The notes below the pieces were generated by a model that saw only the letters and a list, made by a program, of their open reading frames with translations, had not been told where the DNA came from and searched no databases. 64,000 nucleotides of DNA from Taxillus chinensis (Eukaryota; Streptophyta; Magnoliopsida; Santalales; Loranthaceae): positions 24,755,506 through 24,819,505 of the forward strand of contig CM042091.1 in NCBI GenBank assembly GCA_023512835.1, in the 5' to 3' direction. Of this stretch, positions 1 through 64,000 are shown piece by piece. Positions within the stretch are counted from its first letter, which is position 1. Each line of letters opens with the position of its first letter. Position numbers and translations under genes: made by a program.

Positions 1-636
1 AATGTAAGTCTTCATCCGTTGAGTCAGACCGGTGAACCATTTGTAGATACTGTCCAATGACTCTTTCGGTTCACATCTGAAGGCTTCATACTCTTGTTTG
101 AGCATGGAGATCTTGTTGTCCTATATTTGCTCATCTCCTTCGTAGATGAGACAGAGCTTGTCCCATACCTCTTTAGCAGTCTCAAGATCTTGCACATCCG
201 TGAACATGTCATCATCGAGTGCAGAGAAAACTATGGCTTTTGCCTTGAAGCCGAGCTTTACTTTCCTCTGCTCCACCTTAGACCAACTGTCTGGGTCTTT
301 CGTCATTAGCCGACCTCTCTGCATACGCTTTGGTGTGAAAGGTCTGTTCTTTATCGTTTCCCAGAGATAGGTGTCGAGCATGTCTAGGTGTGCTCTCATT
401 CTTGCTTTCCATTTGGAAAAGCACGCGGGTGTGCACATAAGTACTTGGGAGGATGAGCCAGGCAAAACATTATAGAAGTCTTCTTGTTCTTTCTTATTGC
501 TGATGGTACTCGGTTGTTCCTGCTCCTTGTCTCCAGTCGCTCCTTCCTCTGGAACACGACTGGCTTTAAGTTCCTCAATAGGAAATGGAGTTTGCTCGGG
601 AGTTGGAGCTGCACTGCTGGAATCCATGTCGGCCAA
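1..636 (-). pseudogene. gag: Copia F gag (partial, nonsense-interrupted)
   Basis: N-terminal part of a Ty1/copia gag polyprotein, the structural protein that packages element RNA in virus-like particles. It starts MADMDSSS just after the LTR and PBS and shows an acidic/Pro-rich head, then the UBN2-type gag core (motifs FSKWKARM, FTDVQDLETAKEVWDKL, YEGDEQI). It is collinear and nearly identical with Copia D gag at 29321-30090, so F and D are one family. The first frame ends at a TAG (121-123) where D has CAG, a C-to-T type change; recognisable gag continues to the window edge. The rest of F lies outside the window. Identification is firm; the break is seen directly. Confidence 0.85.
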
Positions 637-664
637 TAGGGATCTCTACAGAGTTGTAGAACTT

Positions 665-676
665 GCTCTGATACCA
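665..676 (-). other. Primer-binding site of Copia F
   Basis: Read on the minus strand this is TGGTATCAGAGC, complementary to the 3' end of plant initiator tRNA-Met. It follows the LTR end (CTACA) after two bases, the normal position for priming minus-strand DNA synthesis. Confidence 0.9.
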
Positions 677-678
677 AT

Positions 679-1748
679 TGTAGGTCCCAAAGTGAGTCTA
701 GAGGGGGGGGGGTGAATAGACTTTCTTCATTTGCGGAAGCTAGGCTGTTAGCTGGTTTTGGATTCCTCTACAGATCACTATGATGGAAGTATTTATGGAG
801 AAGATGACAGGAGTTTTATGAGCGATAACGTGAGTGATGATGAACTATCAGACAAAACTGAGAAGAGAATAAATGCTCTTTTCTCCATAGATCTCAGTTA
901 TGAAAGTGATGGTTTATGATAGATCGATGTGTGGAAAACAACACAGAGATTAGACTTAATGGAAGTGCTAGATCTTTGATGAACAAAAGATTCTTGAATA
1001 ATCAGATGGATTACTCTCTTGTTCTTGATTCACCGCGGCGCACAACACTTTTTCAATTTCTCTCCAAGTCTCTCTCTCCCTCGTGTTGGAAAACCTTTTT
1101 CATTTGTTCTGCTAAAGAATATTTTTCACTAAGTCCGTCAGAACCAATGTCCTGTGTTCTGTTTGTTTCCTTCTTTTGAGAGAGAGGTTAAACTCTTGAT
1201 TTTGTCGTTAAGTACATGAGAGATATATTTTTAAGATTAAAGTGCTCGTGCGCCAAGATGTCCATCCCGACAGACTGACTTCCCGCCATTGAAAATGCGG
1301 AATGTCAGGGGATGGGTAGATCTGCTTTGATTTGCAGATCAGATGCCCATATTGCGTATTTGGCATGCAGTCGATCATGGCCGTTCATCCGTGGATGGTA
1401 GTTGGCAGCAATTAATGTGTCATTAATGCGCTCAACTGCTCGGGACGGCGCAGACTTGCTGTACAAACCCTAGTTGACAATATCGCTAAGTGGTTGTGTT
1501 TCGGGTTGTAAGTTTGTCTCGGAGGTAGATACCTCGTAGGTTCGGTGACTCGAAGATTTTAGTTAGCACCCGTAGAAAGTTGCGAAGTTTTGCTTCAGGC
1601 TTTATGGTGTTTCTGTAAGTCTACGACTCACATCTTCGAGTCTTCGAAGCTAGAGGTCATGTTGGATTAGCCTTTTATGTCACTCTGTTAACTAAAGTTT
1701 ACAACTCTGTGTGTCTACGACTCTACGAGTCTGTGACTCTTCAAATAA
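679..1748 (-). mobile_element. Copia F 5' LTR, truncated at its U3 end
   Basis: On the minus strand this matches the downstream half of the Copia D LTRs (27300-29269 and 57420-59423), ending GGACCTACA before the PBS. It contains the same GACTC/GAGTC-rich tract. Homology to the D LTR stops near 1748, so roughly the first 900 bp of the LTR is missing. The outer junction abuts an unrelated plus-strand LTR scrap, which suggests deletion or recombination, not a clean insertion end. Confidence 0.8.
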
Positions 1749-1909
1749 CAGAGTATAAGAGAGTTTACAGTAGATCAAAAAGGTTTATTAGCTTTAATCT
1801 ACAACTGTTTTGTTGTATTTATCAATTGATAATAAAACAAAATACTTCCACTATCTGGTTATCTTTTGTACTGATATTATCATTTAACCAGATAAGTGTT
1901 GTGCCAGAG
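1749..1909 (+). repeat. Fragment of a Copia-A-like LTR (R/U5 part)
   Basis: This stretch (TTTTGTTGTA..., AATAAAACAAAATACTTCCA, ATCTGGTTATCTT) matches the end of the Copia A LTR near 6110-6205 and 25760-25850, in plus orientation. It is cut on the right at 1910 by the G1 terminus and joined on the left to the truncated F LTR. The bases before 1910 (CAGAG) would be the G1 target site; the partner copy is outside the window. Confidence 0.65.
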
Positions 1910-2958
1910 TGTCACGCCCCGGATTTCCAACCCGAAGAGACCGGAACGTGACCCTCCCTTTACCCGAGTTTGGATAAAGGGGTTAGAATACAACATACAC
2001 TTCACATTTTATATTCAGAGACAAAATCATATATTTATTAAGTTCAAACATTACAAACGTGTCTAAAACATGCTTTTATTACATTACACGCCTCATTACA
2101 ATATCTCCCCGCTGGGGTTACATCAATTTCCATAAATTAACATAATCGAAAAGAAACGATAAAGCAAATACGGTCTTCCACCACGGGAGTCCACCTAACG
2201 CCTCTAGGTTCCTGAAAAAAAACACATCACAGTAGGAGGGGTGAGCAACCACAGCTCAGTAGGGATCAAGTCTCCCCTAACCCATCCCATTCACCTATCA
2301 TCTATATGAGAGCGTGTACCAGTGCAGTGACGTGGCAAAAACAAATAGCAAGGAGACACACCACACAAACGGGCGCAACCTCAGCCCCAGCCACATAGGC
2401 TCCACAGCCCCATAAGCTAACACTTTAACCACCCCAAGCAAGTGATTTAACCGCCTTTTCAGGCTAATGATTTAACCGCCTCTTCAGGCCAATGATTTAA
2501 CCACAAGTGATTTAACCGCCTCTTCAGGCCAATGATTTAACCGCCTCTCAGGCAAATAGTTCCCACAGCCTCACAGGCTAACATAAACAGTCTTGGGCTT
2601 CCCCAGTCACCGGGTTCAATAAAACAAGCCCGGGCTTCCACAGCCACCGCGTGTACAAGCAAACACGCAGCACAAATGGTCATACAGGCATAATATCAAA
2701 CACTTAACATGCGTGGTCACATAGGCATAACTTCAAACACTTAGCATGCATACATTCACAAACTCACAAATCCAGCTACACCGGCATATTATCAAACACG
2801 TACTAGGCACATTCACACAGGCATATTCACACAGTCATTTTATCGAACATTTAACATGCACGAACCACCCAACGTCAGAATCACACCAAAACGCCATTGA
2901 AGGCCAACATTCATATAGGAGGTCACACCTATATGAATTTACATATAAATAATATAAC
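1910..2958 (-). mobile_element. G1 3' LTR remnant (U3 start deleted)
   Basis: Starts TGTCACGCCCC, the reverse of the GGGGCGTGACA LTR end shared by the Gypsy family. It aligns with 59580-60277 and, more loosely, with the E LTRs up to the AT-rich block before 2958. The promoter half present in E (48596-49331), including TATA, palindromes and G-boxes, is absent; sequence related to the E interior resumes near 3025. A deletion of about 740 bp across the LTR/interior boundary is inferred. Confidence 0.65.
2440..2580 (-). repeat. Tandem array in G1 LTR
   Basis: Degenerate repeats of about 26 bp with the core TTTAACCGCCTCTTCAGGCC, about five units, some shortened. The same unit is amplified in the E LTRs and appears in the other G1 LTR. 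Confidence 0.75.
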
Positions 2959-5905
2959 AATAATAATGATATCCAACAATTCAGTCACCATGGCGCCTAA
3001 CCCCGGAAAGGCACAACATGCAAGGAAAACAACACAGCAAGCCACAACACCCAAATGGGTTATACACCGCACATTGTACACAATAGCACATAACACAGTG
3101 CCACCATAATCCACAACCACATGCATCACAATCCATGGAAACACATCAACATGTTACAAATACCCATCACATGCACATTTCATTAACACATTCAACATAA
3201 ATAAAAGTCAAAAGTCGAAAGGAAATACAAATATGCTAGCCAACAGCCACCCCTCCACCCTTAAGAGTGTTCGTCCTCGAACAACTCTGGGTGTTGCTCA
3301 CGCATAATGGATTCACATTCCCATATCTCCTCCATAGGATGTGTCATCTTCGAAAAGACAACACATTTTCCATAATGCACATGCTGATGCACATCGCCCA
3401 CAACCATTCACATACCCGCGACTGAGGATATCACACAATAACACACATGAAGGCACATACCCACACACCCAATACAACACAGCATGATAGGGAAACACAT
3501 ATTCTAATCTCACAAACAACCGTTGTTCTCCTCACTTAACACATGTCACGACGGTGTAAGACATATACGCCCATCCCCAACACGTTTAACAAATCACATA
3601 GGTGATAGACCAACTCACATCATAAACACCACTACAAGGAACAACTCACAAACAAAACATTACTACACCTACACGTTTAACGTTCCACTGCCTATTTGCC
3701 AACACTATACAAACTCATCTGCAGGGAGTTTCCTCACAACCTTCCCACCTTTGGACTTTTCGTCCCCCAAAAGAGAAACTAATTAGCAAACATCACGAGA
3801 AGATCAAAGCAACATATAACACCCATGAGCATAACAAGAACTAGAGCTGGCCAATTAGTGCGCTGACAACAACTCATGTGAGCAAGTCTGACAACAGTGA
3901 GGTCGAGAAACCTCCCACGGATTCGCTAAGACCCCAACAACCGAACAAGGCCAACACCATCAGCTTACGCGCGTCACAATAGAACCAACACTCCCCAATT
4001 AAAGGTACCCTAACAGTAACCCACCACTAAGATTGGATGCAACGGACACCAACAATTTACCATGCAGCCACACCCCAGATGTAGACCTCACCCTTACAGC
4101 AAGCACCATGAGGTCACAATGAAATACAAACAAACGGGATAAGAGCATGATGTAAACCACAATCATAGTCCCACACAGGGATATCACCATAGCAGCACCA
4201 GTATCACAGCTGAATCCCCTCATGCTAACGCAGAACAGGCTTAGGGATCCGAGGAATACATCCGCTAGCAAGGCACATTAAAACCCAACCAACACCAATG
4301 ATGGCTCTCCACAGCTTACAATCCAGGACACAGCTATACTAGGATGAAGTTTCCATTCGGTTACAGTCAACATGATGCCCAATGGAGTCCAGGGATGACA
4401 AATTCAGTACCATACACTACCACGGCAAGACCAAAAACTACTATCGGGCTAACACCAGTCACCAACGTTGAGAATCTACTAAAGAACACCATGAACCAGA
4501 ACGCCACACAAATAACACCTCTCTGACTACGGTCAAATAGGGATCCACCAAGGTCCCACACAGCCTTCACTAACGGAGGCTTATGTTACAACCCAAGTGA
4601 TAACACCTTACGCTGTCAGCAGACATTCCATGCGATAGGAATCCTTTGACGATAGGTAGGTACCAACAACATAGTTCTCTCCACCCTGGAAAACTCTCCT
4701 ACCTGCAACATGACAACAACGGAATCCTCTGTGTCACCACTCATAGGTCACAAGGGAATCCCTTGCCTCTAGGACATACTCCACCTCATGAACCACTGAC
4801 TCCGCTACACCAACCATCACGTTCTATCTCAACACACCAACAAAACACCCAAATGGACCAAGAAATACTCAGGCTTTAGCCTCAGCTTAATGTGATCACT
4901 GCAATTTCTCCGGGTAGGCACAGGAAACAAGGCATGCAAACTCCTGATTTGGGACTTTCATGTAGCTCCCAAATACCAACACCTCAATGGCGTGAACCAT
5001 CTCACTTACCGCGTGTTACTGCACAAGAAAAGTTTTCAAGGAGGACATATGTAGGTCATTCACCTACCACCACCACTCTAATGCATACACCTTTTGATAT
5101 CCGCCCAACATAAATCTCTCCCCAAGAAGTAGCACTAATACCCCGTCCTAGCAAAACTATTACAACTGACTTAACTCGAGAAATCAAATAACTCTTTTTC
5201 TCAGTGCATTAACACTCTTCTTCATTCCCACACCACATATATTATACTAATGCATCACCTCCTACTCCTCTGCATATGGATGCCATAATACCCACACATA
5301 AGAACTCTACTATACACCTATAACACATATGTAACACTTGCAACAAAACAAAGCAACCAAAACACATGAAATAAATTACAGTGCGGAACACATGTAAGAG
5401 AGAACATAATAGCCTCCCACCTCCTTGCCTCTTTTAAGCCGATTGCCCACAAGACATGGATTAAGGGAATGGTCCTACCACCAGAAGTACATCCTCAACC
5501 CCTCGGGAGATGTCTCCCAAATGTGGGGAAAAACCCAAACAAGGCCTACCCAATCTCACTCGCTCACCCACTTGCACTGATTGGATTCACTGGGCACGAT
5601 TTTATAAATCCACTCTTAGCCGATAGTTGAATTCTAGAACACTTCACATTTTACACATGTGCATACCTATTTCACAACATATCCTATGAACATCACTAAA
5701 GGTCCCTCACACACCACAAGCATGACTCATGGTCAAAGTTTGGCCACCTAAGAACTTGCAGCCGTCTCCACCAGACCCCCACAAGAACCTTAAAATCACA
5801 AACCACCCTCACCAACCAATTTAAATCTCAATGACTCAAGGAGTGAGGTATACTAAGGGCAAGCTCCTCCCTCAACCTTAATACTGGGAAAGGTTACCAA
5901 AAAAA
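2959..5905 (-). mobile_element. G1 interior, non-coding part
   Basis: No supported gene. Minus-strand remnants of the autonomous element's 3' end are visible near 3250-3345: the codons around the last chromodomain residues and the phrase TTCGAGGACGAACA. The rest (3346-5905) aligns in order with 49740-52230 of Gypsy E, for example the block at 4340-4520 versus 50650-50840, but encodes no recognisable protein. A copy of this length shared by two separate insertions points to an inherited non-coding filler, not random flanking DNA. An AT microsatellite lies at about 5935-5958 just inside Copia A. Confidence 0.6.
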
Positions 5906-6290
5906 AAGGTTACCAAGATAGATTCCTAGGAAATCTATATATATATATATATATATATCTGTAGTGTTGTACAAAAAAGGTGTGCGTACACATACAAAGG
6001 AAAACTGATACGCGCGTGAGCAAAGTAATTGTACAAGAGCTTATAGAGATTATTAACGCCAGTGTGTGTGATTGTAAAACCGAGTGCTAGTGTAATCAGC
6101 TAACTACTGCTTATTTTGTTGTAATTATCATTTGATAATAAAGCAAAATACTTCCACTATCTGGTTATCTTCTGCACTGATTTTATATCCTTTAACCAGT
6201 TACACCTGTGAGAAAAGAGTTTTTGATTTAAGCCTATTCACCCCCCCCCCCCCCCCCCCCCCCCACCCTCTAGGCAAATAGGGACCAACA
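5906..6290 (+). mobile_element. Copia A 5' LTR, 5'-truncated
   Basis: Matches the last ~360 bp of the 3' LTR (from about 25570), ending GGGACCAACA at 6290. The first ~930 bp are absent. The junction at 5890-5915 repeats the string AGGTTACCAA on both sides of an A-run, like repair filler. A C-run of about 24 bases (6241-6264) replaces the shorter C-run of the 3' LTR. Confidence 0.8.
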
Positions 6291-6292
6291 AG

Positions 6293-6304
6293 TGGTATCA
6301 GAGC
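6293..6304 (+). other. Primer-binding site of Copia A
   Basis: TGGTATCAGAGC, complementary to initiator tRNA-Met, two bases after the LTR end. Confidence 0.92.
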
Positions 6305-6351
6305 AAGTTCTATTTGTTCCAAGTAGAGATCCCACTTTTTCTCTCTTACAA

Positions 6352-7764
6352 ATGGCTGGAGAAAGTAGCATGCTTTTCAACACTCGCCTTAACTCCGTAG
6401 GTGCACAAGAGCCCCTTCCAAATCGAAGCAGCAGTGAAAATGTCGATCCACCTCAACCTGCTGCTACCGCTGCTGCACAACCACGGAGTTCTGGCTTCAC
6501 TCTGACAAAGCCACCCAAGTTCACACCTGAGCTTTTCTCCCAATGGAAAGCTCGCATGAGAATGTTCATGGTCTGCCATGATCACCTCATGTGGCCATGT
6601 CTTAATCAGGAGATACCTACTCTGATGACTATCGGAGAACATGGAGTAAGAAGACCAAAGACTGATGCCGAACTCACCAATAATGAAAGAGTCTGGCAGT
6701 GTGCCAATGAAAAGGCTCTGGCATATGTCACATCGTCTTTGGATTCTGAGGCTTTCACAGACGTCCAGGGCTACACGACAGTGAAAGCTGTCTGGGATAA
6801 ATGGACAATCCTCTATGAGGGAAGTCAGTCCCAAATGCAGAATGTTATCTGTACTCTCAGGCAGAACTTTGAGAATTTCAATCATAAACCGGTCGAATCA
6901 CTCGAAAGCATCTATCGGAGATTTGGCAAACTCATCCTTGAGCTGAAAACTGTCAATGAGCATTATTCTCAATCTCAGATCAATGACAAGTTCTTTCGCT
7001 CCTTGCTGGATTGCTACTACTCCAAACAACTCCAGATGCAATCGGACAAGAACTGGCAGTATGTTCCCCTTGAAGAACTATATGGAGAGCTACGGACTCA
7101 CGAAGTCAGGTATAAGTACTCTGACCGGGATGAGAAAATAGCTCGGAAAGAAAAGGGGGTAGCTCTCAAAGCTACAGAAATTCCTAGCATACTGAGGAAT
7201 GATGATACGGACGCGTTCGAGAATTCTGATTTTGACGAGGAGGAGGAGATAGCTATTCTCGTCAAATCCTTTAAGCGATTCCTATGGAAAAGCAGAAAAG
7301 GATTCAGGAGATGCTCCTCATCATCTTTCCAAAGGAAGGAGCGACCGGAGTCCAGTTCCCAGGAATGCTACAACTGTGGGAAAACCGGTCACTGGGCCAA
7401 GGACTGTAGATCCAAATCTAAAGTGGCCGAGAAAAGTGACAAGGTAACTCCTCGCGGCTCCACCTCAGACAACAGCAAGAACAAGAGGAAGGCATTCGTC
7501 ACAAAATACGTCAGTGGCTCCGAAGAAGAGGAGGAATCCTCGGATGATGAGCCAACTCCCAAGCCGAACGTCTGCCTCATGGCAAATTCTGAGGTACCTT
7601 CGATCTCTGAGCTCATGAGTAAATTAGAATCTCTTATTACCGAACGTGATCATGAAAAGAATGAGAGACTAGTAATTACTCAAATGTACAAAGATATGGA
7701 AAGTCAGAATAAACGTCTTGAGATCACTGTTGCTAGATTAGAAAAGGACATAACTGACTTCTGA
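6352..7764 (+). pseudogene. gag: Copia A gag, N-terminal and central part
   Basis: Capsid/nucleocapsid polyprotein. The start MAGESS at 6352 is chosen because it lies about 50 bp past the PBS and matches the place where D and F gag begin; the frame is open further upstream into the PBS. Visible parts: gag core of UBN2 type (FSQWKARMRM, TVKAVWDKW, LYEGSQSQMQ, ESIYRRFGKL), then an acidic stretch, a CCHC zinc knuckle (CYNCGKTGHWAKDC, about residue 340), and a coiled-coil-like segment ending in DITDF. The frame stops at TGA 7762-7764, in a context suggesting CGA-to-TGA. Coiled-coil sequence continues past the stop, so this is decay and not the natural end. Confidence 0.88.
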
Positions 7765-9308
7765 AGTAAAGAGGCTTGGTATCATAATCTAAGAGCTGAA
7801 AATCATCTGTTAAATACCAACCTAATGGGCCTAAAAGTCATTATGAAACGACTTGAGAATAAACTTGAACAGGAAAGGAAATAAATCGTAAGTGGCTAAA
7901 ATCCGGGGAAATAGCCTCTACATTTAGGACTGATCTGGATAATATTCGAGTCAAACCTGGCCTAGGCTCCAAACCATTGACTTCCACTGCTCATGCTACT
8001 GAGTGTCCTCCGGACTTCACTCTGAAACTAACCAACTTATATCCTGTTAGTACGTCTAAACCGTTGGATGGTTTCATTTCAGGTGGCACCATAGTTTATG
8101 ACTGTGGAAGAGAGGCTGTTACTGCTATTCCTGAAATAGTAGCACCCATAACTAATGATGAAGGGAAGGCTACTGCAGTTCAAGCCAAAATTGTAGCACC
8201 CGAAAAGAAAGGAAAGGCAAAGGCTGACACATCTAGGGCCAAGAGCGCGTCACCCAAATGCAATGGATTAGGCCATAGGGAACAGAGTAGAAAATCTATA
8301 AAATCTAAGAGACCTATATCCCCTGTTTGTACTCCGCATTATAGTGTCTGTTCCATCTGTAGGGAAATAGGTCATTATCACTATGAATGTTCGAGTTTAT
8401 CTGATAACTGGCTTTATAATCAAGTTTCTATCATTAAAGATCAGTTAATTAAAAGAGGTTCTTCGAGAAAGACAAAATCTAAACCTCAAAGGAGTGTCTC
8501 TCCAAAGAAAACCCAAGAAAAAGTAACAGCTAAAACCTTTGAGCATCTTGTAGATCTTTTCAAATGGATAAGCAATTCACAAGGATTAAGCATTAAATGC
8601 ATCAGGAGTGATCATGGTACAGAATTTGATTTTTCCGAAATGAGATCATATTATTCTGAACAGGGCATTCAGCACGACTTCTCTGCGCCCAGAACTCCAC
8701 AGCAAAATGGGGTAGTTGAGCGCAAGAATCGCACTTTAGTAGAGGCTGGAAGATCTATGTTAGCAGGGGCAAAGCTTCCTCTCAGTCTATGGGCTGAAGC
8801 TGTGTCCACTGCCTGCTATGTTCAAAACAGGACTCTAATAAATAAATCTACCATGAAAACACCCTATGAGATGTGGAGAGGACGAAAGCCTTCAATTTCA
8901 CATTTCAGAACTTTTGGGTGTACTTGTTATATATTGATCAACAGCAAAGAACCCCGGAATAAATTTGAACCAAAATCTGATGATGGGATTTTTGTCGGGT
9001 ACTCATTACATAGCAAAGCTTATCAGGTCTTTAATAGAAAACTTTTAAAAGTTGAAGAATCAATCCATGTAACCTTTGATGAAGCTAACCTGGATTGGTC
9101 TAAAGTTGCTTCTTCAAGTTCAAATGTACAGGTTCAGGACAGTAACATCGACTATTCAAAGTTTATGAATGCTCCTGCTACGCACACTGACCAACCACGT
9201 AGCACCAGCAAAGCACAAAGAAATGATACGGATGATGCTACGGATGAATCGGACTCTAGACCTCAATTCATCTCCGGACATATTTCTACGAATATTCAAA
9301 ATACTTGA
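7765..9308 (+). pseudogene. Copia A gag C-terminus fused to integrase C-terminal half
   Basis: After the gag stop the coiled region continues, shifts frame near 7880, and reads open to 9308. The first part is the gag tail seen also in D at 40230-40850 (an FRT-D-LDN segment, a GGTIVYDCGRE motif, and a second knuckle CSICREIGHYHYEC near 8350). At about 8525 it jumps directly to integrase: SDHGTEF and QNGVVERKNRT carry the second Asp and the Glu of the DDE triad. The protease, the pre-integrase HHCC domain and the first catalytic Asp, all present in D (41205-41990), are missing. The junction keeps the frame, giving an artificial gag-integrase fusion. Confidence 0.85.
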
Positions 9309-11136
9309 GTACCTTCCAGTCCATCCGAACCAGTTACTACTGAAATGAACAGTATCGGAGAACCTCAGAGTACTCCGAACCCGTTAATCCGATATCTGGT
9401 CGGAAGAAGCTCAATCAATGGACGAACAAGATCCACCTAATCTAGGAGAGCTTCAAATTATTCAAGATCAACCGTCACATGCACAGAATTACAAGTGGAC
9501 TCGAAACCACCCTCCAGAACAAGTGATTGGTGATCCTACTGTTGGTGTAAGAACAAGAGCAGCCACCTCCAACATCTGTCTTTACTCATGTTTTCTATCT
9601 CAAATAGAACCAAAGGTGGTAGAGGAAGCTCTTCAGGACTCAAACTGGATAGAAGCCATGCAAGAAGAGCTGAATCAATTTAAGAGAAATGATGTGTGGA
9701 CTGTAGTACCAAGGCCCAAGTCTCAGCAAGTCATTGGAGTTAAATGGGTGTTCCGGAACAAGCTTGATACAGATGGTATAGTAATCCAGAACAAAGCCAG
9801 ACTGGTAGCCAAAAGATATCGTCAAGAAGAAGGAATAGACTATGACGAGACCTTTGCTCCAGTAGCAAGACTTGAGGCAATTAGAATGTTTCTGGCGTAT
9901 GCTCCATATGAAAACTTCATAGTTTATCAAATGGACGTCAAAAGCGCATTTCTGAATGGAGATCTTCAAGAGGAGGTGTATGTTGAACAACCTCCCAGTT
10001 TCTTTGAACCCAAGGCTAGACATCTAGTTTACAAGCTACGGAAAGCCTTGTATGGGTTGAAGTAAGCTCCAAGAGCCTGGTACGACACACTGTCAGAATT
10101 CCTACTTGCTCACAACTTTCAAAAGGGGAAGATAGACATAACTTTATTTCTACGGAAAGAGAATGGACATACTCTGATCGTACAGATATATGTGAATGAT
10201 ATCATTTTCAGATCATCAAATCTGAAGCTTTGTGAAGAGTTTGCAAAGTTGATGACTGGCAAGCTTGAGATGAGTATGATGGGAGAACTATCCTACTTCG
10301 TTGGAATAGAAGTTAAACAATTGAAGGAAGGGATCCTCATTAACCAAGCAAAGTACACATGTGACATTATTAAGAAGTTTGGTATGGAAGGTTCATCTCC
10401 CGTCAAGACTCCGATGCCAATCAGTGCCAAGTTAGACCCTGATGTGGACGGCAAATCAGTACATGTGACTGAATACAGAGGGATGATAGGATCCTTGCTG
10501 TATCTTATAGCAAGTCGCCTGAACATTATGTTTGCAACTTGCATCTGTGAGCGATATCAGGCGAATCCCAAGGAGTCACATATACTTCTTGTTAAACGGA
10601 TTTTCAAGTATCTCAAAGGAACGATGAATTTGGGACTCTGGTACCCAAAGGAGTCAAACTTCACCTTATCCGGATACTCTGATGCTGATTTTGCTGGGTG
10701 TCGCATCGACAGGAAAAGCACAAGCGGTACGTGTCAGTTCCTTGGAAATAGATTAATTTCATGGTTCAGTAAGAAGCAGAATTTCGTATCAACCTCTACT
10801 GCTGAGGCGGAATATACAGCTACTGGGGGTTGCTGCGCACAGCTACTCTAGATGCAAAGTCAACTTATGGACTACGGTTTCAATATGACATCTATTCCAC
10901 TCTACTGCGACAACACTAGTGCAATTGCTATAAGCAACAATCCTGTCATGCACCCAAAGACGAAGCACATTGAGGTCAGGTATCACTTCATCCGTGATCA
11001 TGTTCTCAAAAAGAATATATCTCTAGAACATGTTGCTACTGAAGATCAACTGGTAGACATTCTTACAAAGTCCCTACCTGATGCAAGATTTTCTAAACTA
11101 CTCTTCAGGTTAGGTATGCTTGACTTTTCTGCATAG
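9309..11136 (+). pseudogene. pol: Copia A reverse transcriptase and RNase H
   Basis: Copia RT and RNase H, which copy element RNA into DNA in the particle. One frame runs from about 9418 to 11136 after a frameshift near 9310-9418. Visible: [50 protein letters not shown], then RNase H motifs SDADFAGC, STAEAEY, LYCDNTSAI and the family-typical tail HIEVRYHFIRD to LGMLDF. It is broken by TAA at 10063-10065 (CAA in relatives) and TAG at 10849-10851 (TGG in relatives). The polymerase active site YVDD reads YVND (AAT at 10195-10197), so it should be inactive even with the stops suppressed. Confidence 0.92.
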
Positions 11137-12351
11137 CTTCACTTAAATCAATCAACAGTATGTCTTCAGAACATGCATGGTGCGTTTATTGAAAGTAAAG
11201 GATTCATACCAAATTTAATTTTCAATCATACTTACTGCTTAACGTGTCCTATGCGTCTGATAAATACCAAAGTTCCGTAATGGGAGGATGCTTGCGTTTC
11301 CTGACTGAAGTCGTTTAAGCTAACTTCATTAAAACTTATATGAATAATCTTTTTAGGATCTCATGATCTTATTTCCCATTATCCACCACATTATACATGC
11401 TGGTTCATTTAGATTGCTTTGTTATCATGTATAGTTGAAGTTATGAAATGGGTTAGCACGGAATGTCTGGCGGATGTATATGCAGTCGCTGTCTGATCAG
11501 CTTCTGAAGTATAGTTTCCTAAAAGGGTAGACAGCGCTCACTTTCTCTAAGCAAGAAACATCAATCGAGAGGATCACATGGTACGGTGGAGAAAATGCTC
11601 TATTGATAAATCTAGTAACACCCCTCGTATATGTCTCATGATCCCTTTCCTGGCTGTCTATCTGAGGGGGAGTCTTTCACTAAGAGGACCGCATGGTCTA
11701 AGGGGGAGCAAAAGCTTCATTTATTACTTCTGTAATGACCCCTTTTATGTCTCGGATACTCCTTCCTCTAAACTTTCACTTCCGAATCTGACTAGACATG
11801 CAATGCTGAATCGGAATTGTGGCATGGCTGGATGTTTCTCTATCCTCAACTGTGCATTTTAATCGAACAATCATCTGCCTGCTTTCGACATGTGTTCATA
11901 TTTCCAGTTTCACTCATGAATCATAACTTGAGAAAATCATATGACTTTTAATTTAACTTAGCTATCGCTGTCAGTATGAAGGTTTCGCTATGTTGACCAA
12001 TATGAACTTATGTGTTTATCAGCTGTCATATGCATTTTCTTCAGTAATTTGATCATAATTCATGTGTATGTGTCTTGTTACTATTCTTCCATATGCATAA
12101 GTTCTGTCTCATTTTAGTTCGGCTTATGATATTCTCAACACGACTATTTGATCCATATCCGTACTAACTCAACCTGTTAGTGTACTGTTTCTTCAGTTTA
12201 TGTTTTCAGCTACAGGTTCAGATCGCTTGTTTTGATGTCTTGGATTTCAAGTGTTGTGGTACTTCTTATTTCCTCGACACCAAGACCGCAAAGGAATCAT
12301 TTTTACTCAGCACTCAGCTTTTACGGACAGTCAATCTCTCATCAGGATATA
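11137..12351 (+). other. Post-pol spacer of Copia A
   Basis: No gene supported. Two polypurine-tract-like blocks lie at about 11664-11672 and 11699-11707 (GGGGGAG core), 0.5 kb past pol, as in Copia D near 44999-45008. They could be an internal or ancestral PPT. The rest is AT-rich and ends at the ATATA target site of Gypsy B. Confidence 0.55.
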
Positions 12352-12442
12352 TGTAAGGACCCATACCTTGAGTTAGTCACAGTTTTGCCTTCTGAGTAGA
12401 GTTTTTCTAGATTTTGACCTAGTAAATGGACTCCAATGAATT

Positions 12443-12652
12443 CACGTGCAAAAGGAAAGATGCTTAGAATGATGTCCTCTATCTACCACAGAAGTTTCAG
12501 GGCAAATGGACGTGTATGTGAAGTGCACGTGATATGGGTCCAATTCACGTGCAAGTGTGATTGTCTTCTACATGATGCAAGGAGGCTAGGGGTGAAGTTT
12601 GAGTACATTTGGAGTGCATTTGGAGTTGCACGTGAATTGGGGAATTCACGTG
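12443..12652 (+). promoter_or_regulatory. G-box cluster in Gypsy LTR U3
   Basis: Five perfect CACGTG hexamers at 12443, 12526, 12546, 12629 and 12647, mostly as TTCACGTGCA or its reverse. CACGTG is the plant G-box bound by bZIP and bHLH factors. The cluster is repeated in the other B, C and E LTRs and, as a homologous block, in the H LTR. Regulation is inferred, not shown. Confidence 0.65.
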
Positions 12653-12783
12653 CAAATTGGCGTGCAGCCATATTTTTGCATGGTTCCCTTGGTTTTGACA
12701 TTCTAATGATCTTTCTCCAAAGGACCATGTTGAAATTCTGAGTATTTTGGCCTATATGGGTGCGGGATGGTGCTAACTTGTGT

Positions 12784-12862
12784 GATCAAAACTACGTCGT
12801 TTTGATCCTGGGATTCACTTAATCAAAACTACGTCGTTTTGATGTTGTGTTGTCTATATAAG
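12784..12862 (+). promoter_or_regulatory. Paired near-palindromes and TATA box
   Basis: Two copies of ATCAAAAC-(6 nt with ACGT)-GTTTTGAT at 12785-12806 and 12822-12843, then a TATA box (TATATAAG) at 12855-12862. Each arm pair is fully complementary; the centre holds an ACGT core. Order and spacing are kept in the other Gypsy LTRs (for example 48840-48920, minus strand). This is the likely core promoter of the element. Confidence 0.7.
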
Positions 12863-13427
12863 GAGGAGAAGCCCCTCTGTTTTAGGGTTAGGGTTTGTTG
12901 CTCCACCAGCCGTCGCAGAGAGAGAGAGAGAGAGAGAGGGAAGGAGAGCTCCTGGTTCTTTGCCGGGCGTCTTGCGTGGGTGGTCGGTGCTTCGTGGGTG
13001 GACGGCGTTCGACGTGGGATCGGGACATTCTTTGTGTTGTTGCGTTTTACTTGAGGTAGGGTTCTGTTCTTCCTAAATCCTCCTCTGTCCTAGGGTTCTA
13101 GGCAGATTATGGGTTATATCTGTTATATATACATATATAATCCATATAGGTGTGATCTCCTATATGGATGTTGGCCTTCAATGGCAGTTTTTGGTGTATT
13201 CGGTGTTGGATGGTGTGCATATAAAGTGTTCGATAAAATGCCTGTGTGGATATGCCTGTGTGAATATGCCTAGTATGTGTTTGATTTTATGCCTGAGGGG
13301 TTGTGCGAACTAAGTGTTTGGTATTATGCCTGTGAAAGTGTGTATGCTACGTGTTTGGTTTAATGCCTGTGTGACCTTGTATGCTGTGCTTGTGGAACCC
13401 GGTGGCTGTGGAAGCCCGGGACTGGAA

Positions 13428-13583
13428 ATGTTAGCTGGTGTGGCTAAGCTTATACGGCCATGGATATGTTAGCCTGTGTGGCTAAGCCTGAGAGGCTGTG
13501 GTTATGTTAGCCCGTGCGGCTAAGCCTGAGTGGCTGTGGATTTGTTAGCCTATGTGGCTAAGCCTGTATGGTTGTGGATAGGT
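13428..13583 (+). repeat. Tandem array in Gypsy B 5' LTR
   Basis: Four units of about 36 bp with the pattern TGTTAGCC-GTG-GGCTAAGCCTG-GGCTGTGG. Repeated in the 3' LTR at about 20645-20795. One CCCGGG-type unit (the unit amplified in Gypsy C) precedes it near 13392. Confidence 0.8.
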
Positions 13584-14049
13584 GTGTGCCTTGTGAATGT
13601 GGAATACTACTTGTTTACATTTAATTGTCACTACACTGCACCTGTACACACTCATGTACACGCTAGGAGCATGGGATGGGTTGGGGAGACTTGATCCCTA
13701 CTGAGCTGTGGTTGCTCACCCCTCCCTCTATGTTGTGTTTTCTTTCAGGAACATACAGGCGTTAGGAGGGACCCCAAGGTGGAAGACCTTATTTACTTTA
13801 CTGTTTACCATTTGTTATTGTTATGAGAATTGATGTAACCCCAGTGGGGATGGATTGAAAAGAGGATTGTTGTAATAAAGACTATTTTGGATTGTGGATT
13901 GCTTTATTAAACTTTACTGTTTTGAATGTGTTGTGGATGTTTAAAATGTTATGTTCAGGGTTTGCACCCTAACCCCTTTGCCCTCCGTGTGGGTACAAGG
14001 GGAGTCATGTACCGGTTTCCTCGGGTTGGAAATCCGGGGCGTGACAATA

Positions 14050-14061
14050 TGGTATTAGAGC
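14050..14061 (+). other. Primer-binding site of Gypsy B (variant)
   Basis: TGGTATTAGAGC, one base different from the initiator tRNA-Met complement (C to T at position 7). Three bases after the LTR. Confidence 0.85.
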
Positions 14062-14454
14062 ATGGTCTAGTTAGCCTAGGGTAGTGGGCGGACCTGGTTA
14101 TCCTAAGTCCTTTGGAGGAGCCTGGAGGGACATGCCTGATCAACATGGTCCTCTTTGAGCCTCCAAGGTGTACTTAGGGTAGTCCAGTCTTGTGATAGGA
14201 TTTGCCTGCATTGGCATTAGGGCACTAGTTGCATTTGCTGTGAATGTATGCTAAACTGTGGATAAAATCATATGATTAAGTGAAATGTGCAACTCTGATT
14301 TGTTTGGCAATGTGTACTGAACTGTGCAATGTGATTGATGCAATGTATGTGTATAATGTCATGTGATAGTGGAATTGATCAGTGGGGTAGAGGTAGTGAC
14401 GCGATAGCTTATAAAATTGTTTTGACGCTGTGCTTCTTACTTCGTGTAGTAAGA

Positions 14455-15270
14455 ATGCCGCCGAGGAGAGTGACACATGCGTCCGGGGCAATGGCTGATG
14501 AGTCATCTGCCCATGAGGGTCCGGGTGCGGGACCGTCCGTTGGAGGGCATGCGTTGTTACTGGCACAGCTACGAGAAGGCATCCGGCTGGAGGTACAAGA
14601 GCTACGGGAGGGACTCCGGCAGGACATTCGGGAGGAGGTGCGCCGTGAGATGGCGGCACACGGCGGGTGGTGCCACCACCACCACCACCACCAGGTAGGA
14701 GAGCCGCCTCGTGAGCGTGAGAGTTCGCTGGGTGGCGTACCGACTCGTGCAGAGGATGACGTGGTGACACGGTTCCGGAAGGAACAACCTCCGCGATTCA
14801 AGGGGGAAGGTGAACCCGTGGTAGCTGAATAGTGGTTGAGGCAGATAGAGCATGTGTTCTCCTTTCTCCTGCCCCGGGAGGAGGATAAGGTGCGACTGGC
14901 AATTCAGCAGCTGGAGGGGGATGCTTTGGAGTGGTGGACGAGTGTTGCGGGGAGCCGTGCAGTGCAACTCATGCTTTGGGAGGAGTTCTTGCAACTCTTC
15001 CATGATGAGTTCTTCCCGGAATCAATGAGATGGCAGAAGAGGGAAGAATTCGGCAGCTTGGAGCAGGGATCCAGGACGATGCACGAGTATGAGCGGGAGT
15101 TCCGGAGCTTGAGTAGATTTGCTCCGAGAGCGTGACAAGGGAGGACCTGAAGGCCCTCAAGTTCACCTTGGGTCTCGGGCCGCCCTTAGGCAGAGGGTGG
15201 CAATTCTACGCTTGAGGACCTATGCCGAGGCCAGAGACGGCCCGCGTAGCCGAGAGGGAGCCGGATGATG
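14455..15270 (+). pseudogene. gag: Gypsy B gag (capsid part)
   Basis: Starts MPPRRVTHASG about 400 bp after the PBS. It has a low-complexity head with a CAC repeat coding a His run (about 14676-14696), then the Gypsy retrotransposon gag core (WLRQIEHVFSF, EGDALEWW, FHDEFFP, EYEREFRSL). A TAG at 14830-14832 interrupts it where Gypsy C has an Arg codon, and the frame is lost near 15133 and again before 15265. Gag forms the particle that packages element RNA. Comparison with Gypsy C locates the breaks. Confidence 0.85.
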
Positions 15271-16647
15271 GGAGGCGGACCCATCGGGGTCGCCCGTTGC
15301 AGGGTGGGTTGGAGCGTGATTCCGGGTCTAAGCGGCCCAAGAGCGAGGAAAGGGATAGCCAGTTCCTTTCGCAGCCGGGGACAACCATCAGTGCCCCCAG
15401 GGAGGTCTAGCTTTGGCGGTAGCAGGCAGGAAGGTCCAGCAGGAGGACTCCCCAGCGGTTGTCATTGCTATGGGGAGCAAGGCCACTTCAAGAGGGAGTG
15501 TCCCAAGAAGAACTGGCGATGCAATAGCTGTGGACGAGAAGGCCATTTGAGCCGGGTTTGCCGGAGTAGCAACAAGGGAGTTGGAGGCATGGCATCCAGC
15601 ATGAGGAGTGACGCCAGTTTCCGTACACCAGCGGAGAGACCAGCTCGTCAGTGGCAGGCTAGTCAGGCAGGATCGAGTCAGACCCGACCCCAGGGGAGGC
15701 CGGAGTGGCAGCAGACTGAGGCTGGAGGCAACCTTAGCGGGAAGCGTCCAGTGAGTGAGCCGACCAGTGGCACGGGCCAAGGAAGGGTGTTTGCGCTGGA
15801 GGCGACATACCAGGAGGAGGTTGAGCTACCACCCCCACCAGCTGAGGGTGGAGCAGGATCGTCGGTGGTTAGAGGTACCCTTTTGATCTCCCGTACATTA
15901 GCTTCTGTTCTTTTCGATACGGGTGCATCATGTTTGTTTGTTGTTGAGCTTATAATAGACGGCTTGGGGTTAGCTTGTGTGGAGGCCGCGAGGCCCCTAG
16001 TTGTGGAGTCTCCGGTGGGAGGCATGATTGAGGTACGGCGTGTGTGTCGTAACTGTGTGTTAACCATAGGCGAGATGGAGCTGAGTTTTGACTTGCATGT
16101 GATGCCTTTGCATACTTTTGACCTGATCTTGGGTATGAATTGGCTTATGGCTTTCCAGGCCAAGATAGATTGTTACCGGCGGCGTGTGTCCTTCGTGACA
16201 CATGCAGGGATCTCTTGCACCCTGCAGGGGGAGTGGGACTGTGAGGCGAGTCGGGCCGGGCCGGTGATGGACCAGTGGGGTGCCATTACCCACAGGTTGG
16301 CAGCCCTGACCTTTGCTGAGGTGGGTAAGGTGGAAAAGAGGGTGTGGCCCACTGTTGTGGACCAATTTCAGGATGTCTTCCCTGACCAGTTGAGGAGTTT
16401 ACCTCCGCAGAGGAGTGTGGAGTTTACCATTGAGTTGGTGCCGGGAACGGGTCCGATTTCCCAAGTAGCATATCGTATGGGGCCAGCTGAGTTGAGGGAA
16501 CTTCAGAGGCAAATCGAGGAGTTGGTGGGCCAAGGGTATATCAGACCGAGTACCTCACCTTGGGATGCTCCGGTGCTCTTTGCTAAGAAGGCTGATGGCA
16601 CACTTCGTCTCTGCATCGACTACGGAAGTCGATTCAGTGGACCGTGA
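15265..16647 (+). pseudogene. pol: Gypsy B gag zinc knuckles, protease and RT start
   Basis: One open frame carrying, in order, two CCHC knuckles (CHCYGEQGHFKREC and CNSCGREGHLSRVC), a Pro/Gln-rich linker, the aspartic protease active site (LFDTGAS) with its downstream LGMNWL, and the beginning of RT ([27 protein letters not shown]). It ends at a frameshift right after CIDY, where Gypsy C reads on with RKLN. The first ~45 residues are in the wrong frame for gag; the proper frame before about 15360 is a different one. Protease cleaves the gag-pol polyprotein in the particle. Confidence 0.88.
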
Positions 16648-17876
16648 AGAACAAGTACCCGTTGCCTCGGATAGATGACCTGTTTGACCAGTTGAGTGGG
16701 GCCCAGTGGTTTTCCAAAATAGATTTATGGTCGGGGTATCATCAGTTGAGGGTTAGGGAGGGAGACATCCCTAAAACGGCCTTTCGGTGCAGGTATGGGC
16801 ATTACGAGTGGATAGTGATGCCTTTTGGGCTCACTAATGCGCCGGCAGTATTTATGCATTTGATGAACCAAGTCTTTGCCCCATACTTAGACTCGTTCGT
16901 GGTGGTGTTTATCGACGATATCTTGGTGTATTCCAAGACCGAGAAGGAGCATGTGGAGCACTTGGCAACAGTGTTGCAAACCTTGAGGGACCAGCAGCTG
17001 TTTGCTAAGTTTAGCAAGTATGAGTTTCGGCTACAGGAGGTTCACTTTCTTGGCCATGTGGTGTCAGCTGAGGGAGTTAGGGTGGACCCAGCCAAGATTG
17101 AGGCCGTGGCATCGTGGGCGAGGCCAACCAACATTTTTGAGATCCGTAGTTTTCTTGGCTTGGCGGGGTACTATCGTCGTTTTGTCGAGGGGTTCTCCCG
17201 TTTGGCAGCTCCTATGACAGCATTAACTCGGAAGGGCGTGAAGTTTGATTGGACTGACAAGTGTCAGCAGGCGTTTGAGACTCTCAAAACCCGTTTGACC
17301 ACTGCACCTGTGTTGAGGTTACCTAGGGAGGATATTCCGTATGAGGTATACTGTGATGCATCCAGGGTTCGTTTGGGGTGTGTGCTTATGCAGGAGCACA
17401 GCGTGGTAGCTTATGGGTCGAGGCAGCTAAAGCCTCATGAGCAGAATTATCCTACTCATGACCTTGAGTTAGCGGCTGTCATCTTCGCCCTGAAGAGTTG
17501 GCAACACTACCTCTTGGGGGAGAAGTTTGTGGTGTTCTCAGATCACAAGAGCCTTCAGTACATCTTTACCCAGAAGGACTTGAATTTGAGGCAAAGGAGA
17601 TGGGTGGAGTATTTGCAGACCTTCGATTTTACTCTTGCCTATACCCCGGGCAAGGGTAATATTGTGGCTGACGCGTTGAGCAGAAAAGGGAAAGCTGAGG
17701 TGGCCGTGAGAGAGTGGAAGCTGATGGAGCAGTTGGCGATGTTGCAGCTGCAGCCTATTGTTCGTGATGGTGGGACAGTCCTGAGTCCTTTGGTGGTTGT
17801 GCCTGAGTTGTACCAGCGCGTCCGGGAGGAACAGTTGGGTGACATTGAGTGTGAGGTTCTCCGTGCCTTGTATTGA
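16644..17876 (+). CDS. pol: Gypsy B reverse transcriptase and RNase H (frame fragment)
   Basis: 410-residue open segment of Ty3/gypsy pol. RT motifs: [33 protein letters not shown], active site [27 protein letters not shown]. RNase [31 protein letters not shown]. The polymerase Asp pair is intact. It is only a fragment of the polyprotein: the upstream frame shifts at about 16625 and the downstream frame at about 17870. The first residue is not a translation start. Confidence 0.92.
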
Positions 17877-19248
17877 GGCTGGGGAGCTATCGGAGGACTA
17901 GACAGAGGGTCCCGAGCATGAGTTGTCATTTCGGGGGCGGTTGGTAGTGGCTTCTTCCCTCGGGGATGAGGTGATGAGGGAGTTTCACCGGTCTAGAGTT
18001 CTTTGTGCATCCAGGGGGTACGAAGATGTACCATGCGCTTCGGGGACATTTTTGGTGGCCTGGGATGAAACGCGATGTGGCTGCCTTTGTTTCGCGGTGC
18101 CTCACGTATCAGCAGGTGAAGGCTGAGCATCAGCGGCCGGCGGGCATGTTACAGCCATTGCCCATAGCGGAGTGGAAGTGGGACCACATAGCGATGGATT
18201 TTGTAACTGGTCTTCCACCCACCACGGGAAGGAAAGATATGATTTGGGTGATTGTGGATCGACTCACAAAGTCGGCCCATTTCCTGGCTGTTCGCGAGCG
18301 GGACTCCATTGGGACCTTGAGTCAGCTGTACATGAACGAGATTGTGAGCCTGCATGGAGTACCATCATCGGTTGTCTCTGACCGGGATTCGAGGTTCACT
18401 TCCCGTTTTTGGGCAGGTTTGCAGGAGGCTATGGGGACCAAGCTTCACTTGAGTACTGCCTTTCACCCTGAGACTGACGGTCAGACAGAGTGGACGAATT
18501 AGACTTTGGAGGACATGTTACGGGCCTGTGTGTTAGATTTTGGGGGTTCGTGGGCGACTCACCTTCCTTTGGTGGAGTTTGCCTACAATAATAGTTATCA
18601 GGCATCCATTGGGATGGCTCCTTTTGAGGCGTTGTATGGGCGGCCGTGTCGATCACCTTTGTGTTGGACCGAGGTGGGGGGAGACAGACTCTCTTGGGAC
18701 CACGGTTGGTTCAAGAGGCTACCGAGAAGGTTAAGTTGATTCGACGGTGGTTGTTATCGGCTCGAGTCGGCGAAATCTTATGCAGATCAGCGGCGGCGAC
18801 CTTTGGAGTTTTCGGTTGGTGATCATGTGTTTCTTCGTGTTTCCCCACGTCATGGACATCGACGGTTTGGGCGAGGTTCCAAGCTATCTCCGCGGTTTAT
18901 TGGTCCTTTTGAGATTCTGGATCGTGTAGGGCCTGTGGCCTACCGGTTAGCGTTACCACCACGGCTGAGTCGAGTGCACAATGTGTTTCACGTGTCCCCG
19001 GTTGAGGAAGTATCAACCCGACCCCACTCATGTCATCGATTGGGGGGACATTAGACATTGAGGATGACATGTCCGTTGTTGAGGCCCCTATCCGTATCCT
19101 AGATCGGCGAGAGAAGCTTTTGCGTGGTCGTGCTATTCCTTTGGTTCGCGTAATGTGGCAGCACCGTGGCATTGAGGAGGAGACATGGGAACGTGAGTCC
19201 CTGATGCGTGAGCAGCACCCAGACTTGTTCGAGGACGAACAATCTTAA
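17877..19248 (+). pseudogene. int: Gypsy B integrase and chromodomain-like tail
   Basis: Integrase fragments in several frames. The zinc-binding region retains [13 protein letters not shown] but one Cys is Tyr (CLTY versus CLTC in Gypsy C). The catalytic core shows [23 protein letters not shown] and HPETDGQTE, so all three acidic residues are present. TAG at 18500-18502 and frameshifts near 18735 and 19020 break it. The C-terminus (PIRILDRREKLLRG to PDLFEDEQS) resembles the chromodomain region of Tekay-type chromoviruses, thought to steer integration into heterochromatin. Confidence 0.87.
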
Positions 19249-19582
19249 GCGTGGGAGGTGGCTGTTGGCCAAGGGATAGTGAGGTGTTTTGTGTTTTCTT
19301 GTATTAGTTGTGTACGATTTGGTGTATTTGTATTGTCTTTTAAAGACATGTGTTCTTATTTGTGATGTGTTTTGAGATGTGTAGTCGTGACATGCGGACA
19401 TGTGTTATATGCATTATTGTGGTTATGAATTATGGTGGTACCTTGTTATGTGCTGTTGTGCTGTGTGCGGTGTATGACCCATTTGGGTGTGGTGGCTTGC
19501 CGGGTGGCAAATGGGTAGCTTGTGTGTGTTTTCCTTATATGTCATTTCTTTTCGAGGACGAAAAGTCTTAAGGGGGAGAGGA
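19249..19582 (+). other. Gypsy B 3' untranslated region and polypurine tract
   Basis: No gene. It ends with the PPT AAGGGGGAGAGGA at 19570-19582 directly before the 3' LTR; the PPT primes plus-strand DNA. Confidence 0.85.
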
Positions 19583-21262
19583 TGTAAGGACCCATACCTT
19601 GAGTTAGTCACAGTTTTGCCTTCTGAGTAGAGTTTTTCTAGATTTTGACCTAGTAAATGGACTCCAATGAATTCACGTGCAAAAGGAAAGATGCTTAGAA
19701 TGATCTCCTCTATCTACCACAAAAGTTTCAGGGCAAACAGACGTGTATGTGAGGTGCACGTGATATGGGTCCAATTCACGTGCAAGTGTGGTTGTCTTCT
19801 ACATGATGCAAGGAGGCTAGGGGTGAAGTTTGAGTACATTTGGAGTGCATTTGGAGTTGCACGTGAATTGGGGAATTCACGTGCAAATTGGCGTGCAGCC
19901 ATATTTTTGCATGGTTCCCTTGGTTTTGACATTCTAATGATCTTTCTCCAAAGGACCATGTTGAAATTCTGAGTATTTTGGCCTATATGGGTGCGGGAAG
20001 GTGCTAACTTGTGTGATCAAAACTACGTCGTTTTGATCCTGGGATTCACTTAATCAAAACTACGTCGTTTTGATGTTGTGTTGTCTATATAAGGAGGAGA
20101 AGCCCCTCTGTTGTAGGGTTCGGGTTTGTTGCTCCACCGGCCGTCGCGAGAGAGAGAGAGAGAGAGAGGGAAGGAGAGCTCCTGGTTCTTGCCGGGCGTC
20201 TTGCGTGGGTGGTCGGTGCTTCGTGGGTGGACGGCGTTCGACGTGGGATCGGGACATTGCTGTGTTGTTGCGTTTTACTTGAGGTAGGGTTCTGTTCTTC
20301 CTAAATCCTCCTCTGTCCTAGGGTTCTAGGGCAGATTATGGGTTATATCTGTTATATATACATATATAATCCATATAGGTGTGATCTCCTATATGGATGT
20401 TGGCCTTCAATGGCAGTTTTTGGTGTATTCTGGTGTTGGATGGTGTGCATATAAAGTGTTCGATAAAATGCCTGTGTGAATATGCCTAGTATGTGTTTGA
20501 TTTTATGCCCGAGGGGTTGTGCGAACTAAGTGTTTGGTATTATGCCTGGTGAAAGTGTGTATGCTACGTGTTTGGTTTAATGCCTGTGTGACCTTGTATG
20601 CTGTGCTTGTGGAACCCGGTGGCTGTGGAAGCCCGGGACTGGAAATGTTAGCCGGTGTGGCTAAGCCTATACGGCCATGGATATGTTAGCCTGTGTGGCT
20701 AAGCCTGAGAGGCTGTGGTTATGTTAGCCCGTGCGGCTAAGCCTGAGTGGTGTGGATTTGTTAGCCTATGTGGCTAAGCCTGTATGGTTGTGGATAGGTG
20801 TGTGCCTTGTGAATGTGGAATACTACTTGTTTACATTTAATTGTCACTACACTGCACCTGTACACACTCATGTACACGCTAGGAGCATGGGATGGGTTGG
20901 GGAGACTTGATCCCTACTGAGCTGTGGTTGCTCACCCCTCCCTCTATGTTGTGTTTTCTTTCAGGAACATACAGGCGTTAGGAGGGACCCCAAGGTGGAA
21001 GACCTTATTTACTTTACTGTTTACCATTTGTTATTGTTATGAGAATTGATGTAACCCTAGTGGGGAGAGATTGAAAAGAGGATTGTTGTAATAAAGACTA
21101 TTTTGGATTGTGGATTGCTTTATTGAACTTTACTGTTTTGAATGTGTTGTGGATGTTTAAAATGTTATGTTCAGGGTTTGCACCCTAACCCCTTTCCCCT
21201 CCGTGTGGGTACAAGGGGAGTCACGTACCGGTTTCCTCGGGTTGGAAATCCGGGGCGTGACA
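19583..21262 (+). mobile_element. Gypsy B 3' LTR
   Basis: 1680 bp copy of the 5' LTR with the same G-boxes, double palindrome, TATA box and tandem array. Differences from the 5' copy are mainly small indels. Followed by ATATA. Confidence 0.92.
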
Positions 21263-21267
21263 ATATA

Positions 21268-21692
21268 GTTCATCCATACACTATCAAGCCCGGATGAGAG
21301 TCAGTTTGCATCCTCCTAAACCTTGGAATTCTCAATTTACGATAAACCAAGTGATTATCTTACATCGCATCCTTTTGAGGAAGACTAATAATGGTTCATT
21401 AAATGCACGTCTTGAGCCCTGTAAGTTGTCTGAATGGTTAGCACAGCCTCCACGTCATTAGTTTACTCGGCGGCACTAATACATCAAGTCTAATGACATC
21501 GGATTGTCAGGCGGATCACTGCTCATCTCGCTTAAACCCGAGACCCACTGGCTTCCACGGAATGGGTCCTATTAATACTGAACTCTCACGCGAGCGCGAG
21601 GATATTGCTTTCATTACTCAGAACCCTAACTCTTCGTTGCTCTCTATTCACCAAAGACCTCTCCTTCCTTCTCCTTCAATCTTCCAATCTAA
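21268..21692 (+). promoter_or_regulatory. Leader upstream of the Copia A extra gene
   Basis: Part of Copia A between Gypsy B and the extra gene. It has a telo-box-like GAACCCTAACTC near 21622 and a CT-rich leader up to the ATG, matching in type the better promoter upstream of the D copy. No convincing TATA box. Gypsy B may have separated the gene from more distal control sequence. Confidence 0.4.
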
Positions 21693-24467
21693 ATGGCATT
21701 TTCCACTCTCTACGGCGTTGTTCCTGGCCATCTTGTCGATTGGACTGGCATTTCCGACCCTCCTGTCTGGCTCGAGGAGGTTCGCTCCTTGTTAGCCTCC
21801 AATGGTCTTCTCGACTTCATCTCTGCTCCTGTAAATCTTCTCATCTCCAATGTCAGAACCTTCTATGAGCACTTTGAATCCCATGACCACTCGATTGTCT
21901 CTGGTATCCGAGGAAAACCCATCAAGATCACTCCTCAAGTGATTTGTGACGCCTTCAATCTCCCCAGCAGCAGTGATTTCCGGCCGAGCGTTTCCTCCAT
22001 GGCTACTGCCATGGGATGTCCCTCTAAAGTGAAGGAATACAAGCTGAAGTCTTTTCAAGGCCCCTACCGCTGTATGGCCACCATACTCAGTCGATGCTTA
22101 CTGGCTCGCTCTACGGCGCTTGACTCAGTCCCGTACAATTTGCTCCTAGCGATGTACGTGGTCTTTGAGTAGTTGCCTCTTGACTGGGGTGATTTTTTGT
22201 TTCGGATTATGCGGAATGGCAAAAGGAACTCGTCTTTCGGACGAATCCTCTCCCACCTCTTCAGACATCTGCGTCCCGAGCACTTCCAGGACCAATTGAC
22301 GATACCCTTCCCGCAGAATTTTTATTTTCATCATCTCACCTCCGATGGGACGCTTACTGTTTGTCATCCTCCTGTCTCCCGTGCACTCGTTGTTGTCTCG
22401 AAACATCATGGTAGTTCCGTTGGTGACCCCGCCCCCAGCTCGGGTCACGAGGTTAGCTCAGCTCCTCGGTCTTCACACATCCGGTCTGTTGCCGCTCCGG
22501 CACGCTCCCGCAGTTCGCAGCACAGTATTCGTGATGTTGCAGGGCCCTCTCAGCCGTTTCCTCAGGACACTGTTTCTTCAGCCCCTCCTGCTAATGCCCC
22601 TGTTGATATCTCTCCTGCTGCTGCTGCCGATGCTGCTGCTGGTGATCCTGCATCCACCTCTCCTGTGAGTGTTGCAGTTGCTGCTGTCATTGCTGACATA
22701 CCTACCTCTTCTCCAGCTGCCTCTCCAGCACGCCCTGTTGACCCTCACGACTACCGCGACCATCTTCCCACCGATATTCTGACTGACTGCTGGCTCCGGT
22801 TTAGTCTCGCTCACACTGCAGACATCTCTGAATCTGCTCTCCGGGTGCATTACACTAAACAATCTCAAACCCCTCAAGCTATGATTCTTTGGAACACTGA
22901 ACACAGCTTTCTCACGCCGTCTCTGCTTCAAGTCGCACCTCCAACTGCTGCTGCCCCTTTCGGACCTGCTCATGACGGACAAACTCCTCTCCCTGCTGAG
23001 GCTGGTCCCACCTCTCTTGCGGAGATTCCTCTCATTGACCTCTCTGGTCAGAGTGGCTCCGCTACACCTGCTGCTGCTGGTCCCTCCTCCTTCTCTCCAC
23101 CTGCTGACTCTTCCGCACTGTGCACTCCTGCCCCTCTACATACGAGGGAGTCCTCCAAGGCTCCTGCCTCTGGCTATAGACACCCCTCATTTGCCACGAT
23201 CTTATCTGAAGCCGCGGTCTCCGCTCAGCTGGATCGTATTGCGGGGGACAATCATTCACGGGCCCAGGTCATTGCTGACAAAGTTGATGACATTAGGACC
23301 CAGATCCTTTCCGCTCTCTTCAACTCCTCTCTCTCCCTGGATCGGAAGCTGGACCTTATTGCCCAATCTCTTTCGGGCCTCTCCACCTCGGTCTGGGATC
23401 TGACTCAAGTTATGGGTTATCCCTCTTGCCCTCCACGCCGATCTGCCAAACCGGGGGAGAATGTCTCATCTGATCCAGCTCCCTCCACTATTGCTCCTGA
23501 CACTACTGATGTTCCCAGCCGAAGCCAAAGATCTGCACCCAGCCTTCCTCCGGGTCTCCCGGTTCCCAGACGCAACCGCTTCTCTGGACCGTCTAGTGCT
23601 GCTCCTGCTCCTTCTGACCGTCCCAGCTCTTCCACTGCAGGTCCCTCCTCTTCTGATCAGGCTCCGCAAGTCACGTTTCTCCCATCTTATGCTGAATTCG
23701 ATCCATATGATTCAGATGGGCGTGTACTTGTAGCCATGCTAGCATATGCGAGTGCTGCTCCCTCTACCCCAAAAAGGTGTTTGTCATCTCTATCCCCTTT
23801 CTCCCCTGAAGACATAAGCACCCTACTGTCGGAGAAAGGACAGTTCTCTACTGAGGATATTGACAACTTCACCTTGGCGGTAAAGGAAGAGATGAGGTTG
23901 TTTCTTACCTTGTATCAAGACGAGCATATGTTTGAAATCCTACCTTGCTGGCTTGATCACTACCTTCCTGAAGTAGACTTCATTCTGACCCTCATAAATG
24001 GAACAACTGAGAACAGCAAGCCATGGAAAAATCTTACAATTGTTTTCATTCCATACAGGATCAGCACTCCTCATCACATGCTCGTGGTCTTCTCTATTAA
24101 GGACAGGAGAGTTGTTCTGCACGACTCCCATCAGGTTATGGGACACCAGATGAGAAGAAGCCAATTCGGACCATTGCTTCGGACTCTATCAGAGGCTGTT
24201 AGACAGAGTGCACTTTTCGAATCAATTGGCCAACTTCCTCTGCTTCCCAATGCTCTCCTCAATTTGTCAATTCTGAGCAAAAAGGACGTTCCCCAACAAC
24301 CTGACGGAGAAAGCTGTGGAGCCTATGTCTGTTACTTTATTAGGCGCCTTTTGAAGTATGATCCCAACTGGAATTACTTTTTCTTGTGCACTATAGAACA
24401 GTCTAAGCAGCTAAGGGAGCAGGCAGTAACTAAAATCTTCCAGTACAGTAAGCCTTACAATTCTTAG
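21693..24467 (+). pseudogene. Extra gene of Copia A: PTPD-like N-terminus plus Ulp1-type (C48) cysteine peptidase
   Basis: A single reading frame of 924 codons broken only by TAG at 22170-22172. Residues about 1-230 (VPGHLVDW..., FYEHF, GKPIKITPQVICDAFNLP, FRIMRNGKR) resemble the N-terminal domain of plant transposon-associated proteins and match D at 46339-47030. Residues about 240-700 are Ala/Ser/Pro-rich with a helical stretch (about 510-570). The C-terminus is a Ulp1-like domain: His795 (PHHMLVVF), Asp811 (LHDSH), Gln869 and Cys875 (QQPDGESCGAYVC), with the family spacing of 16 and 6. Ulp1 enzymes remove SUMO or process SUMO precursors; the substrate here is unknown. It lies where SIRE-type elements have an env-like ORF. 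No signal peptide or membrane segment is seen. Confidence 0.8.
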
Positions 24468-24609
24468 TATAACTTTTGTACTAAGGCTTACTTTGTATTA
24501 TTGTTGCTGATATAGTGGAAATTTCTTTTATTTATCCTTATCTCTGTATATCTTGCTGCCTAACTGGATTAGATTACAAAGGGTCTGGCACATCCATATT
24601 GGGGGAGAT
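24468..24609 (+). other. Copia A 3' UTR and polypurine tract
   Basis: Short AT-rich region after the extra gene, ending with PPT GGGGGAGAT at 24601-24609, immediately before the 3' LTR. Confidence 0.85.
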
Positions 24610-25928
24610 TGTTGGATCAAACCTAGAATTTGGATGATGCGGATCAAACCTAATGTAATTTGATTTTAGTTGTTTCATGTTCAATTTAATTCTGTGCAGA
24701 AGATTAAATTGTTATCCAGACCTACTCTTGTAAGAGCAAAGCAAAGGACAGGATACATAATCCTGATCCGGGACATCATGAGAGTCGTCTAACACTTGGT
24801 AAATAACCAAGTCTTCATCTGGAGTTAGGACTTTCTCGTACGAACTAATCACCTGTCAAAAGGACTAAGGATTCCGCACTCTTATTGTTCATTGGACTAA
24901 GTCATTTTATGCAGAATGAGAATCCGAGTCTACGCCTCGTACGGAGTAAGAGAGATTTGTTGCAGAGAAAGAATTAAGTCCTTCGCTCAAGCTGTCTAAG
25001 GAAAAGAAGATTCGGAATAAGGAATCCGAGTCTTTCATTGGAGCGAAGTAAGAACAACGGATGCGGAGTAAGGACATCTGATGCGGAATAAGAAATCTGA
25101 ATCATTACTCAAGCAGAGTAAGGAACTCTCGCGGAGTAAGGAAGCGTTGATGCGGAATAAGGATTCCGTATATCTACATCATGCAGAGTAAGGAAGCGCT
25201 GACACGGGATAAGGATTTCAGGACTTCATGTATACGGAGTAAGCAACAACTAATATGGAGTAAGGATCCAAACCTCATTGATACGGAGTAAGGAAAGCTA
25301 CACCGGATTAAAAGGACGCTACTTCAACTTATCAATACCGCATTTATGATATCAGCTCGCTGTGTTCCGATGTAAGACAAACTCATTGAAGATCTAAACT
25401 ATCTTACACGTGGACCACTCAGAGATGTGGATGTAGTCCCAAATGTAGTTGGAAGCGAGCGAAGTTATTTAATTTACTTATGCTTCCAATATTTCGAGCT
25501 CTACATCCGAAGCAGTTATAGCAGAAGCATTTTCCGAGAAGAACTCAATGTCTACACAGCGCTCAGAAAACAGAGTTCCAAGATAGATTCCTAGGATGTC
25601 TATATATATATCTATAGTGTTGTACAAAAAAGGTATGCGTACACATACAAAGGAAAACTAATACGCGCGTGAGCAAAGTAATTGTACAAGAGCTTATAGA
25701 GATTATTAACGCCAGTGTGTGTGATTGTAAAACCGAGTGCTAGTGTAATCAGCTAACTACTGCTTATTTTGTTGTAATTATCATTTGATAATAAAGCAAA
25801 ATACTTTCACTATCTGGTTATCTTCCGCACTGATTTTATGTCCTTTAACTAGATTGTGTTACACCTGTGAGAAAAGAGTTTTTGATTTAAGCCTATTCAC
25901 CCCCCCTCTAGGCAAATAGGGACCAACA
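24610..25928 (+). mobile_element. Copia A 3' LTR (complete)
   Basis: 1319 bp, begins TGTTGGATCAAACC and ends GGGACCAACA. The U3 half contains degenerate repeats (next entry). The last ~360 bp equal the 5' LTR remnant. Confidence 0.9.
24941..25297 (+). repeat. Degenerate CGGAGTAAGGA repeats in Copia A LTR
   Basis: About a dozen copies of an 8-11 bp motif (CGGAGTAAGGA, CGGAATAAGGA) at irregular 20-45 bp spacing, all in one direction. It lies in U3, where enhancers sit. No known factor is assigned. Confidence 0.75.
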
Positions 25929-27299
25929 CATACATTTATTTATTTATATTTTTTTTCTCTAGTAGGTCACTCACCACGTCCATTTCAAAATGGTAACACA
26001 AACGACCTTCTAAGCCTCACCTAACAGAAAACTGTGGCTCAAGAGTCCTCTCAACGAGAATACCCCTCTATCACAAATGTCTTAATTAAATTGCTAGAAA
26101 CTCAGCAATGAAAGGTTCACCCATCCACACCTAAGCCAATACGAGACTCAACCGATCAATATCTTTAAAGGAGCATGATACCACTAATAAAACAGAAATC
26201 TTAACACACGAGAGTTGAAATCGTACCCTTGGCTAAGGAAAGTTTTGCCACGCTCTCCTACTAGCCTCACTAGGTAATCCTCGGCCCCATGCCTTTCTCG
26301 CCGAGCTAGTCCTCCAGCACCATGCCTTGCTTTACCAAAACAGACTGTCTGGAGATGTCGTACCTTTCCACAGATGCGGCACTGGTATTGCTTCCTGCTA
26401 CACCCTCTTTTCCAATGTCCCGGTTGTCCACAGCAAGAACAACCCTTTAAGCAACTGGTCTCAAATTGATTTGTTGGGGGATTGACCCCTGTCTCGAAAC
26501 TTGTGGCCATCTTTTGATTGCCCCACTCTGCCTCTTGGGGTCCTTTCTGTTGATCAGGACAACAATGCTTCAATTGATCTTCATCCGAGGTCCTCCAAAT
26601 GATGTGGGTTGACCGCCCTCGATGTGCCTCGCTCTTAATCAGTTATCGAATCTCATCCCTCAATTTTGGAATAATCAGGGTTAAAATGCCAATCTCTGCC
26701 ATGTGAAGATCATTACTTACAACCTGCTGCTCTGCCACTTGCCCAGCCTGGGTGGCGGGCTCTTCTGTCGTACGGGTCATAATTTTTCAGAGGCTGGGTA
26801 CACGAGGAGGTAGCGCTCTAGGTTAACACTCAACGCTCTTAATACCATTACCGACTAGGCATTTGGAGCTATAACTAATCTCAAAACACACATTATCACC
26901 ACACAGATTCCCAGATTCATATTTCACAAACTATACAAGTTCACACCTTCACAATGCACATATCATTTATACTCAAGTGAATATCTCATCGTTTTGAACA
27001 CCACATTGCTTATTCTACACAATACCATACAAAGGCAAACACTTAAGCATTCACACATCTCACCTAGCCATTTTCAGAATATCAACAGTATTATCTCTAT
27101 GGAGTTCGTTCACATTGCACAAGTCCACTAGTACACAAATTCCATACCACACATTCTTTTCTTTATAGTCATCCTTAAGTTGTCACAATATATCAGAGTT
27201 GCACAATTTTTTTTATTTAAAATATTCCCACAGTTATCCATACATTCATACCTAAACAACAAATGCACCTAGTGCCCTAATGCCAATGTATGCAAATCC
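25929..27299 (-). mobile_element. G1 interior between Copia A and Copia D
   Basis: Minus-strand G1 sequence matching Gypsy E 52530-53880. It contains the mini-gag described next. The remainder is AT-rich with no gene. Its right edge (TGCCAATGTATGCAAATCC) is the Copia D target site. Confidence 0.75.
26184..26780 (-). pseudogene. G1 mini-gag with two CCHC zinc knuckles
   Basis: The open segment 26184-26573 encodes two knuckles, CSCCGQPGHWKRGC and CRICGKVRHLQTVC, the second lacking the Gly before His. Upstream, in broken frames to about 26780, lie short matches to the same region of E (TTEE-ATQ-GQV; IIPK-RDEIRQLI). The capsid domain normally between these parts is absent. Knuckles bind nucleic acid, so a small RNA-binding protein is possible, but frame breaks make it unlikely that this copy works. 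Confidence 0.65.
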
Positions 27300-29269
27300 T
27301 GTTGGAAATATAGGATTTGATGAAGCTGCCACAAATAGTCTAAGTCCGGAGACTCGAAGAACTGACGGTCGTAAGGTCGGAGAGTTGAAGTTCGTAGAAG
27401 TGAAACTGTCATAGGACGTATTGGCAAGAGACTCGTAGACTCGCAGAGTTTGGAGACTCAAGGCGAAATAGTGACAGAACATTGCGACTCGTAGATCCAG
27501 GGTCGAAGGTCGTAGAGTCATGGTACGGAAAAGAAAGTGTTACTGTAAGCATCAATGAAGTTCGGAGACTCGTAGAGTCAAAGCAGTGTTAAGAACAGTA
27601 ACCAATGCTAAATGACTCGTAGACTTGTAGACTCGGAGAGTCCCCACAAACACTTCAACTAACAAATCTTTCAATTGCCACTTAACTCGAAGACTCGTAG
27701 AGTCGTAGTTTTGAAACCTTCGAACACTGTTAAGAAAACAGGACTCGCAGACTCGTAAATCGGAAGTCATAAAGTCAAAGCCGTTGAACACGGTTAAAAA
27801 AACTGGACTCGTAGACTCGTAGGTTGAAGGTCGAAGAATCGACGCTGTAAAGACTAGCAAACAAATGAAACTGTAACTCAAGAGTCCTAGAGTCGTAGAC
27901 TCGTAGACTCAAGGGACACAGTCACTATAGAGAAATTGCCATACTTCCAGACTCGAAGATCGATGGCAGAGAGTTGGAGCTAAAGGGTCGTAGCTATAAA
28001 GGAACTCAGTTTATGAACCTCTGTGAAAGACTAAGGAAGAAAAGCTAAGTTGAAGACTAGTAGAGTCGAAGATTTTCAGACCACCTAGTCAAATATAGTA
28101 CACTGAGAGACCCGAAGGTCGTAGACCCGTAGAGCTAGAGTCTTAGACTCGTAGCTCCAATAACAGGTAGATCAGCTGTAATCGAAGAAGTCACTCTAAG
28201 CGCTATTCGAAGAGTCGCAAACTCGTAGAGTCGTAGACACGCAGAGTCGTAGACTTTAGTTAACAGAGTGACACTAAAAGGCTAATCCAACTTAACCTCC
28301 AGCCTCGAAGACTCGAAGATGTGAGTCGTAGACTCGCAGAAACACCATAAAGCCTGAAGCAAGACTTCACAACTTTCTACAGGTGCTAGCTGAAATCTTC
28401 GAGTCTTCGAACCTACGAAGCATCCACCTCCGAGGCAAACTTACAACCCTAAACACAGCCACTTAGCGATATTGTCGGCTAGGGTTTGTACAGTAAGCCT
28501 ACGCCATCCCGAGCAGTTGAGCGCATTTAATGATGCATTAATTGCTGCCAACTACCATCCACAGATGAACGGCCAAGATCGACTGCATGCCAAAAATGCA
28601 GTATGGGCATCTGATCTGTAAATTAGAGTAGATCAACCCATCCCCTGACATTCCACATTTTCAGTGGCGGGAAGTCAGTCTGTCGGGATGGACATCATGG
28701 CGCACGAGCACTTTAATCTTAAAGATATATCTCTCACACACTTAACGACAAAATTATGAGTTTAATCTCTCTCTCAAAAGAAGGAAACACACAATACACA
28801 AGAAAATGGCTCTGACACACTTGATATAAACAATCCTTTACAGAACCAAAAAAAAGAGAGTTCCAACAACGAAAGAGTAAGACTTTGAGAGAAAAATATA
28901 AGAAGTGTTGTGCGCCGCGTTGAACCAAGAACAAGAGTAATCCATCTGATTATTCAAGAACCTCTTGTTCACCAAAGATCTAGCACTTCTATTAAGTCTA
29001 ATCTCTGTGTTGTTTTCCACATGTCGATCTATCATAAACCATCACTTTCACAACTGAGATCTGTTGGGAAACGAGCATTTACTCTTATCTCAGTTTTGTC
29101 TGATAGTTCATCATCACTCATGTTATCGCTCACAATACTACTGTCGTCTTCTCCATAAATACTTCCATCATAGTCATCTGTAGAGGAATCCAAAACCAAC
29201 TAACAGTCTAGCTTCCGCACGCAATGAAAGTTTATTCACCCCCCCTCTAGACTCACTTTGGGACCTACA
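27300..29269 (+). mobile_element. Copia D 5' LTR
   Basis: 1970 bp, TG...CA. The 3' copy is 2004 bp, longer partly through a tandem duplication near 58235-58280. The U3 half is filled with GACTC/GAGTC motifs. Confidence 0.92.
27340..28350 (+). repeat. GACTC/GAGTC repeat field in Copia D LTR
   Basis: Dozens of short units such as GACTCGTAGAGTCGTAGA, in which GACTC and its complement GAGTC alternate, so most of the 1 kb can pair with itself. The same field is in the 3' LTR (57460-58480) and in F. Confidence 0.8.
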
Positions 29270-29271
29270 AT

Positions 29272-29283
29272 TGGTATCAGAGC
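29272..29283 (+). other. Primer-binding site of Copia D
   Basis: TGGTATCAGAGC two bases after the LTR end; initiator tRNA-Met type. Confidence 0.92.
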
Positions 29284-29320
29284 AGATTCTACTACTCTGT
29301 GGAGATCCCTACTAGCTGAC

Positions 29321-30801
29321 ATGGATTCTAGCAGTGCAGCTCTAGCTCCCGAGCCAGCTCCAGTTCCTGTTGAGGAAGTTGAAGCAAGTCGTGTTCCAGA
29401 GGAAGGAGTGACGGGAGACCAGGAGCAGGAAGAACCGAGTACCAGCAGCAACAAGAAAGAACAAGAAGACTTCTATGATGTTCTACCTAGCTCATCCTCC
29501 CAAGTACCTATGTGCACACCTGCGCGTTTTCAAAATGGAAAGCAAGGATGAAAGCTCACCTAGACATGCTCGACACTTATCTCTGGGAAACAATAAAGAA
29601 CAGACCTTTCACACCAAAGAGTATGCAAAGAGGTCAACTAATGACGAAAGATCCAGATAGTTGGTCTAAGGTGGAGCAGAGGAAAGTAAAGCTCGGCTTC
29701 AAGGCAAAAGCCATAGTTTTCTCTGCACTCGATGATGACATGTTCACAGATGTGCAAGATCTTGAGACTGCTAAAGAGGTATGGGACAAGCTCTGTCTCA
29801 TATACGAAGGAGATGAGCAAATACAGGACAACAAGATCTCCATGCTCAAATAAGAGTATGAAGCCTTCAGATGTGAACTGAAGGAGTCATTGGACAGTAT
29901 CTACAAATGGTTCACAGGTCTGATTCAACGGATGAAGACGTATAACGTTGAGATCTCTCAAAAGGACAAAAATGACAAATTTTTGAGATCTCTACCCTTG
30001 AGGCTGGCGATAAAGACATCAGCCATCGTCAGTGAAGGAATGGAAGACTTGTGCCTTGGAAGCACTATATGGGGACCTCAAGACGTTTGAGATGCAAAAA
30101 GAAGAGCTTGAGGCATTTGAGAATCCTTCCAAGAAAAAGGAGAAGTCTATTGCTTTTAAGAGCGCCTCTTGAACCACGGGAACCATCTTTAGAAGAGGAA
30201 GAAGATGAAGCTGATACACTTGGCTCAGATAGTGCTTCAGATGAAGAAGTGGCATTTCTGATCAAGAAACTGCTAAAGAGAAGGGGGAACTACAAAACGA
30301 AAGCAAGGCTGGCTTCCTCGTCTTTCTCTAAGGGAAAAGATAAGGACAAGTTGCCATGCTATTATTGCAACAAGCCCGGCCATTTCGCTACTGACTGTTA
30401 TAAGCTGAAGAGGGAGAAAAGGAGGCAGCTGAGTAGAAGAAGAAGACCAAAGGCTCCTCAAGCAGAAAGGATGACAAGAGGAAGAAGGCTCTTGCCACTA
30501 ACAAGTTTAATAGTGAAACTGAGGAGGAAGAAGAATCGTCAGATGAGGAGAAGAAGGAAAAAGGTCTCATCTGCTTCATGGCTGACCATTCACCTCCCCT
30601 CAAGGTAAGAACTTATGAACAGCTCTATATTGAATATGAAGATACCTATAGAGCTCTTAAAGAAATGGTTGAACAATTTCTTCCCATGAAAGCTGACAAA
30701 GAAAGATACTATTCTAAACTGGAACGGCTTTCATGCGAATATAGAGACTTTATAGATGATTATGAAAGAACAAAGAGAAGATTAAGAGCTGAAGTGAGTG
30801 A
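29321..30801 (+). pseudogene. gag: Copia D gag, N-terminal part (to the Gypsy C insertion)
   Basis: Starts MDSSSAAL at 29321. UBN2-type gag core across 29530-30090 (KARMKAHLDMLD, FTDVQDLETAKEVWDKL, SIYKWFTGLI), acidic region, CCHC knuckle (CYYCNKPGHFATDC near 30357), a second acidic patch, then a long coiled-coil (about 30600-30800). Broken by a frameshift near 29530, a TAA at 29851-29853 (CAA in frame context) and further shifts in 30060-30580. The coiled coil runs into the AGTGA target site of Gypsy C and continues in frame at 40094. Confidence 0.88.
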
Positions 30802-32530
30802 TGTAAGGACCCATACCTTGAGTTAGTCAGTTTTGCCTCCTGAGTAGAGTTTTTCTAGATTTTGACCTAGTAAATGGACTCCAATGAATTCACGTGCAAA
30901 AGGAAAGATGCTTAGAATGGTGTCCTCTATCTACCACAGAAGTTTCAGGCCAAATGGACATGTATGTGAGGTGCACGTGATATGGGTCCAATTCACGTGC
31001 AAGTGTGGTTGACTTCTAAATGATGCAAGGAGGCTAGGGGTGAAGTTTGAGAGCATTTGGAGTCCATATGGAGGTACACGTGAATTGGGGAATTCACGTG
31101 CAAATTGGCGTGCAGGCATATTTTTGCATGGTTCCCTTGGTTTTGACATTCTAAGGAACTTTCTCCAAAGGACCATGTTGAAATTCTGAGTATTTTGGCC
31201 TATATGGGTGCGGAAAGGTGCTAACTTGTGTGATCAAAACTACGTCGTTTTGATCTTGGGATTCACTTAATCAAAACTATGTCGTTTTGATGTTGGGTTG
31301 GCTATATAAGGAGGAGAAGCCCTCTGTTTTAGGTTTAGGGTTCTCTTCGATTCTTTGCGGCCATCGTAGAGAGAGAGAGCTAGAGAGAGAGAAGGAAGGG
31401 GAGTTCTTGGTTCGTTGCCGGGCCGGACCATCTTGCGTGGGGAGGACGGCATTTAGTGCGGGAGCAGGGAAGATCTGTTTTAAGGTAGGGATTCTGTTCT
31501 TCCTAAGTCCTCCTCTGTCCTAGGGTCCTAGGGCGGAATATGAGTTATATCTGTTATATTATTTATATGTAAATTCATATAGGTGTGACCTCCTATATGA
31601 ATGTTGGCCTTCAATGGCGTTTTGGTGTGATTTTGGAGGTTGGGTGGTTAGTGCATGTTAAGTGTTTGATAAAATGCCGGTGTGGATATGCCTGTATGAA
31701 TATGCCTGTGTGTATGCTCGAACGTGTTTGAAATAATGCCTGTGAGGCTATGCATATTATGTGTTTGGAATAATAGTTGTGTGGCGGGGTTTGTGAGCTT
31801 GTGAATATATGCATGCTAAGTGTTCGACGTTATTCCCGTGTGACTAAGCATATTAAGTGTTTGATGTTATGCCTGTATGGCCTTGTGTCTTTGCGTGTTT
31901 GCTTGTACACCCGGTGGCCGTGGAAGCCCGGGATTTTGTGGAACCCGGTGGTCGTGGAAGCCCGGGACTGTTTTTGTGGAACCCGGTGTTGTGGAAGCCC
32001 GGGACTGTTCTTGAAACCCGGTGGTCGTGGAAGCCCGGGAGTGTTTATGTACCAGCCCATGTATGATTGTGTTTCTTGTTATAGCCCTGTAACTATATCT
32101 GGTGGAATAATTGTATCACGACACAGCACTTGTACACAAGTCATGTAGATAATAGGTGCATGGGATGGGTTGGGGAGACATGATCCCCTGCGAGCCGTGG
32201 TTGCTCACCCCTCCTACCATGTTGTTTTCTTTACAGGAACCTACAGGCGTTAGGTGGGACCCCAAGGTGGAAGACCTTATTTACTTTCTTGTTTATGTTT
32301 TTTTTTTAGGGAACTGATGTAACCCCAATGGGGATGGATTGAAAAGAGGACTTTGTAATAAAGACTGATTTGGTTTGTGGACTGCTTTGATGGATTTTAC
32401 TTTTCTTGAATGTGTTGTGAAAGTTTAAAATATTCAGTTCTTGGTTTGTAACCTAACCCCTTTGCCCTCCGTGTGGGTAAATGGGGAGTCACGTACCGGT
32501 TTCCTCGGGTTGGAAATCCGGGGCGTGACA
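30802..32530 (+). mobile_element. Gypsy C 5' LTR
   Basis: 1729 bp, begins TGTAAGGACCC, ends GGGGCGTGACA. G-box cluster (30890-31105), two palindromes and a TATA box (near 31303), and a telo-box leader as in Gypsy B. Confidence 0.92.
31909..32041 (+). repeat. Tandem array in Gypsy C LTR
   Basis: Four units of about 35 bp with ACCCGGTGG-CGTGGAAGCCCGGGA. The 3' LTR has the same array at about 39464-39600. Confidence 0.8.
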
Positions 32531-32533
32531 ATA

Positions 32534-32822
32534 TGGTATCAGAGCCAGACCCGGAGCGGTGTGCCATGGTCCCACGGGGACGTGGGCCTCCTAAGGGGGG
32601 TGGATTGTAACGACCCATGAGTGGGTGTTAGTCCCACATTGCTTGGTGAGGAGAACAAAGTCCGCCTTATAGGAGGGGACGGATACCTCACCTCACAGGG
32701 ACGCGTTTTGGGCGAGGTCCAAAGACAAAACCGTGCGGAGCAGGCCATGAGGGCGAGGCCCAAGACTGGTTAGCCAAAGCGGACAAAATTCTTGTGACGG
32801 GTATGGGCTGGGCTATCTCGGA
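32534..32822 (+). mobile_element. TRIM-like unit lying between two PBS copies
   Basis: TGGTATCAGAGC occurs at 32534-32545 and again at 32823-32834; only the second leads into the normal Gypsy leader. The 289 bp unit reads PBS, a short spacer, a PPT (AAGGGGGGTGGAT, 32593-32605), then a ~217 bp LTR-like block starting TGTAACGACCC and containing GTTAGTCCCACATTGCTTGG, a phrase known from plant TRIM elements. So it is one TRIM genome opened at its PBS. No flanking 5 bp duplication is seen. Gypsy B, E and G1 lack it. Confidence 0.65.
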
Positions 32823-33236
32823 TGGTATCAGAGCATGGTCTAGTTGGCCTAGGGTAGTGGGCGGACTTGGTTATCTTGAGTCCTTTGGAGGAGCCTGGAG
32901 GGACATGCCTGATCAACATGGTCCTCTTTGAGCCTCCAAGGTGTACTTAGGGTAGTCCTGTCTTGTGGTAGGATTTGCATGCATTGGCATTAGGGCACTA
33001 GTTGCATTTGCTGTGAATGTATGCTAAAGCTGTGGATAAGATCACATGATTAAGTGAAATGTGCAACTCGATTTGTTTGGCAATGTGTCTTGGACTGTGA
33101 ACTGTGAAATGTGATTGATGCAATGTATGTGTGTGATGTCATGTGTTGGTGAAATTGATCAGTGGGGTAGAGGTAGTGACGCGATAGATTATAAAAATTT
33201 GTTTTGACGTTGTGCTTCTTACTTCGTGTAGTAAGA

Positions 33237-35169
33237 ATGCCGCCGAGAAGAGTGACACGTGCGTCCGGGGCAATGGGCGATGAGTCATCTGCCCATGAGG
33301 GTCCGGGTGCGGGGCCATCCGTTGGGGGGCATGCGTTGTTACTGGCACAGCTACAAGAAGGCATCCAGCTGGAGGTACGAGAGCTACGGGAGGGACTCCG
33401 GCAGGACGTTCGGGAGGAGGTGCGCCGTGAGATGGCAGCACACAGGTGGTGCCACCACCACCACCGAGGAGAGGCTGCCTCGTGAGCGTGAGAGTTCGCT
33501 GGGTGGTGTACCGACCCGTGCAGAGGATGACGTGGTGACACGGTTCCGAAAGGAACAACCTCCGCGATTTAAGGGGGGGAGAAGACCCTGTGGTAGGCGA
33601 GCGGTGGTTGAGGCAGATTGAGCATGTGTTCTCCTTTCTCCTGCCCAGGGAGGAGGATAAGGTGCGACTAGCAATTCGGCAGCTGGAGGGGGATGCTTTG
33701 GAGTGGTGGACGAGTGTAGCGGGGAGCCGTGCAGTGCAACTCATGTTTTGGGAGGAATTCTTGCAACTCTTCCATGATGAGTTCTTCCCGGAATCGGTGA
33801 GATGGCGAGAAGAGGGAGGAATTTGGCAGCCTGAAGCAAGGATCAAAGACGGTGCCCGAGTATGAGCGGGAGTTCCGGAGCTGAGTAAGTTTGCCCCCGA
33901 GACGGTGGCAAAGGAGGACCTGAAGGCTCACAAGTTCACTTTGGGTCTTAGGCCAGCCCTTAGGGAGAGGGTGGCGATTCTACGCTTGAGGACCTATGCC
34001 GAGGCCGTGGAGACGGCCCGTATAGCCGAGAGAGAGCCGGATGGTGGGAGGCAGGCCCATCGGGGTCGCCGGTTGCAGAGTGGGTCCGATCGAGATGCAG
34101 GGTCCAAGAGGCTCAAGACGGAGGAGAGGGATAGCAGTTCCTTCCGCAGCAGGGGACAGACATTGGTGAACCCAGGGAGGTCTAGCTTTGGCGGTGGCAG
34201 ACAGGACGGTCCAGCAGGGGGTCTCCCCAGCGGTTGTTACTGCTGTGGGGAGCAAGGCCACTTGAGAAAGGAGTGTCCAAAGAGGGACTGGAAATGCCAT
34301 AGATGTGGACGAGAGGGCCATCTGAGCCGGGTTTGCCGGAGTGGCAACAGGGGAGTTGGAGGCATGACATCCAGCACAAGGAGTGATGCCAGTTTTCGTG
34401 CACCAGTAGAGAGACCAGCTCGTCAGTGGCCGGCTAGTCAGGCAGGATCGAATCAGACCCGACCTCAGGGGAGGCTGGAGCGGCAGCAGACTGAAGCTGG
34501 AGGCAACCTTGGCGGGAAGCGCCCAGTGAGTGAGCCGACCAGCGGCACGGGCCAAGGGAGGGTGTTTGCGCTGGAGGCGACATACCAGGAGGAGGCCGAG
34601 CTACCACCCCCACCAGCTGAGGGTGGAGCAGGACCATCAGTGGTTAGAGGTACCCTCTTGATCTCCCGTACCTTAGCTTCTGTACTTTTCGATACGGGTG
34701 CATCGTGTTCGTTTGTTGCTGAGCTTGTAATAGACGGCTTGGGGTTAGCTTGTGTGGAGGCCGCAAGGCCCCTAGTTGTGGAGTCTCCAGGTAGGAGGCA
34801 TGATTGAGGTACGGCGAGTGTGTCGTGGATCGTGTGTTAACCATAGGCGAGGTGGAGCTGAGTTTTGACTTACATGTGATGCCTTTGAGGACGTTCGACC
34901 TGATCTTGGGTATGGATTGGCTTATGGCTTTCCAGGCCAAGATAGATTGTTATCGGCGGCGTGTGACCTTCGTGACACCTGCAGGGACCTCTTGCACCCT
35001 GCAGGGGGAGTGGGATTGTGAGGCGAGTCGGGCCGGGCCAGTGTTGGACCAGTGGGGTGCCATTACCCACAGGTTAGCAGCCCTGACCTTTGCTGAGGAG
35101 GGTAAGGTGGAAAGGAGGGTGTGGCCCTTGTTGTGGACCAATTTCAGGATGTTTTTCCTGAGCAGTTGA
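33237..35169 (+). pseudogene. gag: Gypsy C gag and protease
   Basis: Starts MPPRRVTRASG at 33237. Gag core (WLRQIEHVFSF, EGDALEWW, FHDEFFPE), two CCHC knuckles (CYCCGEQGHLRKEC and CHRCGREGHLSRVC), protease LFDTGAS and LGMDWL. Frameshifts near 33475, 33800-33900, 34790 and 35135 split it into four open segments. The protein would be the particle shell and the processing protease of the element. Its pieces are collinear with Gypsy B, which dates the breaks to after the two diverged. Confidence 0.87.
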
Positions 35170-36420
35170 GGAGTTTGCCACCTAAGAGGAGTGTGGAGTT
35201 CACCATTGAGTTAGTGCCAGGGACGGGTCCGATTTCCCAAGTAGCGTATCGTATGGGACCAGCCGAGCTGAGGGAGCTGTAGAGACAAATCGAGGAGTTG
35301 GGGGACCAAGGGTATATCAGACCAAGTACCTCACCTTGGGGTGCTCCGGTACTCTTTGCGAAGAAGGCTGATGGCACGTTTCGTCTCTGCATCGACTACA
35401 GGAAGCTGAATTCAGTGACAGTGAAGAACAAGTACCCGTTGCCTCGGATAGATGACCTGTTTGACCAATTGAGTGGGGCCCAGTGGTTTTCCAAGATAGA
35501 TTTACGGTCGGGGTATCACCGGCTCGGGGTTAGGGAGGAGGACATCCCTAAGACGGCTTTTCGGTGCAGGTATGGGCATTATGAGTGGGTAGTGATGCCT
35601 TTCGGGCTCACTAATGCGCCAGCAGTGTTCATGCATTTGATGAACCAAGTCTTTGCCCCATACTTAGACTCATTCGTGGTGGTGTTTATCGACGATATCT
35701 TGGTGTATTCCAAGACCGAGAGGGAGCATGTGGAGCACTTGGCAACAGTGTTGCAAACCTTGAGGGACCAGCAGCTGTTTGCTAAGTTTAGCAAGTGTGA
35801 GTTTTGGCCGCAGGAGGTTCACTTTCTTGGCCATGTGGTGTCGGCTAAGGGAGTTAGGGTGGACCCGGCCAAGATTGAGGCCGTGGCATCGTGGGCGAGG
35901 CCAACCAACGTTTTTGAGATCCGTAGTTTTCTTGGCTTGGCGGGGTACTATCGTCGTTTTGTAGAGGGGTTCTCTCCGTTTGGCGGCTCCTATGACGGCG
36001 TTGACTCGGAAGGGCGTGAAGTTTGATTGGACCGACAAGTGTCGGCGGGCGTTTGAGACTCTCAAAACCCGTTTGACCACTGCACCTGTGTTGAGGTTGC
36101 CTAGGGAGGATATTCCATATGAGGTATACTGTGATGCGTCCAGGGTTGGTTTGGGGTGTGTGCTTATGCAGGAGCACAGTGTGGTAGCTTATGGGTCGAG
36201 GCAGCTGAAGCCTCATGAGCAGAATTATCCTACTCATGATCTGGAGTTAGCGGCTGTTATCTTCGCCCTGAAGAGTTGGCAGCACTACCTCTTGGGGGAA
36301 AAGTTTGTGGTGTTCTCAGATCACAAGAGCCTTCAGTACATCTTTACTCAGAAGGACTTGAATTTGAGGCAAAGGAGATGGGTGGAGTATTTGCAGGACC
36401 TTTGATTTTACTCTTGCCTA
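35170..36420 (+). pseudogene. pol: Gypsy C reverse transcriptase and RNase H
   Basis: RT motifs run from [20 protein letters not shown] through [27 protein letters not shown], active site FIDDILVYS and [11 protein letters not shown]; RNase H follows with YCDAS, AYGSRQL and [14 protein letters not shown] at about 35281 interrupts the RT start, one extra base near 35975 shifts the frame before RNase H, and another near 36400 ends it. Catalytic residues of both enzymes are present. Confidence 0.9.
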
Positions 36421-38025
36421 TACCCCGGGCAAGGGTAATGTTGTGGCTGATGCATTGAGCAGAAAAGGGAAAGCTGAGGTGGCCGTGAGAGAGTGGAAGC
36501 TGATGGAGCAGTTGGCGACGTTGCAGCTGCAGCCTGTTGTTCGTGACGGTGGGACAGTCCTGAGTCCTTTGGTGGTAGTGCCTGAGTTGTACCAGCGCGT
36601 CCGGGAGGAACAATTGGGTGACATCAAGTGTGAGGTTCTCCGTGCCCGTATTGAGGCTGGTGAGCTATCTGAGGACTGGACAGAGGGTCCTGAGCATGAG
36701 TTGTCATTTCAGGGGCGGTTGGTAGTGGCGTCTTCCCTCAGGGATGAGGTGATGAGGGAGTTTCACCAATCTAGAGTTGCTGTGCACCCAGGGGGTACGA
36801 AGATGTACCATGCGCTTCGCGGACATTTTTGGTGGCCTGGGATGAAACGCGATGTGGCTGCCTTTGTTTCGCGGTGCCTCACATGTCGCAGGGTGAAGGT
36901 CGAGCATCGGCGGCCGGCGGGCATGTAACGGCCCTTGCCCATAGCAGAGTGGAAGTGGGACCATATCGCGATGGATTTTGTGACCGGTCTTCCACCCACC
37001 ACCGGGTGGAAGGATATGATTTGGGTGATTGTGGATCGACTCACAAAGTCGGCCCATTTCCTGGCTGTTCGCGAGCGGGACTCTATTGGGACCTTGAGTC
37101 GGCGTACATGAACGAGATTGTGAGATCGCATGGGGTACCCTCATCGGTTGTCTCGACCGGGATTCGAGGTTCACTTCCCCGTTTTTGGGCCGGTTTGCAG
37201 GAGGCTATGGGGACCAAGCTTCACTTGAGTACAGCCTTTCACCCTGAGACCGACGGCCGGACGGAGAGGACGAATCGGACGTTGGAGGACATGTTACGGG
37301 CCCGTGTGTTAGATTTCGGGGGTTCGTGGGCAACTCACCTTCCTTTGGTGGAGTTTGCCTACAACAACGCTTATCAGGCATCCATTGGGATGGCTCCTTT
37401 TGAGGCGTTGTATGGACGGCCGTGTCGATCCCCTTTGTGTTGGACCGAGGTGGGGGAGACGACTCTCTTGGGACCGCAGTTGGTTCAAGAGGCTACCGAG
37501 AAGGTCAAGTTGATTCGTCGGCGTTTGTTGTCGGCTCGAGTCGGCAGAAATCTTATGCGGATCAGCGACGGCGACCTTTGAAGTTTTTTGTTGGTGATCA
37601 TGTGTTCCTTCGTGTCTCTCCACGACGTGGTCATCGACGGTTTGGGCGAGGTTCCAAGCTATCTCCGCGGTTTATTGGTCCTTTTGAGATTCTTGGATCG
37701 TGTAGGGCCTGTGGCCTACCGGTTAGCGTTACCACCGCGGCCGAGTTGAGTGCACAACGTGTTTCACGTGTCCCGGTTGCGGAAGTATCACCCTGACCCC
37801 ACTCATGTGATTGATTGGGGGACGTTAGACATTGAGGATGACATGTCCGTCGTTGAGGCCCCTATCCGTATTCTAGATCGGCGAGAGAAGCTATTGCGTG
37901 GTCGTGCTTTATTCCTTTGGTTCGCGTCTTTGTGGCAGCACCGTGGCATTGAGGAGGAGACATGGGAACGTGAGTCCGTGATGCGTGAGCAAGACCCGGA
38001 CTTGTTCGAGGACGAACAATCTTAA
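36421..38025 (+). pseudogene. int: Gypsy C integrase and chromodomain-like tail
   Basis: Begins in the RNase H tail (ADALSRKG) and contains the HHCC zinc domain ([19 protein letters not shown]), the catalytic core in broken frames (AMDFVTGLP near 36970; HPETDGRTERTN near 37245), the GPF/Y-type region (FIGPFEIL) and the tail PIRILDRREKLLRG to PDLFEDEQS. Frameshifts near 36925, 37100, 37155, 37460, 37690 and 37745 make it non-functional. The HHCC cysteine that Gypsy B lost is present here. Confidence 0.87.
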
Positions 38026-38357
38026 GCGTGGGAGGTGGTCGTTGGCCAAGGGTGTGATGTGTTTTGTGTTTTCTTGTATTAGTTGTGTACGATTTGGTGT
38101 ATTTGTATTGTCTTTTAAAGACATGTGTTCTTATTTGTGATGTGCCTTGAGATGTGTATTCGTGCCATGTGGACATGTGTTATGTGCATTATTGTGGTTA
38201 TGGATTATGGTGGTACTTGTTATGTCTTTGTTGTCTTGTGTGTGGTGTATGACCCATTTGGGTGTTGTGGCTCGCCGTGTGGCAAATGGGTAGCTTGAGT
38301 TTATTTTCCTCTTATGTCATTTCTTTTCGAGGACGAAAAGTCTTAAGGGGGAGAGGA
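38026..38357 (+). other. Gypsy C 3' UTR and polypurine tract
   Basis: No gene. Ends with PPT TTAAGGGGGAGAGGA just before the 3' LTR. Confidence 0.82.
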
Positions 38358-40088
38358 TGTAAGGACCCGTACCTTGAGTTAGTCGGTTTTGCCTCCTGAG
38401 TAGAGTTTTTCTAGATTTTGACCTAGTAAATGGACTCCAATGAATTCACGTGCAAAAGGAAAGATGCTTAGAATGGTGTCCTCTATCTACCACGAAGTTT
38501 CAGGCCAAATGGACATGTATGTGAGGTGCACGTGATATGGGTCCAATTCACGTGCAAGTGTGGTTGACTTCTAAATGATGCAAGGAGGCTAGGGGTGAAG
38601 TTTGAGAGCATTTGGAGTCCATATGGAGGTGCACGTGAATTGGGGAATTCACGTGCAAATTAGCGTGCATGCATATTTTTGCATGGTTCCCTTGGTTTTG
38701 ACATTCTAAGGAACTTTCTCCAAAGGACCATGTTGAAATTCGAGTATTTTGGCCTATATGGGTGCGGAAAGGTGCTAACTTGTGTGATCAAAACTACGTC
38801 GTTTTGATGCTTGGGATTCACTTAATCAAAACTACGTCGTTTTGATGTTGGGTTGGCTATATAAGGAGGAGAAGCCCTCTGTTTTAGGTTTAGGGTTCTC
38901 TTCGATTCTTTGCGGCCGTCGTAGAGAGAGAGAGAGTAGAGAGAGAGAAGGAAGGGGAGTTCTTTGGTTCTTGCCGGGCCGGACCATCTTGCGTGGGGAG
39001 GACGGCGTTTAGTGCGGGAGCAGGGAAGATCTGTTTTAAGGTAGGGATTCCGTTCTTCCTAAGTCCTCCTCTGTCCTAGGGTCCTAGGGCGGAATATGAG
39101 TTATATCTGTTATATTATTTATATGTAAATTCATATAGGTGTGACCTCTTATATGAATGTCGGCCTTCGATGGCGTTTTGGTGTGATTTCGAGGTTGGGT
39201 GGTTAGTGCATGTTAAGTGTTTGATAAAATGCCGGTGTGGATATGCCTGTATGAATATGCATGTGTGTATGCTCGTAACGTGTTTGAAATAATGCCTGTG
39301 AGGCTATGCATATTATGTGTTTGGAATAATAGTTGTGTGGCGGGGTTTGTGAGCTTGTGAATATATGCATGCTAAGTGTTCGACGTTATTCCCGTGTGAC
39401 TAAGCATATTAAGTGTTTGATGTTATGCCTGTATGGCCTTGTGTGCTGCGTGTTTGCTTGTACACCCGGTGGCCGTGGAAGCCTGGGATCGTTTTGTGGA
39501 ACCCGGTGGTCGTGGAAGCCCGGGACTGTTTTGTGGAACCCGGTGGCTGTGGAAGCCCGGGACTGTTCTTGAAACCCGGTGGCTGTGGAAGCCCGGGAGT
39601 GTTTATGTACCAGCCCATGTATGATTGTGTTTGCTATTATAGCCTGTAACTATATCTGGTGGAATAATTGTATCACGACACAGCACTTGTACACAAGTAA
39701 TGTAGATAATAGGTGCATGGGATGGGTTGGGGAGACATGATCCCTACCGAAGTCGTGGTTGCTCACCCCTCCTACCATGTTGTTTTCTTTACAGGAACCT
39801 ACAGGCGTTAGGTGGGACCCCAAGGTGGAAGACCTTATTTACTTTACTGTTTATGTTTTTTTTTATGGGAACTGATGTAACCCCAATGGGGATGGATTGA
39901 AAAGAGGACTTTGTAATAAAGACTGATTTGGTTTGTGGACTGCTTTGATGGATTTTACTTTTCTTGAATGTGTTGTGAAAGTTTAAAATATTCAGTTCTT
40001 GGTTTGTAACCTAACCCCTTTGCCCTCCGTGTGGGTAAATGGGGAGTCACGTACCGGTTTCCTCGGGTTGGAAATCCGGGGCGTGACA
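38358..40088 (+). mobile_element. Gypsy C 3' LTR
   Basis: 1731 bp copy of 30802-32530 with the same promoter module and array, followed by AGTGA. Confidence 0.92.
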
Positions 40089-40093
40089 AGTGA

Positions 40094-41204
40094 GATGAGA
40101 AGTACACACGATGATCTTTTGGACAAAGTTGGTCAACTAAAAATGGCTAATAAAGACATCGATAGGCTGGAAAAGGAACTAGCTGAAACCAAAGCAGAAC
40201 TGGAAAAGGAAAGACTAATCAGTCAAAAGTGGCAAGACTCTGCTGAGATTGCTGCCCACTTTAGGACTACTCCAGATGTTAAAGGTCTAGCCTTAGGTCT
40301 AGGTTTCTCTAAAGACCAAATAGCCAAGGCCCAGACCTACCCTGTACAGACCAAGTGTCTTGCTGGCTTTGTTCCTATTGGCAGTGTGCTCGTTGATTGT
40401 GGAAAGGAGGTATCAATGGCTGTTACTAGTTCACCCAAACCAGTAACACCCGAATTCAAAGACCTGGGTACCATTGCATCTAAGGACAGTGATGCAGTAG
40501 TTGCAATGAAAGAACTGAAAGCTGAACCTTCAGTCAACCTGTCCTCTACATCCCAATGCAAGGGTAAGGGTGTAGTTATCTTAGAGACAAAACCAAGTAG
40601 AAACACGGCTACTTTTGAGACTGGTTCATCCAGCGAGGCTGCTGCATTCCAACCTAAGTTTGTCTCTAATGGAAGAGTTAAGAACGGTCTAGGATTTGTG
40701 AGAAAACCTAGAAAACCTTTTAACACTTCAGAAAAACCCTTGAGACAGGATGTTCAACTGAAATCTGTCACATGCCCCATCTGCTGTGAAGTTGGACACC
40801 TCTCCTATCAGTGCAGATTCTACTCTGGGTATCTTAAGAAGGAGATTGCCACTGAAATCAGGGTAAATCTTAAACAGCTTAATTTCACTAACAATCTGCA
40901 ATGCCACAACAACTCTGATAGGAAGAAACATACCAGGCACACACAGGCTATTCCTTCAAAAGACTTAAAAATCAAACCTGTGAAGAAAACTGTCAAACCT
41001 GTGCCTATTAAAGCTGCCAAAGATAACAATAAGGAAGGAAAACGTGCTGAAGATCTAAACGCTAATCCTGCTAATAACTCTAATGAAGGATCACCAAGAT
41101 TAGCATGGAAAGTTAAATCTGCCCCTTCTTATTGGAAACTTAAATTGCCACCTGCAGCTTTCACTTACCCAAAGCCCAATCTTAATTGGGCCCCCAAGAC
41201 TTAG
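40094..41204 (+). CDS. gag: Copia D gag, C-terminal part
   Basis: Open frame that resumes the gag coiled coil after Gypsy C (heptad-rich stretch IDRLEKELAETKAELEKERL), then the SIRE-like gag tail (LVDCGKEV) and a second zinc knuckle CPICCEVGHLSYQC near 40775. Copia A holds the same parts at 7890-8400. It ends with TAG at 41202-41204, and pol follows in the same frame. Some plant Copia elements use stop-codon readthrough, so this stop could be natural; it could also be a mutation. The ORF has no start of its own: its true beginning is at 29321. Confidence 0.82.
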
Positions 41205-42569
41205 TTGCTCTATGTGCAGGAACAGGTACCTGAAGCTGAAAGTAGCTACCGAAAACCAAAAATCAATTCCAGCCAGTGGTATCTTGACAGTGCCTGCTCT
41301 GTGCACATGACAGATGATGCCTCTCTATTGAGTGAGGTAAGGGAGGTTGCAGCTTCATCTGTCACTTTCGGGGACAATAAAAAGGGTAAGATTGTTGGTA
41401 AGGGTACTCTCTCTAATGGTTCTGTGTCCATTAAGAATGTATCTGTTGTCCAAGGTCTTAAACATAACCTATTGAGCATAAGTCAATTGTGTGACAAAGG
41501 TTATCAAGTGTTGTTCACTAAACACACCTGCACAGTTATGGATTCCCTCTCCAAACAAGTGAAGCTAAATGGACATAGACAAGGCAATGTCTACAAGTTG
41601 GTCTTTGGCAATGCTCAATCTGATGAACCAATTTGTTTTCTGTCCAAAGCTTCACCTGATATTAGTTGGTTGTGGCATAAGAGATTTGGCCATTTAAACT
41701 TTAAAACCATGTCTAAACTGGCATCTCTGGAATTGGTTGAGGGCTTACCCAAGCATGTTTATGAGAAAGAACACCCTTGCAGGGACTGTCAGCTGGGTAA
41801 GCTGGTTAAACATTCTTTTAAGAGTATAGATAAAACCTCAATTACACAACTACTTGAACTTCTGCACATGGATCTATGTGGACCAATAAATGTGTCTTCC
41901 TTATCTGGTGCACGATACTTTCTTGCAGTAGTAGATGACTATACCAAATACACATGGGTTATGTTTCACAAAAACAAAACTGAAACTTTTGAGAATCTTG
42001 TTGAACTCTTCAATTGGGTCACTAATGTTAAAAGTCTCTCTATTAAGTACATTCGTAGCGATTATGGCAAGGAATTTGAATTTTCTGATATGTTAGAGTT
42101 TTGTACTGAACATGGTATTCAGCACAATTTCTCAGCACCAAGAACTCCACAACAAAATGGAACAGCTGAAAGAAAGAATCGAACATTAGTTGAAGCAGCT
42201 AGAACCATGTTGACAGGAGCTCAGTTCCCAAAATCCCTAAGGGCTAAAGCTGTTGCCACTGCTTGTTATGTAAAAAACAGAACTCTAATTAACAAACAAG
42301 CCATGAAAACACCCTATGAGTTGTGGAAGGGAAGGAGACCAAACATTGGTCACCTAAGGATCTTCAGGTGCACTTGCTACATTCTGAACAATGGCAAGGA
42401 TTACTTGAACAAGTTTGATGCCAAATTGGATGATGGATATCTTGTTGGATACTCCATGACTAGCAAGGCTTATCGTGTATTTAATAGAAGAACCAAAGTT
42501 GTTGAAGAGTCTATTCATGTTTTTTTGATGAGACTAACCATGGAATGCAGAAAGGAGATCCAAATGTAA
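41205..42569 (+). pseudogene. pol: Copia D protease and integrase
   Basis: Open 454-residue segment in the gag frame. Protease site reads WYLDSACS: the third residue of the D-S-G motif is Ala (41292-41294), which should impair it. The pre-integrase zinc region follows (LWHKRFGHL ... CRDCQLGK), then the DDE core: Asp in HMDLCGP, Asp in IRSDYGKEF, Glu in QNGTAERKNRT. The integrase tail (DGYLVGYSMTSKAYRVFN) shifts frame at a T-run near 42520; the correct continuation is the next entry. Confidence 0.9.
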
Positions 42570-44470
42570 ATGAAATGCAGGACATTGTCATTGTAGAAGA
42601 TCAGGACACAGATAAGCCCACGACAACAGAAACTATGGAAGATGTACCTAAACCTGATGAACAAAGAGCTGAACCGGTTGCTGCAGAACCAAGTCAAAAA
42701 TCAACAGAAAATCATGACTCTAACATTCAACCTGTTCAGACTCTGCCACTTCTACCAGCCCAAGAACCTGACATTGAGCAATTAGGCATTCATCATGAAG
42801 AAAGAGAAGACCTTCCAAAGGCAAGAAGAAAGTTAAAAGACCATCCTTCTGAACTAATAATTGGAGATCCTGCTGCACGAGTTAAAACAAGGGCTGCCAA
42901 ACATCATGAAAACCTATATATGTGTTTCCTATCACAAGTGGAGCCAAAATCAGTAAATGACGCAGTTCTGGATCACCATTGGATTGATGCAATGCAAGAA
43001 GAATTAAATCAGTTCAAAAGACAGGAAGTATGGGAGTTGGTCAACAGGCCCAGATCACAGCAAGTCATTGGCGTGAAATGGATTCTAAGAAACAAACTTG
43101 ATGCTGATGGTGTTGTAATCGAAACAAGGCCAGACTAGTTGCAAAAGGATACAGACAAGAAAAAGGAATCGACTATGATGAAACCTTTGCACCAGTTGCT
43201 AGACTGGAGGCCATTCGCATGTTCTTAGCATATGCAGCATTCAAGGACTTCAAAGTTTATCAGATGGATATCAAGAGTGCTTTCTTGAATGGAGACCTCC
43301 AAGAAGAAGTCTATGTTGAACAACCACCCGGATTTATAGAGCCAAACCAAGAGCACAAGGTATACAAACTGAAAAAGGCTCTTTATGGACTAAAACAAGC
43401 TCCTAGAGCTTGGTATGAAAACTCTTGTCGAATTTTCGATCAAAAACAAGTTCAGAAAAGGTAAGATTGACCCCACACTATTTCTCAAGGAAGGAAAAGG
43501 ATCACCCTTGATAGTCCAAATCTATGTGGATGACATCATATTCGGATCAAGGGACAAAAAGCAATGTGAAGACTTCTCTCATCTAATGAAAAGTGAATAT
43601 GAAATGAGTATGATGGGAGAACTCTCATTCTTCCTTGGATTGGAGGTCAAGCAGTTAGAGGATGGGATCTTTATCAGTCAAACCAAATACACAAAGGAGA
43701 TTCTAAAGAAGTTTAAGATGACTGATGTGACACACATGAGAACTCCCATTCCTACAAACGCCAAACTGGATATGGATGAAGCAGGCAAGGAGGTGGATAT
43801 TTCATAATACAGAAGCATGATTGGATCCTTGCTGTATCTGACAGCAAGCAGACCTGACATAATGTTTGCAACATGCATCTATTCCAGATACCAAGCTAAT
43901 CCCAAGGAATCCCACTTGTCTCATGTCAAGAGGATCATGCGGTATCTGAAGGGAACTGAGAATTTGGGACTATGGTATCCAAAAGAGTCTGACTTTAAAC
44001 TGAGAGGATATTCAGATGCAGACTTTGCCGGATGCAGGATTGATAGAAAGAGCACAAGTGGAACATGCCAACTCTTAGGCAACAGACTTGTATCCTGGTT
44101 TAGCAAGAAACAGAATTCAGTTTCAACCTCCACAACTGATGCTAAATATATTGCTGCATGAAGCTGTTGTGCTCAATTGCTCTGGATGGCCAGTCAACTA
44201 TCAGATTATGGTTTTGATCTGAAGGCCGTTCCTCTGTATTGTGACAATACAAGTGCCAATGCAATTTCAAACAATCCTGTTATGCATCCCAAAACCAAGC
44301 ACATTGAGGTCAGACATCACTTTATACGTGATCATGTGCTAAAGAAAGACATCTCCCTGGAGTATATATCCACTAATGACCAGCTTGCCGACATATTCAC
44401 CAAACCTCTGCAAGAAACCAGGTTCAGTGAACTTCTGACAAAACTTGGCATGTTGGATTTAAATTCATAA
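42545..44470 (+). pseudogene. pol: Copia D reverse transcriptase and RNase H
   Basis: Integrase-RT linker and RT in frames that shift near 43125 and 43425. Motifs: [58 protein letters not shown], active site IYVDDIIFG (intact), MGELSFFLGLEV, then RNase H SDADFAGC, CDNTSA and the tail HIEVRHHFIRD to LGMLDL. Nonsense codons at 43805-43807 and 44159-44161. Collinear with Copia A 9418-11136. Confidence 0.92.
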
Positions 44471-46140
44471 GACTCACCGCATGTCTTGTGTTTCATTTCA
44501 ACCTAATTAACTGTGCGATTAACATAAGTATGACACTGTTAATAACTGATGATGTCTTCATGAAAATTAGTAATGACTACGTGTGATTCATGCATATCTA
44601 CTGCTAGAAAGTTAGAAATCACATGGATGAAACTTGCTACCTCTGAACCTGGTTCACGTCAGTTGGGTAACCTGTCATAAACTCTCAAGTCTTGAGTGAA
44701 ATGAGTGCAATTTCCCTTATTTTCATCAGAAGATATTCCCATTACCTGTTATTTTATTCTCAGAGAATATCACCTGTGTGGCATTGCATTCATTAACTAG
44801 CAGGAACTGTTGTATCTCATGGTATTGTTGGCCTGCACGGAAAGGATCCTCAATGATTTAATGCTCAAAGGATGACTGAGACTGTAGTATTTGAGAATCA
44901 TAAAAAGCCTATTACTCAACAAGAGCCACTACCTTTTACTGAAAAAGGCAAGGTGAACAAGGCAAAATGATAATAGACAATAGATTGAATGCCTATCTTA
45001 GGGGGAGTCCTCACTGTTCCCAGATTGTGTCTCTGTTATAACAATAGTTGGAGATCAAAATGTATGATCATGTGATTCAAAAAGATACTGTGTTGAGCTT
45101 TGTCCTTGTAAAAAGACTCATGTAAAGCACTGAAACATTGTGCTCCACAAAAGAAAAGAGACAACTCACACAGACCAGCTGAATGATCAAACTCCAAACT
45201 CTACCTATACTTTGTTGTGTTGTAAATCTTACAATGATAGAGTGTGTGTGTTCTGATTCTCAATAGGGCCATCCTGTCTCTCAAGTCATCTATGCTGAAC
45301 TGAAAATCATTGCTGGATCAGGGTTGTGGTAAGATTCGGTTGACCATGAGCTTACTTATACAGTATAATTCTAGTTCCTGAATCAAGCTCACATGCTGAT
45401 CCGAGGGTGAGAGGGTGAGGCCTCCGCCGAGTGAGTTTTCGTTGAAAAGTGAGAAGACTCGGATTTTATGACATGGTTGTTAAAATGGATAAATCATGGT
45501 TTCTTGGATGCTATTTTAACATAGTGATCACCTTCTGACACATGATGCTGTTTGATGATATACTTAATCATTTCTAAGGTAATTGGAGACTTCAATGGTA
45601 GTGATACAATTGCCATACATGTAAATCAGACATTCGGTTGAAATAAACCAAGCTCTGGACATGTGATCTCAATTCCACTCACAACACTGTTCATCATGAA
45701 TAATATCATGTGAATTGTCATATGCATCTCATGTGTGTTGTTAAGTGTTGAAAAGTCCAGAGAAATCCACCGCTCGCTGCTTTCGCAGTCGACCTCAAAG
45801 CAACGACATCGAAGAAGTGCGGGATCGAAGAAGTGCATATCATGTGCTGCGTCGAAGCTTTGAGGGTCATAGCCTCGAAGCATCCAACTTCGTAGCGTCG
45901 CAGTTCAAAAGATCGTAGCGAGACAGAGTCTGTCACTTACTATTCAAGCCTCGTAGACATGTCAGCACGTCACTGTGCACTTAAAATGGAACCTACACAC
46001 CGACATAAGGGGTGATGTGTACCTATCGCTTGAATCTTCCAACAGGTGGATCCGGGAGATAAAGAGACGGGTCAGAGAAAAGAACGCGGACCTGAAGACG
46101 AACCGACAAAGTCTGTGACTTCTACGGTACGCTTCTCACC
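44471..46140 (+). other. Post-pol spacer of Copia D
   Basis: No gene supported. A PPT-like TTAGGGGGAGTCC lies at about 44998-45010, 0.5 kb after pol, as in Copia A. The end (45730-45960) is rich in GTAGCG/TCGAAG words reminiscent of the D LTR repeats. Confidence 0.55.
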
Positions 46141-46338
46141 TCATATATAAGTTACAGATGGAGACGGAGCCCAAAGGTATGTTCGTCGTTTTCACACTCG
46201 AACCCTAACCCTAGATCTCTCTCTCTCTCTCTCTCTCTCTTCGACTATGTCTCTTTTTCTCTTCCTCTTTCCTTTGACCACCTTCGAAGCTTACAATCAC
46301 TCTCTACGAGTGTCTCTTTTTCTCTCTCTACAAGCTCA
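46141..46338 (+). promoter_or_regulatory. Internal promoter of the Copia D extra gene
   Basis: TATA box (CATATATAAG, about 46142-46151), then a telo-box (AACCCTAACCCTAG, 46201-46214), a CT-microsatellite leader (46218-46240) and further CT-rich DNA up to the ATG at 46339. This is the usual layout of a plant RNA polymerase II promoter and leader. It suggests the extra gene was transcribed on its own, not only from the LTR. Confidence 0.55.
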
Positions 46339-47524
46339 ATGGCAGAATCAAGCTCATCGATGGCAGACAACCTACACAACATCGTCCCAGGATTCATCAT
46401 AGACTGGGAAGCCATAGGCGACGCCAGAGTCAGCTGGCTGGACGAATTCAAAAATTGCCTTGATGAAACCGGTGTTGCATTTGTTTGCTCAGGGATGCAA
46501 GACTTGCTGATAGAAGATGTTGCAGAATTTTACGAGACTATGGTACTCACTTGAGCCGACCTTGTGGGAACTGTACAACGAGTGGAGATTCAAGTTTCTG
46601 TCGAAACACTCCGAAATGCACTCTCGCTCCCAAAAGGTACCTTTGATCCTCTTCCCAATCTTTCTAGAGAAGAGTGTAAGTCTTTCCTTGGATACTCCGA
46701 TCCCGGAAAGCAAGGTCGGGGAGCCCTGAAGATGGGTTTCTCCGGTCAGGCACTGGCGACTCTGATAGTCACTAGACAGTGCCTACTGTGCAAGAAGACG
46801 GCTCATGACTCTGCAAGTCATGAGCAGATAAAGATCATGTGTAGTGTTCTACAAAGCAGACGAGTAGACTGGGGAACACAAATACACTCCATGATTAAAA
46901 CCAAGAAAGGACACTTTGGACTTATTCTCACCAAAGTCCTTAGGTTTCTGCACCCTGAAGTATTCTGCAACAGGCCCTCAGTGCCACTGCCGACCAAATA
47001 CATATTCAAAAGTAGTCCCACAGGTTCCTGAGACTATGGAAGGGACTGGGATGGCCACACCATCTATGCATGCCGTTCATCAGGTGGCCACTCAGGTAAG
47101 TGAGGAGTTCGCAGCCAATATCACAATGACTATTCCAGTACCAGCTGCATCTCACTCACGTTCTCCGTCGGCTGAAGAAGTAGATATTCTGGCCAGCAAG
47201 GTCAATGAGAAACTGATGTCCTCTAGCATCTTCAAAGCTTCAGTCTCTCAGGCCTTTGAGGAACGACTGGCTACTATGGAATCTAGCATGGAAGAGGTAT
47301 GTACGCAAGTTGAATCATCAGATCGTACCCTCGACAAGGTGCAGCAAGAAATGACATCACTCACAAGTGCAACCACTGATGGATTTAGACATATGGAAGA
47401 GCACTGTGAAGACCTCAAGGGAGCTTACCAGAGACAATATAAAGGCCTCAGTATAACTCTGGGAGCTATTCTATCAGATTGTCATCGTCTTGCAAGTGGT
47501 GAGATATCCCTCACTGTCAAAAGC
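46339..47524 (+). pseudogene. Extra gene of Copia D, 5' part (PTPD-like domain and coiled coil)
   Basis: Starts MAESSSS at 46339. The domain (VPGFIIDWEAIGD, VAEFYE, VSVETLRNALSLP) aligns with the first ~100 residues of the Copia A gene (VPGHLVDW, VRTFYE, ITPQVICDAFNLP). Next come a Ser/Pro linker and a helical segment rich in heptads (VDILASKVNEKL ... LDKVQQEMTSL). TGA at 46552-46554 (likely CGA originally) and a frameshift near 47000-47030 are the only breaks. The frame reaches AAAGC at 47520-47524, where Gypsy E is inserted, and continues unchanged at 55854. Function unknown. Confidence 0.75.
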
Positions 47525-49331
47525 TGTCACGCCCCGGATTTCCAACCCGAGGAAACCGGTATGTGACTCCCCATTCACCCACACGGAGGGCAATGGGGTT
47601 GGATTACTGGATGCCACACAAGCAAGTCTAACAATTACAATAAATCAAATAAGCCACATCTTTATTTAATTCCAAAACATCAAAGGTTCACAAAACAACC
47701 AAGTCCCTGATTACAGTTCAATCCCTTAGTACATTCCCCTCCCTGGGGTTACATAAATCATAAAAGTACATTACTGAAATGAACAATAAAGTGGAGAGGG
47801 TCTTCCACCTTGGTGTATCCACCTAACGCCTGTAAGTCCCTGGAAAAAAACAACAAACACAGTAGGAGGGGTGAGCAACCACAGCTCAGTAGGGATCATG
47901 TCTCCCCAACCCATCCCATGTTCCTAGCATCTACATGCCATGTGTACAAGTGCAGTGTCGTGATACAATAATTTCAACAGACATAATAACAACCACATCA
48001 ACAATTTACAATCTTCCACCGCCCACAAGGCTAACACTTTAACCACAAGTGATTTAACCGCCTCTTCAGGCCAAGTTATTTAACCGCCTCTTCAGGCCAA
48101 GTGATTTAACCGCCTCTTCAGGCCAAGTGATTTAACCGCCTCTTCAGGCCAAGTGATTTAACCGCCTCTTCAGGCCCTTGGTTTAACCGCCTCTCAGGCA
48201 AAGTTATTTAACCGCCTCTTCAGGCCGGATACCACAGTCAAGCACACAACACACATCGTCACTCAAGCATACAACCAAACACTTGGTGTGCACCCGTTCA
48301 CAAGCGCACAAACCCAACCATTCAGGCCATAGAGCAAACATCCAAGCATACATACATACACTAAACCACAAGTGCGGTCACACGGACATATTACCAAACA
48401 CTTAATGGGCATATACACACAGCTAAGTTCACACAGGCATTTCATCAAACATGTAGCAGGCATGTCTTACAGGCATTTTATCAAAACACTTTTCATGCAT
48501 CACACAAACACCAGAAACACCAAAATCGCCATTGAAGGCCAACATTCATATAGGAGGTCACACCTATATGAATTTACATATAAATAATATAACAGATATA
48601 ACTCATATTCTGCCCTAGGACCCTAGGACAGAGGAGGATTTAGGAAGAACAGAATCCCTACCTCAGGTAAGACGCAACAACATGGCAACAGTCTGATCCC
48701 AAGCCGAACGCCGTCCTCCCCACGCAAGACGCTCCTGGCGAACTCCAGCAGACTCTCCTCCTCCCTCTCTCCCTCTCTCTGCGACGGGCGGTGGAGCAAC
48801 AAACCCTAAACCTAAAACAAGTGGGGCTTCTCCTCCTTATATAGACAACACAACATCAAAACGACGTAGTTTTGATTAAGTGAATCCCAAGCATCAAAAC
48901 GACGTAGTTTTGATTACACAAGTTAGCACCTTTCCGCACCCATATAGGCCAAAATACTCAGAATTTCAACATGGTCCTTTGGAGAAAGTTCCTTAGAATG
49001 TCAAAACCAAGGGAACCATGCAAAAATATGCCTGCACGTGAATTCCCCAATTCACGTGCAACTCCATATGCACTCCAAATGCTCTCAAACTTCACCCCTA
49101 GCTTCCTTGCATCATTTAGAAGACAACCACACTTGCACGTGAATTGGACCCATTTCACGTGCATCTCACATACATGTCCATTTGGCCTGAAACTTCGTGG
49201 TAGATAGAGGACATCATTCTAAGCATCTTTCCTTTTGAACGTGAATTCATTGGAGTCCATTTACTAGGTCAAAATCTAGAAAAACTCTACTCAGGAGGCA
49301 AACCGACTAACTCAAGGTACGGGTCCTTACA
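47525..49331 (-). mobile_element. Gypsy E 3' LTR
   Basis: 1807 bp; plus-strand ends TGTCACGCC and GTCCTTACA. Contains TATA (near 48838-48846), two palindromes (about 48856-48916), four G-boxes (49030-49165) and the array at 48052-48230. Confidence 0.92.
48052..48230 (-). repeat. Tandem array in Gypsy E LTR
   Basis: Seven units of about 26 bp with core TTTAACCGCCTCTTCAGGCC. The 5' LTR has the same array at about 54562-54747. Confidence 0.85.
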
Positions 49332-49344
49332 TCCTCTCCCCCTT
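49332..49344 (-). other. Gypsy E polypurine tract
   Basis: On the minus strand AAGGGGGAGAGGA, next to the 3' LTR, identical to those of Gypsy B and C. Confidence 0.85.
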
Positions 49345-52300
49345 AAGACTTTTCGTCCTCGAAAAGAAATGACATAAGAGGAAAACAAACACAAGCTACC
49401 CATTTGCCACACGGCGAGCCACAACACCCAAATGGGTCATACACCACACACAAGACAACAAAGACATAACAAGTACCACCATAATCCATAACCATAATAA
49501 TGCACATAACACATGTCCACATGGCACGAATACACATCTCAAGGCACATCACAAATAAGAACATGTCAAGACAATACAAATACATCAACTAATACAAGAA
49601 AACACATCACAAGAAAACATCACTATCCCTTGGCCAATGACCACCTCCCACGCTTAAGATTGTTCGTCATCGAACAATTCCGGGTCTTTGCTCACGCATC
49701 ACGGACTTACGTTCCCATGTCTCCTTCGCAGGACATGCCGTCCTCGAAAAGACAACACACCTTCCATAACGCACAAGCTGATGCACCTTGCCCACAACCA
49801 TCCACATACCGCGATCGAAGATATCACACAAAAACACACATAACACGTGTCGAAGTAATTACATGGCACGACGGTGTGAGACATATACTCCCATCCCCAA
49901 CACGTTTAACAAATCACCTCGGTCACGAGATCAACTCACAAGACAAACACTACCGCACATTTAATGTTCCACCGCCCCTCCGCCAACACCATACAAACAC
50001 ATCCGTTGGAAGTTCCCTCACAACCTTCCCACCTTTGGACTTTTCGTCCTCGAAAAGAGAAACCCAATTGCAAACACCACAATGAGATCAAAGCAATACA
50101 AAATGCATTAACAAATACTAACATTGTTAGTACGCTCCAAAGGAGTACCTCCATTTAGCCAACACTAGCGTAACACGCAAGAGCATATCAAGAACTAGAG
50201 CGTAGTTAAGTAGCCCGACGACAACAACTCATGTGAGCAAGTCGGACAACAAGTGAGGTCGAGAAACCTCCCACAAATTCGCTAAGACCCCAACAACCGA
50301 ACAAGGCCAACACCATTAGCCTACGCGCGTCACAATAGAACCAACACTCCCCAATTAACGGTACCCCAACAAGAACCCGCGACACCCCGGATGTAGACCT
50401 CACCCTTACAACAAGCACCAGGAGGCCACAATGAAAAACAAATAAACGGGATAAGAGCATGATGTAAACCACAATCACGGTGCCACATTTGATATCACCA
50501 CAAGAAGACCAGCATCACAAGTGAATCCCCTCACGCGAACGTAGAACAGGCTTAGGGATCCGAAGAATACATCTGCTAGCAAGCTACATTAAAACCTAAC
50601 CAGCACCAATGATGGCTTGCCACAGTGACAATCCAGGACACAGCTATACTAGGATGAAGTTTCCATTCGGTTACGACCAACATGATGCCCAATGGAGCCC
50701 AGGGATGACAAATTCAGTACCAGACACAACCACGGCAAGACTAAAAACTACGATCGGGCTAACACCGGTCACCAACGGTGAGAATCTACCAAAGAATCCC
50801 ATGAACCAGAACGCCACACAAATAACACCTCTCTCGACTATGGTCGGATAGGGATCCACCAAGGTCCCACACGGCCTTCACGAACCGAGGCTTCTGTTAC
50901 AACCCAAGTGATAACGCCTTACTCAGTCAGCAGACATTCCATGCGATAGGAATCCTTTGACGATGGGTAGGTACCAACAACATAGTTCTCTCCACCATGG
51001 AAAACTCTCCTACCTGCAACATGACAACAACGGAATCCTCTGTGTCACCACTCACAGGTCACAAGGGAATCTCCCACCATCTCCGCCATACCAACCATCA
51101 CGTTCTATTCCTACACACCAATGAAACACTCAAATGGGCCAAGAAATACTCAGGCTTTAACCTCACTTTAATGTGGTCACTACAATTCCTCCGGGTAGGC
51201 ATAAGAAACAAGACATGCAAACTCCTGATTCGGGACTTCCACGTTACTCCCAAACACCCCAACACCTTGATGGCATGAACCATCTCACTTACCCCGTTAT
51301 ACTGCACATGAAGGGTTTCCAAGGAGTACAGATGGAGGTCATCCGTCTACCACCACTGCTCTAAACATACACCTTTGTGACATCTGTCCGACATAAATCT
51401 CTCCTCAAGGAGTAGCACTAACACCCCGTCCAAGCAAAAATGTCACAACCGACTCAACTCGGGCATCAAACAACCTTTTTCCAAGACAACAACACTTTAA
51501 TATTTAGCTTAGCCGGCCATCGCACTAGACAAGGTATAACATACACAACATCACCTAGAACACTCTCCTTCATCCTCACACCACATTTAATATTCTAATA
51601 CACTACACCTCATCCTTCTCTACGCACATGTCACAACACCCACATGTAGTAACTCGTTGTATACCTTTACCACGAATGCAATACATACAACAACACAATA
51701 CCAAATTTCCAGCACATTTGCAACACAAGCAACGGAACACAAGACACCTGACGAGTAGAACGTACCAGCCTTACACCTTCTCTCCTCCTCTAAGCCTACT
51801 CCCACAAGATACGAACCGAAGGAATGGCCCTACCACGCAAAAGCACACCCTTAGTCCCTAGAGAAAGATAGTCCGAACTAGGCCTGCCAAATCTCACTTG
51901 CTTACCTCTTTTTACCAAGTTGATGCACCGGGCATAACCCTCAAAACCCACTCATAGCCGATAGTTGAGCTCCTGAACACTTCACATTTTACACGTGTGC
52001 ATCCCCATTTCACAACATGTTCTAAGAACATCACTCATGGTCTTTCACACTCGACAAACATGACACATGGCCACTGCTTGACCATCCGAGAACCCGAACA
52101 CCCATATAGTTATTAACCAGAACTTGCAACGACCACTCTAGCCAACAAGATAACGCTTCAAAGACTCTAAGAGCAGGCTATACTAGCTGCGTTTTCCCCT
52201 CAACCACAACGCTTGGAAAAGAAAGGTAACCATAGGAATATCCCTTTTTAAGCGGTACTCCAACACACACCTCTATCCGCTGAAGAACATATTTCTATTA

Positions 52301-52643
52301 ATCAAGGTTGCCAAGGAGGTGTCACACAATAACTCACAAGCCATCACCTCACACCTCAAGCTCTACTAGCTAGCCAGTCTAAATTCCCTCCCACTAGAAG
52401 AAGGGTTGCCTACAAGATTTGGTTACTTTGATTATCCACATGTGCCAAAATTGAATATCACTCACTTATAAAATCAACACCCAGATACTCATCGATTACT
52501 TATTATTCTTCTAGCGTTATAAATCTATATTTACTCTTTTTACTTAATTATTCCCTAACAGGTCACCAACCACATCCATTCGAAATGCTAACTCAAACGG
52601 GACATGATAAAGTCCACCCCGCCTCACATAACTAGTACGAGAC
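49345..52643 (-). mobile_element. Gypsy E interior, non-coding
   Basis: No supported gene. On the minus strand the last part (about 49640-49735) retains the final chromodomain codons (ETWER-like region, then the FEDEQS-like end) of Gypsy B/C. Upstream of that, 49740-52540 has no similarity to pol that I can see but is collinear with G1 3346-5905. Confidence 0.6.
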
Positions 52644-53160
52644 TCAACCGACAACCCACCAAAGGGGCACGATACCACCAATGAAGTTCTGTCTTGCTTT
52701 TCCACTGGCCTCACCTGGGTAGTCCTCCCGCCTCCAAATCGGGACTCGGCGTTGAGCTTTACCCCTAGCTCGCTGAGCCAATCCCCTAGCATCACTTCCG
52801 GTCCTACTAAAACAGACTGTACGAAGACGTCCTACTTTTCCACAGAGGCGACACCGGTACTGCTCCTTGGCACACTCTCTGTTCCAGTGCCCCGGTTGTC
52901 CACAACAAGCGCAATCTTTCGAGAAACAGGACTCAAACGGGGGGGGGGTGTTGAGGGCTGACAGCTCTCGGCGTACCTCGCTCCTGATCAGTTGTCGAAT
53001 CGCATCCCTCACCTCTGGAATAATCGAGCTCAAGACGCCAACCTCTGCCGTGATTTGTCTATCACCTTCACTCGCAGCCTCTCTCTCACTTGCCCAACCT
53101 GGGTCGCGGCCTCCTCTGTTACCTCAATAGTCGCACGGCTTATAGTTTCCAGAAACATTG
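52644..53160 (-). pseudogene. Gypsy E mini-gag with two zinc knuckles
   Basis: The open segment 52644-53033 gives IIPEVRDAIRQLI, SEVRREL, then knuckles CACCGQPGHWNREC and CRLCGKVGRLRTVC (the second has Arg in place of His). Upstream to about 53160 a broken frame holds TEEAATQVGQV, also in G1. The SEVRREL segment resembles the EEVRREM stretch near the N-terminus of Gypsy B gag, so the capsid seems to have been cut out between the head and the knuckles. A C-run (9 G on the minus strand) at about 52940 may hide a frame change. Confidence 0.65.
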
Positions 53161-54042
53161 GTTAAGCGAAAAGATAGTGCTCCAGATTAACACTAGATGA
53201 TCCCAACAATCGCAAGACCACTACCGACTAAGCAGCTTAAGCTATAGCACGCATTATTACCACACAAATTTACAAATTTACCAAACAAATCTCACAGACT
53301 ATACAAATTTACACTCCACCACATTGCTCATAACCTTGTTTATTGCACACCATGCCAAACAAATTTACACTCCATCGGCTTAACACATGCTCAATCCTTC
53401 ACGAACACCAACATTATTACATATTTAATTTAATGTATTTATTTATTTATTTCTTTCTTGGTTATTATTATTTTATTTTATTAACAGTTCACATTTCACA
53501 ATCTTCACGTTCGCAAGTACTCAGTTTCAATACCACAAATTCTTTTCCATGTTTTCATGCTCGAACCATCACAAAATTTCAGAGTTGCACAATTGAAATT
53601 TTATCATGTTCAAACCTTTTATCCATGCAATTACACACACTGCACACATTTCAGTTCTCATTAAACCACATTGCACAAGCATCCATTCCATAAGCACACG
53701 TTCGGTTAAACAAGGACCTTTCCTTGTAGTCATGCTCAAGGTACTTCAAATAAAATCAGAGTTGCCGAGTTCTCACCTTATCACATTATTCATATTTTTC
53801 TTTTATCACAATTAAAATTTTCACAGGTATCCACACCTTCACATACAACAACCAATGCAACTAGTGCCCTAATGCCAATGCATGCAAATCCTACCACAAG
53901 ACTGGACTACCCCAAGTACACCTTGGAGGCTCAAAGAGGACCATGTTGATCAGGCATGTCCCTCCAGGCTCCTCCAAAGGACTCAAGATAACCAAGTCCG
54001 CCCACTACCCTAGGCCAACTAGACCATGCTCTGATACCATAT
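53161..54042 (-). mobile_element. Gypsy E leader with PBS
   Basis: No gene. The minus-strand PBS (TGGTATCAGAGC) is at 54028-54039. The first ~190 bp of leader match Gypsy B, C and G1; the remainder is AT-rich. Confidence 0.8.
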
Positions 54043-55848
54043 TGTCACGCCCCGGATTTCCAACCCGAGGAAACCGGTACGTGACTCCCCATTCACCCAC
54101 ACGGAGGGCAATGGGGTTGGATTCCTGGATGCCACACAAGCAAGTCTAACAATTACAATAAATCAAATAAGCCACATCTTTATTTAATTCCAAAACATCA
54201 AAGGTTCACAAAACAACCAAGTCCCCGATTACGGTTCAATCCCTTAGTACATTCCCCTCCCCGGGGTTACATAAATCATAAAAGTACATTACCGAAATGA
54301 ACAATAAAGTGGAGAGGGTCTTCCACCTTGGTGTATCCACCTAACGCCCGTAAGTCCTTGGAAAAAAACAACAAACACAAGTAGGAGGGGTGAGCAACCA
54401 CGGCTCGGTAGGGATCATGTCTCCCCAACCCATCCCATGTTCCTAGCATCTACATGCCATGTGTACAAGTGCGGTGTCGTGATACAATAATTTCACCCGA
54501 CATAATAACAACCACATCAACAATTTACAATCTTCCACCGCCACACGTGCTAACACTTTAACCACAAGTGATTTAACCGCCTCTTCAGGCCAAGTTATTT
54601 AACCGCCTCTTCAGGCCAAGTGATTTAACCGCCTCTTCAGGCCAAGTGATTTAACCGCCTCTTCAGGCCAAGTGATTTAACCGCCTCTTCAGGCCCCTGG
54701 TTTAACCGCCTCTCAGGCAAAGTTATTTAACCGCCTCTTCAGGCCCAGATACCACGTCAAGCACACAACACACATGGTCACTCAAGCATACAACCAAACA
54801 CTTGGTGTGCACCCGTTCACAAGCGCACAAACCCAACCATTCAGGCCATAGAGCAAACATCCAAAGCATACATACATACACTAAACCACAAGCTGAGTCA
54901 CACGGACATATTACCAAACACTTAATGGGCATATACACACAGCTAAGTTCACACAGGCATTTCATCAAACATGTAGCAGGCATGTCTTACAGGCATTTTA
55001 TCAAAACACTTTTCATGCATCACACAAACACCAGAAACACCAAAATCGCCATTGAAGGCCAACATTCATATAGGAGGTCACACCTATATGAATTTACATA
55101 TAAATAATATAACGAGATATAACTCATATTCTGCCTAGGACCCTAGGACAAGAGGAGGATTTAGGAAGAACAGAATCCCTACCTCAGGTAAGACGCAACA
55201 ACATGGCAACAGTCGATCCCAAGCCGAACGCCGTCCTCCCCACGCAAGACGCTCCGGGAGAACTCCAATGACTCTCCTTCCCTCTCTCCCTCTCTCTGCG
55301 ACGGCTGGTGGAGCAACAAACCCTAAACCTAAAACAGTGGGGCTTCTCCTCCTTATATAGACAACACAACATCAAAACAACGTAGTTTTGATTAAGTGAA
55401 TCCCAGCATCAAAACGACGTAGTTTTGATTATACAAGTTAGCACCTTTCCGCACCCATATAGGCCAAAATACTCAGAATTTCAACATGGTCCTTTGGAGA
55501 AAGTTCCTTAGAATGTCAAAACCAAGGGAACCATGCAAAAAAATGCCTGCACGTGAATTCCCCAATTCACGTGCAACTCCATATGCACTCCAAATGCTCT
55601 CAAACTTCACCCCTAGCTTCCTTGCATCATTTAGAAGACAACCACACTTGCACGTGAATTGGACCCATTTCACGTGCACCTCACATACATGTCCATTTGG
55701 CCTGAAACTTCTGTGGTAGATAGAGGACATCATTCTAAGCATCTTTCCTTTTGAACGTGAATTCATTGGAGTCCATTTACTAGGTCAAAATCTAGAAAAA
55801 CTCTACTCAGGAGGCAAAACTGACTAACTCAAGGTATGGGTCCTTACA
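54043..55848 (-). mobile_element. Gypsy E 5' LTR
   Basis: 1806 bp copy of 47525-49331. Same TATA, palindromes, G-boxes and seven-unit array. Confidence 0.92.
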
Positions 55849-57002
55849 AAAGCACTCTCCCACAACCATCAGATCGGCCTGCACCTAAACCAGTTGATAC
55901 TCCACAGCCAGCCGCACCTCCCCCAAGTCACTAACAACCTCGCCCATCGCTACTTACACAGGGGGGGAGAAAGCGCGCACACGGAACTACGGTCATCTCA
56001 GACTCTGATGATGATGATGATGATGTTCCAATTGCAACCCGCATAAAGAAGCAGACTGCTGCTCCCTGCCAACCATCCTCTTCCACTCAGCCAGGTCCTT
56101 CAATATCACATCCTAGTATGGCTGAGTATACCATGCCTGCCCCACCTGTCAAGCCAACCGCTACCACTACTGAACAACCTCTAACCCCACCTCGCATTGT
56201 GACTACTGGAGGCACCTCAGTTGAACTGGCTGCTTTCAACACCTACATTGCTAGGGATACCACTACGAGGACCTGCGGCTATGAAGCCTTCTTCACTGGA
56301 CCTGATCTTTGTTGCCTACTTCATGACGGTGAAGAAATGGATAACCTAGAGATGACTCAGTTCATCTTCGCCCAGAAGTCCTTTCTCGCGAAGCTACCTC
56401 TTCACATCTGCCGCGATACCAGGGTGGAACTCTGTTTGCCGATCATGCAGGCTCAGCTGCTCGATGATGCAGCTATGCTCGAGATTATACAAGGTCACAG
56501 ATATGAGAATTCCTTCCTTCCCTGGGATGAGGTAGACCATGTGCTAATTCTGTACTTGTCAACATCCCCACACTGGTTTCTTCTCGACATCAACTTCAAG
56601 AACCAAAGGATCGTCATCTTCAACTCCAAACCCAGTACCTTACTACTCCATCGACGTGAACAACTTCGTGAGTTCAATCGCACTCTCACCCGTGTCATGC
56701 AGGGTTCTTCACATGGGTGTGGTGGATATCCTCTCACCAAACCGATGGAAATCACGCGAGTCAAGCAAGGCGTTCCTCGTCAGGATGATGCTCACAGCTG
56801 TGGCTTTTATGTTTGCCATTACATTCGCATCCTGACTACCAACGGGTTTCCAGCTCTCGTGCCTGAATTTGATCGTATGAGCAGCCGAGCGGCCTCGTTA
56901 CACTTGACTCCTGCTCAACTCCTGCGCGAGCAAGCCGCTGTTTTTCTATTTACACGGAGTGTCTTGTACTCGAATTTAACCCCTAACCGTCCTGTACTCT
57001 AA
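55849..57002 (+). pseudogene. Extra gene of Copia D, 3' part (Ulp1-type C48 cysteine peptidase)
   Basis: Continues the 5' part in frame from 55854. A Pro-rich stretch is broken by TAA at 55932-55934 (probably CAA); then a basic cluster (GGRKRAHG), a run of six Asp, and from 56118 an intact 294-codon segment with the peptidase domain. Numbered from that Met: His152 (PHWFLLDI), Asn169 at the usual Asp place (IFNSK), Gln222 and Cys228 (RQDDAHSCGFYVC), spacing 17 and 6 as in Ulp1/SENP enzymes. Asn for Asp may lower activity. The basic cluster could act in nuclear targeting. Identity to the Copia A domain is low except around the catalytic residues. Confidence 0.82.
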
Positions 57003-57419
57003 TTACATGTACATCGTATCTCTTGCTTTCCACATATCGTGTACTTATTGTTTTGTCGATTATCTTTTTCGTATATCTTTGCTATCTGTGTCTGCTATAT
57101 TCGTGCCTTATTCCCTTGCTCCCCTCGGTTTATGTTCTGGTGCTTGTTCCTCACCCCATAAAGGGGGAGTATTCATCTCAGGGGGAGCCAGCTCGTAGGG
57201 GGTATGCATCTCAGGGGGAGCCAGCTCTTTGTCAGGAGCCAGCAAATGCAGCTTTCTAGCCTACGAGGGAGTATTCATTTCTAGCTAACCCTTTGCACAC
57301 TCCTTCAAATTCTTTATAGGCAAAGACATCTTCTGATTAATCTAAATCTGCCCATAAAACTTGTAGTCTCGGACTTCATACAAATACATGTCGTCGGCTT
57401 ACATTAAATAGGGGGAGAT
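57003..57419 (+). other. Copia D 3' UTR with repeated polypurine blocks
   Basis: No gene. GGGGGAG blocks at about 57162, 57181 and 57214, within a duplicated unit ending GGGGGAGCCAGCTC, plus the true PPT AGGGGGAGAT at 57410-57419 before the LTR. Confidence 0.75.
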
Positions 57420-59423
57420 TGTTGGAAATATAGGATTTGATGAAGCTGCCACAAATAGTCTAAGTCCGAAGACTCGAAGAACGGACGGTCGTAGGGTCGG
57501 AGAGTCGAAGTTCGTAGAAGTGAAACTGTCATAGGACGTATTGGCAAGAGACTTGTAGACTCGCAGAGTCTGGAGACTCAAGGCGAAATAGTGACAGAAC
57601 ATTGCGACTCGTAGATCTAGGGTCGAAGGTCGTAGAGTCATGGTACGGAAAAGAAAGTGTTACTATATGCATCAACGAAGTTCGGAGACTCGTAGAGTCG
57701 AAAAGTGTTAAGAACAAGAACCAACGCTAAATGACTTGTAGACTCGTAGACTCGTAGAGTCCCCACAAACACTTCAACTAATAGATCTTTCAATTGCCAC
57801 TTAACTCGAAGACTCGTAGAGTCGTAGGATTGAAACCTTCGAACACTGTTAAGAAAACAGGACTCGCAGACTCGTAGATCGGAAGTCATAAAGTCAAAGC
57901 CGTTGAACACGGTTAAGAAAACTGGACTCGTAGACTCGTAGGTTGAAGGTCGAAGAATCGACGCTGTAAAGACTGGCAAACAAATGAAATCGTAACTCAA
58001 GAGTTGTAGAGTCGTAGACTCGTAGACTCAAGGGACACAGTCACTATAGAGAAATTGCCATACTTCCAGACTCAGAGATCGATGGTGGAGAGTTGGAGCT
58101 AAAGGGTCGTAGCTATAAAGGAACTCAGTTTATGAACCTCCGTGAAAGACTAAGGAAGAAAAGCTAAGTTGAGGACTTGTAGAGTCGAAGATTTTCAGAC
58201 CACCTAGTCAAATATAGTAAACTGAGAGACCCGAAGGTCGTAGACCCGTAGAGCTAGAGTCGTAGACCCGTAGAGCTAGAGTCGTAGACTCGTAGCTCCA
58301 ATAACAGGTAGATCAGCTGTAATCGAAGAAGTCACTCTAAGCGTTATTCGAAGAGTCGCAGACTCGTAGAGTCGTAGACACGCAGAGTCGTAGACTTTAG
58401 TTAACGAGTGACACTAAAAGGCTAATCCAACTTAACCTCCAGCCTCGAAAACTCCAGCCTCGAAAACTCGAAGATGTGAGTCGTAGACTCACAGAAACAC
58501 CATAAAGCCTGAAGCAAGACTTCGCAACTTTCTACAGGTGCTAGCTGAAATCTTCGAGTCTCCGAACCTACGAGGCATCCACCTCCGAGGCAAACTTACA
58601 ACCCTAAACACAGCCACTTAGCGATATTGTCGGCTAGGGTTTGTACAGAAGCCTGCGCCGTCCCGAGCAGTTGAGCGCATTTAATGACGCATTAATTGCT
58701 GCCAACTACCATCCACAGATGAACGGCCAAGATCGACTGCATGCCAAAAATGCAGTATGGGCATCTGATCTGTAAATCAGAGCAGATCAACCCATCCCCT
58801 GACATTCCGCATTTTCAGTGGCGGGAAGTCAGTCTGTCGGGATGGACATCATGGCGCACGAGCACTTTAATCTTAAAGATATATCTCTCACGCACTTAAC
58901 GTCAAAATTGTGAGTTTAATCTCTCTCTCAAAAGAAAGAAACACACAATACACAAGAAAATGGCTCTGACACACTTGATATAAACAATCCTTTACAGAAC
59001 CAAAAAAAAGAGAGTTCCAACAACAAAAGAGTAAGACTCTGAGAGAAAAATAGAAGAAGTGTTGTGCGCCGCGTTGAACCAAGAACAAGAGTAATCCATC
59101 TGATTATTCAAGAACCTCTTGTTCACCAAAGATCTAGCACTTCCATTAAGTCTAATCTCTGTGTTGTTTTACACACGTCGATCTATCATAAACCATCACT
59201 TTCACAACTGAGATCTGTTAAGAAAAGAGCATTTACTCTTATCTCGTTTTGTGTCGATAGTTCATCATCACTCACGTTATCACTCATAATACTACTGTCG
59301 TCTTCTCTATAAATACTTCCATCATAGTCATCTGCATAGGAATCCAAAACCAACTAACAGTCTAGCTTCCGCACGCAACGAAAGTCTATTCACTCCCCCT
59401 CTAGACTCACTTTGGGAACTACA
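57420..59423 (+). mobile_element. Copia D 3' LTR
   Basis: 2004 bp copy of 27300-29269 with the GACTC/GAGTC field, followed by AATCC. Confidence 0.92.
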
Positions 59424-59579
59424 AATCCTATCACAAGACTGGACTACCCTAAGTACACCTTAGAGGCTCCAAGAGGACCATGTTGATCAGGCACGTCTCT
59501 CCAGGCTCCTCCAAAGGACTCAAGATAACCAAGTCCGCCCAATACCTTAAGCCAACTAGACCATGCTTTGATACCATAT
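59424..59579 (-). mobile_element. G1 leader and variant PBS
   Basis: Minus-strand leader matching Gypsy B, C and E. The PBS at 59565-59576 reads TGGTATCAAAGC (one mismatch to tRNA-Met). Confidence 0.8.
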
Positions 59580-60277
59580 TGTCACGCCCCGAATTTCCAA
59601 CCTGAGGAGACCAGAACGTGACCCTCCCTTTACCCGAGTTTGGATAAAGGGGTTAGAATACAACATACACTTCACATTTTATATTCAGAGATAAAATCAT
59701 ATATTTATTAAGTTCAAACATTACAAACGTGTCCAAAACATGCTTTTATTACATTACACGCCTCATTACAATATCTCCCCGCTGGGGTTACATCAATTTC
59801 CATAAATTAACATAATCGAAAAGAAACGGTAAAGCAAATACGGTCTTCCACCACGGGAGTCCACCTAATGCCTGTAGGTTCCTGAAAACAAAACACATCA
59901 TAGTAGGAGGGGTGAGCAACCACAGCTCAGTAGGGATCAAGTCTCCCCCAACCCATCCCATGCACCTATCATCTATATGAGAGCGTGTACCAGTGCAGTG
60001 ATGTGGCAAAAACAAATAACAAGGAGACACACCACACAAATGGGCGCAACCTCAGCCCCAGCCACACAGGCTCCACAGCCCCATAAGCTAACACTTTAAC
60101 CACCCCAAGCAAGTGATTTAACTGCCTCTTTAGGCCAATGATTTAACCACAAGTGATTTAACCGCCTCTTCAGGCCAATGATTTAACCACCTCTCAGGCA
60201 AATAGTTTAACCGCCTCTCAGGCAAATAGTTCCCACAGCCTCACTGGCTAACATAAACAGTCCCGGGCTTTCACAGC
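59580..60277 (-). mobile_element. G1 5' LTR, interrupted by element H
   Basis: Aligns with 1910-2630 (same subfamily sequence CGTGACCCTCCCTTTACC). The 26-bp array is at about 60110-60235. It stops at 60277, where H begins; the rest should lie beyond the window. Confidence 0.82.
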
Positions 60278-61789
60278 TGACAGACAGATTTTTAGCCTCT
60301 CTAAAAGAGCTAGCTAATGTCGTTAAATCTCTCTTCAAGATAATAAATTCCCTAAGTTTGCACTAAAAGAATAGCAGCAAGAAAGGGGTCCATCCCACAG
60401 AGATTACCAAGTTATCTAGCTTTAACTCAAATCACCAAATTAATCTTGCTTAAAACAATGTCTTGGCAAAAACGAATTCTTTTTATAACTAAAGATCTAA
60501 TTTTTATTTGGTTTTCTGAATAAACAAAGAAAGCAAATTGATTTTAGGATTAAGATTCAAGGATTAAAAGCATCTAGGGTCACAATTTCACCTCCCTATG
60601 TTATCTCTACTGGTTCATGGTATTAGGGTTGTCTGATTGAAAACATGCTAAACATAAGCCAAGGACAACAAATGGTCATTGAGGTCCTTTTAAGAGTTAT
60701 ATGCCAGATTGGTCATCTAAACACACAAACATGCAAAGCCAATAAATCATACTTGCAAAAGGATAATGATCACACCAATTACAAATAAGTTATGAATCTC
60801 AATCCGCCCCAGACTAGGGCTAAGAATACCAAGGTGTACATCCAAAGATAGAATTTAAGAACAAATTCATAAAACATGCAAAACTCAATCATCCAAACCC
60901 AATATTCATAAACACAGCAAAGCAACAAGGGGGCTACATTGCTCCCCTAGATTAAAAGAACTACTCACGCATGATTACAAGCAAAACCATAGCAGAAAAG
61001 CTAAACATCTTCTTCTTAACCACGCGCACAGCAAGGCTTCAAATCCAGGCTCCAAAATCCGCGACGGCTGCGACGGCGGCTGCGACGGCTGCTCTCCTAG
61101 GTCAAGGAGCAACCTCCAAATCGTGAAGCCTCTCTCTCTCTCTCTCTTTAAAAACGTGTAGGGGGTCTAGGATGCATAGCAGGGGGCGTGGAGGCTGTAT
61201 TTATAGAGGTTGGATGGGCCTTGAGGTGTGTACCCTAACCCATTTATCAAAACGGCGTAGTTTTGATAAGTAACACTCGAAACTTTAAAATCTCTATCTT
61301 CCATCCACAATTTGGACATGGGCCTTTAGAAACAAATGATCAGCATGGAAAAACGATAGGATCGGTCCAAAAATATCTCTGCACGTCAATTTGCACGTGA
61401 TATGGTGAATTCACGTGCACCTCCAAATCAGCTCAAACTTCTCCCCAAGCTTCCTTGCATCCTGTAGAGGCCTGAGAAGCAAAAATAGGCTTGCACGTGA
61501 AATGAGTGAATTCACGTGCAGCTCCAAATGCTCTGAAATTTCTGTGGTAGGTAGAGGACATCATTCTAAGCAACTTTTGTTCTTGCACGCCAATTGTTTG
61601 AAGCCATCTACTATGTCAAAAGTGAGCTCCAAAATCTGCCAAAACAACTTAAAAACGCTTGTATTTGCAAATAGCATCTTCCTAGGGGTTAGAGCAAATA
61701 CATATGATATATGAAGCAATAAGGCTCTAATCATGCTCTTAAACATCCTAAATAAACACTAGAATAACGGCATAAAATGCACGTTATCA
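60278..61789 (-). mobile_element. Element H 3' LTR
   Basis: 1512 bp with TG...CA ends in both readings: plus strand begins TGACAGACAG and ends CGTTATCA; on the minus strand it starts TGATAACGTGC. It follows a PPT-like AAGTGTGGTGTATT and the phrase GAGGACAAGCA (minus strand), a combination typical of the 3' end of Tat/Athila-type Gypsy elements; this placement is tentative. The U3 half is homologous to the Gypsy B/C/E U3. Confidence 0.7.
61190..61600 (-). promoter_or_regulatory. Shared U3 promoter module in H LTR
   Basis: On the minus strand, in order: the block GATGTCCTCTACCTACCACAG-like (near 61540-61560), four CACGTG boxes (61394-61518), one palindrome ATCAAAAC-(6 nt)-GTTTTGAT type (61245-61268) and a TATA box (61197-61206). 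Order and sequence follow Gypsy B 12460-12862. Confidence 0.65.
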
Positions 61790-63341
61790 AATACACCACA
61801 CTTGAACCATTGCTTGTCCTCAAGTGAAAACATACAAGCATGCAAAAATAAAATAAACACGCAGTCAAACGGAAGAAAAATAAAATAACAATCAAGGAGA
61901 ATCATGGTTTCCTAAGCATGCAACTCTATCATGATGAAATGGGAATTTAAGCATCAAAATGAGTCGTAACTTAGTTCATTCATGTCCATATCCCTAGTCC
62001 AACAACCATGCAATATCACCACTTAAATTTCAGATATGAGCAGGCAATCCATGATAAAATAGCACCTTGTTTCCCTTTAAGTTCTTACCAAGGATAAGCG
62101 CCTCACTCAAATATAATAATTCTCAAGCCCAATACCTATCAATGAACAATGGATGGAAAACTCTATCTCTACACTCGCCATTAGCTATTGATTAAGTACT
62201 TGCCAAACAATCATGAGAGTTCCCTATTGTGCTCATCAAAGAAAACACACTCTCTATTCTACTTTATTTGAACTCACACACTAGTCTAAACTCAATAAAC
62301 TCACACTCTATTCTAATAACTAATAAAACAAAATCATGAGCTAAGGGTTGAGCTCAACACTCTTAAAACAAAACACAATTCAGCCAATGTGGCTTCACAA
62401 CTAAATAATCACACATAAGCATCAAGCCGGTGTGGCTTTTATTTTGAATCCCCTTTTTTTTTTTTTTTTTAGTAATAACCTTACAAGGTTGCATTTTATG
62501 CTCTCCCTTGATGGATTATTCACTCTTTTTTTTTAACTCACATAACACAAAAATAAGACTGATTTTTCTAATGCAAACTCCTTGCCATTTTGCTACATTA
62601 GGAGAGACAGAAATTCATTGATGTCTCACATCCCATTTCCCAATTAAGTGATGGCTTTTTCACATTCTATATCACAGCCTTTTATATTTACAACACAACA
62701 AACAAAAATTAGGATACATAGGAAGTCAAAGTGACTTAAAGGTCTTGCATCCTAACTCCACACACCAAACACTCGAGCACTAAAAAGTAATCATATGCTT
62801 ACTTGACTCCTACCATTAAATAACCAATGTTAAATGCAAGAAGAGTAGCAAATCAAACTATTACCCAAAAATCATAAATGTCACTCAAGGGCTAAAAAGA
62901 AGTGTTCTCATTTTGCATTTCTTTTTCACTCAACTTTAAGGGTTACTTAGGTCTATCATAGCATTTCATGCTCAGCTAATATTCAAAACTCAGCTCCAAA
63001 AACATGGTGATATCATTCAAAAGATAAAGACATGATTAAACCAATTCAGAGCACATTTTAACTACTTTAACACCCTTATCACAACATGATACTAATGTGG
63101 CATAAAAATTAAATTTTAAGCCAAAATTGCATACTTAATATCCATGCCTCCACAAGCAAATCATTCAAGCAAACAACTCAAACAATCATGCAACTAAAAA
63201 CAGTTTTTTTGTTTTGTTTTTTTAAAATAAAACATGCAATCACAACATAAAAGACAAGCAAGTGGCTCAAGTCACTCCCCATACACCACACTTAAAATAT
63301 GCTATGTCCGCATGGCATAAAATAGGGAGTAGGAAAAACAC
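61790..63341 (-). mobile_element. Element H interior, 3' non-coding part
   Basis: No gene seen. AT-rich with A/T runs. The 13-mer ATACACCACACTT (plus strand), part of the PPT at 61791-61803, recurs at 63281-63293 next to the end of the Ulp1-like gene. Confidence 0.55.
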
Positions 63342-64000
63342 TTACCTCTTAGTTGGGAAGCTGTAGTAGTAGATAACATTGGCCACCATTCGTTGCACCT
63401 GAGCCACAAAGTCAACCGACGTCTCGCCGCGCACTTCCCAAGTTTCCCTCCCTTGCAGAATAGCCATCATGTAGTAGCAAGCAAAGATCCCACAGACTGA
63501 ATTGGTCAAGCCGCCGAGGGATTTCCATTTCGTTGTAGTGAATAAGAGGTAGCTTGTCGGCCAATAAGCCTTCTTTGATCATCACCGCTTTGATTCGTTT
63601 GATGAACCCATGCACTAACTGTCTTTTCCGTCTGGCAAACCTTTCGCCTTGGCTTGGGTCATATAGCACGGCATGTCCTACATCTAGATTCAAATGGACC
63701 AATACATAGTGGCGGTCAATGTGCACCGGAATCAGCACCTCATGCATACCATGCCAAGGGCGGTGCCCTTCATTCTCACCATTGATGCGTTGGCGCCACA
63801 CCTCTTCGGACAAGGGTTGATTGAATATATCGCACAAGCATGATGGAAGTGAATCGAGCTAAGGGGTAGTTATGAGGCTCGGCCTCCACTACATAGCGCA
63901 TGGTCCCTGGAAAAGGTCTATCTCATCACAGGAGAGATATTCATTCTCCGAGATCCTCTTTAGGCTAAAAGGGGTGAAGATATCATTATCCCGTATAAAG
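63342..64000 (-). pseudogene. Ulp1-like (C48) peptidase gene in element H, partial and frameshifted
   Basis: Minus strand, running in from the window edge. The open segment 63412-63837 contains IPVHIDRHYVLVHL and VLYDPSQ: His43 and Asp60 of that segment, 17 apart, as in Ulp1-family peptidases. After PRRLDQ the frame shifts; the next frame reads NSVCGIFACYYM, the Cys box, and ends at a stop at 63342-63344. Upstream (63840-64000), readable Ulp1-type sequence continues in other frames (LSCDEIDLFQG, VEAEPHNYPL). So at least two frameshifts. It differs from the Copia A and D copies outside the catalytic motifs. It is the last gene before the 3' LTR of H. Confidence 0.65.

What the first reader, a model, noticed from the sequence alone, without database searches (positions are those of the whole stretch)
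46339..57002. Copia D has the same extra gene, strongly diverged, so the gene is an inherited part of this Copia lineage
D encodes the same order (PTPD-like domain, helical linker, Ulp1 domain) in the same place after pol. The two proteins align mainly at motifs, so they separated long ago, yet both kept long frames. Two separate elements with one architecture argue against a one-off capture.
Basis: partly seen in the sequence, partly recalled or inferred. Interest (0 to 1): 0.88.

Follow-up and report, generated by a model that had tools for sequence, protein, structure and literature searches.

The report
Retrotransposon gene resembling a SUMO protease
A dead copy of a plant jumping gene still carries the remains of an extra gene whose end resembles enzymes that remove small protein tags such as SUMO, and a distant sister element nearby carries the same gene, so the gene was probably inherited by this jumping-gene lineage rather than picked up once.

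Summary
The gene is there, at the stated place. D is a Ty1/copia element with paired LTRs and a target-site duplication. After pol it carries a forward gene (46339-57002) colinear with A's. The N-terminal domains match (40% over 55 aa, shuffle z 21). The C-terminal domains match (25% over 263 aa), and both pass Pfam's cut-off for Peptidase_C48 (Ulp1). D's copy is dead: two stops, one frameshift and an 8.3-kb nested element. Pfam does not find the 'PTPD' in D.

Inheritance is supported, not proven. The gene's divergence (dN 0.65-0.95) is like gag's (0.52-0.94). It holds 2 stops, where neutral drift at K 0.25 or more predicts 13 or more on average. Lesions are about as dense as in gag-pol. No tree could be built, and the codon-position test failed its control.

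D carries several Sirevirus hallmarks, so this is probably the long-known 'envelope-like' extra ORF of that lineage. It shows no membrane segment and ends in an Ulp1-like domain. Ulp1 domains are known from many other transposons; I found no paper reporting one in Copia elements. A third Ulp1-like relic lies in another LTR-like element at the window's end.

The parts
27300..29269 (+). Element D, 5' LTR (TGTTGG...CTACA)
   Evidence: Pairs with 57420-59423, K 0.043 (one search used ends up to 4 nt longer); TSD AATCC at 27295-27299 and 59424-59428 (read)
29270..29283 (+). Primer binding region ATTGG + TATCAGAGC
   Evidence: matches the Sirevirus junction described in PMC2829016 (passages)
29311..30801 (+). 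Element D gag, broken (Retrotran_gag_2, zinc knuckle)
30802..40088 (+). Nested LTR element between D's gag and pol (LTR K 0.027)
   Evidence: TSD AGTGA read
40089..44467 (+). Element D pol region, broken (pre-integrase, INT, RT)
45750..46338 (+). Array of TCGNAG boxes (either strand) just before the extra gene, like those of D's LTRs
   Evidence: 13 in 589 nt (22 per kb); LTRs 20-21 per kb; 1 in 7191 nt of gag, pol and first linker half; 4 in 2335 nt of the gene; 2 in 417 nt after it; left border chosen by eye
46339..47524 (+). Extra gene of D, 5' part: N domain homologous to A's, then coil-like stretch; TGA 46552, frameshift 46895-47031
47294..47419 (+). Heptad-periodic (coil-like) stretch of D
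   Evidence: moment 1.36, 0 of 200 shuffles as high
47525..55848 (-). Nested LTR element inside the extra gene (LTR K 0.035), TSD AAAGC; the codon register is the same on both sides of the site
55854..57002 (+). Extra gene of D, 3' part, TAA 55932, open 55935-56999
56529..56843 (+). Ulp1-like (Peptidase_C48) core of D; His 56571, Asn 56622 at the Asp position, Gln 56781, Cys 56799 (first bases of the codons)
   Evidence: PF02902 47.2 bits; spacings 17 and 6
57162..57417 (+). Four polypurine octamers AGGGGGAG (57162, 57180, 57213, 57410); the last is followed by AT and the LTR
   Evidence: 0.009 expected in 417 nt
57420..59423 (+). Element D, 3' LTR
21693..24467 (+). Element A, the homologous extra gene (TAG at 22170; Ulp1 core 24006-24437; His-Asp-Gln-Cys all present)
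63342..63858 (-). Third Ulp1-like relic, frameshifted, in another LTR-like element cut by the window's end
   Evidence: (14.5 bits, below cut-off)

Best explanation
D is a decayed Ty1/copia element, very likely of the Sirevirus (SIRE) lineage. Its extra gene sits where that lineage's so-called envelope-like ORF sits. The protein had three parts: an N domain (PTPD-like only through weak similarity in A), a coil, and a C-terminal Ulp1/SENP-like cysteine-peptidase domain. Elements A and D inherited it from a common ancestral element, and it evolved about as fast as gag. Shown: homology of both end domains, place, order, and coding state until about the time of insertion. Inferred: inheritance rather than repeated capture. 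Inferred with less confidence: the protein is an accessory factor that removes SUMO or a related tag, from the element's own particle proteins or from host silencing factors, with the N domain and coil giving targeting and assembly. It may be made from its own transcript, since the LTR-type boxes recur just before its ATG.
For: Homology A/D at both ends. C48 above cut-off in A and D. Profiles of window pieces against solved structures: A and D cores alone give Dub1 entries at 0.0005, yeast Ulp1 at 0.012 and SENP1 at 0.016; with the two pieces of the third relic added, SENP1 at 5.4e-8 and yeast Ulp1 at 5e-5. His-x16-Asp and Gln-x5-Cys in A, same spacing in D. dN of the gene 0.65-0.95, gag 0.52-0.94, INT/RT/RH 0.12-0.32. 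2 stops in D against 13.1 on average at K 0.25 per lineage and 20.8 at 0.5. Lesions 3 in 2.3 kb of the gene, 9 in 5.9 kb of gag-pol (from; tallied). Sirevirus features in D. Box array before the gene. No membrane segment.
Against: No tree and no outside relatives. Linkers do not align beyond chance. At K 0.1 the neutral count (mean 6.4, 6% of runs with 2 or fewer) is not sharply excluded, so the argument leans on the saturated dS. D has Asn where Ulp1 has Asp, so its activity is doubtful. With A and D alone the best structural hits are deubiquitinases/deneddylases, not SUMO proteases, so the tag is open. A deviates from the Sirevirus pattern: T for A in the terminal octamer, no octamer after the gene, no box array before it. 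Models were too poor to test the fold (pLDDT 34 and 53; no Foldseek match at or below 0.001). No expression or activity data.
Confidence: 0.72

Rival explanations
1. A's and D's lineages captured related N-domain-plus-Ulp1 genes independently, or swapped the 3' region by recombination with other elements.
For: The gene differs far more than INT/RT/RH (23-40% identity against 56-83%). A third Ulp1-like relic lies in what looks like another kind of LTR element. PMC6317226 sorted SIRE extra ORFs into 19 groups with little or no mutual similarity and offers fast evolution or separate origins (passages). C48 domains turn up in several unrelated transposon types, so capture recurs (passages).
Against: Gag is as diverged as the gene, so divergence alone does not ask for a second origin. 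Both end domains, order, strand and place agree.
Confidence: 0.18
2. The Ulp1-like domain is a pseudo-enzyme: it only binds SUMO or a partner, and its fast change reflects loss of catalysis.
For: Asn at the acid position in D; D's and A's genes are both broken.
Against: His, Gln and Cys are kept in D, all four in A. Clan CE enzymes with Asn at this place exist (recalled, no call).
Confidence: 0.25
3. It is an envelope-like or movement protein, as this ORF position has been described since SIRE1.
For: Same position and strand as the Sirevirus envelope-like ORF (PMC2829016 and PMC4093653 passages; PMC7264820 first of three parts of the text).
Against: 0 of 1609 nineteen-residue windows in the six pieces scanned reach 1.6 in hydropathy; the C domain is C48.
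Confidence: 0.04
4. A passenger fragment without function that happens to have stayed open.
For: One copy of each, both broken; the codon-position test gave no signal beyond its control.
Against: At saturated synonymous distance a neutral frame would hold 13 or more stops on average (K 0.25 and above; for A 12.6 at K 0.25); D has 2 and A has 1. Protein similarity persists at E 1e-15.
Confidence: 0.05

Closest known systems
Sirevirus (SIRE/Maximus) extra ORF 'eORF-3'F' or envelope-like gene (SIRE1, ToRTL1, MtRetro3, LjRetro3)
   Same: Ty1/copia; forward ORF between pol and 3' LTR; polypurine octamers and primer junction; MtRetro3/LjRetro3 ORFs of 774 and 793 aa are of similar size (PMC4093653 passages; A's frame here is about 924 codons)
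   Different: Described as envelope-like; for the bean ORFs no conserved domain was found. Here a C48 domain and no membrane segment. Their sequences could not be compared here.
KIU (Kaonashi) genes of VANDAL-type Mutator-like elements
   Same: A plant transposon gene with an Ulp1 domain, kept over long times (PMC13317346 passages)
   Different: DNA transposon with transposase; Ulp1 there is part of a VANC-type gene; this is an LTR retrotransposon
Ulp1/C48 domains of Ginger1 DNA transposons, Utopia and NeSL non-LTR elements, oomycete Cryptons
   Same: Transposon-encoded Ulp1-like domain (passages of PMC2836005, PMC4640811, PMC3212892)
   Different: Other transposon classes; in Ginger1 and Utopia fused to transposase or RT, in CryptonS some on an additional protein. 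The passages seen name no LTR retrotransposon with it.
Host SUMO proteases (yeast Ulp1, human SENP1)
   Same: Catalytic core aligns, same His-acid and Gln-Cys spacing (the spacing in yeast Ulp1 is recalled)
   Different: Asn for Asp in D; activity unknown; no similarity outside the core was seen in these searches
Antisense extra ORFs of Retand, RIRE2 and Grande
   Same: Extra gene between pol and 3' LTR
   Different: Opposite strand and other domains (PMC11963269: 0 occurrences of Ulp1, C48 or SUMO in the main text)

Membership tests
Sirevirus (SIRE lineage of Ty1/copia) | AGGGGGAG followed by AT and the LTR's TG | tested here: met
   D exact (57410-57421); A has TGGGGGAG, one base off
Sirevirus (SIRE lineage of Ty1/copia) | Several octamers clustered within 0.5 kb of the 3' LTR, after the extra gene | tested here: met
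   D: 4 of 5 octamers of the pol-LTR region (nested element left out) lie after the gene, within 0.26 kb. A: 2 before the gene, none after, so A does not meet it
Sirevirus (SIRE lineage of Ty1/copia) | CA-ATTGG-TATCAGAGC at the 5' LTR junction | tested here: met
   D exact at 29268-29283; A reads CA-AGTGG-TATCAGAGC
Sirevirus (SIRE lineage of Ty1/copia) | PolyC-rich integrase signal near the LTR end | tested here: inconclusive
   CACCCCCCCTCTAG in D's 5' LTR and A's 3' LTR, but the published consensus was not seen
Sirevirus (SIRE lineage of Ty1/copia) | Repeated LTR boxes with CGG-CCG core, again 5' of the extra gene | tested here: inconclusive
   D has a box array in both places, but its core is TCGNAG. 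A's box CGGARTAAG is in the LTR only.
Sirevirus (SIRE lineage of Ty1/copia) | RT/INT/RH tree placement | not testable with these tools
   No reference sequences reachable
Peptidase_C48 (PF02902) | Profile score at or above the curated cut-off of 20.7 bits | tested here: met
   D 47.2, A 39.1; third relic's larger piece 14.5, not met
Peptidase_C48 (PF02902) | His, Asp, Gln, Cys of the active site | tested here: inconclusive
   A has all four; D has Asn for Asp (correspondence from the SENP1 alignment)
Transposase_32 / putative plant transposon protein domain (PF20167) | Score at or above the cut-off of 45 bits | tested here: not met
   A 19 bits, D pieces no match at E 1
Envelope protein | Transmembrane segment | tested here: not met
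   0 of 1609 windows at or above 1.6 in six pieces of A and D (hydropathy only)
KIU / VANDAL Mutator-like element | Mutator-type transposase and element ends | not tested
   Not searched for; the gene lies between the pol and 3' LTR of a copia element, which argues against it

The most novel reading that the evidence does not exclude
The 'envelope-like' genes that plant LTR retrotransposons carry after pol are, at least in Sireviruses and in a second LTR-element lineage, a fast-evolving family of SUMO-protease-like proteins. They act against host SUMO-dependent control or mature the element's own proteins, and have nothing to do with envelopes.
Probability: 0.25. Interest if true: 0.8.

Novelty: new variant of a known kind. 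Interest (0 to 1): 0.5.

Why it matters
What the extra gene of Sireviruses does is an open question: PMC6317226 (passages) calls its function rather speculative and finds known domains in only 21.4% of plant extra-ORF proteins. An Ulp1/SENP-like domain turns it into a testable enzyme question. It would add LTR retrotransposons to the Mutator, Ginger1, Utopia/NeSL and Crypton elements that carry this domain, and so suggest that SUMO or ubiquitin-like tags are a repeated tool or target of transposons.

Tried and rejected
Rejected: envelope reading (no membrane segment); chance similarity (500 shuffles); dN/dS or codon-position bias as proof of selection (codon-shuffled alignments give the same bias: Ulp1 0.44/0.51/0.31 observed, 0.43/0.56/0.29 in 148 controls); structure as proof (pLDDT 34.4 and 52.9; in the 50 Foldseek rows shown the TM-score on the query is 0.25 or less). 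Led nowhere: viral-contig scans with the Ulp1 pair and with D's integrase piece (no relative); single-sequence PDB searches (best C48-like hits at E 0.33 or worse). The D-gene stop counts were wrong (a piece out of frame) and are replaced.

Not seen in print: no paper stating an Ulp1 domain in a Sirevirus or other Copia extra ORF turned up (13 listed of 14; 0; 20 of 35; 20 of 38; 20 of 3146; none of the 20 holds 'peptidase C48'; 20 of 244; 15 of 81; 12 of 148; 10 of 375). The last asked for 'Sirevirus' and 'Ulp1' together and found 1 paper, PMC13317346, whose passages treat the two apart. For most papers only the listing was seen. The supplement of PMC6317226 on domains of extra ORFs could not be opened, so such a domain may already be listed there. 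Papers of subscription journals are mostly not held.

Full report
What is there. Element D runs from 27300 to 59423. Its LTRs, 27300-29269 and 57420-59423, differ by K 0.043, with a target-site duplication AATCC on both sides. Between them lie gag, a nested LTR element (30802-40088), pol to about 44467, a 1.9-kb linker, and the extra gene from ATG 46339 to the stop codon 57000-57002. An 8.3-kb LTR element sits inside the gene in the opposite orientation (47525-55848, duplication AAAGC, LTR K 0.035). It interrupts between codons, so the codon register is the same on both sides. Other lesions of the gene: TGA 46552, a frameshift between 46895 and 47031, TAA 55932. The coordinates given are right.

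Homology with A. A's gene (21693-24467, TAG at 22170) and D's are homologous at both ends. N domain: 40% over 55 aa, then 23% over 98 aa, shuffle z 20.9 and 6.5. C domain: 25% over 263 aa, E 1e-15, z 26.6. Between them both have a heptad-periodic stretch (0 of 200 shuffles as strong in either, in A only just), but the linkers do not align beyond chance (53, shuffled maximum 64). Pfam calls the C domain Peptidase_C48 in both, above its cut-off. Calling D's N domain PTPD-like therefore rests on its homology with A's.

Is it really Ulp1-like? Single sequences find solved C48-like structures only at E 0.33 or worse. A profile of the A and D pieces finds the Dub1 group ('Membrane thiol protease', deubiquitinase and deneddylase Dub1) at 0.0019 and yeast Ulp1 at 0.021. 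Trimmed to the cores it gives 0.0005 and 0.012, with SENP1 at 0.016. Adding the two pieces of the third relic gives human SENP1 at 5.4e-8 and yeast Ulp1 at 5e-5. So membership in this protease clan holds without the relic, while the leaning towards SENP1 comes from it; whether the tag would be SUMO, ubiquitin or NEDD8 is open. In the SENP1 alignment the catalytic columns match (residue roles recalled). A has His, Asp, Gln and Cys. D has His 56571, Asn 56622, Gln 56781 and Cys 56799, with the same spacings of 17 and 6. Predicted models were too poor to help. Foldseek listed several proteases of this clan among its first hits, but none at E 0.001 or better, and retroviral integrases were mixed in.

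Inherited or captured twice? Domain by domain, A and D share 56-83% of residues in INT, RT and RH, 26-50% in gag and 23-40% in the extra gene. Synonymous sites are saturated in 10 of 13 comparisons. dN is 0.12-0.32 for INT/RT/RH, 0.52-0.94 for gag, 0.65-0.95 for the gene. So the gene changes about as fast as gag, and its divergence does not by itself call for a second capture. Neutral drift of the D pieces by K 0.25 gave 13.1 stops on average (lowest 5 in 300 runs), K 0.5 gave 20.8, K 0.1 gave 6.4. D has 2, in line with the 1.6 expected from decay since insertion alone (K 0.021 per copy). Lesions are 3 in 2.3 kb of the gene and 9 in 5.9 kb of gag-pol (from, tallied), nested elements not counted; one of the nine, TAG 41202, could be a natural gag-pol boundary. 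The gene was thus coding about as long as gag-pol was. Against over-reading: the codon-position pattern did not beat its control, and no tree was possible because the protein database was switched off, the genome search did not complete (eleven calls), and the two scans of viral contigs found no relative.

Which element is it? D meets several Sirevirus marks described in PMC2829016 (passages). The polypurine octamer AGGGGGAG is followed by AT and the LTR, with three more octamers after the gene (4 in 417 nt, 0.009 expected from a first-order Markov model). The junction CA-ATTGG-TATCAGAGC is exact. PMC2829016 also reports that repeated boxes like those of the LTR cluster 5' of the envelope gene. 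D's TCGNAG boxes are at 20-21 per kb in the LTRs and 22 per kb in the 589 nt before the ATG; elsewhere they are 1 in 7191 nt of gag, pol and first linker half, 4 in 2335 nt of the gene and 2 in 417 nt after it. The left border was chosen by eye, and the core is not the published CGG-CCG. A meets fewer marks: one-base-off octamer, AGTGG junction, no octamer after the gene, no boxes before it. PMC6317226 (passages) reports a forward ORF at this place in 74% of SIRE elements, in 19 groups with little or no mutual similarity. The gene is therefore probably a member of a known class of extra ORFs, with a domain that I did not find reported for it.

A third relic. Six-frame search with A's core alone finds D at 1.2e-13 and two frame-shifted pieces within 63345-63858 minus at 4e-5 and 0.004. 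With D's core alone, one of the two pieces comes at only 0.024 and the other not at all. The A/D profile against the larger piece gives probability 64%, E 6e-5. Pfam gives 14.5 bits for it, below cut-off, and nothing for the smaller piece. About 1.5 kb downstream on that strand is an LTR-like start TGATAACGTGCATTTT. From recall this looks like a Ty3/gypsy element of the Athila/Tat kind; no call shows it. If so, the domain is not confined to Copia.

Known parallels. Ulp1/C48 domains are on record in Mutator, Ginger1, Utopia/NeSL and Crypton elements (passages), and PMC2836005 cites the suggestion that they take part in transposition. None of the passages seen names an LTR retrotransposon. In KIU genes of Mutator-like elements the domain is part of a VANC-type gene whose relatives counter silencing; the domain's own role there is unknown (PMC13317346 passages; VANC function PMC5735166 passages).

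Mechanism. Most likely an accessory protein with a protease domain for SUMO or a related tag. Target, activity and expression are inference.

Verdict. Observation largely right, with corrections. Inheritance likely but untested by trees. New variant of a known kind.

Noticed in passing
63342-63858, minus: Third Ulp1-like relic in another LTR-like element that runs off the window; frameshifted.
   Followed up: partly
1-1749, minus: Fragment of another D-family copy (LTR and gag), about 90% identical to 28204-29939.
   Followed up: no
12352-21265, 30802-40088, 47525-55848: Three nested LTR elements of one related group (LTR pairs K 0.013, 0.027, 0.035), each inserted in a copia element: in A between pol and extra gene, in D between gag and pol, in D's extra gene. 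14049-20493 and 32822-39253 are 91% identical.
   Followed up: no
5930-11136: Element A lacks the 5' part of its 5' LTR, and the part of pol before the integrase end appears to be missing (only residues 256-439 of D's 454-residue integrase piece align).
   Followed up: no
6240-6290: A long run of C in A's 5' LTR at the place of the polyC integrase signal; could be slippage or an assembly fault.
   Followed up: no
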